Of a DNA stretch of 64,000 bases, positions 1 through 64,000 are shown one piece after another. The DNA lies in NCBI GenBank assembly GCA_021234155.1, contig JAJEKV010000202.1, forward strand, positions 62,001-126,000, read 5' to 3'. How positions within the stretch are numbered: position 1 is the stretch's first letter; the number at the start of each line of letters is the position of its first letter. A program made the translations under genes and the position numbers. The notes under the pieces were generated by a model that made no database searches, was not told the DNA's origin, and was given only the letters and a program-made list of their open reading frames with translations. The DNA is from Isoetes taiwanensis. Lineage: Eukaryota > Streptophyta > Lycopodiopsida > Isoetales > Isoetaceae.

Positions 1-1540
1 TGAAGAACCACGGGAAGGACATTATACAAGTGTAGCAAAGAGGATAAGATTCAACCAAGTGAACTTGAGTTTAGAGATTGGAAGACCCCTCAAGATTGAA
101 GTTTGGAAGACCTCTCAAGTTTCTTTGGTATGTGGCTAGTTCCAAATCATTTTGGCATGAGTTCTATTTTCCAAGGCTTCTCACATGATCATTATCACCT
201 CAATCCCATCCATGAACACCATACAAGATTTATAACTCACATCTTCATGCCTCATCATCATTTTCCCTAGCCCATATATGCATCACACTCCATCATACAT
301 TCACCACCTTGGAGAAAAGCAAAAAATCCCACCAAGTTTGGCTATTTCCATGTTCTAAAACCATCCTCTCTCTCTAAAAGCTAAGCTAGAGAGAGAAAGT
401 GCACATTTTCTTCAAACAAGTATGGAAAAGTAAATTATCCAAGCCATTGCATAAAAGATCTATTGGTATATGCACTAGTGCCAAATTGGTTGCCAAAGTC
501 CACATCATCCTCAAGAATGCCAAATACCATCCACATCACCACCTAAGCACATCCATGTCATCATACACGTGTCACCTACCACAAAACTTATCTTTTCAAA
601 AATTTTGACCTGAGTAAAGTCATCTTGATACCTTAGATGACATGTCATCATCCCATGATGCCACATCATCCCCAAGTGCTTCCACATCATCATACACATG
701 TCATCCACATCATCTCCACTTCATAAAAAGTTTTGACTAGAAAAAAGTCATTTTGCCACCTTACTTGACACTTCATCGCCATGTCACCACCCATTTGCCT
801 AATCGCCCCACCAACTTGCCACATCATAAAATTTCACTCTCTTTTTTAGTAAAAAAAATCAAGTGCTCTTTTTTTGCAAAATGATTCTCCCATCTTGTAG
901 AGCATCAAAAAAGATTCCTTGTGGAATTTTTTTTTTTTTTTTGAAAAAAACTCATATTGACCTTCATTGTTCATTTTGGGATTTGTGACAAATTTGTGGC
1001 AATTTTGGGACATGTCATCATCCCATGATGCCACATCATCCCCAAGTGCTTCCACATCATCATACACATGTCATCCACATCATCTCCACTTCATAAAAGT
1101 TTTGACTAGAAAAAAGTGATTTTGCCACCTTACTTGACACTTCATCACTTTATGCCATGTCACCACCATTTGCCAAATCGCCCCACCAACTTGCCACATC
1201 ATAAAATTTCACTCTCTTTTTTAGTAAAAAAAATCAAGTGCTCCTTTTTTTTTGCAAAATGATTCTCCCAAAATTTCGTAGAGCATCAAAAAAAGATTCC
1301 TTGTGGATTTTTTTTTTTTTTTTTTTGAAAAAGACCCATATTGACCTTCATTGTTCATTTGAAAAAATAAAAAAAAAAAAATCCTATCTACCTTCCTCAT
1401 CAGCAAAGGCACCACACAACAACACCCCCCCCTCCGGGCAATGCCTAGTCACTTCTCCATCCAATCTTGATCCCCCACGTGGTACCCCCGGCATGTGGGC
1501 GGCAACGGCGGAATCCCGTGAAGGTAGCACGTAAATTTAC
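1..1540 (-). repeat. Family B dispersed repeat, copy A
   Basis: This segment is the reverse complement of long stretches at 38.9-41.4 kb and 60.4-61.5 kb, down to shared phrases such as the 'cttcccgtggttcttcaac' end and the 'gtggcatcatgggatgatgac' block. It is AT-rich and non-coding, with many CATCATGT/CACCATG-type words. Inside it, 720-960 and 1060-1330 are an internal direct duplication of the same 250-bp block, each ending in a T-run of 16 to 20 bases. A C-rich run at about 1424-1432 corresponds to the G-runs of the other copies. No protein is encoded. I infer that it is part of a large non-autonomous retroelement because in three copies it abuts the same TATA-containing leader. Confidence 0.85.
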
Positions 1541-1836
1541 TTATGAAACTTAGAGGGCTGTATATATACCCTATGGACTTTCATGATCTCGGCCTGTGGG
1601 ATATTGTTCTAGAAAAATCTAAGAACCCTAAAAGGGCAGGCCACGTTCCGGCCTTTTTTGGCGGATTGAGCGTGTCAATCATCACCCGAGCTCGAAATGA
1701 CCTTATACATGCCAAAAACATATTCACACATTACAATCCAAACAAAATCCACGGATCAAACAAAACTAACAAAAACAGGGGATTTGTGAAGGGGAAAATG
1801 TCTCTGAGGATTTTTTGATGGCTCCAGCGCGAAGTT
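1541..1836 (+). promoter_or_regulatory. TATA-containing leader upstream of a gag fragment (copy A)
   Basis: A run TATATATA lies at 1561-1568, about 275 bases before the gag-like frame. The segment is conserved in three copies: here, 38510-38830 (minus strand) and 59756-60310 (minus strand), which is better conservation than in the flanking repeat. It includes the motif 'ggatattgttctagaaaaat' and an A-rich stretch just before the gag region. I infer a promoter plus untranslated leader of a retroelement. No transcription start can be read from sequence alone. Confidence 0.45.
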
Positions 1837-2196
1837 TTGAAACCTGCTTGGAATCCTGTTACTCCAGAAGACAAGAAGAAAGATTTAACAGCTCTTACTC
1901 TTCTTAAGGCTACAGTTTCAGCTGATTTCAAGAGAGATCTCAGAACTGTTAAGACATTTCAGCATGCTTTGGAATTTGTAAAGCAAAATTCTGTCCAGAA
2001 AGGAGCTAGAAAGGAGCTAGGCAACAGGTTAATATTCAAAAGCAAATGGATAGTCTCAAACTTCAGGACTGTGCAAGCATGTGAGAGTATCTTGGTCAGC
2101 TTAAGACTCTAAGGGACAAGTACCTTGGTGCTGGTGGACATATAGATGATGCTACTCTTATTATCCATGAAGAAAATAATTATGCTATAGAACAAT
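1837..2196 (+). pseudogene. Ty1/copia gag fragment (UBN2-like), copy A
   Basis: The frame starting at 1837 encodes 'KPAWNPVTPEDKKKDLTALT', followed by 'LLKATVSADFKRDL', the usual look of the copia Gag N-terminal half: a Trp, then a charged helix with an A-L-x-L-I/L pattern. After about 1975 the reading shifts frame and continues as 'QVNIQKQMDSLKLQD', then 'EYLGQLKTLRDKYLG', which fits the UBN2 helices (a variable-length Gln-rich helix, then EYL-x-x-hydrophobic-K). Two in-frame stops and one frameshift make it non-functional. The PBS-bearing LTR next to it lies in the opposite orientation, so gag and LTR here are not parts of one normal element. The Gag call rests on pattern recognition and is moderately secure. 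Confidence 0.6.
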
Positions 2197-2335
2197 AAGA
2201 CCTAAGCATCTAAGCTTATTGATCAAACACAATAATCCCAATGTTTGTTATTCAAAATCCTTAAAGGTTTGATTCAAAATTCACTTGTCACATAACCTTT
2301 AGCATAAACCTTATATTTGCTCTGATAATTTCCTT

Positions 2336-2735
2336 TGTAGGTATTGACCCGTTCAATGAGACTGAGTTATCCTTCTCTTGGATAGCCCAAGCTGCCCGAC
2401 GATCTGCATACAGTTCACCTGCAAATAATCTCACATCAATGCAATTACAAGAATACTTCTTCTGTTATTTTAGATCAGGATCCGGCCGCTATAGCGGACC
2501 GATCGATCCACCTGATATCACTAAGGCAACTTTCTTTTTCTATTCAATATGGGATAGATATATCCCATAATAACTGGGCCAAACCTTCGAAACCTTTAAC
2601 CCTTCGAAACCTTTAACCTTTAACATTACAATTTCATCCTTTAACCTTGAATATCAACTTTAGGTTAAAAGATCATGTGCAACCTCGATTTTGTCTAGGC
2701 TATCTTCATTAATCATAACATGAACAATCCCTACA
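2336..2735 (-). mobile_element. copia-type LTR, copy A (inverted)
   Basis: This is a 400-bp LTR read on the minus strand. It begins TGTAGGGATTGTTC at 2735 and ends CAATACCTACA at 2336, giving TGTAG/CTACA ends. It is about 95% similar by eye to the LTR at 37588-37985. On the same strand, just beyond its end (about 2312-2335), lies AAATTATCAGAGC, which resembles the initiator-Met tRNA primer binding site of copia elements (usual core TATCAGAGC). On the other side, 2736-2746 reads GTCCGGGGGAAT, a polypurine-like tract. This LTR therefore has both a PBS-like and a PPT-like flank. Confidence 0.8.
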
Positions 2736-2746
2736 ATTCCCCCGGA

Positions 2747-2870
2747 CTCCAACATGCCAAGGTGGCTCAAACATGCCAAGGTGGCTCCAACATGCCACAC
2801 GGGCTCCAATATGCCAAGGTGGCTCAAGCATGCCACCTAGGCTCAAGCATGCCATCTAGGCACTCCAAAT
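2747..2870 (-). repeat. 19-bp minisatellite, left block (reverse orientation)
   Basis: About six and a half copies of the 19-bp unit are present in reverse orientation ('ggctcaaacatgccaaggt' and 'ggctccaacatgccacctag' types). The block lies directly against the PPT-like end of the LTR and against the left end of the large palindrome. It is the mirror counterpart of the much longer array at 5235-6715. Confidence 0.85.
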
Positions 2871-5213
2871 GGTGACTTGGCATGCCAAGTAAGCAAGGCC
2901 AAGTTTTGACTAGGCCAAAAATGAAAAGATGTCCATCTTTTGACATGGCTAGATGGTGGTGACATGGACATGATGACTAGGACATGACAAGGACATGACA
3001 TGGCTAGATGGTGGTGACATGGACATGATGACATGATAGCCTTTGGAATTTTTGGTAGAGGAGTTTGGCAATGGATAGAATAGAGGATCTTCTTGACACC
3101 CCTTCCCCGTCCAGAACTAGGCCGGGACTTTCGTGGCTTCCTCACAAGAGGAAAGGCCCGGACCCGGGGGATGGCTCGAGAAAGGTTGCGGGGCAGCCTT
3201 TCTGCCAGCCAATTACCGGATGGGCAAATGCCAATGCCCCCCTTCCCGGAGCTCGATTTCTCTATCCGACCGTTGAATCCACCGTTCAAGTAACCTGCTT
3301 CGAGCAAGTTCAAAAAAATTCAAGATCCGTCCGGGGAAACTTATCAAACCGTGAAGCGGCCTGCACTCGACGTGTAGAAACCCAAGTGTTTTGTCGTTCG
3401 AGCAGTACAAAGGCTCCGGAATGGAGATTCGACTTCGCCATGTCGTCCGGAATGGTGACATTACCCTAGGGATCAAGTTATACGGTCATTTTTGGCAGAA
3501 AAAAACATGAACCCTCTACGACAATATTCTGTCCATCTCTTCGCCAATTGACTAGGAGCGTATTGGACATGAGCTACTTTGGCTTCTTGGAGAAAGTGGT
3601 CTTACGCCCACGAAACTTGGTCCCAAGGGTAATCTCGATGTTTTGAGTCCATTGGCAGAGTCAGTTTACAATTTCGGAGTGGGAGAGTTGCTTGTCCATG
3701 GCCAAGGGCCTTTGGGAGAGGGCCTTTGGGGTGAACTGCTTTCGAAAGGTTTTAAGGGTCCGTCTTCTGGCGTCAACACCCTCCCTCTACTTGATGACAT
3801 TGTGCAAGATCCTGGTCGAATCTGATTAGGATATGGCCTCCGGCGTAAACCCCCTGTGTTGCTAGGTTATTGAAGGGTTTACGTTTGGGTTGAAGTTGTT
3901 TTGTCGGTTGCACTTGGGACATGGCGAGAAGCTGCAATTTGAAAACGCGAAGCAATAGGGGATTGGCGGAATGGGATTTGGATTTATCCTCCTCCCATAA
4001 TGGCAAATAGAAGCCAAGAGCGCCTTTTGCAGTAGCAAAATTGTTTGGGATCATTCGGGATGGCCAATAGATCCAAACCCCATTCCTTCAGTTCCTATTG
4101 CTTCTTGTTTTTACTGCGGCTTCTCGGCCCATGTCCTGCGTGCAACCGACTAAATCGCGACCTCCATAACGTAAACCCTTCAATAACTTAGCAAACCACG
4201 GGGTTTACGCTTTGAGGCCATATCCTAGTCGATTCACTCAGGATCTTGTACAATGTGATCAATGAGAGGGAGGGTGTTGATGCCAGAAGATGGACCCCTT
4301 AAAACCTTCCGAAAGCGCCGCCCCAAAAGGTCCTCTTCCCCAAGGCCCTTGGCCACCTGATGGGCAACTCTCCCACCCTAACTATAAACCGACTCGCCAA
4401 TGGACTCAAAACATCGACATTACCCTCGGTGACCAAGTTTCGTGGCCGGAAGATCACCCTTTCTCCAGAAGCGCCAAGGTAGCTCATGTCCAACACGTTC
4501 GTAGTCAATTGGCCTAAGAGATGGTTGCGGAATACTGCCATGTAGAGGTCCGTGTTTCTTTTGTTGCCAAAAATGACCGTGTAACTTGGTTCCTAGGGTA
4601 AATTTGCTATTCCGGATGACATAGCGGTCAAATCTCCATTTTGAGCCAACTTTGTAATCGCCGAAACCACAAAACACTTAGGTTTCTACACGGTCGACCG
4701 TAGGACGCTTCGCGGTTTGATAAGTTCTTTCAGACGGATCTTGGATTTTTTTGAATTTACTTGAAGCAGGTTACTTGAACAATGGATTCAACAGTCAGAT
4801 AGGAAAACCGAGCTCCAGGAGGGGGGGCATTGGCATTTTCCCTCCCGGAGGATCGTTGGCAGAAAAGGCTACCTCCGCAACCTTTTTGAGGTCCGTCTCC
4901 TGGGGTCTGGCATCTCCCCTCTGGTGAGGAAGCTGCGCAAAGTTCTGGCCTGGTTCGATTTGGGGAAAGGTGTCAGCGTTTAAGTTCTTCAAGATCCCTC
5001 TATTCTATCCCTTGCCAAACTCCTCTACCAAAAAATTCTAAAGGTTATCATATTTCTTGTATAAAGTCCTAGTCATCATGTCCATATCACTACCATCTAG
5101 CCATGTCAACAAAAATTTGCCAACATCACCCAATGAAAAGACCAAAGATGGACATCTTTTCATTTTTGGCTTAGTCAAAACTTGGCCTTGCTTAGTTGGC
5201 ATGCCATGTCACC
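2871..5213. repeat. Large imperfect palindrome (foldback-like core)
   Basis: The left half, 2871 to about 3985, and the right half, about 4065 to 5213, are reverse complements of one another. Anchors checked by eye: 'gtttggcaatggatagaata' (left, about 3063) against 'tattctatcccttgccaaac' (right, about 5003); the 'gagctcgatttctc' region (3249) against 'gaaaaccgagctc' (4803); 'gttattgaagggtttacg' (3868) against 'cgtaaacccttcaataac' (4171); and 'cggttgcacttgggacatgg' (3905) against 'ccatgtcctgcgtgcaaccg' (4131). The loop is about 80 bp. The arms have diverged by substitutions and small indels, so this is not a trivial artefact of one molecule read on both strands. Short open frames occur on both strands but none looks like a known protein. 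I interpret it as a foldback or long-TIR DNA element that carries no transposase. Confidence 0.85.
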
Positions 5214-5234
5214 GCTTGGAATGCCTAGGTTTCA

Positions 5235-6715
5235 TATTGGTGCCTAGGTGGCATGCCTGAGCCACCTTGGCATGTTGGAGCCTAGGTGGCATGTTGGAGC
5301 CCACATAGCATGTTTCAACCACCTTGACATGTTTGAGCCTAAGTGGCATATTTGAGCCATCTTGGCGTGTTGGAGTCCATGTGGCATGTTTGAGCCACCT
5401 TGGCATGTTGGATCCTAGGTGGCATGTTGGAGCCACCTTGGCATGTTTGAGCCACCTTGACATGTTGGAGCCTAGGTGGCATGTTTGAGTCACCTTGCCA
5501 TGTTGGAGTCTAGGTGGCATGTTGGAGCCTAGGTGGCATGTTTGAGCCACCTTGGCACGTTGGAGCCTAAGTGGCATGTTGTAGTCTAGGTGACATGTTG
5601 GAGCCCACGTGGCATATGTTGGAGCCTAGGTGGCATGTTTGAGCCACCTTGACAAGTTGGATCCCCATGGCATGTTTGATCCACCTTGGCATGTTTGGGC
5701 TTAGGTGGCATGTTGGAGCTTGCGTGGCATGTTTGAGTCACCTTGGCATGTTGGAGCCTAGGTGGCATGTTTGAGCCACCACCGGGCATGCCGGAGCCTA
5801 GGTGCCATGTTGGAGCCACCTTGGCATGTTTGAGCCTAGGTGGCATGTTGGAGCCACACATGTTTGAACCACCTTGGCATGTTTGAGCCTAGGTGAGCCT
5901 CCTTGGCATGTTGGAGCCTAGGTGGCATGTTGGAGCCACCTTGCATATTTGAGCCTAGGTGGCATGTTGAAGCCCGCGTGGCATGTTTGAGCCACCTTGG
6001 CATGTTGGAGCCTAGGTGGCATGTTGGAGCCACCTTGACATGTTGGAGCCTAGGTGGTATGTTTGAGTCACCTTGCCATGTTGGAGTCTAGGTGGCATGT
6101 TTGAGCCACCTTGGCACGTTGGAGCCTAAGTGGCATGTTGGAGTCTAGGTGGCATGTTCGAGCCCACATGGCATATGTTGCAGCCTAAGTGGCATGTTTG
6201 AGCCACCTTGGCATGTTTGTGCCTAGGTGGCATGTTGGAGCCACCTTGGCATGTTGGAGCCTAGGTGGCATGTTGGAGCCACCTTGGCATGCTTGAGCCA
6301 CCTTGGCATGTTGGAGCCTAGGTGGCATGTTTGAGCCACCTTGACAAGTTGGATCCCGCATGGCATGTTTGATCCATCTTGGCATGTTTGGGCTTAGGTG
6401 GCATGTTGGAGCTTGTGTGGCATGTTTGAGTCACCTTGGCATGTTGGAGCCTAGGTGGCATGTTTGAGCCACCGTGGCATGTCGGAGCCTAGGTGCCATG
6501 TTGGAGCCACCTTGGCATGTTTGAGCCACCTTGGCATGTCGTGAGCCTAGGTGTCATGTTTGAGCCACCTTGGCATGTTTGAGTCAGCTTGGCATGTTGG
6601 AGTCTATGTGGCATGTTTGAGCCACCTTGGCATGTTGAAGCCTAGTTGCCATGCTGGAGCCACCTTGGCATGTTTGAGCCACCTTGGCATGTTGGAGCCG
6701 AGGTAGCATGTTTGA
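5235..6715 (+). repeat. 19-bp minisatellite, right array (about 77 units)
   Basis: The array alternates two 19-bp half-units, GGCATGTTTGAGCCACCTT and GGCATGTTGGAGCCTAGGT, with scattered variants (for example AGCCCACGTGGCATG). The variants form higher-order blocks: the stretch from about 5455 recurs near 6030. Because 19 is not a multiple of 3 and the unit lacks stops in several frames, long meaningless reading frames appear on both strands (a 57-bp, 19-residue period rich in HLGSNMP and KVAQTC). These are not genes. The array is the outer part of the right arm of the palindrome. Confidence 0.95.
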
Positions 6716-6814
6716 AGTCAAATGCTAGTGAAGTGTGTCAAGCATATATAACTCTTGTATGCTACTATTTTGTGGCAGTAATGGCATGTGGACAACTTGG
6801 TCATACATGGATTC

Positions 6815-7035
6815 TTAGAAAACCTTAAAAAACCACACCTCAAAAAAACACTACCTTAAAAAACACCACCTTAAAAAAAACATCCCTTCAAAAAACCATA
6901 CTGCTTGAGAAAACAACACATCCTTAAAAAATAGACTACACCTCCTTAAGAAACCACCCATTCTTAAAAAAAAAAACTACATATCCTTAAGAAAAACTAC
7001 AGCATATCCTTGGAAAACCACACCCCCATATAACT
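6815..7035 (+). repeat. Degenerate CCTTAAAAAACCACA repeat
   Basis: About 12 to 14 degenerate copies of a short A-rich word (CCTTAAAAAACCACA and relatives such as CCTTAAGAAACCACCC). The unit length varies from 14 to 22 bp. A related but more diverged A-rich region with AAAACAACAC and AAACCACATG words occurs at 58.9-59.35 kb. No coding capacity. Confidence 0.75.
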
Positions 7036-8930
7036 ACGTGTAGAATCTTCAAAAAAACAACTCATATTTTGTTTTTACTGTTGTTTTCAGCCGTGGACCA
7101 AATGTTGGGGTTGTTGTGAAAATTTCAGCCGCTGAATCTGTATACATACGTTAATGTAATGTAAAGCCATTGAATTTCAGCCATTGAATCTGTGGACATA
7201 TATGAATATAATGTAAAGCCATTGAATTATAGTTCAGAGCAGGATTTCATGAACACAAGTGTACCGCTTATCAATGAACAGCTTATTCATGAACTTTAAG
7301 AAAAATGTTTTACAAGATGAATCGCATCCTTCACCTTGATCAAGTTTCCTGCTGGGCTTTTTAAGACAAAGAAAAAATGCAGACCTTGGCATTTCTCGGG
7401 GGGTCATAAGTTCCTCGGACTCGCACAAAGTCTTGTATTACCTTTGCATGTCTACCATATATAAAAGCAGTGTTGGTGATGTCCGATCTTGTCTAAGAAA
7501 ATAAGCTCCGGACCGGGAGAAGCAAAGGTAGAATGGACCAGAGAAGCAAAGGTAGAATTTTTGTAGACTTGGTTCCATGTTTTAATCATGCGTAAATGCT
7601 AAAAGAGTGACGCAACTCGCATTAAAATACCTCTAGACTATAAGCACCACGGCCAGTCCAGTTCCTCTTGATGACCTTAGGTCTTCCAAAGAATGCTAAA
7701 AGCGTGCTCTTTTCTTTGATAAGCTCGCTCAGCCATAAGCATACCGACCAGACCTGAACTTTTTTTCTACAGGAGCGAAGCTTGACGCCCGGGTCGTGGA
7801 AAAAGAAGGCCCTTTAATAATCTCGAACCAACACCGAAGAACCCGGACCAAGGGTTTCCTCTTCAATTTTTTTTCCATATCTAGAAGCAAAAGTGTATGC
7901 GGTGAACCAGCCCCGCCATCCCCGTTATAAGCTCAAGGGCCGGGGAGTCCCGCAGCAGGGCCATCAAAGAGGCCTCTTTTTGCAGCCAAGATAAAAGCAG
8001 GGCCAGCATCATGGCTTCCAATTGCATGGGCACGAGGGCCAGGAGAAACATCTCTTGAAAATTTTCGCTTTCTTTGTCCGGTTCTAGCATCGCATTACAC
8101 TCCCAAAGTGAGCTAGGGAGAGGAATATCATCCAAACTATACCTTTACACTTTAGAGTGTGCTGGAACAACATCCTATATGTCAATAATTGGATTCTTAC
8201 ATTGCATGACTTTTTTTTACAAATATAGAAGACAAGATCAGACATGTATGTTCAGGAAATAATCATCGAAAGGAGAAGAGATTGAAGGGAGTTAAGTCAC
8301 TCATTGCATAAAAATTTTAGCAGCTTGCAACGGACCAAAATTTCTGAAAGTAGCAGAGCTATAAATATTAACATTGATTCAGGAGATGAATATTTACACA
8401 ATAACTGCCATTTGAACCGGCCATCTTCAAGGCCATGCTTCTTTGCATGGGCTGAAATAGTTGCAGACCATGCATGTCTACTTGAAATAGCTACCTTATT
8501 GATTCAACCATATAAGCTCATTTTAATTCAATTCAACTTCGGAACATATACTCGGTACCTTTTACCCTTCCAAACCTTCTTTTCGGCAAGGAACTCCATA
8601 CAAAATAGAGCCAAAGGGCTGCTCAATTCTTTCTTTGTAGTGTCGGACCCAACCACGATTCAACCTCCTCAACCATGTCATCGGTGAAAAACTGTGGTCT
8701 CATAGTCAATCGTGGTCAATTACACCCATCCAAACCTCGCTTCGAGTGCTGCAGCCTCACGACGCCCCCTCACATGGGTAGTGACGAGGAATTCCCACAC
8801 CACCAAGCCGAAAGTAGTCCGAAGGAACTTCAACCGCCCCGGTTTCTAGAACCACCTTTGCTGCCCCCTCCACCATCCAATATGCATATTTCTCTAAGCA
8901 AATGCTTGAGTGGCCTAATACAAATGAAAG
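7036..8930. other. Unassigned intergenic DNA
   Basis: Nothing here is recognisable with confidence. 7085-7235 holds a short tandem duplication around 'atgtaatgtaaagccattga'. The minus strand of 7880-8135 has an 84-codon open frame with a leucine- and methionine-rich middle. Near 8790-8900 on the minus strand a coding-like stretch reads 'YAYWMVEGAAKVVLETG'. Neither is assigned to a family. The second may belong to the eroded transposon that starts just downstream. Confidence 0.4.
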
Positions 8931-9197
8931 TCATTGCAAGAGTTCCTTTACAACACCACTTTCCCCGTCGCTGTCCCCTCTCAATGCCAAGTATCTTGAA
9001 GAAAGCATATCTTGTAATAAAGGCCTCGTGAAATATACAAATTGAACCCGCTTTGTGCTAAATACAATTATGTTAACCAATTGAGCATACCAGTCATGGA
9101 CCTTTGTATCACCAAATGCAAATACATGATCCCCAATTCGAAGAGAGAGCCACGAAAAGAAACAATTCTTGAACACCAACACTTGGTCGGAGGACAA
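8931..9197 (-). pseudogene. CACTA transposase C-terminal block (DUF4216-like)
   Basis: The frame contains 'LRIGDHVFAFGDTKVHDWYA', then 'QLVNIIVFSTKRVQFVYF'. This pattern (V/I-G-D-x-V, then Y-A-x-hydrophobic-hydrophobic-x-I, then a short beta-rich stretch before an aromatic) matches the C-terminal DUF4216-type region of plant Tnp2 proteins as I know it. It lies downstream of the DUF4218-like block in the same orientation, as expected. Overlapping open frames on both strands at 9042-9377 are shadows or a continuation broken by frameshift. The assignment depends on the company it keeps. Confidence 0.5.
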
Positions 9198-10090
9198 CCA
9201 AGGTCATATTGTTTAGCAGCTGATAGTTCCATCGGCGAGACATTCCTCGTCTGGCTTCTTCCGCACAGTATTGGAGTCTCCCTGATGATTTCCTGCCATT
9301 TCTCTGGCACGCCTTGGCTGCCCAGAAATCTTGCTTCCTCCTCGTTTTCAGGGTCGCAATGTGCCCCGCACATTTAAAAACTTATAATCAAATCTCGAAC
9401 TCAAAGAACCCCAATCAAATAAGCATGAAACCTTTCATATAAACGGGTCGCATTGCACGATGTCTGTCTTCCCGATTATTAGTTTTGTGCTCATACCAGC
9501 CAGAAATCATAGCAAGTATTTACCCATTTATTCAACAAATAAGACTCGTGAAGTTATTCCTTTTGAAAGATGTTAAGCCATCTATACACTCTAAGACCGC
9601 ACCGCAGCTTAAAGGCCGAGGTAGTGTAGCTCGTAATTAAAGCAAATACCCCCGCACAAGTGGTTACCGCAAGAAATTGGAAACTTAATCTGCCTAAATA
9701 TATCATTTAACAAAGACATAGGAAACTAATGGACTGGTACATAGCTAAACTCAAAAAATAAATACTGGTCTCATGGAAGATCTAGGTTTGTACATCCACT
9801 CTAAAGGGATGCTATTGCTTTTTGTTGTCAACACATTTTCTCAGCACCAAAGCCTTTTAGGATTCTCGTCTTTGTATTTGCATCAGACTTTTCCTCTTTG
9901 AAAGACATTTCCATCCAAATACACATAGCGTGAGTACTAAAGGACTTGCAGTTCCATTTATAACCTTCGTTCCACAAGGTAATTAACTTGAGACTGGAAC
10001 ACTTTTATGGGTAGAGGATAAGATCAATCTCATATAATCGCTACTAAGAACAATGCATCACATACCCCTACTCTGCTAACAAACACTAGG

Positions 10091-10897
10091 TCATTTACCT
10101 GTCTTCAAGTCGCCTGTAAGCGATGAATGCAGCAAGTTCTCCCACCTCTGCGGATGTAGAAGGCCATTCCTGTCTCGGATACGAGCAAACAAAATCTCCG
10201 AAAAGAAGATCTTGTTTGCAAATTTGGCGAAGGTGAGCTCCATATGCAAGTGATTGGTGAATATTTTGTTGACTTTTGAGAACCGCCTCTCCATCCTACA
10301 AAAAAATGAACATACGCAAGCACTTTTAAATGAATGGCATGATAGAAAGAAACAAGCTCAAAGAATATTCATACACCAACACCATGTGCCATCCAGCCCC
10401 CCATAGTTGCGAATGTCTTGAATCATGTGCTTCGACCCGAAAAGATGATGAATGATCTTGGAGTTACTTCCAAGAAAAGCCTCGCTCATAACCCTCCAGG
10501 CAGCCTGCAGATTACCAAGACAATCAAGAGCTTCTTGAGACCAGCCATTAGTCCTCGTGTAGTCATATATGAGACGACAAAGAATCGGCTCAGAAGTTGA
10601 TGTAGCCGCATTACGCCCTCCTCAAATTAGACCGCAAAAACATATTCGCATACAACCGGCAAAGGTTTGATGTTCATCTGCTTTCCAATACCCTCTACGG
10701 CTAAAAGGTTCATCTGGAAATCTTCTATTGCGTAAATACGGTGTCCTATTTCTCTTTACCTCAATTACACGCCTCTCGACTTCCTTGCGTTTTGAGGTGT
10801 CCCCATCTTTAATCTCCAGCAGCCTAAATGTATTTTCATTGGTGTCTTTGGCCACACCTGCAAAAGATACCGGTTTCACTTTTACCGCTACACTCAC
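10091..10897 (-). pseudogene. CACTA transposase DUF4218-like block with an intron
   Basis: From 10897 the frame runs through 'GYWKADEHQTFAGCMRICFC' (compare the K-A-x-E-W/H-x-x-F motif at the start of DUF4218), one stop, then 'EPILCRLIYDYTRTNGWSQE', to 'KHMIQDIRNYGGLDGT'. Removing a GT-AG intron at 10382-10296 (87 bp on the minus strand) restores a Trp codon and joins directly to 'MERRFSKVNKIFTN'. This reproduces the family pattern Y-G-x-L-x-x-x-W-x-x-E-R-x-x-x. The frame then continues to about 10091, where a GTAAAT may start another intron. The exact restoration of frame by the intron is the strongest single argument for the family call. Confidence 0.7.
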
Positions 10898-11327
10898 ACC
10901 GCAAATATAAGATCACCATTTACACCTCCCTTCGCTTCATGTATTCAAATAACATTTTCTCGCTTTTGGTTATGTTTTCTTCTTTGGATTAAGGGTGTTA
11001 CCGAGGGCTACCGTGGTGCATCGTGATCGATAGGGTGATGCGCCGTGAGATCGTGGCCTTGCGAATGATGGAGTCGCATAAGTATGGACCTCCCTTCACC
11101 CATGATCCTTGAAGGTTGACTTGCTCCTCTCATATTTGTCAATCGACTCAAGGATGAACCGCATTGTCTTTTGGTCGATCCGAAACCTTGACTTTTTGTG
11201 CAGCTCCGGAAAACACCATCCCCCGCATCTAACGCGGCAAGAATGCTGGCATGGGTTTAGGCCACCTACGAAGTTCTCATCAATGTAAGCAACTAGCCTA
11301 AAATTCTAGAGAACAATTAAACAAATG

Positions 11328-11640
11328 TCAATTATTACCTTGAGAAGTTTTGCTGATAGCACAATGTGCAATATGGTCTCCCATGAATCCAAAAAAGAGG
11401 TCATGTGGATGAAATGACGACTGAATTTTTACGCCTTCAAGTCGGAATATCAATTGCATAGTCCACTTCGTGCCATAGCGTAATAACCGATCAATCATTT
11501 TCATTATAACATCCTCGAACACATCAAACACATTTGGCCCCCGCTTCAGGAACTTGCTCGATGGAATGTACATGAGTGGAAGAAGGAAAGACTCGACCGT
11601 AACGCCGGATCTCCATTGAGGACAACCAATGTGTAAGCTT
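11328..11640 (-). pseudogene. CACTA transposase core fragment (Tnp2)
   Basis: A frame reading 'VVLNGDPALRSSLSF' (the N-L-P-P-x-x-R-x-K-like step of Tnp2) leads into 'MYIPSSKFLKRGPNVFDVF' and 'EDVIMKMIDRLLRYGTKW', then 'IFRLEGVKIQSS'. In Tnp2 this region has a proline/glycine step, then D-V-F/Y-L-x-P-L-V-x-E-L-x-x-L-W-x-x-G. Small frameshifts occur near 11580. Upstream frames between 11640 and 12134 carry many Cys and His residues (for example 'PAMCPKVCDEGHADVGF') but cannot be aligned confidently. Confidence 0.6.
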
Positions 11641-12680
11641 CAACGGAATGCACTTTTGTTGTTGCAGCTTGGAAACCATCTCTGTGCAACAAGGCAGCCC
11701 AATGTCGCGGATCCCCCGCAATGTATCTTGGTTCGTACTTGAATTGTTATGCAGCAATTCACACATCGTATGTAGAAACCGGACCGATACTCTTTCTTGT
11801 CCATAACTGCAGGATGAACTTCAAAGCCAACATCCGCGTGCCCCTCGTCACACACTTTTGGACACATAGCCGGGAGCTCAATCCTTGCCTTTGGGTTCCA
11901 TGGATCTTGTCGTTGCCTCCAAATTCTGCCATGACAAAAATGTCTCATGAACTGCAAATCAATGCACGTTTCATTAGTTAACGGATTTCCAAAAATAAAA
12001 CCTAAACAAACAAGGGAGCCATAAGTTTGTGCCATTAATACCTGTGGGGCAGAATCAATTGGCTTGCCAAGCCAATCAGCTCGCAACCTCCAGCTGTGAA
12101 GTAAATTCCAACAAAGTGAAGGCACCGAAAGCACATCCGCCCACGCGGTTGGTCAATGGAATTACTACGCGACACCATCCTTTCGTGTTTTGTTGCATGT
12201 CGGGGAGCACCGTGAAATTTGTGCAAGTAACCACACTCTCATCGCCCTCCTCCGCGCACCAAAGACATGCTTCTTCTCTCCTTCAAATCCCTCTCTCTGG
12301 GTAGCAGATTGCATAACGCTGAATTGGCGTGAGACCCAATTGGATTAGAAATCGTTTCATGGTCTTTGAACTAGAGGGAACTTTCAGACCATTGATCAGG
12401 CCATCCCAGTTACCCTTTCGAGAGAGCAAGGCGGCCAGGCTACATTCTTTGTTATCAGCGAATAAGATCCTAAGAAAATGGCGTTCTTTAAGCTCTCCGA
12501 GACCGAGTGTATCTCAAAGACATTCTCCACTCAAAATAGCCAGAGAATTTTATCTTCTAGTGCCGTGATCCGCAATGTCTTCTACTTTGTAAACCTTGGG
12601 GGCATCATCATTTTCCTCCCCGCTTTTCCTCTCTATCTAACTCATCTTCGTGTGCAACAAAAATCTCGTGGATCAAAAAA

Positions 12681-13203
12681 TCATGTAACTGTTCTTCCAT
12701 AGAGATCAAAAGGTCGACCACCACTAATTTCCTCTAACTGTTCTTCCCCAGCAACATGAATCTCAGAAGTATCACTATTACCTAAATTACCATGTTGTGT
12801 TTCTTGGTCCACCGCGGTGCGAGTGAGGTGTGCAACTTCTTCTAACTGCATTGCATCGCAATCTTCATTCCTGTCTTTATCCATGTCATGGTGTTGGTTG
12901 AAATCAAGAATTGCATTTTCTGTCCGCAAATGTCTTACATAATCACCTTGCTTAAAATGACAAACCATTGGGATTCACAATTACACACCTCTCGCATTTG
13001 CAAATGCGCCCTCACCACCCTGGTTTTGGGATGCTTGCCAACAAAGCCCACTTGTTCCTTGTGTCGTGATCCCACCATGTTGAGCTAGGAATCACCACAC
13101 CAGCTGGATTCTTGAGTCTACATTTCTGACAGAGGCACAGCTTCATGCGGCTTCTGGACGTGACTTGGGGCCTCTTCGATCCGCCTCGACTGCTTCCCGT
13201 CAT
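12681..13203 (-). pseudogene. CACTA transposase N-terminal Cys-rich and acidic region
   Basis: 13203-13012 encodes 'RMKLCLCQKCRLKNPAGV', then 'STWWDHDTR', a C-x-C-x-x-C cluster followed by W and H, similar in layout to the zinc-binding N-terminus of Tnp2 proteins. After a stop and a gap, 12968-12681 encodes an acidic linker ('DMDKDRNEDCDAMQLEE' and 'TSEIHVAGEEQLEEISG') of the kind that follows it. The reading continues in other frames to about 12400. The family assignment comes from order and composition, not from a full alignment. Confidence 0.5.
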
Positions 13204-13209
13204 TCATTG

Positions 13210-16200
13210 TCATTGGAGTAAAAGTTCTAGACAAACTAAAGGCTCGTATCGTATTAGAGACTATTATAAAACATCCCAATTTTTAAACCATATGTTTATA
13301 CCGTATGGTTTTAAGTAGTATTGGTAAGGGTGAAGCATATGTTGGTGACGGGGGCTCCTAAGTTATGGTCGAGAAGGAGTATGTTGTGTTTGTGTTAGGG
13401 TTTAGATTTTTTACGCAGATCTTCTGAGAGTCAGGAGCCGCGTGCGCCCCGGCACATGGGTTTCTTAGAGTTCGTGATTGGATTGCTTCAGCCATTTATA
13501 CAGGTTGAATTTGGTTTTGCTTGTCGGTTTGGTTTTTTCTTTGCACATCGTGTTTCTTTTCTCTTCCTCAGCAGCAGAGAGTAGATAGGTGCATCTGGAA
13601 TTGGTTTTACAGGGCTGGTGATTTTATCTTTGGTTGGATTGGGCATTGTTTATAGTGCTCAGAGTTTGGTTTCCTGGCCGTTTTGCTCTTCCGTTGCATC
13701 ATAAAGTGGTCGCTTGTTGCTTGTGGAAATTTTAGCTAAAGCAAACCATGCATTCGACAAGATTAGGAGAGGCTAATGATTTTTACGTTTCTTGTATAGA
13801 TAGCCACGACGTTGTAAGCCTTAACCTAAGTTGACCCATCAATGGTTAATTTAGTTACTATTGTTCTATTCTAGTGAATGTGATCCGGTTTTGCTAATTG
13901 TTGTATGTCGACACGCTTTGGAAGATGTGAACCGCAATGGCCTCGCCACACGTGGGAGCACTATTTTGTTGCCGCAGATATAAGGCATTGCCTTCTTCCC
14001 ATGTTATTTTATTTTCCTCTACATAGATGGAACACTATTTCCCTTGCCGCAGAGATATAATGCATTGCCTTCTTCACATGCTTCATATTTTATTTGCCTT
14101 TGTCCGCTTGAGACTATCTTGTCGGATCTCAAGTAGGGGCTTCGGGTCCCTTCAGAGACGGTATGATGGCCTCACTTGACCAAATAATGGAAACCTTGCC
14201 AGGGTTCACCTCCCTAGGCTCTACCTCATCTTTTAGTCTGTTGAATCTAGTTTTCGAGGACGTTAAAAACCAATTCAATTCAATTCAATTCTTTCAGTTT
14301 TGCTATTCATAGTGGTCATGTATCACAAATTTATGGGCAAGTCCAAATGTGGCGGTTTGACCCCATCTTATTTTGTAGGGAATGGCCCAGAATGCCTCAT
14401 ATGGGATATTCCCCATAAGATTATGCAATCTAATGATCCCAAAAAAATCTTACACACCCCAAACTTCTTGCTTATTATGTGGTCGGCAACATTCCATAGC
14501 AACTTCGAGTCTTCTGGTTTATCACAAGTACCAAAGGCAATCTCTCAAGGCCTAATATCCTTCAAAACAATATCTCAAGGTCTAATGTTCGTCAATGCAA
14601 TATCTCAACGTAGGAATAGAAAAGGATTCTGGATCAATAATCACAAACTAGATTTGATTCTGGCAATTGGTCATTGGCCTCCTTCTATTGAATTTGCGGC
14701 TTTCAAGATAACACATGGCTTCTCCAACTTCTTGTCTCCCTTCTAATCAATACCACAAGATACCGTCAACTCCGGTGGTCATTGTCTGCGTCTTGTCCGT
14801 TGTATGGTCGGCTACTAACGGATGGTCGGTGTTATAACAAATGGACTTCTTCCCTTCCCCTTCTCCTTTCCCTCCCCCTCTCCATATACATGATCGTTGC
14901 CTCCCCTACTAGTGTCCTTCCTTAATACTAGTCAATGGCCCTTTGTTCATCGTTGCATTGTCTCCATAATATATTGCTCCCTTCAAACATATAAAAAGCG
15001 CTTCCGATAAATTAGAAATATCTTTTGTAGTCACGACCTCGTCTTTTTTTGATATATCTCGACCCTATCTAATATCACTATTACTTTTTATAATACAATG
15101 GTCTTCCCTTATTATAGATTAATAGAAGCGCCTCTTACAATAACACATTGATATTATTTTTAATAACATTTCCCTTGTTCTCATATTAGGCGACATGCAG
15201 GATTAATAGTTTACGTAGCTTTGCAACTATCTAATTATACATCATGATCTCGTTTTATGTTACAATGCATATTGTCCCTTATTATACGTTATAATAGATA
15301 AGATAAGATAAGATAAGATGTGATAAGATGACATAAGATAAGATAAGATAAGATAAGATAAGATAAGATATAAGATAAGATAAGATAAGATAAGATAAAG
15401 ATAAGATAAGATTTAACGTCCACAGGAACCCAAATAGAAAAAAAAAGGGCATGAGCCCCAACAGAACAGTCGAGGCCCAATTAAAATAGGACATGGGGAC
15501 TAAGCCCTCTTAAAACAAAAGAACGGAATAGGAAAGAAACAACAAAGAAACAATGAATATCGTCCAACCAAGGTTTATGAGGCTAGTGGTCACAAATGAT
15601 AGTTGTGCCTCCCCTGTTTGCCCACCTTTTTTGTAGCCTAGCCTCGCATACTTTGCACAATTCCCCTCGTCGCCTGGTCAATTTGTATCGGGGACAGATG
15701 GCCTGGATTGAAAAACTAGTATTCTTCAGGTGGCTGTCGTATTAAGGGTACATACAGTCTGTCCTGAGCGGTCTTGAACTATACCACAATATGACGAGGT
15801 CGATCCGGTCTTTATATTGGGCCTTAACTCTTCGGGTTGTGATGATACTAGGTTGCTGAATGTGCATATAATATCTGTGAGAAAGTGTGCAGCTTGTTCA
15901 GTATCCGAGAATAAGGTCCTCCCTCAAGTATCCCTATTACATGCAAATTCAGGCCTCTGTCTTCATCCGAATCATGTAAGGGAGATGGACCCTGCTATGC
16001 ATGGTTGTGAGAATCCATATGAAAGCCTGGTTGCATCTGTGCATCAGTCATTACATCGTCTATGTCTAAGGCTAGGCCTTTCTCGAGTCATGGCGTTAGT
16101 TTTCTCTCTCGCTCCGTGTTCATCCGTGGAGGGCATCCGCATTCATGCGGTCCCCGATGGAAGGCAATGGCTCAAGATAACAACTTGTACTTAGGGACGT

Positions 16201-17280
16201 ACATTGGAAGAAAGGATAATCGCTTTTTGAAGAAATTGCCTCGCCATCTAACATGACCATAGGGCCGAGCATCACCGAGGAGAGTGCTAGGATATATCGC
16301 GGTTTCGATGAGAGAGCTCGTGGATCATTTGATCCCTAAGCCGACAAAACTAGTTGAGGAGGTCCACAAAAGTGGCACTAAAGTTCTTGGATCGGGCCCG
16401 TCTAGTCATGATGTACACAGATATGGCAGAAATATAATAGCACATTGATATTGTTTTGAGTAGGCGACTTGCACCGTGGACCATTCCCTATGCTTGTACC
16501 ATAACATAGATTGTATCATATGCATCTCTAACTACTATATTGTAACGTTCCTAACCGACATGCCCTTATATACCAACTGGGCAAAATTGTCTAGACGTTT
16601 ATGAGTAGTCGCACTTCTACCCATTTATGCTGGTGTCTCGGGAACGCCCCACAGGCACATTCAAGGTTCGTATACTCGAGCGGTCTACCATGGACCCGTT
16701 ACACATGTGGCTGAAGTAACGAATTACTAGGATCAGATCGTATATCCTTAACTACTATGTGGTTGAAGTAAAGAATTACTATGACTCTGCCATATGTAAA
16801 TTATGATGAAAATGGAATTTGAACCCTAGCATTTTAGAGATTTGGACCATGGCATTTTAGACTAGAGCGACCTTAATGTGCCACTTACTCAATCCATTCC
16901 AACACAACTTATGCTTTTCTATAAAATTCTAACTTTTAAGAGTACATTTGTGTTTGTAGATGATAATGCATCAAGGGAGCTATAGACTATGAGCACCATA
17001 AACTTCATATTTGTCCGGCATATTTACGCCCATCAAAGCTAAATATACTACTTCACCTTTGGGGAATCAGCCCCTATATGTGCTTCTATAGCCACCTCAA
17101 ATGGTCGCACCCAAAGATTTTACATTGTAGAGGTGTTGGAACAATGTGCACTATTATGCCGTAACAAACAATGTGGTCTATGCATATTTCTCAAGAATTG
17201 CTATCAAGGTTTTTTCCCTCGAAGACTTTTGGGGCGAGGTATTTTGTTTGTGCATACTAATGACGAGTTTACTATATTCC
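13210..17280. other. Mostly unassigned DNA with simple repeats
   Basis: No recognisable gene. A 148-codon plus-strand frame at 14300-14746 contains three near-copies of a 33-bp unit around 'tctcaaggcctaatatcctt' at 14538-14610; the same unit recurs, diverged, at 18550-18620, which argues against it being a normal gene. A 125-codon frame at 15817-16194 is unassigned. AATTC runs occur near 14270-14292. A word block ('cacattgatattrttttkak', then 'aggcgac') is shared between about 15146-15200 and 16441-16470. Confidence 0.5.
15295..15412 (+). repeat. (GATAA)n microsatellite
   Basis: About 23 copies of the pentanucleotide AGATA/GATAA with a few interruptions (TGTGATAAG, ACATAAG, AAAG). Open frames across it on the minus strand consist of repeated LSYLI and are spurious. 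Confidence 0.98.
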
Positions 17281-17727
17281 TTATGTGTTTCGTAGACCAT
17301 TTGGAACCTTAGAAGGTAATCATAATTGTATTACAATCATCATGCGAGTCTTACAGTCATCATTGCTACCTCAAGAAGTAGGACACCATATATGTACATG
17401 TCTGTGTTGCTGGTATTGGAAGAGAACCCATTTGGCATCATATATCATATATATGCCTCCCCTAAGTTGTGTGAGTATGATGACGAACTACTAGTCTAAA
17501 AAGTCAAAAGTTTGACACTTTGGATTCAAGCATTTATATCTACATGAAAATGTTTTGGGACATGGCATCAAGTTGAGCGAAATGGAACAACTTATGGTTG
17601 GCGTGACCAGAATGTCCATATTCGTCCATGCTCGAACATTTAGCAGGCTATAACGACCCAAACATAAAAATGAATAAAGCTCTCTTGGTTCAAACGAGAA
17701 GCAATTGTAACAAAGTGACAACTAGAA

Positions 17728-17934
17728 TTACTGAATTGCATCTAAATTTTGTGCATTGTTTGCCCTTGTAGCTCGTAATATGTTGCATAGTGAATAGTCC
17801 CTTGGCAATTCTAGTACAATTTGAAATGCTTGTATAGCCTTGTCATATTGCCGGGATACATATTTATAGAGTAGACCCAACACTGTGTGGATATCTGCAT
17901 CATATGGCAATATTCTAGCACCATCTTGAAACAA
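17728..17934 (-). pseudogene. PEX5: PEX5-like TPR fragment (peroxisomal import receptor)
   Basis: The minus strand encodes 'LFQDGARILPYDADIHTVLG', then 'YDKAIQAFQIVLE', 'PRDYSLC' and 'ATRANNAQNLDAIQ'. This matches two consecutive TPR motifs in the C-terminal half of plant PEX5, the cytosolic receptor for PTS1 cargo: D-A-D-x-H-x-V-L-G-x-L-Y, Y-D-K-A-I-x-x-F, D-Y-S-L-W-N-K-L-G-A-T-x-A-N. Key changes against the family are Trp to Cys in D-Y-S-L-W, K-L-G to I-L-R, and one lost residue before P-R-D-Y. The fragment covers about 69 of more than 700 residues and no neighbouring exon is recognisable within 500 bp. I infer a captured or relic exon, not a working gene. A TTG codon begins the longest frame; there is no start codon. 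Confidence 0.8.
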
Positions 17935-18229
17935 CTTTGTAACTTAGAAACTAGACATAATCAATCTTGTGGGCAGTAGAACTCAAAAAGGTTGGGTTGG
18001 TGGGGTGGGGTGTGTGCAGCAGTGAGACGTACCTTGGATGGTTCAAATGGCCAATCTCCTTTGTTGGCACAAGCGTGGCATGTAGGATGATAATGCAACC
18101 AGTCAGCCATGCAAATAATTTAAAACCTCTACTTGCTCAAAATCTACCAAGAATTCATCAGTGTCTAAGGTATGGAGGATTGTTACATGTCCTAAAGGAG
18201 CCGTTAAATCCTAAATCACTATAAATGCA

Positions 18230-19050
18230 TGTTGCCTTTAAATGAGCTCTCTAATATCACTCTTCTAAAAGGTATAACGCATCACAATAGACATATATTT
18301 AAGGCAAGCCAAAATGACAACGACAATTTCTTCTCATCAAGCATTCTCGAAGTGCTCCCTTACTCCAGCTTCACAAATGTTATATGCCCTTCAGGATAAC
18401 ATATCTATTATACAAGATTGCTTAACATTTTTCTTCAATAGTTATTCCTTGAACAACTTTCTCACATTTCAGCACCATAGAGATTGATGCCTCACAAGAA
18501 CTTGAAGTCCGCGTGCTTTTGTCAACCATGGCCCAAATGAAGGAATTATCTGAAGTCCTAACATCCTTCAAACCAATATCTCAAATCGTAATAATATCCT
18601 TCAAACAATATTTCAAGGCATTGTGACAAAATGATAAGTGATGGAATATGAAGTAATGCGGTGACAATCTTGGATTAGTTGTGTAAGGAACACATAGTGA
18701 AAACTTGTTGCACAATTAGTTGTTTTAAGGGTGAAGGTGACATGGCAAGGTAAGTGATGAGGCGTCAAATGTATTAAGGTGACATGGAAAAGATTTGGTG
18801 ATCTAAAAATGTAGTAACATTGGATAAATATGTAGCATTATAACAGGGGGTTTCTTTTTGTGTTTTTGTACTGTTTTCTCTAAGGTTTTCATATGATTTG
18901 GTGGCCGTATTCATCCAGGTGTACTAAATAGTATTTCTAGAGTGCACCCTTTTGTAAGCCGTTGATTTTGGAAAAGGGGGCAAATCCTGCGGTGGGGGCT
19001 TTTTTGTGCTGGTTGTGAATATCCTCCCATTATTTTTAGGGTTCATTTTA
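18230..19050. other. Unassigned DNA
   Basis: No gene recognised. It contains the diverged 33-bp unit shared with 14.5 kb (18550-18620) and G-rich short words (18955-19000). Nothing else supportable. Confidence 0.5.
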
Positions 19051-19053
19051 GGG

Positions 19054-19148
19054 TTGTGTAGATTAGGGTCTGGTCTATGGATTGGATTGGATTGGATTGG
19101 ATTGTGTAGATTAGGGTCTGGTCTATGGATTGGATTGGATTGGATTGG
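19054..19148 (+). repeat. 48-bp tandem duplication with (ATTGG)n
   Basis: The unit 'ttgtgtagattagggtctgg', then 'tctatgg' and four ATTGG repeats, occurs twice with a 48-bp period (starting 19054 and 19102). A typical slippage product. Confidence 0.95.
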
Positions 19149-20041
19149 CTAGCATGCATAGCTTATTGTTGCGGGGAAAGCCTTGGTGATTTTCAAAGGA
19201 ATCCGGAAGGGAAGCAAGTTTGCCACAGTACGCTCAAATAGTTTTGCATGGTATCCCCTTTATGAAGACAATTGGCTCAAAATGTTCTTTTGCGGAATTT
19301 ACTTAGTGCAAAGAAGAGCGTGTATGATTATGAAATTGGTGAAGGGAATTGGCGTCCGGATCCTAAGTCGTTTGGCGAGAAATTCAACCGTTGGATCAAT
19401 GCCGGTTTTTAGATATGTTAGGTCAATTTTAAAAGCTGCCGAGGGGCGTTGGGATCTAAGGTTTTGCCTTATAGATATAGAATAGGTAAATTTCATGTTA
19501 TTGCGTAAGGACTAAGAAGGCCGGTAGCATTTGCATCTTCTTGATTGCCAAAATGGTGCGTTAGATGGAGGATCGACAAGGTTGCGGGGTCCTCATATTA
19601 GTGCCTCTATACAATCGAGTTTAATGGGTGAGCTTCTCAGTTGGCTTGGCGTTCACCGGACCTCCCAAAACTTGCAAGATTCGCTCTATGTAAGGAGGTA
19701 ATTTCTAAATTAGCTCAAATGTACATGCTATAAGATCGATATGCATAGTCCATGCATGAAGGGCATTTATATGTGACCTCATTTATAGATAGCGTGAAAA
19801 GGAACCGCCTCGGGTTGAGCTCTCGATTGCGGCTTCGGTCGTTGCGGGCCTCGGCTCCGGCTCCGCGAGCGAGGAGCAAATCACACCCACTGGGACTAAT
19901 GGAGGAGTTGAGGCTAGCTGCTTGAAGTGATCCCCTTGGTCGTGGGGTCGCCACGGACATGATCTCTGCTCTCCGTATTGGTTCGGATATACCAGGGAAT
20001 GTGTAGGCCAATGTGGACCTTGGGCGAGTGAGTCAGCTGCT

Positions 20042-20760
20042 TTGAACTTTATTGCGAGAATGAAACAATCGGATAGTGAGGATGACCACCATATTTATGT
20101 TTTACGCCCTAAAAGCATGCTCTTGACATCATATCTTTGCCGGGAAGACTTGTGTATAATCGGATCATTTGCATTGCACACTCTCTTAATGTTTTGTGAC
20201 AAGTACTTTGGTGGATGCGTTATGCAATGCAAAGTTTTGAAGAGTTGCATATTTTCATCGAGATCTTTTAAGAAAGGGATGAGTCCGGATGAGATTACGT
20301 TCTCAAGCATCTTAAAAATGTGTCGAGATTAGGGCCATTGAAAGAGGCGGTACATTCATGAGTACGTGATGGGATCCAAGTTTCAAAATGCTATTTTTGT
20401 GGGTAGCACATTGGTGGACATGTATGCAAAATTTGGGAGATTAAATGAGGCTTTGGCAATCTTTGACAATTTGGAAAATCGAGATGTGGTCACTTGGGGT
20501 ACAATGAATATCTAGCATTAATGGACATGCTGAATACAACGACATCCTTTCTCCCATAGACTGTTTTGACAGCATGCAGAAGGCAGGGATAATGCCAGAC
20601 ACAATAATATTTCTTGCCATTTTGAAAGCATTCAGCAGCATTGGGGCATGGATAGAGCAAAAAATATTCATGAGCAAATTATCAAAAGGGTTTCCAGTTT
20701 GATGCGTGATAGCAAATGCCAAAACAAGTTTGCTTATGCATGACAATTTACAATAGTTTA
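20042..20760 (+). pseudogene. PLS-class pentatricopeptide repeat (PPR) pseudogene fragment
   Basis: Successive frames on the plus strand give PPR motifs: 'GMSPDEITFSSILKMCRD' (P-type start with T-F-x-S/x-I-L), then 'GRYIHEYV'-like text read in another frame, then 'IFVGSTLVDMYAKFGRLNEA' and 'IFDNLENRDVVTWGTM' (L and S motifs with the hallmark V-D-M-Y-A-K-x-G and D-V-V-T-W), then 'IDCFDSMQKAGIMPDTIIFL'. This order (P, L, S, P) is that of PLS-class plant PPR proteins, which bind organellar RNA and often specify C-to-U editing sites. At least three frameshifts and several stops break it, and no E/DYW tail is present. The first 200 bp (20042-20260) encode a more diverged repeat. Confidence 0.85.
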
Positions 20761-20892
20761 CATGATTCTTGTATTGCAATATTGAAATTACAGATAATGA
20801 ATATAATGACTACATAAAATGTACTCAATAATTTGTTTGTCTTGATGTTATTGTGCTTTTTATAATGCTAGATATTAGTAATTAATATTTAG

Positions 20893-21468
20893 GCCCATAA
20901 AGTTTACCTTATGTTTGCTTTAGTTAGGGCCCGAAGGGCCCAAATTTTTTTTAACAATAAACACACAACTACCATTAACAATATCTAGCACAAACCATTG
21001 CATTTAACACATTTAAATTAAAATCCCCCTTAAACCCCTTTGGTTTGGGTGCATATTCACACCTGGGTTACATAGGGCGTGAGCTCTAAAATATATTTAC
21101 AATAACGTGTACAAAATTAACACCATTAAGTACATTCTCTCAAACCTTATAGTATTTTGCAAACCTTAATATCTGATATACAAAACACGTACATGCATAC
21201 CCCACAAAAGCGAGGATCGCTATGTATGGTCCGGATCTTGGAATAAAGGGCAAATATGCCCATCCGAGCTGACTCTCGTTGCCCGGAGTAACCCCCCGTG
21301 TGAATATGCACCCAAACCAAAGGGGGTTTAAGGGGGATTTTAATTTAAATGTGTTAAATGCAATGGTTTGTGCTAGATATTGTTAATGGTAGTTGTGTGT
21401 TTATTGTTAAAAAAAATTTGGGCCCTTCGGGCCCTAACTAAAGCAAACATAAGGTAAACTTTATGGGC
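20893..21468. mobile_element. 576-bp terminal-inverted-repeat element (MITE-like)
   Basis: Arms 20893-21066 and 21295-21468 are almost perfect inverted repeats of about 174 bp, differing by about one base in the region I compared. The outer ends are GCCCATAAAGTTTACC and GGTAAACTTTATGGGC. Each arm contains an internal GGGCCCGAAGGGCCC palindrome (mirrored as GGGCCCTTCGGGCCC). The 230-bp centre is non-coding. Homology decays gradually inward past the arms. Flanking bases do not show a convincing 8- to 10-bp target duplication, so the superfamily is not assigned. The near identity of the arms suggests recent insertion or gene conversion. Confidence 0.9.
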
Positions 21469-22374
21469 TCTTTCTATGGTGACTTGGCTTATCGGTGATG
21501 AGGTGGCATCGATATGACTTTGAATGGCATGTGCCACGGGATAGTAGTTTAGGGCCAACTTTAATGCCTATTGTTTTCTTTTCTCTTTGAGGTAGGGAAC
21601 CTCCAAGCTAACGTGACAAGATGGATGGAGATGTGGAAAAGAAATGATGATGCCACTTGTACATAAGGGTTTCATGTTTGGGAACTTGCAAATATTAGTT
21701 AGATATCGCTGGCATTCTCAAATTTAGACACTCAAACACAATATTGCAAGTGGTGATGCCTTATTAAGACCCTGACCATTTCTGCCATCTTCTGACCATG
21801 TCAAGTTCCACTTGACCGCGTTTGAACCCATGTTCCCTCTTGCCCCAAAAAAGCCAAAATGCGCATATTTTGAAAACTTGCCAAGCCATTTTGGCCAAAT
21901 TGTTAAAAAAATGGTAGTTACCACGTGATATGGCATTCTCATCCAAATACCATGGAAATTGTTCTTATTCCAAAATGGCTAGTTGACGTTGTAACTTCCA
22001 TGTCACCATGGTTTTGCCACGTCATTGTTGGTCTTGTCACTTCATCATGTCCTTGCCATGTCGCATGGAGTTGTTTTTGTAAAAACACTCATTTCCTTAC
22101 AAAATATGTTCACATGCCTCATTTTGTGATGCATCACTATCTTGCATGCCACATCATCATGTTTTTGCCATAACAACATTATTCAATCATTGTTTACCTT
22201 TTTTGTGTTGAAAATTGGAGAAGGCAAAAAGTTGTGACCATATCTAATGGTTTTATCATATCCCACAAAGGCATCCATTACAAGCGACTAACCTCCCCTG
22301 CTTCAAGATTTTTTTTTTTGATTGAAGGCCGATATGTATATTTATATACAAGTGTTTGTAATATGAGGCAGTGC

Positions 22375-22926
22375 ATGAAGCCGACCCTCCAATAGATTCC
22401 CCTAGATTTTTGAAGATCAGCACAAGATTCCTTCAAATTTTGCAATATTCTATGTAGATTCTCCTAGATTATCCACGTGATTCTACAAAGATTCTCCAAG
22501 ATTCTATCAAGATTCCTCTCGATTCTCAAATATTTCCTTAGATTTTCTAAGATTCTCTTGAGATTCCCCTAAGTTTTTTACAGATTACCCCAAGATTCCT
22601 CTAGATTTTCCGAGATTCCATGTAGATTCTCTTAGATTTTCCAAGATTCTATAAAGATTCCCCTTTGAATCCCCAAAGTTTCTCTTGAGATTCCTCTAGA
22701 TCCTCTAAGATCCTATGAAGATTCCCCTAGATTCTCTAAGATTTTATGAAGATTCCTTTAGGTTCTCCTAGATTCTCTAAAAATTCCCCTAAATTCTAAA
22801 AGAATACCCCAAGATTTCTCTAGATTCTTCAAGATTCTACGAAAATTCTCCTAGATTCTCCAAATTCTCAAATATTTGAGGAATATTTCCCTAGATTCCT
22901 AAAGGATCGCTTGGGATTCATATAGA
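22375..22926 (+). repeat. GATTC-rich degenerate array, left part
   Basis: A long run of degenerate units, each AGATTCYCCTAGATT or CTAAGATTCTATGA and close variants, with GATTC/GATTT spaced every 10 to 17 bp for about 550 bp. It contains no coding frame. It is interrupted at 22926/22927 by a Helitron and resumes at 25953. Confidence 0.9.
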
Positions 22927-25900
22927 CTAGTTAGGGTGCCCAGCGTTGCTGGGCTAGTGTTGAGAGCATGTAAATGATTAATCCGCAATATAGGGTATGT
23001 TATATTTGGAGGTGCAACAATCGTTGATTTGAAGACACTAATACAGTGCTGCGACGAACATTTCTCTTCACTAACTCACTAATTTTATTAGTTCAAAAGA
23101 GTCAACGGGTGCTAAGCAATACTGAGCATTAAAGGTTGTGTATAAATGCGTTGGAGTTGCTCATGAATATTGGCATGGCAAGGTTGTCAAGTTCTTTCTA
23201 GAGGGGTATTAAAACCGTGAAATAAATAACAATGAATCGTAGGGTCCATGGGAAATTCATATGGAAAGGCATAGAAACCACTTTAAGTGACCGGCATGGG
23301 GTTTTTCGATCCATTCCATACCTGCTTAGTGCAAATTCCATGGTCAACATGCCTTCTAAGAAACTGTATACGTGGGTGTTTTGGATTACCTCTACACGTT
23401 CATGGAATATCCCCTTTATATGTAACTGTAACACTCACACCCCTTCCCTCCAACCGGTTATGGTCTAGGCTTTGATTATATTTGTGATGAGTGTGTAACT
23501 TATACCACATGACCAAAAGCAATCCCAAAATGAAAAAGAAGATATCCATTGATTACTGCCATGCCCATAAAAAATTACCATGTATATATCTCTGAAGTTA
23601 AATTCTCACCAAATATATTTGCTACAATGGCTCATGCAAAAATACCACATGATATAAGGTTTCCTTTAGTTTCCTGCCAACATAAAGTATGCTTTCATAC
23701 TACATATTTTACTTGCCATCAGAATCTGTACTCATTATTTCTAACAATTGCACCTACACAAAGTATTACATTCGTACAAAAATGTTGCTCCTTTGTACTC
23801 CCAAATGCAAGAGTTCCTCATATGAAGCAATGCATGAGAATCTTGTATTCTATGAGTGAATGTACATACATTTAATATATTGCATAAAGATTGTAATAAT
23901 GATTGATGACACCAAGTGCTTGGGATGTTGAAGGAGAACAGAAAGCCTATATCAACAGAAGGGCAGATAGCGAAGGAGGAGGGACATGAATTTGCCTAAT
24001 ATTTAATAGCCTATACAGATTTTCAGAAATGGTTTGCACATCCCAGAGATTATCCAGTAAATATATTAGAATTAGACAGCTTTCTCATAATAAAGGAGAC
24101 CCATAAACCTCCAAATGGTTAACTAAAAACCTGCTAATGACATGTATGCTTCAGTTTGAGTTCAGAGCATACTCAAGCTCCATTGGCGTACAATGCCATT
24201 GTCTGCAATAGACAGTTGCAAGAATGAGAAATGCTGAAGTGAAAACATAAGAGGAAAAAATTCAAGCTCAAGGTTACCTTTAACTATTTTAGCATGTTTC
24301 GTCAAATTCCAGCTTATCAGCTGGCCATAATGCATTTCCAGAAAAATTGCTTGGGTAGATAACCTGATTACCAACTTCTAATTCAACGTTGGCTAGATTT
24401 TATACTGCATCTACAACCTGCAATATTATGCATAAGTTCAACATTGCAAAGGCTGGTCCTCCAGATGCATTCAACAGAACAATGAACAATGATCTGCGCC
24501 TGTAAGAACCTGTGACCATTTGCATTATCCATTATAAAGAAGAAGGCGCACAAATATAAAGAGGTCTATGTCACCTCAGTCAACCTACGGCTCAAACTTC
24601 ATTTATCCTAGAACGCATAAAACTGGACTTAACATAACTTATCTCAATGTATTATGGCAGAAATCAGTAATGGCATGACCAGGTTGATTCCGCACACTGC
24701 TAACATAACCTAATATTTTACTTTATCATGTCATAAAATTTGATGCAATTCAGTCAAAATTGCCACATCTTCAAAAGTTGGCTCACCACAGCTTCAAAAG
24801 TATCTTCATATTCGTCGACAACACAATAAATATCTGGATAAGCTGGTATAGTTTCTGAAGCCTGCGCAATAACAACGACGGTTATCAGTAAACATATAAT
24901 TAATGGCTATACCAGCCATTCTACAGTAACTGAACATGGGAAATGCCATTCTAATCAACTGGACTAAGTTCCACGCTATTTATTTCACTGCTAAAAATAA
25001 ACTTGGCTCTAGCTCTGTTGTCTAAATCTACTCAGAAGTCGTAGGATCATTGGTACCTGGGAATGAAAAGTTTGTACAACCATACTGACAACACAAAGCT
25101 CTGTGTACCTCGAAATTACAGAGCAGATTAAGTAGGAGTAAAAGCTTAAAACTTGAGAGTATCAAAACAAAATCGAATCTGGCCACTACTGTCTTCACAT
25201 TCGCAGATTCAACCTCTGCACCTTCAGCGCCACAATTGGCAAATAGAATAAGAAGATAACCCAAGGGATAATGTCTCGAATCTTGCCACAACACCTGCAA
25301 ATCAAACAGGGTCTGATCACCTCGCATTCACAAAGCATCTGATGCTAATTACTCTGGCGACGATTTATCGGTGAAAAGTAAATAAGCGGATTGAAATCCC
25401 CTTAAGACAGACCACCAAATGATATGGGCAATGTCATTCCACCTGTAGCGTGCATATCAGGATACTGGAGGGGCGCCATAGCTGCCTTCGTGAACCCACA
25501 AAACACACGCAGGTTTTGATGCAGAAGCATCTTCGGTGCAGAGGCATGGGCACAGGGAACGGATCCGGAACAGAGCAAGCTAGGAAACTCAGAATAGAGG
25601 AGCCAGGAGCGCCACATATCTGGCCTTTATCCTTGCATCTGGCTGCCGGCTTCTTTGAATATAGCCATGATTTTGCAAAAAATCCATGATTTTGGCAGAA
25701 TAGCGGTTCTGCTGCTTCACAGAATAGCCATGATTCTGCTTCTTCTAACTGCCGAGATGGGTTCTTGCTTTGCTTACTGGAGCTCGAAGGTGCTACTGCT
25801 GCCCAAGCTCGAAGGTGCCCTCGCTAACCCTAGCCAAAAAAAACCCTAGAATCTTACGTGGCGTCATCTCTTCCATTGATTTCATCAAATCTGGGCCGTC

Positions 25901-25952
25901 GAAAGTTTTAGGGTTTTATGCACGACATACACTAAAACTTTATAATAAAGGA
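22927..25952 (-). mobile_element. Helitron 1 (non-autonomous, 3026 bp)
   Basis: Read on the minus strand the element ends with hairpin GCCCAGC-AAC-GCTGGGC (22954-22938), seven bases, then CTAG at 22930-22927, and a host T (22926 is A on the plus strand). Its 5' end is TC (25952-25951), preceded by host A. Insertion between A and T with no duplication is the Helitron rule. Joining 22926 to 25953 gives 'catatagattctcttcagat', which restores the interrupted GATTC array exactly. No Rep/helicase gene is present, so it is non-autonomous. It carries exon-like host sequence (see 24278-24861). The terminal hairpin is shared with the two Helitrons at 47-54 kb. Confidence 0.92.
24278..24861 (-). pseudogene. 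Captured two-exon gene fragment inside Helitron 1
   Basis: Minus-strand exon 1 (24861-24787, 75 bp) follows CAG and is followed by GTGAGC. It encodes 'ASETIPAYPDIYCVVDEY', then 'EDTFEAV'. Exon 2 (24417-24278) also follows CAG and ends at GTAACC. In the continuing phase it reads 'VVDAV', a stop, then 'NLANVELEVGNQVIYPSN' and 'ALWPADKLEFDE'. The splice sites, codon character and phase agreement support real exons captured from a host gene. I do not recognise the family. Additional coding-like text on the same strand at 25402-25617 and 25028-25327 could be more exons of the same donor gene. Confidence 0.6.
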
Positions 25953-26345
25953 TTCTCTTCAGATTCCTCTGGCTCCCTTAGATTATATGAAGATTCCCCT
26001 AGACTCCCCAAGATTCCTTCAAGATTCCTCTAGGTTCTTAAAGATTTTATCAACATTCCCTTAGATTACCTTACATTTTCAAAGATGCTCTCTTGAATTC
26101 CCATAGATTCTCTAAGATTCTAATTATATTCCTTTGGATTCTCTAAGATCGATGTCCAGATCTTATGTTGAGGCTACCTAGGAAATGTAATGTTTGAGAC
26201 TACATTCCCCAACATTTTCTCTAGATCCCTCTAAGGTTCCCTAAGATTCCACAAAGATTCCCCATATTATGTGAAGGTTCTCCTAAATTTCCTTAAGGTT
26301 CCTCTATATTCTCGAAGATTCCTTAAGCCTCGGCAAGATTATTGA
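25953..26345 (+). repeat. GATTC-rich degenerate array, right part
   Basis: Continuation of the array at 22375-22926, with the same AGATTCCTCTAGGTT and CTAAGATTC words, ending near 26345. Confidence 0.85.
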
Positions 26346-28180
26346 AATATCACAAGTTATTGAAGCGATAATACCACGTTTTGCATTGATGTACCTTGAG
26401 GGATTGTGCAAAGTTTAAATTCCCCACGTCCCTCCATTAAGGCAGAATGCCTTCTGATATGGCCAAAAATGTTGAAATTAAGAGTAGTAATCCATGCCTT
26501 TGCTCACAATTAAAAAATTTTGCAAAGTGCATAATGTGTTGATAGAGTCTGCATTGTCTACTAGATGTATTCGGACGTAGGTGGACTCATGATGTCAAGG
26601 TCTTTTTGCTTAATATGAGCAAGATATTGTTCGTCTGGCAGTAACCAACACCATATTGTACTGTTAAATATAAAATTCAAGCTAGTTCATCTCTACGAAG
26701 TTAGAGTGTGAAGGAAAGGTGTAAAGCTTGTGCCTCATGGATTTTAGTTAGTAGAACTTATTGTTCACTTCATGGGAATTGCGTGCTTGGTCTTCATCTT
26801 CATTTGGCAAACATTAGCGTTTACTTATTGATTTCCCTTGCCATGTGTAAATTATTTAGTTGTCTTAAACCAATTATTTCGAAATGAACATTCTGGTGAT
26901 ATTTTCCTGCCATCATTCTGCTTTTTAATTCCAAACTTTCAGCACGGTGGCATGTGGACAGACAGACAATGTTCAATACTTGGTCTTGGTCCTATTACAT
27001 TTGAGAAAACAACGTAATTAGATCTTTCAGATTGCACATGGAAGATGAATCGTGCCTTTATTGGGCATCTCCAAAGGTTGGAGAGCAAACTTAGCAGTAT
27101 TGCTTAGAGGACCAAATATTTATTGGGGTCTGTCCATTAACGACGATTTTTGTTTGAGTTGATACTTTGAGGAGCAAATAAATGCAAAGCCATGACCTGC
27201 ATTATATAGACTTATGTAGATTGTTACCGCTCAACTTCAGTTACATATTCAAATCTAAACTCCACTATTGAGTTTCATGCCTTTCCTTTAGCAAGAAACG
27301 CTGGAATGGTTGGATTTGCTTCCATTTTTGAGACAACGCTGGAATGGACTTCCATTTTGAGGAAACGTAACGTATTTTTCATATTGTCATGGGTTTAGTT
27401 TATATGTTCTTAACGAGTAGTCTGCATGGTGGTAGACTATTAAATTATTTTCAATCTTCAGAACACGGTTACATATCATAGAAATAATTGATCACATGGG
27501 ATTTGCATTCATCCAAGTAAACTATCGGTATCTACTTTTCTTTTTGCGAACCAACAATACATCTACCATTTGCCCAGGCCTTTGGTTCTGCACGACTGAA
27601 AAAGGCATTGCCTAAAAAAGCAGAATAGGCATTGCATAAAAAAGCAGAATATGTTATGGCATCAGAAAAGCACATCAACCATGCAGAGACTATTGCTTAA
27701 TTGAAGAACTAAGTTTCGCTACGCCAAATCCATATAAGTTTGTTTATGTATTTCTTCTAGATAAAAAAGCCAAAGGCATACTTTGTTTCCTGCAGATTGC
27801 ACAAGTTTTGGAGTTAGCAACAGGATAACTGAATCCAAATACCATAGCAATCTAAGTACAATCCATCGACACAATTCTTGGGGGCGATTCGACAGTATGA
27901 GTCATTTTTAAGAGATATCTGTAGAGTACGCATCAAAAATTCTTGCGAAAATAGAGCAGGATCTGTGTGATGCAGCCAGAATTAAAAACAGAGTAATTTT
28001 CAGAACAAAAACTAGATTTATATAAGATAGGTTACAAAATTTGCTTTAACTTTTTACAGGGAAGTATAACCCTTATCACTTATATAAGTAGAGTATTAGA
28101 AAGATAAAAACAGTAAGATCATGAGCTACTAGGTTCCTCTGAGATTTTCCAACTCTGTTGAACTTTGCATCGAAAAGCAG
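26346..28180. other. Unassigned DNA
   Basis: AT-rich sequence. I see no protein frame of note, no inverted repeats and no structured RNA. Confidence 0.5.
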
Positions 28181-28234
28181 CATCCAGCTAGGAGGATTTG
28201 AGGTGGAAATTAGAGATTTTCCGTCCCTTTCCCC

Positions 28235-29303
28235 TCACCATGATTGAGAGAACGCAGAATGAACACAGGCATGACCCTGCCTTGGACATATTGAATCTTC
28301 CTTTGATATCCTTGGCGACATTATAAGAGGGTTCTTCTCGATGTCGAGATCCGTCACAAAGAAAGAATTGCATAAACAGGGGCACCATTGACCATATACA
28401 AGTTCGGTGGGCCGAACACCTTGATCCACTCCATATTGGTACCGGGGTCGGTCTTCCTCCATTTAATTTTCCGCACCAAGACAAATGTGATCCCTTTAGC
28501 CTTATCCCCCTTACCCAGGACCGGTATGGCATTGCTAATTTTGTCTTCCCCGAACTTCGTTTTCACGGCATTGAGGCCGGAGAGCTTGACATCCTGGCAG
28601 TTCTCGCAATCACATGAATCCACCTCCACCGGGCTAAAAAATCCATTACTATCCTTGATTGAGCATTTCTTGGCGTTTTTTCGGAGTCCCATTTGGTAAA
28701 CCTCCAGAGATGTCGCAATGATTTTCGGGATTTCATCGTTCTTTAGAAACGCCTTGAAATTTTTTCTATGCCTCTCAATTACGCTGTCATCTGCATCTTC
28801 CCACCTTCTGATTAGCCTAATGCTCGCTCTGGTTGTTTCCTTAATTCCATCCCACCGAATCACCAAATCTTTAACTTTGGCCAGCATTTCATCCATGAAG
28901 CTCGAAAGATACTGTTTTTAAGGCTACAATAGTCAGCCTCTGTATGTCCCTGTTTGACCGTTATGAGCTTATACAGAGCAGTATCCATCTCCTGAGTGAA
29001 GCCCCACATGTTCCATATCCAGTCTCTGTCGTTGGCTCTGCCATCCCAGTAATCTTTGTTTATTGCTTCCATTTTTTCCTTGCATGCCATGATAGTAGCA
29101 TCTTCTTGAACCCCCATACAGACCGCAGTGGCCTTCTGCTGATCCTTGATAATCTCGAGCCCCAAATACATTTCCTTGAGAAGCTTCCATCCCTGATCCC
29201 TTTTATTTTCCATCCAAAAAATTTGGGTCCATTCCTCATCCTCAATGCTGGTGCTGGTGTTCTGTCTAGAGGATCCGGCCCCGCTCTTCTTGCTGTTTGC
29301 CAT
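28235..29303 (-). pseudogene. Intronless gene of unknown family, two frameshifts
   Basis: The start is ATG at 29303, with a low-complexity N-terminus ('MANSKKSGAGSSRQNTSTS') followed by a hydrophilic, Trp-rich segment ('WTQIFWMENKRDQGWKLLKE', 'DRDWIWNMWGFTQEMDTALY'). The frame shifts in a T-run at 28914-28919, continuing as 'YLSSFMDEMLAKVKDLVIRW'. It then runs through a helical region to a Cys cluster ('DSCDCENCQDV') and 'VLGKGDKAKGITFVLVRKIK'. A second shift near 28370 leads to 'FFVTDLDIEKNPLIMSP' and a stop at 28235. Total is about 350 residues with no introns. Both breaks are in or next to homopolymers (TTTTT, TTCTTTCTTT), so read error is possible. I cannot name the family. Absence of introns would suit a retro-derived, mobile-element or endogenised gene, but that is inference. 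Confidence 0.55.
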
Positions 29304-31636
29304 CTTCTATTCTGATTACTGAGAGTCACGACCCGCCGGAACAGAAGCAGAAAAGGCTTGAACAAAGGCAGCCAGAAAGACAATCATTTGAAAAGGGAAG
29401 GACCACTTTCCCCCTTTGCCCCAATCGTGGTATTTATCAGCTTTGCCCCCAAGGAATAACTAAAACACACCTCCCAAGAAATGCCAAATCAAAAAAGATA
29501 AGCCGTACTCTCAGAAAAAGCAATCTAAGACTAAATACCCTACCCAGACTACCCAGAGATGAGTCAGAACTGGCACAACATCCTAGGGAAGCCCAAAAAG
29601 AACCTAATTGGCAGGGTTCGAAAAATATTGTAGATGTAACCAGAAAATTTGCCGTCTTCTATTTATATTTATACTGGATTTTACAAAATTGAACTGAAAC
29701 CAGGTTCCAAAACAAAGTTGCTGGAAATTTGCCCAAATTTATCACCTTTTAAAGGCTGAAACAAAAATACATACATTAATTGAAAAATAAGATCAAACTG
29801 ACTGAAGAATATATAGAAAGAATCTCTTAGATTGGAAGCAGAGCACTAATTTGGAACATGCATACAAAGAATGGCTTCCACCTGTGAGGTTTTGAAAGAG
29901 CACAATAGCGGACTCACATTCACCATAACTGCAAGTCCTCCTGCAAAATTTTATTTGGCCTAAGTAAGAGCATTAATACCGTAAAATCATGTGGGAGTGT
30001 TAGTGCCAGATCTATGGAGCTCGGGGCCGCCAAGGCAACTACAACTCTTTAATGCACTGCAACTTTGCTATGAATCTAAGATATGCAATTGCAAATCTAC
30101 TCTGCCAGACTAGGCGAGGCATGGCATGCCCAGTATGGTCGCCTAACCTTTTCAAAAAATCCCCAGTCCACTAACCTTTAAACTGGAAATTTGCATGTTT
30201 GGATGAATCTTTACATGCAATTTGCCATATGTCTAAAATTTTTGGTGGAACCACCCATAGCCCTAAACCCCAACTGGAGTTTAAGAGATTCAACTGGCAA
30301 TCCTCGAGCCAAACCCCCACTTTTTCGAACCCTGCTAATTGGCTGCCAGAAACCTCCAAACTACCAATGAAACTACCACTTCTATATCCTCAATGAATTG
30401 ATCCTACCGGGTCAAAGAATGTTGCCCGATGATAGATTGGTTACGCACCAAATTCCATGGGGGCACTCATGGTGAACAAATTCCTCTCAAATCGCCTCCA
30501 AGAAATGGTTATGAAGTTATGTGCGGCAACTCTCGAGAGATCCCGCCTATCAAAACAAAGAATACACGATAGATGTAGTTGAATTCAATCTGCTGAAGCC
30601 TATCCTAGAGTTAGAAACCCGGGCTAATCTAATGAAATTGCCAATTAAATTGATGGAGTCCTGGACTTCCTCCGGGGCTGAGCAGTCCCGCACCACGGAG
30701 AAACGACTTGAGCAAAGCCTCATCCATTGGGTCCGGATCTTGCCCCCGAGATCGAAGTCGGTGTTTGAGCCCTAACGTTCATCTCCTCCTTGTCCCGTTA
30801 GGGTCCCTTCAAGATTTTATCACTATAATAAATACCAAGCGTGGCGATAAAATTCTACAAGCAGAAATGTAAATCAAGAAAGAATCTATTAGTCCTTTCC
30901 GTTTGGCAAGCTCATTTGCACTTCCAGATATTTATTCCGTAGCTATATATACTCTTAGATCATTCTTGATGTAGATCACAATTAATTCTTTACCATGGTG
31001 GAACTGAGGCCCAAGACAACTAATATATTCTTGTTATCTTTCAAAGAAGCCTTTTGCTTCTAGCATTCATCATTAACTGAATGGAACTTCTATGGTCCAA
31101 GTACTTCATAATAGACTCTTCAACTTTTGGAAGCTAAAAGAATAATTCTCCAGTATGTTATAATTGTCATCACATGGTGAACTCGTGAGGACCTCAATCC
31201 CTGCTAAACTAGTTTCTCATGGCTTAAGCTAAGTCCATAACCATTCAATAACCATATTGGAGCATGACATGCGTATTGCAGAGTCAGATATTTGCTATAG
31301 AAATAACTAGTTTATCAGCTTGTAGTCTCAACCAATTGGAACCTATAGAAGAAAACTAGCCCAAGATGTGATAATGAAGCCTCATTCTGCATATTTGCAT
31401 ATTGGGCAGGGTGGGGTGCAAAGAAAAGTCGTAAACACAATTTTCCCTAGTACTAGCCAATTATTTATGTGATGACATATGGATATGGTGTGATAATGTC
31501 ATGGATGATGTGGTGGCGATATGGATCATGTGTGGTGATGACATGGAATGATAATGAATTGAAAATGACATGGAGAAAGTGATAAGAATATGACTTTTGG
31601 CATATTCACTCTAGTCTCTTTTTTTTTCCCCTTGAA
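29304..31636. other. Unassigned DNA upstream of the unknown gene
   Basis: 29304-29460 is a purine-rich and then pyrimidine-rich leader region before the intronless gene. Plus-strand frames at 29297-29692 and 30521-30775 have no recognisable domain. 31475-31580 is dense in ATGACATGG/GATGATGTGG words, like family B, but is not alignable with it. Confidence 0.4.
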
Positions 31637-31789
31637 ATGACATTCCAAGATTTTGTATCTTTCTCTCTCCACATACTGGAACACTTCCATCTGGTTGTGG
31701 GATTGGAAAGAACAGTACGCCATGCAAAACAACAGTCACAAAGTAGAGCTATATATCTGGGGCCATCAGCCGCACATGTTCAGAAACTT

Positions 31790-32590
31790 GGTCGAGTTTT
31801 GGGGACCGGTAGTATCCCTTGCCACTGGAATGAACTGGAGCAGGTGCAGAAGGCCTTCTTAGCTCGAGCCCTTGGGGTGAAATCCACAGTTCCATATTAG
31901 ATCCTGCTGCAAGAGGCACCTAGGTTTCTTGCCCCTACGTACAAAGGGCCAGATTGGCTTTCCATATCATCTACTTCAGAAGGTGGTTGATATGGATGAC
32001 TCGCCTCTCCAATCTTACTTTTACCATATCAATTGGTCTATATATAGTGCCTCAAAGCCTGCTTTGGAACAAAAAGAGCTTAATGATTCTCCCACCGGAC
32101 AAGCATACATGTGCATACAGACCATAACTGAGGCAGACTACGATCACTTGAGGCAGTACCTTGATGCCTACTTCCTGAGCAAACTCTGGGATACGAGTGC
32201 TTTGTCACAGGTAAGACGACACACTACTAGCAATGGATCAACCCCATCCTCATGCGAGGTCCACAATGCTACCTGCGTGTGCATTTGGCCATGAAGAAGC
32301 GTAGATAGATAGCTTCAATTCAAGACGAAAGTGCACATCGCCTTCACATTGAATAGGAAGATAGAATCGGGAGGTGGACAAGATTTCTCAGTGTTGCCAA
32401 CAAGGGGCCATTGAGCATGAATGACATTCCCTTAATTTAGATTTGTCCCGCATTTGATCATATCCAAGGACGGTATGCTCAATTAGTGCCACCTAGACAG
32501 CCACGACATGTGCTATTAGACCTCTGTGGACTTAATGGAGTCATATCTTCAAGGGGTCATGGATATGCGTATTCAACTTGTCCTCTGACA
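31790..32590 (+). pseudogene. Non-LTR retrotransposon RT C-terminal debris
   Basis: Frames on the plus strand give 'ELEQVQKAFLARALGVKSTV' followed by a stop and 'ILLQEAPRFLAP'. This is the L-E-x-V-Q-x-x-F-L-R-x-x-L-G-V pattern that follows the RT domain in jockey/L1-like elements. It is followed by 'KVVDMDDSPLQSYFYHI' and, further on, 'RFLSVANKGPLSMNDIP' and 'ICPAFDHIQGRYAQL', which resembles the C-P-x-F/Y-D-x-I/x-R-x-R-F/Y stretch after the C-terminal zinc knuckle. At least three frameshifts. No 3' poly-A or target duplication seen. Confidence 0.55.
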
Positions 32591-32599
32591 CGGTACTGA

Positions 32600-35056
32600 A
32601 ATGTACCCTCACCTTCATTTCCATTTTACAGTTTCAGCATACTTATTACTGCCAAGGTTCCCTCGAAAACTCTTCGGAGCGGGGTTTTTTAATCCTGACA
32701 ATCCTATACACTTTTCTTCTTCTTTTTCTAGAGAAAGAATGACTTTTTTTACTATGTAGAGAGACTCGGCCAATGATGATGAAGTGTGCAAACTTTGATT
32801 AGACAATGGCATGTGTTTAATTAGGAAAAATTGGTTCACAATTTTTTAGCTTTTAAAATGACAATGGTCTAGAGCAAAAGTGTGGGAAAAATGGTACAAG
32901 GGTGGAAAAAGAATTTGAGCTTCTATAGAATAGGGGCAGATCGAGCTTTAGGCTTGCGAGCAAGATATCAAAGATTAAATCAAAGCTATTATAAATCACC
33001 ATGAGACTTGAGGGGTCTTCCAAACTCTGACTTGGGATCTAGTTTTACACTTTTACTAGTGTACTTCTTGAGTTAAGAACAAGTAATGGATCTCTAGGTG
33101 GCTCTCCAAATACTTCCGTGTTTCCGATTCTTTGTGCTAATGTCTTTCTTTGTCTTCAAGTTTTCATAGCATAAATGCAACCATATGTCATGGTAAGTTC
33201 TCTTATATTGCCATGCGGCCATAGCATACACAACACTCGCATGTCTTCTCAAACAACAAGAGAACTACATCAATGTCACAAAATTGGAAACCAAAAGTTG
33301 AACAAGCCGTTTATATTTGCTATATAACCTATTCAGATTTTCAATGAACGCTGAACACTGAGACTATTAACTTAAGCTCATATTCATGGGCTAGATTTCC
33401 ATACAGATAAGTCAAATTCAATGTTTCCTCTAGCAAGCATCATAAATGCATTTGTTGAGCATCCTATAAAAAGTGCATGTATATACACTTTCATGAGTTT
33501 ATTTAAACTTGGTGTGTATTTTCTAAAATGACGTATACGACATTACTGTTGCAACACTGAAGGCTATAAGTTGAATTAACTCTAGTTCTTTTGTAAAAGC
33601 CCATATTAGCCTTGTTATCTACTTACAATTGTGGACAATCTTTCATTTAGACAAGTCAAATTCAATCTCTCGTCTCTTATAGTTATTTCGGGTCTTGCAA
33701 TATGAATGCTAAAATTACTACCTACGAACCTTTCAAAAATAAGAGGGGCAAGGACAAAAACACCAAGCTCGCAAGTTGGATTAGTTGTGTTGCAGAGTTT
33801 GAGTACACAGTACTTCCAATGAGACATGCTTTTAAGGTAATGTTTTCATAGGGTATGTTACAAATCCATGGATTTCCCTTCTCATTCCTGGTTACAGCAA
33901 TGCACAAACTTCAACAGTCAAGCGAGCACATGGTCAAAGAAGTTATTTGGCACTATTGTCACCAAATTGTTAAGTTACTATGTATGTTGTACATTCATAA
34001 GAGATCCTTATCTTCCAATTGAAGAAATTGAGCTTCTAACTGAGGTGATTGCAAATATAACCATCTTGGAATAACACTACATCATGAATATTCATTTCTA
34101 AGTTTTGGTCTAAAAACAATGCCTTCCTCAGAATGAATGGTCCTCCTGTCTTTGGTGGATGCAGCCACTTTCAGATATGTATTTATTGCCAAAAACCAAT
34201 CCTACCTTTTGACATCGCGAAACTAACCTACGTTCGTGATCCTATTTGATGTGATACAAGTCGATAAGAGACTAGAAGACATATAGCAAGAAGATGGTTT
34301 CATGGAATGAGGGTGTTATAACCATTGTTCAAGATGCACTTGCCTTATTATGACCTTCAACTAAAGAAAGTCTTCAACATTAACCTTTTTGTTATGTACG
34401 AGAGAGCAAAATGATGGATGGTACCAGTCTTAGCAATGGATATCTTAGCCAAATTTTTCATGATGAAGAACGCAGTGAAATGTGATACGTGATGTGAATT
34501 GCAGAACTCCGAGAATGAATATTTAAACGCAACGTGTGCCCAACGCTTGTTTGAGGGTATGCCTAGTTGTTCGTTTATATGATTCAAATTTAATGTATCC
34601 TTTCACAAGTAGCATCAGGATGTTCATCATATAGAACATATCAATCTTACTTCATTTTGATACTACTTTGTACTTCCAATAATCTCAGTTAAAAGATGAA
34701 TCTCATCAAGTCAAATCTAATGTCTCCTCTAACAACTCGATAAACGTATTCGTTGAATGGACAGATGAAACACACCAAAGTACGTCTACAACCTAGCCGA
34801 ATTGTGTTAATTTTCACTTAGTTTGTAACTGTTATTCTTTAATATAAGTTAAATTCAATGTACTGTGGTGCATATGTCTATAACTTGGGGCGTTTGTCAT
34901 ACAATGGTTCAACACTTCCTAAGATTCAATAAAAATCTAAAGAAATTTTCATAGAACCTCTTGCACTGCAACTTTCAAGAATTTAAGTGTCACAAAATCG
35001 CATCAAATGCTAAGCTTATATTAATCGCATGTTAAACAGTCTTAAGGAATTTTGAA
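32600..35056. other. Unassigned DNA with a recurring AAGTCAAATTCAATGT motif
   Basis: No gene recognised. The motif AAGTCAAATTCAATGT, usually followed by TTCCTCTAGCAA-like text, recurs at about 33410, 33650, 34585 (diverged), 34708 and 34850, which suggests an old tandem or dispersed repeat with irregular spacing. Short plus-strand frames such as 33868-34074 are unassigned. Confidence 0.45.
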
Positions 35057-35707
35057 ATGGACTTGAAAATCAGTATTTTAAATCCACGTGGCTGGCATGC
35101 AAGCACTGTTCTTTTTCCCCCTTCTGGAGTCGTGCTCCCAGCAATGGAGCAGGAGCAGCCGAACTTCCCAGCCATGGCGTCATTATCGGCATCACCATCG
35201 ATGGCTGAGGCCTTTGTCGGGGCATCACCAACCCAACCAACCCAGCCCATGGTCACTGAGACCTTTGTTGAGCCCATGCAAACTGTGCATTGCCCTCATT
35301 GTCTTCAATGTTTCTCCTGTAGCTTGCACTCTTCATCTGTTGCTCCTGTTTCTACTGTGCCCTCTTCCTCTGTTGCTCCTCCAAGTGTCCCTCCATCGTC
35401 CAATGTGCGTGATGTGGAGTCTGAGACCTTGATTGATAACTGGTTTCCTGAGGGTCCTATGCTGCTACTTGCAGCAAAGGACAATGAAGGCAGTCTAAAT
35501 GATCTGTTTGAGAGAGCTACTAAACTGACATTTGAGATGAGGGAGATCATCATGAACGCAAAATTGTTGATGGATCGTGTGAAAGCACGAATTGAGGAGC
35601 TGCAGAAGAAAACAGACTCATGGGATTCTCTCAAAATGCGTCGTTCCCCTCATTTCCGAGACCTCTTTGTGGGCGAGTATGAAAAGTGGCTCTTGAATAT
35701 GAACTAA
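35057..35707 (+). CDS. Uncharacterised protein, 216 codons, intact
   Basis: This is the longest uninterrupted non-repeat frame of the window. In-frame ATGs exist at 35057 and 35144; the second, giving 'MEQEQPNFPAMASLSAS', begins the more composition-typical part and may be the true start. Layout: a Ser/Pro/Thr-rich N-terminal half, a short Cys/His patch ('CPHCLQCFSC', about residues 80-90), a second Ser/Pro run, then a helical C-terminal half ('NDLFERATKLTFEMREIIMN', 'DRVKARIEELQKKTDSW') likely to form a coiled coil, ending 'FVGEYEKWLLNMN'. No domain recognised. No intron or targeting signal seen. The 3' flank (from 35745) is shared with the copia remnant copies, so this frame may be cargo or part of a repeat. 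Whether it is expressed is unknown. Confidence 0.5.
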   Translation: MDLKISILNPRGWHASTVLFPPSGVVLPAMEQEQPNFPAMASLSASPSMAEAFVGASPTQPTQPMVTETFVEPMQTVHCPHCLQCFSCSLHSSSVAPVSTVPSSSVAPPSVPPSSNVRDVESETLIDNWFPEGPMLLLAAKDNEGSLNDLFERATKLTFEMREIIMNAKLLMDRVKARIEELQKKTDSWDSLKMRRSPHFRDLFVGEYEKWLLNMN

Positions 35708-35801
35708 GGCGGATTTCTGATCACTGGGTTCTGATGTTTGTAGTTTTTTTTGTTTTTCAGAAGACTTTTTTTTGTATATTTAGGGTCATGACCTTACCAG
35801 A

Positions 35802-35916
35802 CCATCTTCAACAGCTTACCTTGACATCTACCCTCTTTAAATGATGGGCATTTTTGCTCCATCTTCAACAGCTTACCTTGACATCTACCCCTTTTCAAAT
35901 GATGGGCATTTTTGCT
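35802..35916 (+). repeat. 57-bp tandem duplication
   Basis: 'ccatcttcaacagcttacct', then 'tgacatctaccc' and 'aaatgatgggcatttttgct', is present twice with a 57-bp period. The homologous region at 46.88 kb has only one copy, so the duplication arose after the two copies separated. Confidence 0.95.
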
Positions 35917-36591
35917 CCTGTAATGGTATTTTGAGGCTATGAAATGCGTAATATAAATCCTTTTTGCCTAAATGATATCTTTCTTGTTGTTTCAAAAACT
36001 GTTTTTTGGTTTTGACTACAAACATATTTGTCTAAATATTATGGTGCTGATTTCTGAGTCAGAATGGATGCTGCATGACAAGCAGATTTATCTCTACACA
36101 TGGCTTGAAGCTATAATAAAGTATAAAATTTTTGCATTCATTATAATCATAGGAACTCTTGTTTTAGGATGAGAAGGAAATCTGGACCCTGTTTAAACAT
36201 CTCAGATTACCATATTTCCAACACTCTATTGTGATATGTCAGACAAGAAAAATACAATTTAGCTTTGTTAATTGGTAGTTTTATGGTGTGGCAGCATCAC
36301 ATATGCACTTGTGTCTATGCCCTCTGCTGTTAAAAACATGTAGTTGCAAGATACAGATTTGGAGGTCATGGTTTTGTTATCATTATATCCAAAGTAGTCT
36401 TGTAATTCACAACTACACTTTAGAATGCAATCAACACAGCAGAGTTGTTTACTATCTTTAACAGCCGCAGTAACTATCCTTATTTCTGTGTACACAAGTC
36501 TGCTTTCAGACTTTAAGGATTTGTTAAGTTACAAAATGATGGCAATCTCTATAAGTATCAGACTGGTGAGGAATGGTGCATAATTGCACTG

Positions 36592-37012
36592 TATGTAGAT
36601 GACAATATAATGATCTCAAAAGGAATTAAAGTTCTGGAGCATTGCATGAATGTTCTAAACATTAAATATAGGATGTCATATTTAGGTGAGCTGAGGAAAT
36701 TCTTAGGAGTTGAAGTTCACAGGGATAGAGCCAATAAGATATTGACACTTACTCAGAAGAGCCAGATAGAAGGGATGCTTGACAAATTCAAAATGAGAGA
36801 CTGCAACATTGCTAAAACTCCTATAATACCAGGGTGTAAGATTTCTGCTAAGATGAGCCCAAGAACTGAAAGAGAACGAGAAGAGATGAAAAAGGTACCT
36901 TTTACGTGTCTCGATAGGATGTCTTTCTTATGTGGCAAATTGCACTTTCCCGATATAGCTTATCTTTGTAAACATGTTAAGCGGTATAATAATGACCGGT
37001 GAAGGGATCACT
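36592..37012 (+). pseudogene. copia pol fragment: YVDD and connection region
   Basis: One frame of about 137 codons remains open from before the YVDD motif to 37002. It covers the last RT palm strands and the thumb/connection ('LTQKSQIEGMLDKFKMRDC', 'AKTPIIPGCK', 'PFTCLDRMSFLCGKLHFPDI'). The usual wording of this family is P-Y-x-x-A-x-G-S-L-M-Y-x-x-x-x-T-R-P-D-I; here it has drifted (S-F-L-C-G-K, P-D-I kept). It ends at a stop at 37000, after which RNase H continues in other frames. Confidence 0.85.
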
Positions 37013-37587
37013 TGATAGCGACAAAGAGGACATTAAGATATCTTAAGGGGACAATGAATGATGGAATTAGTTACAATACGAGAAACTTACAATTTGCGGG
37101 CATTTTGTGATGCGCAGATTGGGGAGGGGACCTTGATACAAGGAAGTCTACCTCGGGGGTATTTAATCTTCTTAGGAGGAGCACCAATTGCATGGAATGC
37201 AAAAAAAAGAAATGCTATTGCTATGTCTAGTCTTTGAGGCGTATATGCTTCAAATTTGCATTAGCTACCAAAGAGTTGATATGGGAAAGAAGGCTCGTGT
37301 TTGAATTAGGTTATGATCAATTTAAGGCTCTGAGAATTACATTGTGATAGTACCCGGTGCATAGCTATGACTAAAGACCCGGTTCTTCACGAAAAGGACT
37401 AAGCATATTGAGTTAGAACCGCACTTTATCGAGAGATGTTGTGAAGAAAAAAATGCGATCAAGATGGTATATGTGAACACCTCAAGTCGGTTAGCGAGAC
37501 ATTCCGACTAAAAGCTCTATCGGAAGGAAAATTTACTGAGTCAAGAATAAAATTTAGTGCAATGTGTCATAACATGAAGGGGGGAAT

Positions 37588-37985
37588 TGTAGGGATTGTT
37601 CATGTTATGATTAATGAAGATAGCCTAGACAAAATCGAGGTTGCACATGATCTTTTAACCTAAAGTTGATATTCAAGGTTAAAGGATGAAATTGTAATGT
37701 TAAAGGTTAAAGGTTTGAAGGGTTAAAAGGTTTGAAGGTTTGGCCCATTATTATGGGATATATCTATCCCATATTGAATAGAAAAAGAAAAAGTTGCCTT
37801 AGTGATATCGTGGATCGATCGGTCCGCCATAGCGGCCGGATCCCCGATCTAAAATAACGTAAGAAGTATTCTTGTAATTGCATTGATGTGAGATTATTTG
37901 CGGTGAACCGTATGCGGTCGTCGGGCAACTTTTGGCTATCCAAGAGAAGGATAACTTCGCCTCATTGAACGGGTCAATACCTACA
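37588..37985 (+). mobile_element. copia LTR, copy B
   Basis: A 398-bp LTR starting TGTAGGGATTG right after the polypurine tract and ending CAATACCTACA at 37985. It matches the inverted LTR at 2336-2735 over its whole length. Beyond its end, 'gtgaaattactgtagcaaat' is a degraded form of the PBS-like region seen in copy A. It thus acts as 3' LTR of the pol remnant on its left while also having a degenerate PBS on its right. Confidence 0.88.
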
Positions 37986-38139
37986 GTGAAATTACTGTAG
38001 CAAATATAAGGTTTATGCTAAAGGTTATGTGACAAGTGAATTTTGAATCAAACCTTTAAGGATTTTGAATAACAAACATTGGGATTATTGTGTTTGATCA
38101 ATAAGCTTAGATGCTTAGGTCTTATTGTTCTATAGCATA

Positions 38140-38510
38140 ATTATTTTCTTCATGGATAATAAGAGTAGCATCGTCTATATGTCCACCAGCACCAAGGTAC
38201 TTGTCCCTTAGAGTCTTAAGCTGACCAAGATACTCTCGCATGCTTGCACAGTCCTGAAGTTTGAGACTATGCATTTGCTTTTGAATATTAACCTGTTGCC
38301 TAGCTCCTTTCTAGCTCCGGACAGAATTTTGCTGTCCGGACAGAATTTTGCTGGACAGAATTCCAAAGCATGCTGAAATGTCTTAACAGTTCTGAGATCT
38401 CTCTTGAAATCAGCTGAAACTGTAGCCTTAAGAAGAGTAAGAGCTGTTAAATCTTTCTTCTTGTCTTCTGGAGTAACAGGATTCCAAGCAGGTTTCAAAA
38501 CTTCGCGCTG
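38140..38510 (-). pseudogene. copia gag fragment, copy B (antisense to the LTR)
   Basis: The minus strand encodes the same protein as 1837-2112: 'KPAWNPVTPEDKKKDLTALT' through 'KTFQHALEF'. After that it has an insertion of two short repeats of 'gacagaattttgctgtccgg' (about 38318-38358), absent from copy A. As in copy A it lies head-to-head with an LTR of opposite orientation, with the same intervening 150 bp, so the two loci are copies of one rearranged unit. Confidence 0.6.
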
Positions 38511-38905
38511 GAGCCATCAAAAAATCCTCAGAGACATTTTCCCCTTCATAAAATCCCCTGTTTTTGTTAGTTTTGTTTGATCCGTGGATTTTTGTTTGGA
38601 TTGTAATGTGTGAATATGTTTTTTGGCATGTATAAGGTCATTTCGGGAGCTCTGGGTGATGATTGACACGCTCAATCCGCCAAAAAAGGCCGGAACGTGG
38701 CCTGCCCTTTTTAGGGTTCTTAGATTTTTCTAGAACAATATCCCACAGGCCGAGATCATGAAAGTCCATAGGGTATATATACAGCCCTCTAAGTTTAATA
38801 AGTAAATTTACGTGCTACCTTCACGGGGATTCGCCCGTTGTCTTACATGCCCGGGGTACCACATGGGGATCAAGATTGGATGGAGAAGTGACTAGGCATT
38901 GCCCT
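38511..38905 (-). promoter_or_regulatory. TATA-containing leader, copy B
   Basis: Reverse-complement copy of 1541-1836, including TATATA near 38775-38782 and the A-rich tract next to the gag fragment. It differs from the third copy (59756-60310) by lacking about 245 bp that the third copy has at 59902-60148. Confidence 0.45.
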
Positions 38906-39935
38906 GGGGGGGGGAAGTAGGTAGATAGGAATTTTTTTTTTTTTTTTCAAATGAACAATGAAGGTCAATATGGGTCTTTTTCAAAAAAAAAAATTCCACA
39001 AGGAATCTTTTTTGATGTTCTACAAGATGGGAGAATCATTTTGCAAGAAAGGAGCACTTGATAGAGTGAAATTTTATGATGTGGCAAGTTGGTGGGGCGA
39101 TTTGGCAAATGGTGGTGACATGGCATTATAAAGTGATGAAGTGTCAAGTAAGGTGGCAAAATGACTTTTTTCTAGTCAAAACTTTTTATGAAGTGGAGAT
39201 GATGTGGATGACATGTGTATGATGATGTGGAAGCACTTGGGGATGATGTGGCATCATGGGATGATGACATATCATCTAAGGTATCAAGATGACTTTACTT
39301 AGGTCAAAATTTTTGAAAAGATAAGTTTTGTGGTAGGTGACACGTGTATGATGACATGGATGTGCTTCAATCTTCCAAACTTCAATCTTGAGGGGTCTTC
39401 CAATCTCTAAACTCAAGTTCACTTGGTTGAATCTTATCCTCTTTGCTACACTTGTATAATGTCCTTCCCGTGGTTCTTCAACAAAAGTGTCAATTTGTGA
39501 TCTTCAAAGATGGGAGTCTTCAAACTTCTAGCTCTTGCATGCATATATTAGTCAAATATTAGACAAAAATGTGCAAATTGTGCGAATTGCTCTTCTATGC
39601 TGCCAAAATATGGCAGCAATACTTGATGTCTTCTGGAGTTCTTCAATGCAAATTGTTTTCAAAATCAATGGTACATTGGCTCATGCACACATGTCAAGCA
39701 AAAAGGTTAGCTAGGAATGTGAAGTGTGCCATGGCTCTTATGTGCTACAAAAATGTGGCAGCAAGGCCCAAATCTTCCTTAAACATGCCAAGAAAAACCA
39801 TAGCCACAAAAAAAAAAAAAATTAACATGGATTGGGCAAGATTTGGACCCAAACAGGAGGGGGGCTTTGTTATAGATGAATTTCAAGGCTTTCTGAAGAT
39901 ATCAATCGCTTACTGGTAGTCTTGCCGGAACACTT
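38906..39935 (+). repeat. Family B copy, shortened
   Basis: Starts with a G-run (about 38905-38914) and a T-run of 15 or more bases (38933-38947), then follows family B to the 'cacacatgtcaagcaaaaag' region and on to about 39930. Relative to the next copy (39985 onward) it lacks about 550 bp near 39360. It contains 'gcaaggcccaaatcttcctt' at about 39761, which is the uninserted form of the LINE-1 target at 41366. Confidence 0.88.
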
Positions 39936-40011
39936 TCGACGACTGCTCAAAATTACCTTCTTTGCCTCATGAATTAGCTATCTTGAAGGAGAAGCGACTA
40001 GGCATCGCTAC

Positions 40012-40058
40012 GGGGAGGGGGGGGGGTGGGGGAGGGGGGGAGGAGGGGGTGGGGAGGA
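40012..40058 (+). repeat. G-rich tract with quadruplex potential
   Basis: Many adjoining runs of four to ten G separated by single A or T bases over 47 bp, far more than the four runs needed for an intramolecular G-quadruplex. Shorter G-runs sit at the same place in the other family B copies (38905, 60412; C-runs at 1424 in the inverted copy). Confidence 0.8.
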
Positions 40059-41381
40059 AGTTAGATAGGATTTTTTTTTTTCAAATTTGTCACAAATCCC
40101 AAGAAACGAACAATGAAGGTCAATATGGGTCTTTTTCAAAAAAAAAAAAAAAAAAATCCACAATGAATCTTTTTTGATGCTCTACAAGATGGGAGAATCA
40201 TTTTGCAAAAAAAGAGCACTTGATTTTTTTTACTAAAAAAGAGAGTGAAATTTTATGATGTGGCAAGATGGTGGGGCGATTTGGCAAATGGGTGGTGACA
40301 TGGCATTATGAAGTGGTGAAGTGTCAAGTAAGGTGGCAAAATGACTTTTTTCTAGTCAAAACTTTTTATGAAGTGGAGATGATGTGGATGACATGTGTAT
40401 GATGATGTGGAAGCACTTGGGGATGATGTGGCATCATGGGATGATGACATGTCATCTAAGGTATAACAATGTGACTTTACTTAGGTCAAAATTTTTGAAA
40501 AGATAAGTTTTGTGGTAGGTGACACGTGTATGATTGACATGGATGTGCTTAGGTGGTGATGTGGATGGTATTTGGCATTCTTGAGGATGATGTGGACAAT
40601 TTGGCAACCAATTTGGCACTGGTGCACATACCAATAGATCTTTTATGCAATGGCTTGGATAATTTACTCTTCCATACTTGTCTGAAGCAAATGCACACTT
40701 TCTCTCTCTAGCTTAGCTTTTAGAGAGAGAAGATGGTTTTAATACATGGAAATAGCCAAACGGTGGGATTTTTTTCTTTTCTCAAAGATGGTGAATGTAT
40801 GATGGGAGTGTGATGCATATATGGGCTAGGGAAAATGATGATGAGGCATGAAGATGTGAGTTATGAATCTTATATGGTGTTCATGGATGGGATTGAGTTG
40901 ATAGGATCAGGTGAGAAGCCTTGGAGAATAGAACTCATGCCAAAATGATTTGGAAGTAGCCACATACCAAAGAAACATGAGAGGTCTTCCAAACTTCAAT
41001 CTTGAGGGGTCTTCCAATCTCTAAACTCAAGTTCACTTGCTACACTTGTATGATATCCAATGAATGTCCTTCCCGTGGTTCTTCAACAAAAGTGTCAATT
41101 TGTGATCTTCAAAGATGGGAGTCTTCAAACTTCTAGCTCTTGCACACATATATTAGTCAAATATTAGACAAAAATGTGCAAAATGTGCGAATTGCTCTTC
41201 TATGCTGCCAAAATGTGGCAAAGAATACTTGATGTCTTCCGAGTTCTTCAATGCAAAATGTTTTCAAAATCAATGGTACATTGGCTCATGCACACATGTC
41301 AAGCAAAAAGGTTAGCTAGGAATGTGATGTGTGCCATGGCTCTTCTGTGCTACAAAAATGTGGCAGCAAGGCCCAAATCTT

Positions 41382-43261
41382 TTTTTTTTTTTTTTTGAAG
41401 GATAAAGAATTTTCCATTTATAGGTAAACTATTACACAGCTTTATAGCAGATAGACACCCTCCTGAACAAGTTTGAAGAGGGGATAGCTACAAAGCCCTT
41501 TTGGACTGCATGTAAATGCCTTCTTCTTAAGGTGGTAGTTTGATGAAGGTCTCCCAAACAAGGGAGACATCATCTTCGACCACACACTTGAACTTTCTAA
41601 GCTTCTCTATGAGCATGTGCGATTTTGTGTGGTCAGTATATGCTTCTTTGCCTAGAGTGAAAGAATTGTGCCTTTTCCATATGACCCATAATGCCCATGA
41701 TCTGACAATATGAAAAGCTTTGCATTTTGAGACTGGCCATTCTACTGGATATCTACCTAGAAGGAGATCATTGGTCCCCAGTGTAATGTTGAACATATCC
41801 ATGCACCACGACCACACAACTTGCGTGTCGCAGCACTCGCTAAGCAAAGTTCCGTAGACTCTTCCTCCATCTTGCACAATGGACATAGAGGGCTCACGCC
41901 ACTTTGAATTTGGATACCCTTCTTGCTTACCATAGGAGCCCTATGAATTACTTGCCATAAAAAGAATTCACTTTCGGGGAGGGAGAAGTTTTATCCATAC
42001 ACCCCTCCAAATTTCCTTCACCAGTGTGTCGCTGACTTGCACATTCCATTGAGCTCTTATATGCTGATTTCACAAATGACCCCACCAAGAAGATTGATCG
42101 AGAACCCAAGGTTTCTTACTTTCGTGCTATTTATGTGGTTTGGAAGGCTTACCGCAATACATTCCCACATTGTTTTGTCGTTATTCGAGGCCTAATTTCG
42201 CTTGAATACCATCCATTCTGTTAACGACCACCTTCATACCACATTGCACATGAACCAATGCCACACCTGATCCATCTTCTCACCACTTTGATGTCGTCAC
42301 CAAAAGGGCCAAAGGACCATTCTTATTAAGGCAGTTGGATCGAATCCACCATGGTGGAGTAGTACTTCACCGCACAATTACCGATATTCAAAATGAAGAG
42401 CTTTTTCACCACGCCCCACGCTGAAATGAGACCTCTTAAGAACGGTGAGGCCTCGAACTTGGTTTCAAGCCATAAAATAGAGACCATGGAAGAGATACTT
42501 TAGGTGTGATACTTTTAGCATGTGTGCAGGAGAAACATATGGCCTCAAGGCTATATGAGTTGGAGGCCCGGTGACTTCGTTTTCTCCCTCTAAAATATTC
42601 CACATGCTTTTGGCTACTAGTATTTTGCTTTGTAGGGCTAAGTCAATCATGCCTATTCCCCCTTCTTCCTTATCTCTTTTACATTTCCACCATGCTATTT
42701 TCACTAGTGCTCCTTCCTCGTTTCCTCCCCACACAAAGTTTCTAATTGTCCCTTCCATTTCTTTTACTTTCTCCGGTGGGGCTATGAGGAGAGATGAGAC
42801 ATAGATGTGCGTCTTTGACAAAGACATGCTTCACTACTACTATCCTGCCAGCCAATGATAGTTTTTTGCGACTTTCCACCAATTCAGATGCTTCTGTAAT
42901 CCTAATATCATCTCATCCCATACTTTTGTTGAGGGTACTTTAATTCCCACTGGGATTCCAAGAAGGTTAGAATACTCCCCATCTTTTATGATTTTCCACG
43001 GGAGGCGCTCTAAACACCTGGGATGTGGTCCTTCCCCATTCATTGCTTGTAAAGCATTTCTTCCAGCTTGATGAGACATCCCGAGGCCAAGGAGAAAGTA
43101 TCTAACAACCGACCGGGCATTCTTTAGATTGCTCTCCTCTGCTACTAGAAACAAAAAGAGTCATCTCGCATATTGATTGCATATCTCGCCGCGAGATCCA
43201 TCCCCCATTTGAAGACCTTCTACTAGACCATCCCTTGAGGCCTCAGAGAAATAGTCGGAGT
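41382..43261 (-). mobile_element. 5'-truncated LINE-1 with target-site duplication
   Basis: The minus strand encodes the 3' part of L1 ORF2 and ends in a poly-A tail (T-run 41382-41396 on the plus strand). It is flanked by a 16-bp direct repeat GCAAGGCCCAAATCTT at 41366-41381 and 43262-43277. The target without insertion exists at about 39761. Target-primed reverse transcription leaves exactly this signature. About 1.86 kb of the element remains, so most of ORF2 and all of ORF1 are missing. Confidence 0.95.
41527..43154 (-). pseudogene. LINE-1 ORF2 C-terminal region (RT tail and zf-RVT)
   Basis: Blocks in order on the minus strand: 'RYFLLGLGMSHQAGRNAL' and 'NLLGIPVGIKVPSTKVWDEM' (43154-42840), which contain the L-G-I-P-V/L-G step after the RT domain, and 'KHLNWWKVAKNYHWLAGR'. 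Then 'KVKEMEGTIRNFVWGG' and 'IAWWKCKRDKEEGGIGMID' (42827-42465), the classical F-x-W-x-G and W-x-x-x-C-x-P/R-x-x-x-G-G-L/I-G motifs. After an eroded stretch, 'CPLCKMEEEST' (about 41895) is the zf-RVT zinc finger, followed by 'WPVSKCKAFHIVRSWALWVI'. Several frameshifts. Confidence 0.9.
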
Positions 43262-45020
43262 GCAAGGCCCAAATCTTCCTTAAACATGCCAAGATAAAAC
43301 CATAGCCACAAAAACAAAAAAAAATTAACATGGATTAGGCAAGATTTGGACCTAAAACAGAAGGGGCTTTGTTACAGATGAATTCAAGGCTTTCGGTGAA
43401 GATATCAATCTACTTACCCAGTGGTAATCGGGCCTAACACTCGACGATCGCTCAAAATTACCTTCTTTGCCTCATGAATTAGCATTCTTGAAGCAAATCT
43501 TGAAGAAATTTGTTTTGGCATTTTATCATGTGCACGAGGGCTCAAGAGCTCTGGATTTCTTGCAAGAAGTGTTGTACTATGATCCAATAAAATGAAAATT
43601 TGAACTTGGTGTATTTGCACTTAAAGTTGAAAAACCTAAGCTAAACTAGTGATTTAGGTGAAAGTCTTGTTGAAGCATGGCCTGGCTTGTAGACTCACTT
43701 TGAAGTATAAAATAGTGTGCTTCAAGATTTTAGGAAATATTGCATTAAAAAAAAAAAAAAAAAAAAAAAACCCTAAAAAGAGCAAATTATCATTGTTTTG
43801 GAAAACTTAAAAGTCTCTTGCACGAGTCAGACTTATATCATGATGCAATCCTTAAAATATTGCAAGAAGATATCCACAAAATACATATTACTATTTTTCT
43901 TAAGTTGCACTAGTTTCTTAGCAATTTTCCATCAAAAATCATGATTCCTTTGAGCATATTTGCACCTCTTTTGTTGGCAACATCTAATGCACACTAGTTG
44001 CAGAGTTGTCAGAGTTGACGGGAAGTGTCAGAAGTTAAAGAAGATCACATTTGTTTGAGTTAATAAAATTTGCTTACCGGTTAGCTTTAGGATACCGCTT
44101 GCAAAAAATAAGATTTTTGAGCCTATTTGCATGATTTTTGTGGAAACAACTGGATGTACTAGGTTTGCAGATCTCAAAGTTAATGCAAAGCGTCAAAAGT
44201 AAAAAACTCATCAATTATTTCATCTGCAAAAATTAGCATGCTGGCTGGAGCATTGATCAAGTTTTCACTTGGTTAGATTTGCAAATTTGAGAGTGTTCTG
44301 CATATATTTTCTTGCATCAAACTTTTGAGCATAGATTCTTTACATGCCAAAGCATCTTTTTTAATTGCAATTGCATTAAAATTTGATTATAAGAGCAAAT
44401 ACATTTTTCTTTGTCTTGGAAAAGCACTTCCAACTCAAAATTTGACCTTTTTTTTTGCAATCTTTTTGCTCAGAGTTGTTGTCTCAAGCAACCTGGAGGT
44501 CTTGAACCACTGAGGTTAAAGCTTTGCCAGGAATACCTTCAACATTTTCCAAGATCAAAAGTTAGCAAGACCATTTTTTCCTAGTAAAAAATGCACCATT
44601 CATTCATGGCACATGAAATTGCTAAAGTTCCATCAAAGGGCCATTTCTAAGGTCCAAAACCATCTTCTCTCTTTAGAAACAAAGATAGAGAGACAAAGTG
44701 CACCTAACATTTCTGGAAAAGGCAAAAAGTTAGACCAAAAATCTTAAAAATCAAGCGTCTTTGTGCATATACCAAAGTTCTTCGTGATACTTCCACATCA
44801 TATATACCATCACATGTCGTCGAATCGAAAAAATGTTTTTTACTAGGAAAAGAGCTATTTTCTACCTTTGTTTTGCCACATCACCACCTTCAGATTGCCA
44901 TATCACCAATTACTTGCCAAGTCACCACATTCTTTTGCCAAATCATCCATCTTTAGCCATCTTTGCCCTAAAACTAAAAAAAGTTCTCATTTTCCAATTT
45001 TTTTTTCGATAGATAGAGCA

Positions 45021-46840
45021 TGGAAAAGCATATGGTATAGGCTTTGAAAAAGTTGAATGTGGCCATGTTTAGACCTGGAAAATTCATTTCTTGAATGTGT
45101 GCCACAATTGAAAAAAAAAAAACAAAAAAAACTCATAGGGTCAAAGTAACAATGAGCTATTGACTTTACATAACAAGTTTAGTGGTTTTGATGGAAAAAG
45201 TATCATTACTTTGGACACCGCCGTCCTCCTTGAGTGTATTTGTTAACTTCCAAACATGTGAAGTCTTCAAAAGGAGGACCATTATGGACCTGGGAAACAA
45301 GCTTTCAACATGACATTTTCCACGGCATTGAATCATTTTTATTATGTATGGAGAAGTTGTGACACAATCCCGAGCTTCTAATGCTGAAGAATCTTCCAAT
45401 TGTTGAGGATGGCATAATTAGTGTTTTAATACGGGAGATAAGAGTGGATTTGCAATTCAATACACCTTATTCGTGATCATTTATTTAGATTCCTAGCAAT
45501 TCAAAACATTGAGTTAAGTGCTCTCCTCTTTTTATCGCAATAATCAAGAGGAGTATGAAAAGAATTCTCTGATTTCATTTTAGGATTCAAGAAAGGAAGG
45601 CAATAGCAATAAACCCATCATTATGGTCTCCATTTAGTAGGGATTTTAATGGAGACACACTCCGTGTATATTTGTTCTGCAATCAGTGCAAGCTAGGGCA
45701 GAAGTATAACAGTTATTGCCTTCACAGAACCAGACTAGTAGTTCCCAAATGGGTTGAAGTATTATTAGTTTGACAGATTATGCCCTTGTTGGAAATATTT
45801 CGAAGAGAATCACTAGTTCCAATAATTTTGAAGTGTCTAAAGGAGAAGCATTATAACTATAAACTGGGAAGCAAGCTTTGACTGACACTTCCCATGGCAT
45901 TGCGCCGCTTTTTATCTTGTAAATGAAAAGTTCTAATGAACAAAGGCGAAGCTCTTGAACTGGCAAGAATCTTCTTACCGGGCTGAAAGAGAGCATAATT
46001 AGTGTTCCAAAAGGGAATTAGGAGTAGAATCTGCAATGAAACGTCCCGAATTCATGTTCCAAATGGTCATTAAATGGCTATCAAGAATGGATTTAGCTCA
46101 ATTGAAGGTGCTTTTAAGTTATTAGCAATGGATTTTGTGTTTGTCTTATATTGTCTCATGATGTAATGTATATGTCATGCTCATTTCTTTGAGAATTTGA
46201 TATTTGCATGTTGAAGTATGACATAATATTCTCGCCCCCCATAAGTTGGGAATCCTATAACATTCCTGCTTTTTGGTGAGGTCGAAGTCATTCCACATAA
46301 CATTCCTTTTTTTTGAACCATTGAATTTTAATGACAAAACCAAAGAATCACGCCACATAATAAAAACCAAAGAATCGACCACATAAAATACGACCCTCTG
46401 ATGTTGTGCCAAAAGATTTATCTCATATTTCTCGCGCCGAGGGAAAGGGCGAAAGGTTTTGTTAGGGAGCGCTTTGAGATTTGGCTGCTCTCCATCTCCA
46501 AGTTCTTCAAGCTCGCTTTGGCCGCTCTCCATCTCCAAGTTTTTCAATTGCAACTATTACTTACGCTTCTACATGCACATTTGAGGGGAACGAAGCTTTC
46601 CATTTTGCGGCACTGTGAGGGTCCATAATGACATCACTACACAAGCTTTTGTGCAATATATGACTATGGACAATATTCGCATCGAAGACAAGCCGTTCAA
46701 TCTGGGCGATGAGAGCACCCGCTCGACGACAAGGCATGTGGAGTTCATATTTGGGAAGATTTCTCACCGGGTTCTCACTGAGATTAGAACTCCAACTAAA
46801 CGTTGTGTTGCATGTCAAGTCGCCTCGCCATGTTTTTGGT
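45021..46840. other. Unassigned DNA with a diverged 570-bp repeat
   Basis: About 45160-45440 and 45735-46030 share ordered words: 'gaaacaagctttcaacatga' against 'gaagcaagctttgactgaca', 'ggcattg' plus T-rich text, and 'cataattagtgttttaat' against 'cataattagtgttccaaa'. This indicates an old tandem duplication with a period of about 575 bp. 46475-46555 holds a short duplicated 'ctctccatctccaagtt'. Frames at 46146-46553 (minus) and 46615-46842 (plus) are not assigned to any family. Confidence 0.5.
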
Positions 46841-47230
46841 AGTTTTTTTTTTTTCGAATCACGACCTTACCGCACCATCTTCAACCGCTTACCTTGACAT
46901 CTACCCCTTTTCTCAGAAATGATGGGCATTGGTATTTTGAGGCTATGAAATGCCTAATATAAATCCTTTTTGCCTAAATGATTTCATACTTTCTTGTTAT
47001 CATGAAAATACTGTTAAAAAACAATGATGCATAAAAAACAATGATGCAGGTACAATGCTCTGTCCCTTGAATATCTCAAAAATTGTTTTTTTGTTTTGAC
47101 TGTTAAGCTTTGTTAATTGGTAGTTTTATGGTGTGGCAGCATCACATATGCACTTGTGTCTATGCCCTCTGCTGTTAAAAACATGTAGTTGCAAGATACA
47201 GATTTGGAGGTCATGGTTTTCTTATCATTA
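46841..47230 (+). mobile_element. Chimeric copia remnant, copy 2, left part
   Basis: Homologous to 35745-36385 (shared phrases: 'ttggtattttgaggctatga', 'cttgtgtctatgccctctgc', 'ttggaggtcatggtttt'), but with an internal deletion relative to copy 1. It is interrupted after A47230 by the Helitron pair and resumes at T53887. Confidence 0.85.
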
Positions 47231-48279
47231 CTAGTAACGGTGCCCAGCGTTGCTGAGCCTATCAATGTTTTGGCCGCAATGACTTTCTAAAGGTTTAAAC
47301 GAAATATAACTCTTTCATGTTAGATAGTGTTAATTATGGCAGGGAGACACAATCTAAATAACATTCAATATAAAATACCATTGTGAAGTGAAGAAGAGAT
47401 ACATGAATATGGATGTGTATGCAATAAATGTTGAAAGGGTGTAGTTGCAATAAACAACTTTGAGTTGGCATGTGCAAAAGCTTCTTAGCTAACTTTCTTA
47501 AGCTTCCTATATATCTCAAGGCATCAAGCTAATGTCAATAGGAGTGAAATCTCCATGTTTTGCATAAAGAAAATGTGTATACCTGTTTAATTGGAATTAA
47601 ATGAATATTGTGAGTGCAATTATACTTGGTGGGCATTGGCAACCCAACATCTCAGCTAGATATCATGGGAGTTTTGCATGTATACATGACAACATGCTCT
47701 TTGGTAGGATCAATTGACTCTATTGAGTATCATTGCTCTGGCAAGGCATCACAACATGGTTGTCATGAATCATAGTAACCTGCAAGACAACACTGAAATA
47801 TCACTATCTTTTGTTGCATATATGGCAGGTTGGTATTAGAATTAAAAGAAAATTATTTGGCTCATTTGGTTATAGTGGAGTACTATCTCACATGTTAGAA
47901 ACATGACCATGAAATGTAACTTCAAAGAAAGAAGAAGAAAAGAAGAAGAAGAAAGCTTAGTGTTAGAAGAAGGAAAGCTTAGTGTTTTTAGCATTTGTGA
48001 AGTTTTTTGTGCTCCGATAAGAAAAGAATATTCACAAATGAACCCAAGAATTAAAAAAAAAAAGGAATCTTTCTTACATGAAATTGGCAGAACCTTATTT
48101 TGTTGGAAAATAAACACACAAAGGTAAACTGCTAGAATATGTTAGGTTATTCCATGGCTTACAGAATCAGTGATCACAATCAATTCTTCAAGTATCACTG
48201 CAACAGAAACCCTTGCTATCAGTCACTTGTGATCTTAATCTCAAAGCTTCATGCACTGGTCTGGGCAGCGATGGCGTTT

Positions 48280-48350
48280 TTAGTTTTGGCTTCGCCCAGA
48301 AGGAAAGCTCCCTGCTTTTTGGAAGAGATCCGTCCGGGCCATAGCTTTAA
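48280..48350 (+). other. Possible captured exon, identity uncertain
   Basis: The plus frame reads 'AMAFLVLASPRRKAPCFLEE', then 'IRPGHSF', a hydrophobic leader followed by a C-F-x-E-E-I pattern. That pattern faintly recalls the start of p24/Emp24 GOLD-domain proteins (signal peptide then K-C-x-x-E-E-I). The match is short and could be chance. Confidence 0.2.
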
Positions 48351-48739
48351 ACTACCATATGTTCATATGCAAGACAATTATGTGAAGACAACAATGTATT
48401 GTGTTGTTCAAGCAGAGCTACTATTAAGCAGCTCATATTTAAATTCACTTGTCTAGACTTCTTCTTTCCACAAAATGTGGATATCAGCACCTAAGCAACT
48501 GCACTTTTCCTAGTGCTCCGATAATATCAAAAAACTTTAAAACCATGCCAAGGCTACAATTGCTGCTAAAATGAAACACAATGAATTCCATCTATACAGA
48601 CCTTCTCACATCTACCTTAGAAAATACAGAAGCAATCTGCCTGAAAATATTGAAGCCTGAAGATTCAATGTTCTGGAAAAGAAGCCAATAAATTACGGTG
48701 TGCTTCAAGATCTACTATCGTAAAGAAAGGGCTAGCATA

Positions 48740-48961
48740 TTTGTAGTGGGCTTCCTCGAAAACCATGTCATCCAATGTGCAGAGCTCTTTTGCTTGTTGT
48801 ACATTGCTATAAAGGAAACAAAAAAAGGATTCTATCAATGCTGCAAAATATTTGTAGTGGGCTTCCTCGGAAACCATGTCATCCAATGTGCAGAGCTACT
48901 TTTGCTTGTTGTACCTTGCTATAAAGGAAACAAAAAAGGGATTCTATCAATGCTGCAAAGT
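48740..48961 (+). repeat. 111-bp tandem duplication inside Helitron 2
   Basis: The unit beginning 'tttgtagtgggcttcctcg' and ending 'ctatcaatgctgcaaa' occurs at 48740 and again at 48851. The copies differ by a few bases. Its minus strand stays open through both copies, repeating 'DDMVSEEAHYKY' and 'DDMVFEEAHYKY', which may be a duplicated captured exon. Confidence 0.95.
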
Positions 48962-50338
48962 TGCTTACCTTACTTTCGAACTCAACATTTTCCTTCTTCC
49001 ACATCTGAACATAAGGAACATGACATTGAATGCTAATTCCCAGAAGATGCGTCGGCTGAAGAATAAATGCCATATCATAATCAAGACTGGCAACTTCTTA
49101 CTGGAGTTCAAACAGAATCAAATGGTGAAACAGACCCCATAATCATGCATGTACAACCCCATAATCATGGCTGTACAACAGAATAGTATCAAGATCAGAT
49201 TGTGAAGCAAAATTAACAAACATAATTAAAGTCTTCACATAGTTAAAAGAGGAGTACTGATGCAAAAGAAGACCAAAGAAGACCAAGAGTAATAACCAAT
49301 GCTGTGACAAATATAAAAACAAAGGCCGAGCAAGGGATGTTCTTATATGAAAACATTTTTAAAATTGTTAGGCATCATAAATGAACATCGATTCAACTTT
49401 TAGATACATAATAGGGATGCTGAAAGTATGCTTGCATTATTGACAATCAGGGCGAAAATTGAGGTGCTTGCAATTTTTTGCAACTTTCAACAGCATAAAG
49501 AAATCTCAAATCAAGAACCAATAAGCGGCAACACAACTTCAGATAAATGTAGACATCATTGGTCTAAGAGAATATGTACTGGTTGCCATCCCCATTGCAA
49601 GAGATAGAGCTCCAACAACTGCAATTCTTGAAAAACTTTGGATTAGAGTGTTGGCATCTGACACATCCAATAAAAAAAAACACCTGCAAAGGATAAACAT
49701 GCATTGTAAGAACTCCTTACCTCAGCATCATTGGCAAAACGTCTTCGTAGCATTTTATCACAAAATCAATCAAGAATCATTTTCAGAGAGCTTCGTAAGG
49801 ACTATGTACCTTGAATATTCTTGTAGTATCCTGCCCAGCTCCACCCCAATTGATGGGGGAGCATTAGCAGAAAGAAGACCTGCTTGATCAAAATAAGATA
49901 AAAAACGTTAGAAGAATATGAAGAGTGTGTGCAGAAAAGAATCAGTTGTGTGCAAGAAGAATAGACTGCACGCATGCAAAAAAAGACACCTTGAAAATGT
50001 AGCACTGGGTTGGCTTGTACAACCTCCTTCATTATGGTCTTATATAATAACTCCAAGGTCGGTTATTTAAATTCTAGCTTCATGATTCGACTTTGCATGA
50101 GGAATAACACACCAAGAGCTTGAATCTCTCACTGAGTCTCTAGTTTCTGGTATTGGCCTACCAATCATCCTTCATCAATCCTAAACTCATATGTTCGCCT
50201 TCATAACCTCTCTTTTCAAATACAGAAACCCCAGACCATTTATGCATCAGGAACCCCCAGAAGCGTTCGAGAAGAACTGTGACAACCGTGAGCATGGCCT
50301 TACTCTAACCCATGTCATTTGAAAGATTAGAGCCCTAA

Positions 50339-50590
50339 ATGCCAGAAAATTTACACCCTCATGCATTGAGTCTGCCGCCATGGACATCTGCTTCAAGCTC
50401 AAAGCTGGGATCCGAGCCACTCTACCATTCATCAGATAACTGCTTTGATGAAGAATTTGAACGCTTTTATTTCAAATATATGCTCTTGCAGGAGCAGTCA
50501 AACGAACATGCCATTGCTGCTGCCTGGAAGCGGATGGTGATGCCGAGCTTTGCCTCCATGCCTGTTGCAGACCTTCCCGCTTCGCCATAG
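50339..50590 (+). other. Coding-like segment near the 5' end of Helitron 2
   Basis: An 83-codon frame with protein-like composition ('DEEFERFYFKYMLLQEQSNE', 'AIAAAWKRMVMP') and a TTGCAG acceptor-like step inside it. No family recognised. It is a candidate captured gene fragment; the opposite strand is also partly open, so the coding strand is not certain. Confidence 0.3.
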
Positions 50591-51689
50591 CTGAGGAAGC
50601 CCTAAATCGCTAGAACGAAAATAAAAGTACTATCTCGACCGTCCAATTTTCTACTCAAATCTTGACCGTCAGATCTAGGGCGTGGTACATTACACAACAT
50701 TATAATACTAGTAATGGTGCCCAGCGTTGCTGGGCTTAAATTGAGAGTCTCTGAATCGCCTTCGTCTCGCCTCTCTCATTGGCGGAGTAAGCTTGTACTC
50801 AGGACCTTCTGCATTGCTATGTTGTGTGTAATAATTTTTATACGTACCTTAAGGTCATTGCTATGTATAATAATTTTAATTTCTCTAAACCCAACGTGAC
50901 TTAGACATCTTTGCGAGGCAATTCAACATCTAGACAGTAAGCTTGGCAAACTCTTATGCAAATACCATGTGCAAAAGAATTGTATTATAAAAGAAGCTTT
51001 GTGATCATGCATTATGTTGTGGAGCTCTATTTGCATCCAAGATTTTGCATTAATTCAGACATGTTTTTTCAAGCGTCATCAACTTTTCAAGTAAAAGTGG
51101 ATATCTTTCAATTGGAAGTGGATGCCTTTCAAGAGTGGTCTTTGTTCTAAGGCTGATCTTTAAGTATATGCAATTCAAATATTGCAAAAAATCATTAGCA
51201 AGTCCTAATCATTGCCAAATCGTTCATAAATTGAAATATGTTCATAGATTGAAATGTATTGGCTGCAATATGTGGAGAAACTTCATATCAACGGCATGTG
51301 CCACAATCTAGAAATGTAACAAAGTCTGAATTAATAATCGAGAACAAATGCTAGATATCTATGCCAAATCTAAAGCATCTAACATTGCCCTCTCAAATAT
51401 TAATCATGCTAATCTTCTTCGAAAACCATGGGAATTTAAATAATAAACCAAAATGACTCTGTTGTTGCATTTACCTAGAGTTAGACACATAACATGTCAT
51501 ATTTGGCGACAAATCATAGTGAGTGAATGAGGATGTAGTCTGTCCAAGAAAGAGAAAGGAGGGAACTTTTATAATTGCTATAGTTCATGATTTTGTTGGA
51601 CATGAGGCGAGCTCAAGAAGATGCTGGAATGTGGTGACTAAAAAGTATAAATGGTTTCCCTTTATTACTATAGAAGGTCAAATAATATT

Positions 51690-51846
51690 CTAGAGATGTG
51701 ATCGTGATGCCAGTGATGCCAGGACTGCCTGCATGTTTAAAATACAGAACTGGAGTTGATGAGCTGCATGTATTAGTTGCTTCTCTTTTAGCAGCTTCTA
51801 TAGCCTTTTGTTGAGCAACACGGAGTTGAAACTGTGCCTTTCCCAA
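51690..51846 (-). other. Possible captured exon inside Helitron 3
   Basis: After a CAG on the minus strand the frame reads 'LGKAQFQLRVAQQKAIEAAK', then 'REATNTCSSSTPVLYF', an Ala/Gln/Lys-rich helical stretch with coding character. Helitrons commonly pick up such exons. The donor gene is not recognised. Confidence 0.35.
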
Positions 51847-53612
51847 CTGCCATGGACTATGAAAAGTCTATTTTTTTCATAAAGCATATTCAATTAGCTT
51901 TCTCAACATATTCTGTACTCTCTCTATGAGCAAAAAGTGGTCAGATGTGGCTGTTATTGTAGACACATGACAAATATGCTGTTGTTGTAGACATGTGACA
52001 AATAAAAACACTTTATTACCAAATGAACCTCCAAATGAAGAAGTCTATGCTGGATGTGATGTACATCCTATAAAGAAAGTAGTAGCTAATATCAGTTTTG
52101 GAGCTTGAACCTCATAAAATGCATCCATGTTTCAAACATGCAATATAATCGTACCTTGATCATATAAATAAATAGATATTTACCTTCACATTTTAGATAA
52201 TCCCCTGGATGGAACTCCATGACCTCAAAACCCCTGGCTGGAAGTCCATGACCTAAAACACGTGACAGAAAATTGACAAATAAGAATCCAATATGACAGG
52301 AAATAGCATATCAGTTTTATGGGACAATGGCAGCGAAGACAAATATCCGAAGTCTAACATGAACACAGCTTCAATTGTATGCTGCTAAAAATTATGTGGT
52401 ATGGTGTTGTGAAGCTAAATAACCTAAGAAAACTCATGTGGTGTTCATGCATTTTTCATTCATGAAGCAATTTATATGCTTGCTCAATGTCCTGCTTGAT
52501 AAAACCATCAATTAACACAGTTCTATATAATAAAAGAATATGCAAAGCTTCTATGAACTCCAGAAATTTATCTTCTGCATATGATTACAACCATTTTCAC
52601 TGGCTTCTATGAACTCTAGAATTTTGTCTTCTGCATATGATTATAACCATTTTCACTGGCCTGACTTGGGAACCTTATCAAATGCTTGTGTGTCTAATGC
52701 ATTGCAAGTTAGGGCTTAAAAATATTGCAATACAATGCTGTTGCATGATTCAATAAATGCCGATGGCCATGAAATCCCATCTGAAACTTAACAGGAGGAA
52801 AAGGATTCCAGACTCAAGCTATGAAGGAGAAAGGAGAGCCATTCTTACATGCCGCCCATCATCTCAATCCCTTGCCATTCATCTCTTTAGTCATCCTGGT
52901 CATGCCCTGCCGTTCTTCTGCAACAGAGCTGTTCATGGAAAATCTGAAAGCTGCTTACGACCGAGACCGAATCAAAGGCAAAGGGTAGCAAAATTGAACC
53001 ATACCTCTATAGTCGGTAGTCTGCTCCGAGGGCATCATCATCTTCTTGCTTTCGCTGCAAGGGCGTAAGAAGTCTGTCGAACCTTCAAAAATCTTTAAAA
53101 AGGACACTCATCAAATCATGACCATAGACCCAGTTTGGGATGTTATCTACATTCAGGATATAAATAAAGCAAAAACCTTGATTTACCTCCAAAGAACTTT
53201 GAACTTCATCCCTAAGCAAGGAATATTAATAAACATTCTGAAAATCCAAAGTGGAAGTCAAAGAAACGATCCATGGCATGGCATACACAAGGGGATTCAA
53301 AATACAATGTGCCTGAAAGACTTGTAGGGGGTTTTTTCGACCCATTTCCATACGTTATGGCAAAGGTAGGGGGTTTTTTGCCACTACTTGGGGTAAACTT
53401 TGTCATGGAAGGGGTGGGATCACCCTATGCACGCACATGGCATACCCCTCACACTATAAGTGAAGAAAGTCAAGATCAAAAAGAAAGGAACCAAAGAAAG
53501 ATGTCCCGATGCTCTACCCGCGATTTGATTTTGAAGCCCAGTGCTTTGCAAAGGGCCAATGTTCCGATTTTGAGAAACGAATCTGCTGGGATCACTTTTG
53601 ACTACTAACGAA

Positions 53613-53700
53613 GGAGTTTGAATTTCGAGTTGGCATCGAAAAATATTTCTGTGGTTGCCCTAGGAGTTTGAATTTCGAGTTGGCATCGAAAAACATTCCC
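53613..53700 (+). repeat. 50-bp tandem duplication
   Basis: 'ggagtttgaatttcgagttg', then 'gcatcgaaaaa', begins at 53613 and again at 53663 near the 5' end of Helitron 3. Confidence 0.95.
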
Positions 53701-53886
53701 TGTGCTACCCTTTTTGTTCATGCTTTTGGCTATGGCGGGATCGCCGAAATTGCTTTCGAACCCTAATACGTCGAAAACCCTCCCCTTTGTTTTTTTGGCA
53801 TAATCTGGATCATTGAGTTGACTTAATCTGAGCCGTTTAATCTAGGGCGTGGTTCAAGACACACGCCAAAACATTATTATATAGGA

Positions 53887-55072
53887 TATCCAACGTAGTC
53901 TTGTAATGCATAACTACACTTTAGAATGCAATCAACGCAGCAAAGTTGTTTACTATCTTTAACAGCCGCAGTAACTATCCTTATTTCTGTGTACACAAGT
54001 CTGATTTCAGACTTTAAGGATTTGTTAAGTTACAAAATGATGGCAATCTCTATAAGTATCAGACTGGTGAGAAATGGTGCATAATTGCACTGTATGTAGA
54101 TGACAATATAATGATCTTAAAAGGAATTAAAGTTTTGGAGCATTGCATGAATGTTTTAAACATTAAATATAGGATGTCATATTTAGGTGAGCTGAGGAAA
54201 TTCTTAGGAGTTGAAGTTCACAGGGATAGAGCCAATAAGATATTGACACTTACTCAGAAGAGCTAGATAGAAGGGATGCTTGACAAATTCAAAATGAGAG
54301 ACTGCAACATTGCTAAAACTCCTATAATACCAGGGTGTAAGATTTACTCGCTAAGATGAGCCCAAGAACCGAAAGAGAACGAGAAGAGATGAAAAAGGTA
54401 CCTTTACGCGTGTCTCGATAGGATGTCTTTCTTATGTGGCAAATTGCACTAGTCCGGATATAGCTTATCTTTGTAAAACATGTTAAGCGTGTATAATAAT
54501 GACCCGTGAAGGGATCACTTGATAGCGACAAAAGAGGACATTAAGATATCTTAAGGGGACAATGAATGATGGAATTAGTTACAATACGAGAGAACTTACA
54601 ATTTGCGTGGGCATTTTGTGATGCAGTTTGGGGAGGGGACCTTGATACAAGGAAGTCTACCTCGGGGTATTTAATCTTCTTAGGAGGAGCACCAATTGCA
54701 TGGAATGCAAAAAATGAATGCTATTGCTATGTCTAGTGCCGAGGCGTAATATGCTTCACCGCATTAGCTACCAAAGAGTTGATATGGGAAAGAAGGCTCA
54801 TGTTTGAATTAGGTTATGATCAATTTAAGGCTACTGAAATTACATTGTGATAGTACCAGGTGCATAGCTATGACTAAAGACCCGGTTCTTCCGCGAAGGA
54901 CTAAGCATATTGAGTTAGAACCGCACTTTATCGAGATGTTGTGAAGAAAAAAATGCGATCAAGATGGTATATGTGAACACCTCAAGTCGGTTAGCGGACA
55001 TTAGACTAAAGCTCTATCGTAAGGAAAATTTACGTGAGTCAAGAATAAAAATTCAATTACGTCATAACATGA
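53887..55072 (+). mobile_element. Chimeric copia remnant, copy 2, right part
   Basis: Continues the remnant after the Helitron pair and matches 36386-37576 closely (YVDD at 54093-54104, S-Y-L-G-E-L, the RNase H words, and the T-K-H-I-E stretch near 54900). At about 55070 ('aacatgatggagtcc') it passes straight into the 19-bp minisatellite at the place where copy 1 has its polypurine tract and LTR. It is inactive, with many frameshifts, some at different places from copy 1. Confidence 0.9.
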
Positions 55073-56320
55073 TGGAGTCCACGTGGCATGTTTGAGCCAC
55101 ATTGGCATGTTGGAGCCCACGTGGCATGTTTGAGCCACCTTGACATGTTTGAGCCACCTTGTCATGTTGGAGCCTAGGTGGCATGTTTGAGCCCCGTTGG
55201 CATGTTGGGCGACCTTGGCTCCAACATGCCAAGGTTTGCTCAAACATGCCACCTAGGCTCCAACATGCCACTAAGCTCAAACATGCCACGTGGCTCCAAC
55301 ATGCCACCTAGGCTCCAACATGCCATTGCGGACGATTAACTATCAGTGCGAGCGTGTGATTTGGAATCCCAACCGAAAAGCCCACGATGATTTCGACGAA
55401 ACCAAATCACACGCTCCGGACCGATAGTTAATAGTCACGCCCACGAGGCTCAACATGCCACCTTGGCTCCAACATGCCAAGATTGGCTCAAACATGCCAC
55501 CTAGTCTCCAACATGCCACCTAGGCTCAAACATACCAAGGTGGCTCAAACATGCCACGTGGGCTCCAACATGCCACCTAGGCTCAAACATGCCAAAGTGG
55601 CTCAAACATGCTATGTGGGCTCCAACATGCCACCTAGGCTCAAACATCCCAAGGTGGCTCAAACATGCCACATGTGCTCCAACATGCCACCTAGGCTCCA
55701 ACATGCCAAGGTGGCATGTTGGAGCCCATGTGGCATTGCTGAGCCACCTTGGCATGTTGGAGCCTAGGTGTATGTTTGTGCCACCTGGCATGTTGGAGCC
55801 TAGGTGGCATGTTTGGGCACGCTAGCATGTTGGAGCCCACGCGGCATGTTTGAGCCACCCCCTGGCACGCTGGAGCCTGGGTGACATGAGTCACCTAGGC
55901 ATGTTGGAGCCTAGGTGGCATTTTGAGCCACCTTGGCATGTTGGAGCCTAGATGGCGTGTTTTAGCCTAGGTGGCATGTTTGAGCCTAGGTGGCTTGTTG
56001 GAGCCTAGGTGACATGTTTGAGCCTAGGTGGCATGTTTGAGCCGCCACGTTGGAGCCTAGGTTGCACGTTGGAGCCTAGGTGGCATGTTTGAGCCACCTT
56101 GGCATGCTGGAGGCTAGGTGGCGTGTTTGAGCCATATTGGCATGTTGGAGCCCACGTGGCATGGTTGAGCCACCTTGGCATGTTGCAGCCTAGGTGGCAT
56201 ATTTGAGCCTAGATGGCATGTTTGAGCCTAGATGGCATGTTTGAGCCTAGGTGGCATTTTTTAGCCACTTTGGCATGTTGTGGAGCCTAGGTGCCATGTC
56301 ACCCAAATTTTGCCAATGTC
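55073..56320. repeat. 19-bp minisatellite array with strand switches
   Basis: Same 19-bp family as 5235-6715. Orientation by segment: forward 55073-55205, reverse 55206-55330, hairpin core 55335-55432, reverse 55445-55705, forward 55706-56320. At 55706 the switch is a near-perfect palindrome (GGCTCCAACATGCC, AAGGT, GGCATGTTGGAGCC). Roughly 60 units in all. Long reading frames on both strands are products of the repeat. Confidence 0.93.
55335..55432. repeat. Hairpin core embedded in the minisatellite
   Basis: Left arm 55335-55364 (attaactatc through gtgtgatttgg) and right arm 55402-55432 (ccaaatcacacgc through gatagttaat) are inverted repeats of about 30 bp with roughly four mismatches and one length difference, separated by 37 bp. 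It sits where the minisatellite is in reverse orientation on both sides and has no coding capacity. It plays the same structural part as the 2.3-kb palindrome at 2871-5213, but its sequence is unrelated. Confidence 0.85.
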
Positions 56321-57900
56321 ACCTTGGCAAGATGCCCTCCTGTAATTTTTGTGATAATACGGCCAAAATCACAAACCGTACATTTATTACATAAAGTTGT
56401 TAAGGGTTTTTAAGAGTATTCATATAGGAATACCGTAGAAGTCTGAGCTAGAGGTCGAGTTTTGACCCCAACTGACTTTAGGGTTTTGAGTGCAGGTAAA
56501 ATAATCTTAGATTGAATGGTTTAGTTTCTTAGGTTATTTTTGAAAAGCAATGGCGATGGTGGTGAAGCCGCCGAGTGGCGATCTGCCGCTGTGTCTTTTT
56601 TCTGTAGCTGCGGTTGCTCCGATGCTTCGACTGTTAAACAAGCACCTATGTTTAATCGCCTTCATCCAGACATCAATTCGATGCAAAAAAATCTAAAAGA
56701 CATTTTTTAAGCTGAACATTTGAGTTTAAAGGAGAACTCGGTTCCCGAAAGAGGAGAAAAAAATTCAAAGAGAAAGATTTGGTATTTCTTTGCTTTCTTT
56801 TCCACTTGAGCGCGACCGAATGGGGCAAAGTGCGGTTTGTTATTTTTTCCCCCTCTCTGTCTTCTCTACACGTCTTAATCTGATTCAGGCCGAGATACTG
56901 CTATGCCCATAATTTGTAGTGTATTCCTTTGCATTGATACCTCCTTTACCAGATACATTTGCTCATTTAATACAGCTGTGTTGCTTTGGAATGTTTGATA
57001 TGTGTAGAAGAGCATGGGATTTTGCTGGAGTTCAAATAGCTCTATTTTGTTGAAAAGATGTTATTGGGCAATACAGTTGTATCAGCTTAAAGTGCAGAAA
57101 CATTGACTACACTTACAACCATGAAATGTTTTTTAGGAGGGCTGCCTTGTGATGTGGGTCAAATGGAGGTTGTTTGTCCCCATCTTGATTTGGCGGCAAC
57201 GGATCACATGTTGTCTCACTCCACGTCGGGAACTTCGACCCAAGCTTCAGACTGCGGCTGAATCCCAACAATGGTGTTAATTAGACACTCGTGGCTCCCT
57301 GATTCGTCCATGTAGCAATGGACGGCGTAGTGAAATCTGGCTTTAGTTGATGTCATTAACCAACAAATATTTTCATAAAGTTTATTGAACATTTTAAATT
57401 TGATTATGTCTCAGTTACGTAGAATCCCATGTACTCAACGGGCGAGATTGATAGTAAATTGGACGGCCTGGATTTTGATCCAGGTCCTAACATTCTATTG
57501 GTCGTTCAAATTAACGCCTGTTCCCTTTCCCGCCTCCACCGCCTTGACCGCCTATTCTGCTCGAGTGCTCCAGCTATGGCGTTTGCGCCCAGTCTGCTTC
57601 ATCGACCGCATGCTTCATCGACCTCAGGAGATCCTAAAGCTGTCCTGAGAAGCAGGTATTGCTCAGAAGCGTTGGGCTTTAGGATCGATCCAGAAAAGGC
57701 CGAAAACCAGTCGCGCGTTCAGGATGCAGTCATGTAGCTACAGACTGGTTTTATGCAGCTGAAGATGCAGAATGCGGAAAACTAGTCTGCTAATGCTTCA
57801 GGCCAGAAAAAGCCTTTTCAGAATCGATCCTAAGTGCATAATGGAGCTTCAAGATAGGTCCAAAAAAGGCCTGAAGCCCAACGCGCGACTGCGAAGCAGC
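56321..57900. other. Unassigned DNA with short exon-like pieces
   Basis: A GC-richer start-like segment at 56550 encodes 'MAMVVKPPSGDLPLCLFS' in good codon context, then ends in a stop after about 50 codons. 57575-57660 encodes 'MAFAPSLLHRPHASSTSG', which has the Ser/Arg/Ala composition of a plastid transit peptide and might be the first exon of the VOC fragment downstream. 57675-57730 and 57825-57895 are diverged copies of one another ('gatcgatccagaaaaggc' against 'gataggtccaaaaaaggc'). Confidence 0.35.
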
Positions 57901-57918
57901 TTGGTGCCGAACAGAGCT

Positions 57919-58213
57919 ATGGCCACAAAGATCGACAAGCCCCATTATGCATACACTGTGCTGTACGTAGGCGACATGTAGAAATCCATATAGTTTTGAG
58001 ACCGAGCATTTGGGATGCATGACAGAAGGTTGGACCACAACTGGAGGTGAGTTTGATTTGAAGTTAGTTACAGAATCCCAAGTTTTTGTGTTGGATTGAA
58101 ATGAAATGCTTTGTAAAATATGCAGGTGGGCAGAGCTGGAAACCGGAGACACCACCATTGCGTTCACCCCTCTAGAGCAGCATGAGACTGAAATAACAGG
58201 GAGCATTCAAACT
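57919..58213 (+). pseudogene. Glyoxalase I-like VOC-family pseudogene (two exons)
   Basis: Exon 1 begins at ATG 57919 and encodes 'MATKIDKPHYAYTVLYVGDM', then stop-interrupted text ending 'RAFGMHDRRLDHNWR'. A GT-AG intron (58047-58125) joins in phase to exon 2: 'WAELETGDTTIAFTPLEQHE', then 'TEITGSIQT', with a GT at 58214. This is the beta-alpha-beta-beta module of the vicinal-oxygen-chelate fold in plant glyoxalase/bleomycin-resistance-like proteins (Y-T-V-x-Y-V-x-D-V-x-K-S-I-x-F-Y, then W-x-E-L-x-x-G-x-T-x-I-A-F). Three stops lie within 20 bp where the family reads V-E-K-S-I-Q-F-Y-D. The second module is not found. It is inactive, and probably a captured or decayed duplicate. Confidence 0.8.
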
Positions 58214-58583
58214 GTGAGCCCCAAAGAACTTTCCTTTTCTTTATGATTTTTTCCTTTAGATCTCTTATAACATCTTTCTATTTATTTAAAACAGGTGCTT
58301 CGCTGTGTTGAAGCACTGCATTGGGATTAAGGTGTCGGCGGCCGGGCAAATGACTATGGCCACACCTCCTGCTTTCTTCGAAACGTATATTCCACCATTA
58401 TTATTCTGTCGTTTTGTAACCCTATCTCGTGGAAAGCAAAAGTAATGACAGTGGTAACTCTGCTATTTTTTTATTAGTCTTTTGCCTGTTTTACTGTCAA
58501 TTTCGTGGAGCTCTGCTACAAAAATGCATGTGGCTGGGTTTACTTTCAAAGATCCAGAAAAGGGCGGCGAGACTATGGTCTCT

Positions 58584-58795
58584 GTTTCTTGTTGTATATC
58601 TGGTTTCTTTCATCCAATAATACCAAGGATGATCATATATTTTTCTCAATGCCTTTGTTTAGTATCAAGAATTCAAAATATGTTTCCTGCTGTATATCTG
58701 TTTCTTTCATTCAATAATAACAAGAATGGTCATATTGTTTTTCTCAGTTCCTTTGTTTTACTATCAAGAATTCAAAATATACCTTTGTTTACAAT
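58584..58795 (+). repeat. 98-bp tandem duplication
   Basis: 'gtttcttgttgtatatctgg' through 'caagaattcaaaatat' occurs at 58584 and again at 58682, followed by partial third and fourth copies of its last 25 bp. Confidence 0.9.
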
Positions 58796-58899
58796 CAAGA
58801 ATTCAAAACATTCAAAATATATGAAGCTGTTTAACCAATAAAAAATGAATGTATTGACTATAGAATAAGAGCTAAAGTAGCGACAAATACAATAAATGT

Positions 58900-59345
58900 T
58901 CCTTGAAGCAAACAACGTTAGCAAATTTAAAAAAGCATATATCTTTTTTAAGGAAACGACATTAGAAATTTAAAGAAACAACATTAGATTCTTTAAAAGC
59001 ATGTATATTTTTGAAGGAAACAATGCTAGGTTGCTTAAAAACAACATATAGAAACCAAATTCTTATCTTAAAAAACCACACAAGTTTTCTACCTGTAATA
59101 ACTACACTTAAAAACTACACCTTTCTATATGTGGATATTTTGCTAAACAACGTATTATTATCTAGTAAAAACAACACTTGAAAACAACTATTATCTATGT
59201 AGATATTCTGTTAAACCATATGTTGATTTTTTAGTAAAACAACACTTAAAAACAACTACTATTTTCAAAAACCACATGTGGATATTCTGTAAAACCACAT
59301 GTTAGTTTTTTAGTAAAAACAAAAAAACAACACCTAAAAACAACG
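58900..59345 (+). repeat. A-rich degenerate repeat
   Basis: Irregular repetition of AAAACAACAC, AAAACTACAC, and a longer unit 'tgtggatattctgtaaaacc' then 'acatgtt' near 59130-59310. Compositionally related to 6815-7035. Non-coding. Confidence 0.7.
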
Positions 59346-59755
59346 CATTGAATTTTTCTCAAAAGACTGTCAATTTTCTATGCATAGACTTTTTAGCCAA
59401 AAACTACACGTTGTTTCTAGCATTTTCGGAACAATACAACAGGTGGGCTTTAAGTGTTGTTTTTCTACTAAAAAGACAGCAGAAAACTACACATAGAGCC
59501 AAATTTGGGGTCAGTGTGTTTATACCTGCTGAGCAGCTAGTTACAAGGGAGTGTGCCGAATTTTCATTGATGTGGACATCATATAGAACAATTTGCAGAC
59601 TAAACCAAGCTCAGGGGTCATGGGCACAGGATGTCTTTCACAATAATCAGAAATTTTTTCAAATATTGCCTTAAAAATCAGTCTTCCTTGAGGCAGAAAG
59701 GCATTTCTCAGTATCAAAGAAGCAAACCGGTTTCGTCCAATAATATTCACATGAT

Positions 59756-60310
59756 TCTTCACGCTGGAGCCATCAAAAAAATCCTCGAGACATTTTTCTT
59801 CTTCTTAAAACCTGTTTTTGTTAGTTTTGCTTGATCCGCGGATTTTTCTTTGGATTGTAATGTGTGAATACGTTTTTGGCATGTATAAGGTCATTTCGGA
59901 GGTATAGGCTATGATTAGCCTGCATTAACTCCTAAAAATACCAATCCGCATGCATTCTCAGCCTGGGACATGAATCCCAAGATGCACTAATGCTCGCAAG
60001 TAGATAATCTCGCAAAAAGGCCTTCAAAACGATCTCGATGAAATCCCCTTTTGGATTCCCCGCTTCTACCGTTTTTGCAAATCCGATCTAATCTCTGCTT
60101 TTTGTGAAAGATTTGGGTTTCTTGGAATTAAAAAGATTAAATCGGGAGCTCGGGTGATGATTGACACGCCTAATCCGCCAAAAAGCCCCGAACGTGGCCT
60201 CCCGCCCTTTTTAGGGTTCTTAGATTTTTGTTGGAATAATATCCCACAGGCTGAAACCAAAAACATAAACAGGGTATATATACACTGCCCTAAAGTTTTA
60301 ATTAAAATTA
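59756..60310 (-). promoter_or_regulatory. TATA-containing leader, copy C (with extra 247 bp)
   Basis: Third copy of the leader seen at 1541-1836 and 38511-38905, TATATA near 60274-60281. It contains an additional 247 bp at 59902-60148 that starts with GT and ends with AG on the plus strand and is bordered by 'cggag'/'cgggag'. The gag fragment that follows in the other copies is cut off at 59756. Confidence 0.45.
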
Positions 60311-62935
60311 CGTGCTACCTTCACGTGGGATTCGGCCCGTTGCCGCCCCACATGCCCGGGGGTACCACGTGGCGCGTCGAGGTTTGATTGGGGATGATAC
60401 TATGCTTGTTGGGGGGGGGAAGGGGGGAATTAGATAGGAATTTTTTTTTTAAATTTGGCACGATTCCCAAAAGCAAGATTTGAACAATGGTCAATATAGT
60501 TCTTTTTAAAAAATTCTTTTTTCCAAAAGGAATATTTTTTGATGCTCTACAACATGGGAGAATCATTTTGCAAAAAAAGAGCACGTGATTTTTTTTACTA
60601 AAAAAAAGAGTGAAATTTGATGATTTGGTGGGGCGATTTGGCAAATGGGTGGTGACATGGCATTATGAAGTGATGGTGTTAAGTAAGGTGGCAAAATGAC
60701 TTCTTTCTAGTCAAAACTTTTTATGAAGTGGAGATGATGTGGATGACATGTGTATAATGATGTGGAAGCATTTGGGGATGATGTGGCATCATGGGATGAT
60801 GACATGTCATCTAAGGTATCAAGATGACTTTACTTGGGTCAAAATTTTAAAACGATTTTTGTGGTAGGTGACGTGTATGATGACATGGATGTCCTTAGGT
60901 GGTGATGTGGATGGTATTTGGCATTCTTGAGGATGATGTGGACAATTTCAAGAACCAATTTGGCACTAGTGCATATACCAGTAGATCTTTTATGCAATGG
61001 CTTGGATAATTTACTCCTCCATACTTGTTTGAAGAAAATGTGCACTTTCTCTCTCTAGCTTAGCTTTTAGAGAGAGAAGATGGTTTTAGACCATGGAAAT
61101 AGCCAAACTTGATGGGATTTTTTGCTTTTCTCAAAGGTGGTGAATGTATGATGGGAGTGTGATGCATATATGGGCTAGGGAAAATGACGATGAGGCATGA
61201 AGATGTGAGTTATGAATCCTGTATGGTGTTCATCGATGGGATTGAGGTGATAGGATCATGTGAGAAGCCTTGGAAAATAGAACTCATGCCAAAATGATTT
61301 GGAACTAGCCACACACCAAAGAAACTTGAGAGGTCTTCCAAACTTCAATCTTGAGGGGTCTTCCAACCTCTATTTACTCAAGTTCACTTGCTTGAATCTT
61401 ATCCTCTTTGCTACACTTGTATAATATCCAATGAATGTCCTTCCCGTGGTTCTTCAACAAAAGTGTCAATTTGTGATCTTCAAAGATGGGAGTCTTCAAA
61501 CTTCTAGCTCTTGCACACATATATTATTCAAATATTAGACAAAAATGTGCAAATTGTGTGAATTGTTTTCTATGTCGCCAAAACGCGGGCGCAAAGACTA
61601 CTTGATGTCTTCCGAAATTATTCAATGCAAAATGTTTTCAAAATCAATGGTACATTGGGCTCATGCACACATGTCAAGCAAAAAAGTTAGCTAGGAATGT
61701 GATGTGTGCCATGGCTCTTCTGTGCTACAAAAATGTGGCAGCAAGGCCCAATGCCAACCATAGCCACAAAAAAACAAAAAAAATAACCTGGATTGGGCAA
61801 GATTTGAACCGAAACAGGAGGGGGCTTTCGCTACGATGCATTTCAAGGCTTTCTTTGAAGATAGGTGAAAGTCTTGTTGAAGCATGGCCTCGCCCAGACT
61901 CACTTTGAAGTATAAAATAGTGTGCTTCAAGATTTTAGGAAATGTTGCATTAAAAAAAACCTCCAAAAAGAGCAAAGCATAAAACATTATAGTATGGCTA
62001 ATTGTCATTGTTTTGAAAACTTAAAAGTCTCTTGCTAAGAATTTCTTGCATGAGTCTTACGCTTATATCATGATGCAATCCTTAAAATATTGCAAGAAGA
62101 TATATCCGCAAAAAATACATATTACTATTTTTCTTAAGTTGCACTAGTTTCTTAGCAATTTTCCATCAAAAATCATGATTCCTTTGAGCAAATTTGCACC
62201 TCTTTTGTTGGCAACATCTGATGCACACTAGTTGCGTGTTCGCCGAAGTTGACAGAAGTGTCGGTTAAAGAAGATCACATTTGTTTGAGTTAATAAAATT
62301 TGCTTGCCGGTTTAGCTTTTAGGATACCGGCTTTGCAAAAATAAGATTTTTGAGCCTATTTGCATGATTTTTTGTGGAAACAACCGATGTACTAGTTTTA
62401 CGATCCGCAAAGTTAATACAAAGCGCCGGTAAAAAACTCATCAATTATTTCATCTCAAAAAAATTAGCATGTCGCCAGAGCATTGACCAAGTTTTCACTT
62501 GGTTAGATTTGCAAATTTGAGAGTGTTCTTCATATACTTTCTTTCATCAAACTTTTGAGCATATTCTTTACATGCCAGAGCATCTTTTTGAATTGCAATT
62601 GCATTAAAATTTGATTCTAAAGAGCAAATGGCATAACTTTTACTGGTCACATTTTTCTTTGTTTTGGAAAAGCACTTCCAACTCAAAATTTGACCTTTTT
62701 TTTGCAATCGCTTTTCCTCTCGAGTGGTTGTCTCAAGCAACCTGGAGGTCCTGAACCACTGAGGTTAAAGCTTTGCCAGGAATACCTTCAACATTTTCCA
62801 AGATCAGAAGTTAGCAAGACCATTGTTTCCTAGTTAAAAATGCACCATTCATTCATGGCACATGAAAAAATTGCTAAAGTTCCATCAAAGTTGGCCATTT
62901 CTAAGGTCCAATTGGCACGATTCCCAAGCAAGGTT
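60311..62935 (+). repeat. Family B copy C
   Basis: Follows the same order as the copies at 1-1540 (inverted) and 39985-45020: G-run at 60410-60426, T-run, ATGATGTGG-rich block, 'cttcccgtggttcttcaaca' (61440), 'tgtcaagcaaaaa' (61673), and the distal part to 'ggccatttctaaggtcc' (62890). It lacks the LINE-1 and about 250 bp present in the 43.4-kb part of the long copy. Confidence 0.88.
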
Positions 62936-63745
62936 GGATTTTTTTTTAAACCATGGCACGCTTCCCAAGCGAGGTCAAAACAAGGCCATTTTATTTTATT
63001 TTTTTCGAGATGGCATATTTTTGATGCTCCACGAGATAGAAGAATCTTTTTGCAAAAAAAAAAAAAAAGACCGGCTTCATTGAATGTTGGAGGAAGGAAG
63101 GAAGGAAGGTTCTTTTATCGTCCGGGCACGAGGGACATTAATGTATATTCTATTCTATTCTATTCTAATTACATCGGTGCAAAGAAGCCCGCTGTTACCC
63201 GGATTAACCCCCCCCCCGTGAGGGAAAACCGTCGCGAAGAAAACAAGCCCGGGTAAACCGTGAAAAATATACATATAGACATGAATTTCCGGCACCTCAA
63301 GTAGGCGCCCGGGGGCAGAGGTGAGTCCGCAGATCCTAAACCTCCTGGAGGTAGGAGCCAAGGGATCGAATCGATGGCGGGGCGCACTCAAGTCGCACTA
63401 AGAGAATGTAGCGAGCCCGACCGACTATATGTCCGGACAGCTCGCAAGGCATGGCTTTCATCCTCAACAACCCCCAATGGCAACACCGACAAAGCCCGGC
63501 CCCGGCGCTGCTCTCCAACCCACCAACCCGCTTCAAGCCAAGATGGTGGGCCCCCCGCTCGAATGGACGCGATGGTGTAAAGATTTTTTTAAACCATGGC
63601 ACGATTCACAAGGAAGGCCAAAACGAGGCCATTTTAAAACTTTTTTCTTATCCCAAATGGCATATTCTTTGTTGCTCTACAAGATGGAAGAAATGTTTTT
63701 GGCAAAAAAGAGACACTTTGATTTTTTTTTTTGAAAAGAAAGATT
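62936..63745 (+). repeat. Direct repeat pair flanking a simple-repeat insert
   Basis: 62936-63070 and 63580-63720 are diverged copies of one segment ('aaaccatggcacg' through 'tggcatat', then 'gatgctcc' or 'gttgctct', then a Lys-codon-like A-run). Between them lie GGAA repeats (63091-63109), TATTC repeats (63146-63166), a C-run of 10 (63209-63218), and GC-richer unassigned sequence. The pair is related to the inner block of family B. Confidence 0.7.
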
Positions 63746-64000
63746 CAAATTTGGTGAGGTGTGGCAAGGGTGAGTGAGAGGTGATGTGAAAAACAAGTGT
63801 GACATGGCACAAATTAGATGATGATGTGGCAAGTGAAGTGGCAAAGAGTATGTTTCTCTACCAAACATTTTATTAGGTGAGTGATATGGCAAGTGATGTG
63901 GCACCTCCAAGATTGCTCCCATTTCCAATCTGGCAGAAACACATTGGTTTTGTACGATAAGATCCATCACATACCACCAGAGTAACAAGATCATTTGACA
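63746..64000. other. Family B-like tail
   Basis: GATGTGGCAAGTGA-type words as in family B, diverged. No gene. The window ends inside it. Confidence 0.5.

Follow-up and report, generated by a model that had tools for sequence, protein, structure and literature searches.

The palindrome with minisatellite arms described here very probably forms the right half of a non-autonomous, CACTA-like DNA transposon (CMC) of 8.8 kb, in which the palindrome is internal and which was split by an inversion. The element lies in the window, i.e. the whole stretch of 64,000 nucleotides from Isoetes taiwanensis that was analyzed (contig JAJEKV010000202.1, positions 62,001 to 126,000). A non-autonomous CACTA-like family is a known kind of element; the variant part is the internal palindrome together with the inverted minisatellite arrays. 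The family has hundreds of ends in this genome. It appears to have been mobile recently, because a nearly identical copy, E1, and the window element sit at different sites: both differ by at most 0.5% in 13 of 23 bins, including most of those outside the palindrome, and their target site duplications (TSDs) are different.

Structure of the palindrome and its arrays

Comparison of the window with itself yielded one inverted alignment at 2747-5337 with 76.5% identity over 2708 columns. Tandem Repeats Finder (TRF) reported a 19-bp minisatellite with 5.7 copies to the left of the palindrome (2747-2854) and with 78.3 copies to its right (5233-6712), and a separate count permitting up to 3 mismatches gave 72 units for the right array. 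The two arrays have opposite orientations. A first-pass annotation, made from the letters of the sequence, had described a palindrome flanked by oppositely oriented 19-bp arrays of about 6 units on the left and about 77 on the right, and the self-alignment and TRF confirmed this description. In other fetched copies the left array extends further to the left than position 2744 of the window. A six-frame Pfam search of the palindrome (2744-5232) revealed no coding domain above the cut-off, the best match being AHSA1 with an E-value of 0.09. The features of the window are as follows.

1-2743, minus strand: copia LTR and polypurine tract, one half of a retrotransposon apparently broken by the inversion
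2743-2744, no strand: putative inversion breakpoint 1, where the copia polypurine tract abuts the array
2744-2861, plus strand: left 19-bp minisatellite array of about 6 units (TRF), its left edge apparently cut by the inversion breakpoint
2862-4042, plus strand: left arm of the palindrome (self-alignment, arm tree)
4043-5232, plus strand: right arm of the palindrome, an inverted copy of the left arm (self-alignment, arm tree)
5233-6715, plus strand: right 19-bp minisatellite array of about 78 units by TRF, opposite to the left array
6716-7118, plus strand: right subterminal region of the transposon; homology with other copies stops at 7112-7118
7096-7118, plus strand: right terminal inverted repeat (TIR), with the variant end GGGGTTGTTGTG in common with copy L001
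7119-7121, plus strand: right TSD, AAA (flanks of both sides, empty-site match)
53886-55072, plus strand: copia 3' internal region, second half
55072-55073, no strand: putative inversion breakpoint 2, where the copia 3' internal end abuts the array
55073-56299, minus strand: remaining 19-bp arrays in both orientations, across the inversion (TRF, match to E1)
56300-59518, minus strand: left region of the same transposon, with no Pfam domain over the cut-off (match to E1)
59496-59518, minus strand: left TIR, CACACTGACCCCAAATTTGG
59519-59521, minus strand: left TSD, AAA on the minus strand

Element family, termini and target site duplications

Positions 2747-3300 of the window (554 bases) were used as a query against the genome itself, which comprises 1.66 Gb in 1110 contigs and contains an rbcL frame of plant type, recognized by eye. 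There were 3774 first-look candidates and at least 40 scored long matches, among which 39 places besides the window support the dispersed mobile family that had been proposed. The further loci anticipated for the combination of palindrome and minisatellite were found as well, since it is present at numerous sites whose flanks are not alike. Ten copies and their flanks were fetched in a first batch. At all ten palindrome loci the homology passes the right array and continues to one terminus, ...GTGGACCAAATGTTGGGGTTAGTGTG, beyond which the flanks diverge; this match permits up to 7 errors, and for L010 two bases had to be inserted. Of eight copies in a second batch, two contained the right terminus in the 5 kb that were fetched. 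The exact 24-base right end has 34 matches in the genome and its reversed control none.

The left terminus, CACACTAACCCCAAAAT, was derived from extra upstream sequence of three copies. A Helitron or another element with asymmetric ends had been considered because the upstream stretches inspected first showed no left TIR, and was rejected once the extra sequence yielded one. The TIR pattern with up to two mismatches matched 487 times in the genome, compared to 0 matches of the reversed control. The termini start with CAC; nearly all of the copies seen have CACAC, and E5 has CACGC. An intact CACTA at the very end was not encountered in these copies; where CACTA is present, it starts two bases in.

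Sixteen two-ended copies, 5.7-19.3 kb in length by their coordinates, were chosen by eye from the places listed in the searches for the ends, which for the TIR pattern were the first of its 487 matches, and hence are a non-random sample; an exact 3-bp TSD was found in 15 of these 16 pairs and a 4-bp TSD in none. Swapped pairs, used as a control, shared 3 bp in 4 out of 240 cases. The only pair without a 3-bp TSD, C284, shares 2 bp. Pairs C5 and C1076 are identical in 10 right-flank bases and in the TSD, and possibly represent one duplicated insertion. Further TSDs are TAT (E1, E5, and E6), CAA (E4), TAG (L016), and AAA (window).

The subterminal motif GTGTNGTTTTTTAA was counted in five related copies other than the window, from whose ends the motif itself had been chosen, so that the internal count and shuffles serve as the controls for its enrichment. 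In all five elements the left 800 bp contain 3-4 forward and 0-2 reverse copies, the right 420 bp contain 5-7 reverse and no forward copies, and the interior contains none. The repeats thus mostly point inward from each end.

These results revise the first-pass interpretation of the feature as a Foldback-like element, since the palindrome lies inside an element that ends in short TIRs (CACACTAACCCC) and has a TSD of 3 bp. The conserved outer ends and target duplications that it called for do exist, but the latter are 3 bp in length and are located at CACAC ends outside of the palindrome. Likewise, the palindrome does carry minisatellite arms, but its inverted repeats are not the termini of the element. 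The superfamily is best regarded as CACTA-like and not as proven CACTA. Its name stands on the length of the TSD, the subterminal repeats, and the CAC ends; the terminus is CACAC and not the canonical CACTA.

Evidence for an inversion

The element in the window appears to be an 8.8-kb TIR transposon with its true ends at 7118 and 59518, whose two halves were parted when a segment of about 52 kb was inverted. This reading is based on three observations, namely that E1 holds both halves in sequence, that the outer flanks restore empty sites, and that a copia retrotransposon becomes continuous. Window positions 59518-55068 align with 4478-8942 of E1 (C34) at 98.4% identity, and positions 2744-7118 align with 8949-13343 at 97.0% identity, the second alignment starting 6 bases after the first half. 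For the empty-site query, 200 bp of each outer flank were joined and one AAA was removed. Nearly all 400 bases matched at 8 of 21 places listed, with 82-99% identity, two of the 21 places being the window's own halves. The unoccupied sites are C1067 (99%), C1041 (99%), C952 (96%), and C141 (92%) and, with lower identity, C1048 (90%), C248 (88%), C994 (86%), and C1032 (82%).

The second element broken at these positions is the copia retrotransposon. Its piece at 1012-2743 aligns with 39270-37580 of the window at 91.7% identity, and its piece at 53886-55050 with 36385-37552 at 95.0% identity. Joined in order, both pieces align with the copy at 36385-39270 in one stretch that crosses the joint (92.5%); the last copia bases at breakpoint 2 were aligned by eye. 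That both elements are broken points to a single inversion of about 52 kb. On this one assembly the breakpoints appear to be located in the left array and in the copia element beside its polypurine tract. Read by eye, 11 bp of the array are missing or one unit is different at the junction when compared to E1, about 2 bp are missing when compared to copia, and the two junctions have only few bases in common and no long inverted homology. The repair of the breakpoints looks like simple end joining.

That the minisatellite belongs to the 3' internal part of the copia element was also considered, because both array junctions adjoin the copia polypurine tract. This was rejected, since that part of the copia copy at 36385-41039 is free of any array, and none is needed for the two copia halves to align across their joint. 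The first-pass limits of the feature, 2747-6715, have to be extended on the right, where homology with other copies reaches 7118, and on the left the feature is cut by the rearrangement at 2743/2744. That annotation covered only one half of the element; the remainder is located at 55073-59518 on the opposite strand. The reading as a foldback probably arose because the inversion had carried the other half of the element away. The window may hence provide a clean case of one inversion cutting two transposons, with one breakpoint in an array that borders a palindrome, and with support from an uninterrupted sister copy, from unoccupied target sites, and from the restoration of either element.

History, sequence quality and rearrangement of the palindrome

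In a tree of the palindrome arms from the window, L001-L010, and L022 (12 of the 19 loci examined; L023-L029 were left out as truncated or rearranged palindromes), one branch with a support of 1.0 parts the 12 left arms from the 12 right arms. As left and right arms group apart in these 12 copies, the inverted duplication appears to be older than their spread. Within a copy the left-right identity is 0.838 on average (range 0.786-0.888), whereas between copies it is 0.911 for left arms and 0.923 for right arms. The values are 0.868-0.888 in L001, L003, L010, and L022, i.e. about 87% in the cleanest copies, and in these four copies private changes are few or mostly evenly spread, with one clump in L001. 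In some copies the outer 300 columns of the arms are an exception to the drifting apart of the arms.

Differences between the window and E1 are concentrated in one region. From 2744 to about 4750 the two differ by about 5.5% (108 of 1970 positions), compared to 0.4% (10/2393) in the rest of the half at 2744-7118 and 1.0% (46/4443) in the other half of the element. In bins of 400 bases, the first five bins of the palindrome differ by 4.5-7.1%, the arrays of the left half by 2.5-3.3%, one bin of the left region by 3.5%, and one bin of the right array by 1.3%; the 13 bins mentioned above differ by 0-0.5%. With E1 as the reference, 2744-7118 contains 32 C>T and G>A changes, 40 T>C and A>G changes, and 46 transversions. 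Hypermutation specific to the palindrome by methylation and deamination was considered because of this concentration. It is not favored for the window copy, which has no excess of C-to-T changes and in which the mismatches are clumped.

Such clumping, with a variance/mean of 3.6-5.1, was found for private mismatches in the window copy (A) and six others (L002, L004, and L006-L009). L010 and L022 are more diverged and have Poisson-like mismatch spacing. The clumps are likely to be consensus errors that inflate the arm divergence in the window, which we consider the simplest reading, although it is not proven. Inverted duplicates have been described to reduce the accuracy of nanopore base calling (PMC7229812). 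Hence, the bases of this assembly may be less trustworthy within palindromes than next to them.

Several observations run counter to an explanation by errors. Across the 12 copies and both arms there is some excess of C>T changes, with 146 C>T/G>A against 100 T>C/A>G private changes and 179 transversions; the right-arm count comprises 11 copies, as L005 was left out by a length filter. The right terminal region of L002 and L006, with 15 and 20 private changes per kb, respectively, is about as rich in changes as the arms (24 and 14 in L002, 23 and 12.5 in L006), so that the patches are not confined to the palindrome there. Furthermore, L005 has a variance/mean of 2.1, and the single clump occurs in L001.

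The palindrome is nearly whole in 7 of the 19 loci (window, L001, L002, L006, L008, L010, and L022), and the right arm is without its outer part in four (L003, L004, L007, and L009). The remaining 8 loci (L005 and L023-L029) are, as far as their sequence was fetched, internally deleted, interrupted by insertions or cut short on the right. Of the palindrome, L016 has only the outermost 195 bp or so of the right arm; its join with the left array is at window position 5038. Rearranged loci and an inversion breakpoint in the array suggest that the palindrome and arrays may form a module prone to rearrangement. With one inversion at hand, its fragility is only an idea.

Mobilization and alternative interpretations

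When parts of the window, L011, L018, L019, L020, and L062 were searched against Pfam in six frames, no transposase was found, in line with the first-pass view that a helper would be required. These searches were run with E-value thresholds of 0.1 in one set and 0.01 in the other. In the longer copies only a DUF829 fragment (L062) and a weak HgmA_N stretch (L019) were found, and matches below the cut-off were Gp49 (0.013), AHSA1 (0.09), and zf-CGNR (0.045). PF02992, the plant CACTA transposase, has 2311 candidates in the genome, of which 150 were scored. Among the 150 PF02992 places and the 132 family ends listed, the PF02992 match nearest to an end is located at a distance of 11.6 kb in C1036, outside of the element, and the next nearest at 80 kb.

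The mover is most likely a helper CACTA transposase. Encoded elsewhere in the genome, it would bind the TIRs and the subterminal repeats and, if the rule for CACTA elements holds, would move the element by cut and paste. The palindrome and arrays would be mostly passive and easily rearranged cargo. Gain or loss of units, truncation of arms, the missing palindrome in L016, and a breakpoint within the array would be the rearrangements of this cargo.

That the palindrome and its minisatellite arms are a true Foldback, a mobile unit nested in another transposon, is highly improbable. The architecture of inverted arrays around a palindrome would suit this reading, L016 without the palindrome core could be an unfilled state, and its join at window position 5038 is close to where, in some copies, the similarity between the arms drops on going from their outer to their inner part. 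However, all ten palindrome loci of the first batch continue to the same right terminus (2 of 8 within 5 kb in the second batch), the target duplications sit at the outer CACAC ends, and L016 retains about 195 bp of one arm, as would be expected after a deletion. It is unlikely, though conceivable, that the palindrome is the source of a hairpin RNA by which the helper transposon family is silenced, or which is silenced together with that family. If transcribed, an inverted repeat of 2.4 kb whose arms are about 87% identical, in a multicopy element with recent mobility, would yield double-stranded RNA. On the other hand, Pfam detected no transposase sequence in the window arms, which argues against direct targeting of the transposase, and the arms diverge rather than stay alike, except for the outer 300 columns in some copies. 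We consider it quite unlikely that the module of palindrome and arrays is a working part, i.e. a cassette that forms hairpins, breaks easily, regulates the family and makes the family's copies favored sites of chromosome inversions. If so, regulation might be mediated by hairpin RNA or extra protein-binding sites, and the module would be a plant counterpart of Galileo that arose independently in another superfamily.

Two further readings concern the assembly. The junctions at 2743/2744 and 55072/55073 might result from misassembly or from two separately truncated elements without any inversion. The repeat-rich region would be prone to this, but undoing the two breakpoints makes two different elements whole simultaneously, joining the outer flanks recreates empty sites, and the junctions, as judged by eye, are free of the extended inverted homology by which an assembler could be misled; we regard this explanation as very unlikely. 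The probability that the palindrome itself is an assembly or chimeric-read artefact, which had been named as grounds for refuting the first-pass reading, is practically negligible. Clumped private mismatches in the palindromes of many copies do suggest a poor consensus. Nevertheless, the palindrome is found at many loci whose flanks differ, and an artefact would give near-identical arms in each copy, whereas in the tree the 12 left arms are set apart from the 12 right ones, which would not be expected of a fold-back in individual reads. The right half of an inversion-split CACTA-like transposon is thus the interpretation that we prefer.

Comparison with known systems

CACTA transposons of plants (En/Spm, CMC), e.g. 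Jozin of Chenopodium, include gene-capturing and array-bearing forms (PMC8978399). As far as this group is described there, the window family resembles it in the 3-bp TSD, in short TIRs starting with CAC, and in direct and inverted subterminal repeats, which have 10-20 bp in CACTA elements; internal tandem arrays, which in CACTA elements may lie near the 3'-end, and gene fragments inside the element are further points of resemblance (PMC8978399). It differs in its CACAC ends, in having no transposase in the stretches searched, and in a palindrome of about 2.4 kb enclosed by oppositely oriented 19-bp arrays. A search of titles and the starts of abstracts in the open-licence literature did not reveal a CACTA-like element with an internal palindrome between inverted minisatellite arrays.

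With Mutator-like foldback elements of the Drosophila FB type the family has in common the tandem repeats in inverted arms, as 19-bp arrays of opposite orientation flank the palindrome. In contrast to these, in which long inverted repeats are the termini, its ends are at 7118 and 59518, and instead of a target duplication of about 8-10 bp it has one of 3 bp, which extends to 4 bp in none of the 16 pairs. Tetris of Drosophila virilis, a foldback element with TSDs of 8-10 bp, has been placed in Mutator (PMC4079207). It is similarly modular and non-autonomous, with internal tandem repeats and many rearranged forms, but its tandem repeats lie within the TIRs and its TSD is longer than the 3 bp found here (PMC4079207). 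The foldback-like Galileo of Drosophila belongs to the P superfamily and is associated with chromosomal inversions (PMC2775673, PMC3573991). The likeness consists in the foldback look within a superfamily defined by its transposase and in the association with an inversion. However, the long repeats of Galileo are its termini, whereas the palindrome is internal here, and its inversions result from ectopic recombination, whereas the inversion in the window joins unlike sequences. A foldback look can apparently also arise within a CACTA-like element, and for plant structures that combine a palindrome with a minisatellite the true ends and TSDs should be located before they are filed as foldback elements.

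Arm similarity and mismatch patches of the palindrome

Similarity between the palindrome arms is stepped in six genomic copies of the element (L002, L005, L006, L008, L010 and L022), in which the outermost 300 arm columns are 90-97% alike and the inner bins 67-97% alike; most inner bins stay under 90%, and similarity drops towards the axis. The join in L016, a copy that lacks the palindrome save for about 195 bp of the outer right arm, corresponds to window position 5038 and lies close to this step between outer and inner arm. The palindrome may be two-layered, or its outer part may have been converted later.

Private mismatches, i.e. differences peculiar to one copy, occur in clumped patches in the window palindrome and in L002, L004 and L006-L009. 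Private changes were more frequent where local GC content was higher (Spearman 0.48). These patches are probably assembly consensus errors.

Probable rearranged and composite copies

At L014 (C908:350000-359900) and C908:360021, three right ends of the element follow each other in one orientation, spaced by 4.6 and 4.7 kb, and the right part was probably duplicated in tandem. The copies at C5:37092-48562 and C1076:4199741-4219065 are identical in the 10 right-flank bases seen and both carry the target duplication ATT; contig C5 may represent a haplotig of C1076 or a duplicate of it. Domain matches were found within two further copies:

L062, contig C1027, 11.6 kb: DUF829 (PF05705) at about 1758-1886, 43 residues, E 1.6e-11; probably a host gene fragment captured by the element
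L019, contig C977, 17.1 kb: end of HgmA_N (PF20510) at about 9057-9140, 28 residues, E 2.3e-4; the match reflects either capture of an exon or DNA nested in the copy

Minisatellite arrays and a hairpin within an array

Besides the 19-bp arrays, the window holds two arrays of a 31-bp minisatellite unlike the 19-bp unit (AGATTCC...CTAGATTC type):

22592-22868: first 31-bp array
25961-26065: second 31-bp array

A hairpin of about 110 bp at window 55328-55440, which breaks up a 19-bp array, folds at -32.9 kcal/mol compared with -12.3 for shuffled sequences (z -8.6) and looks like a nested MITE.
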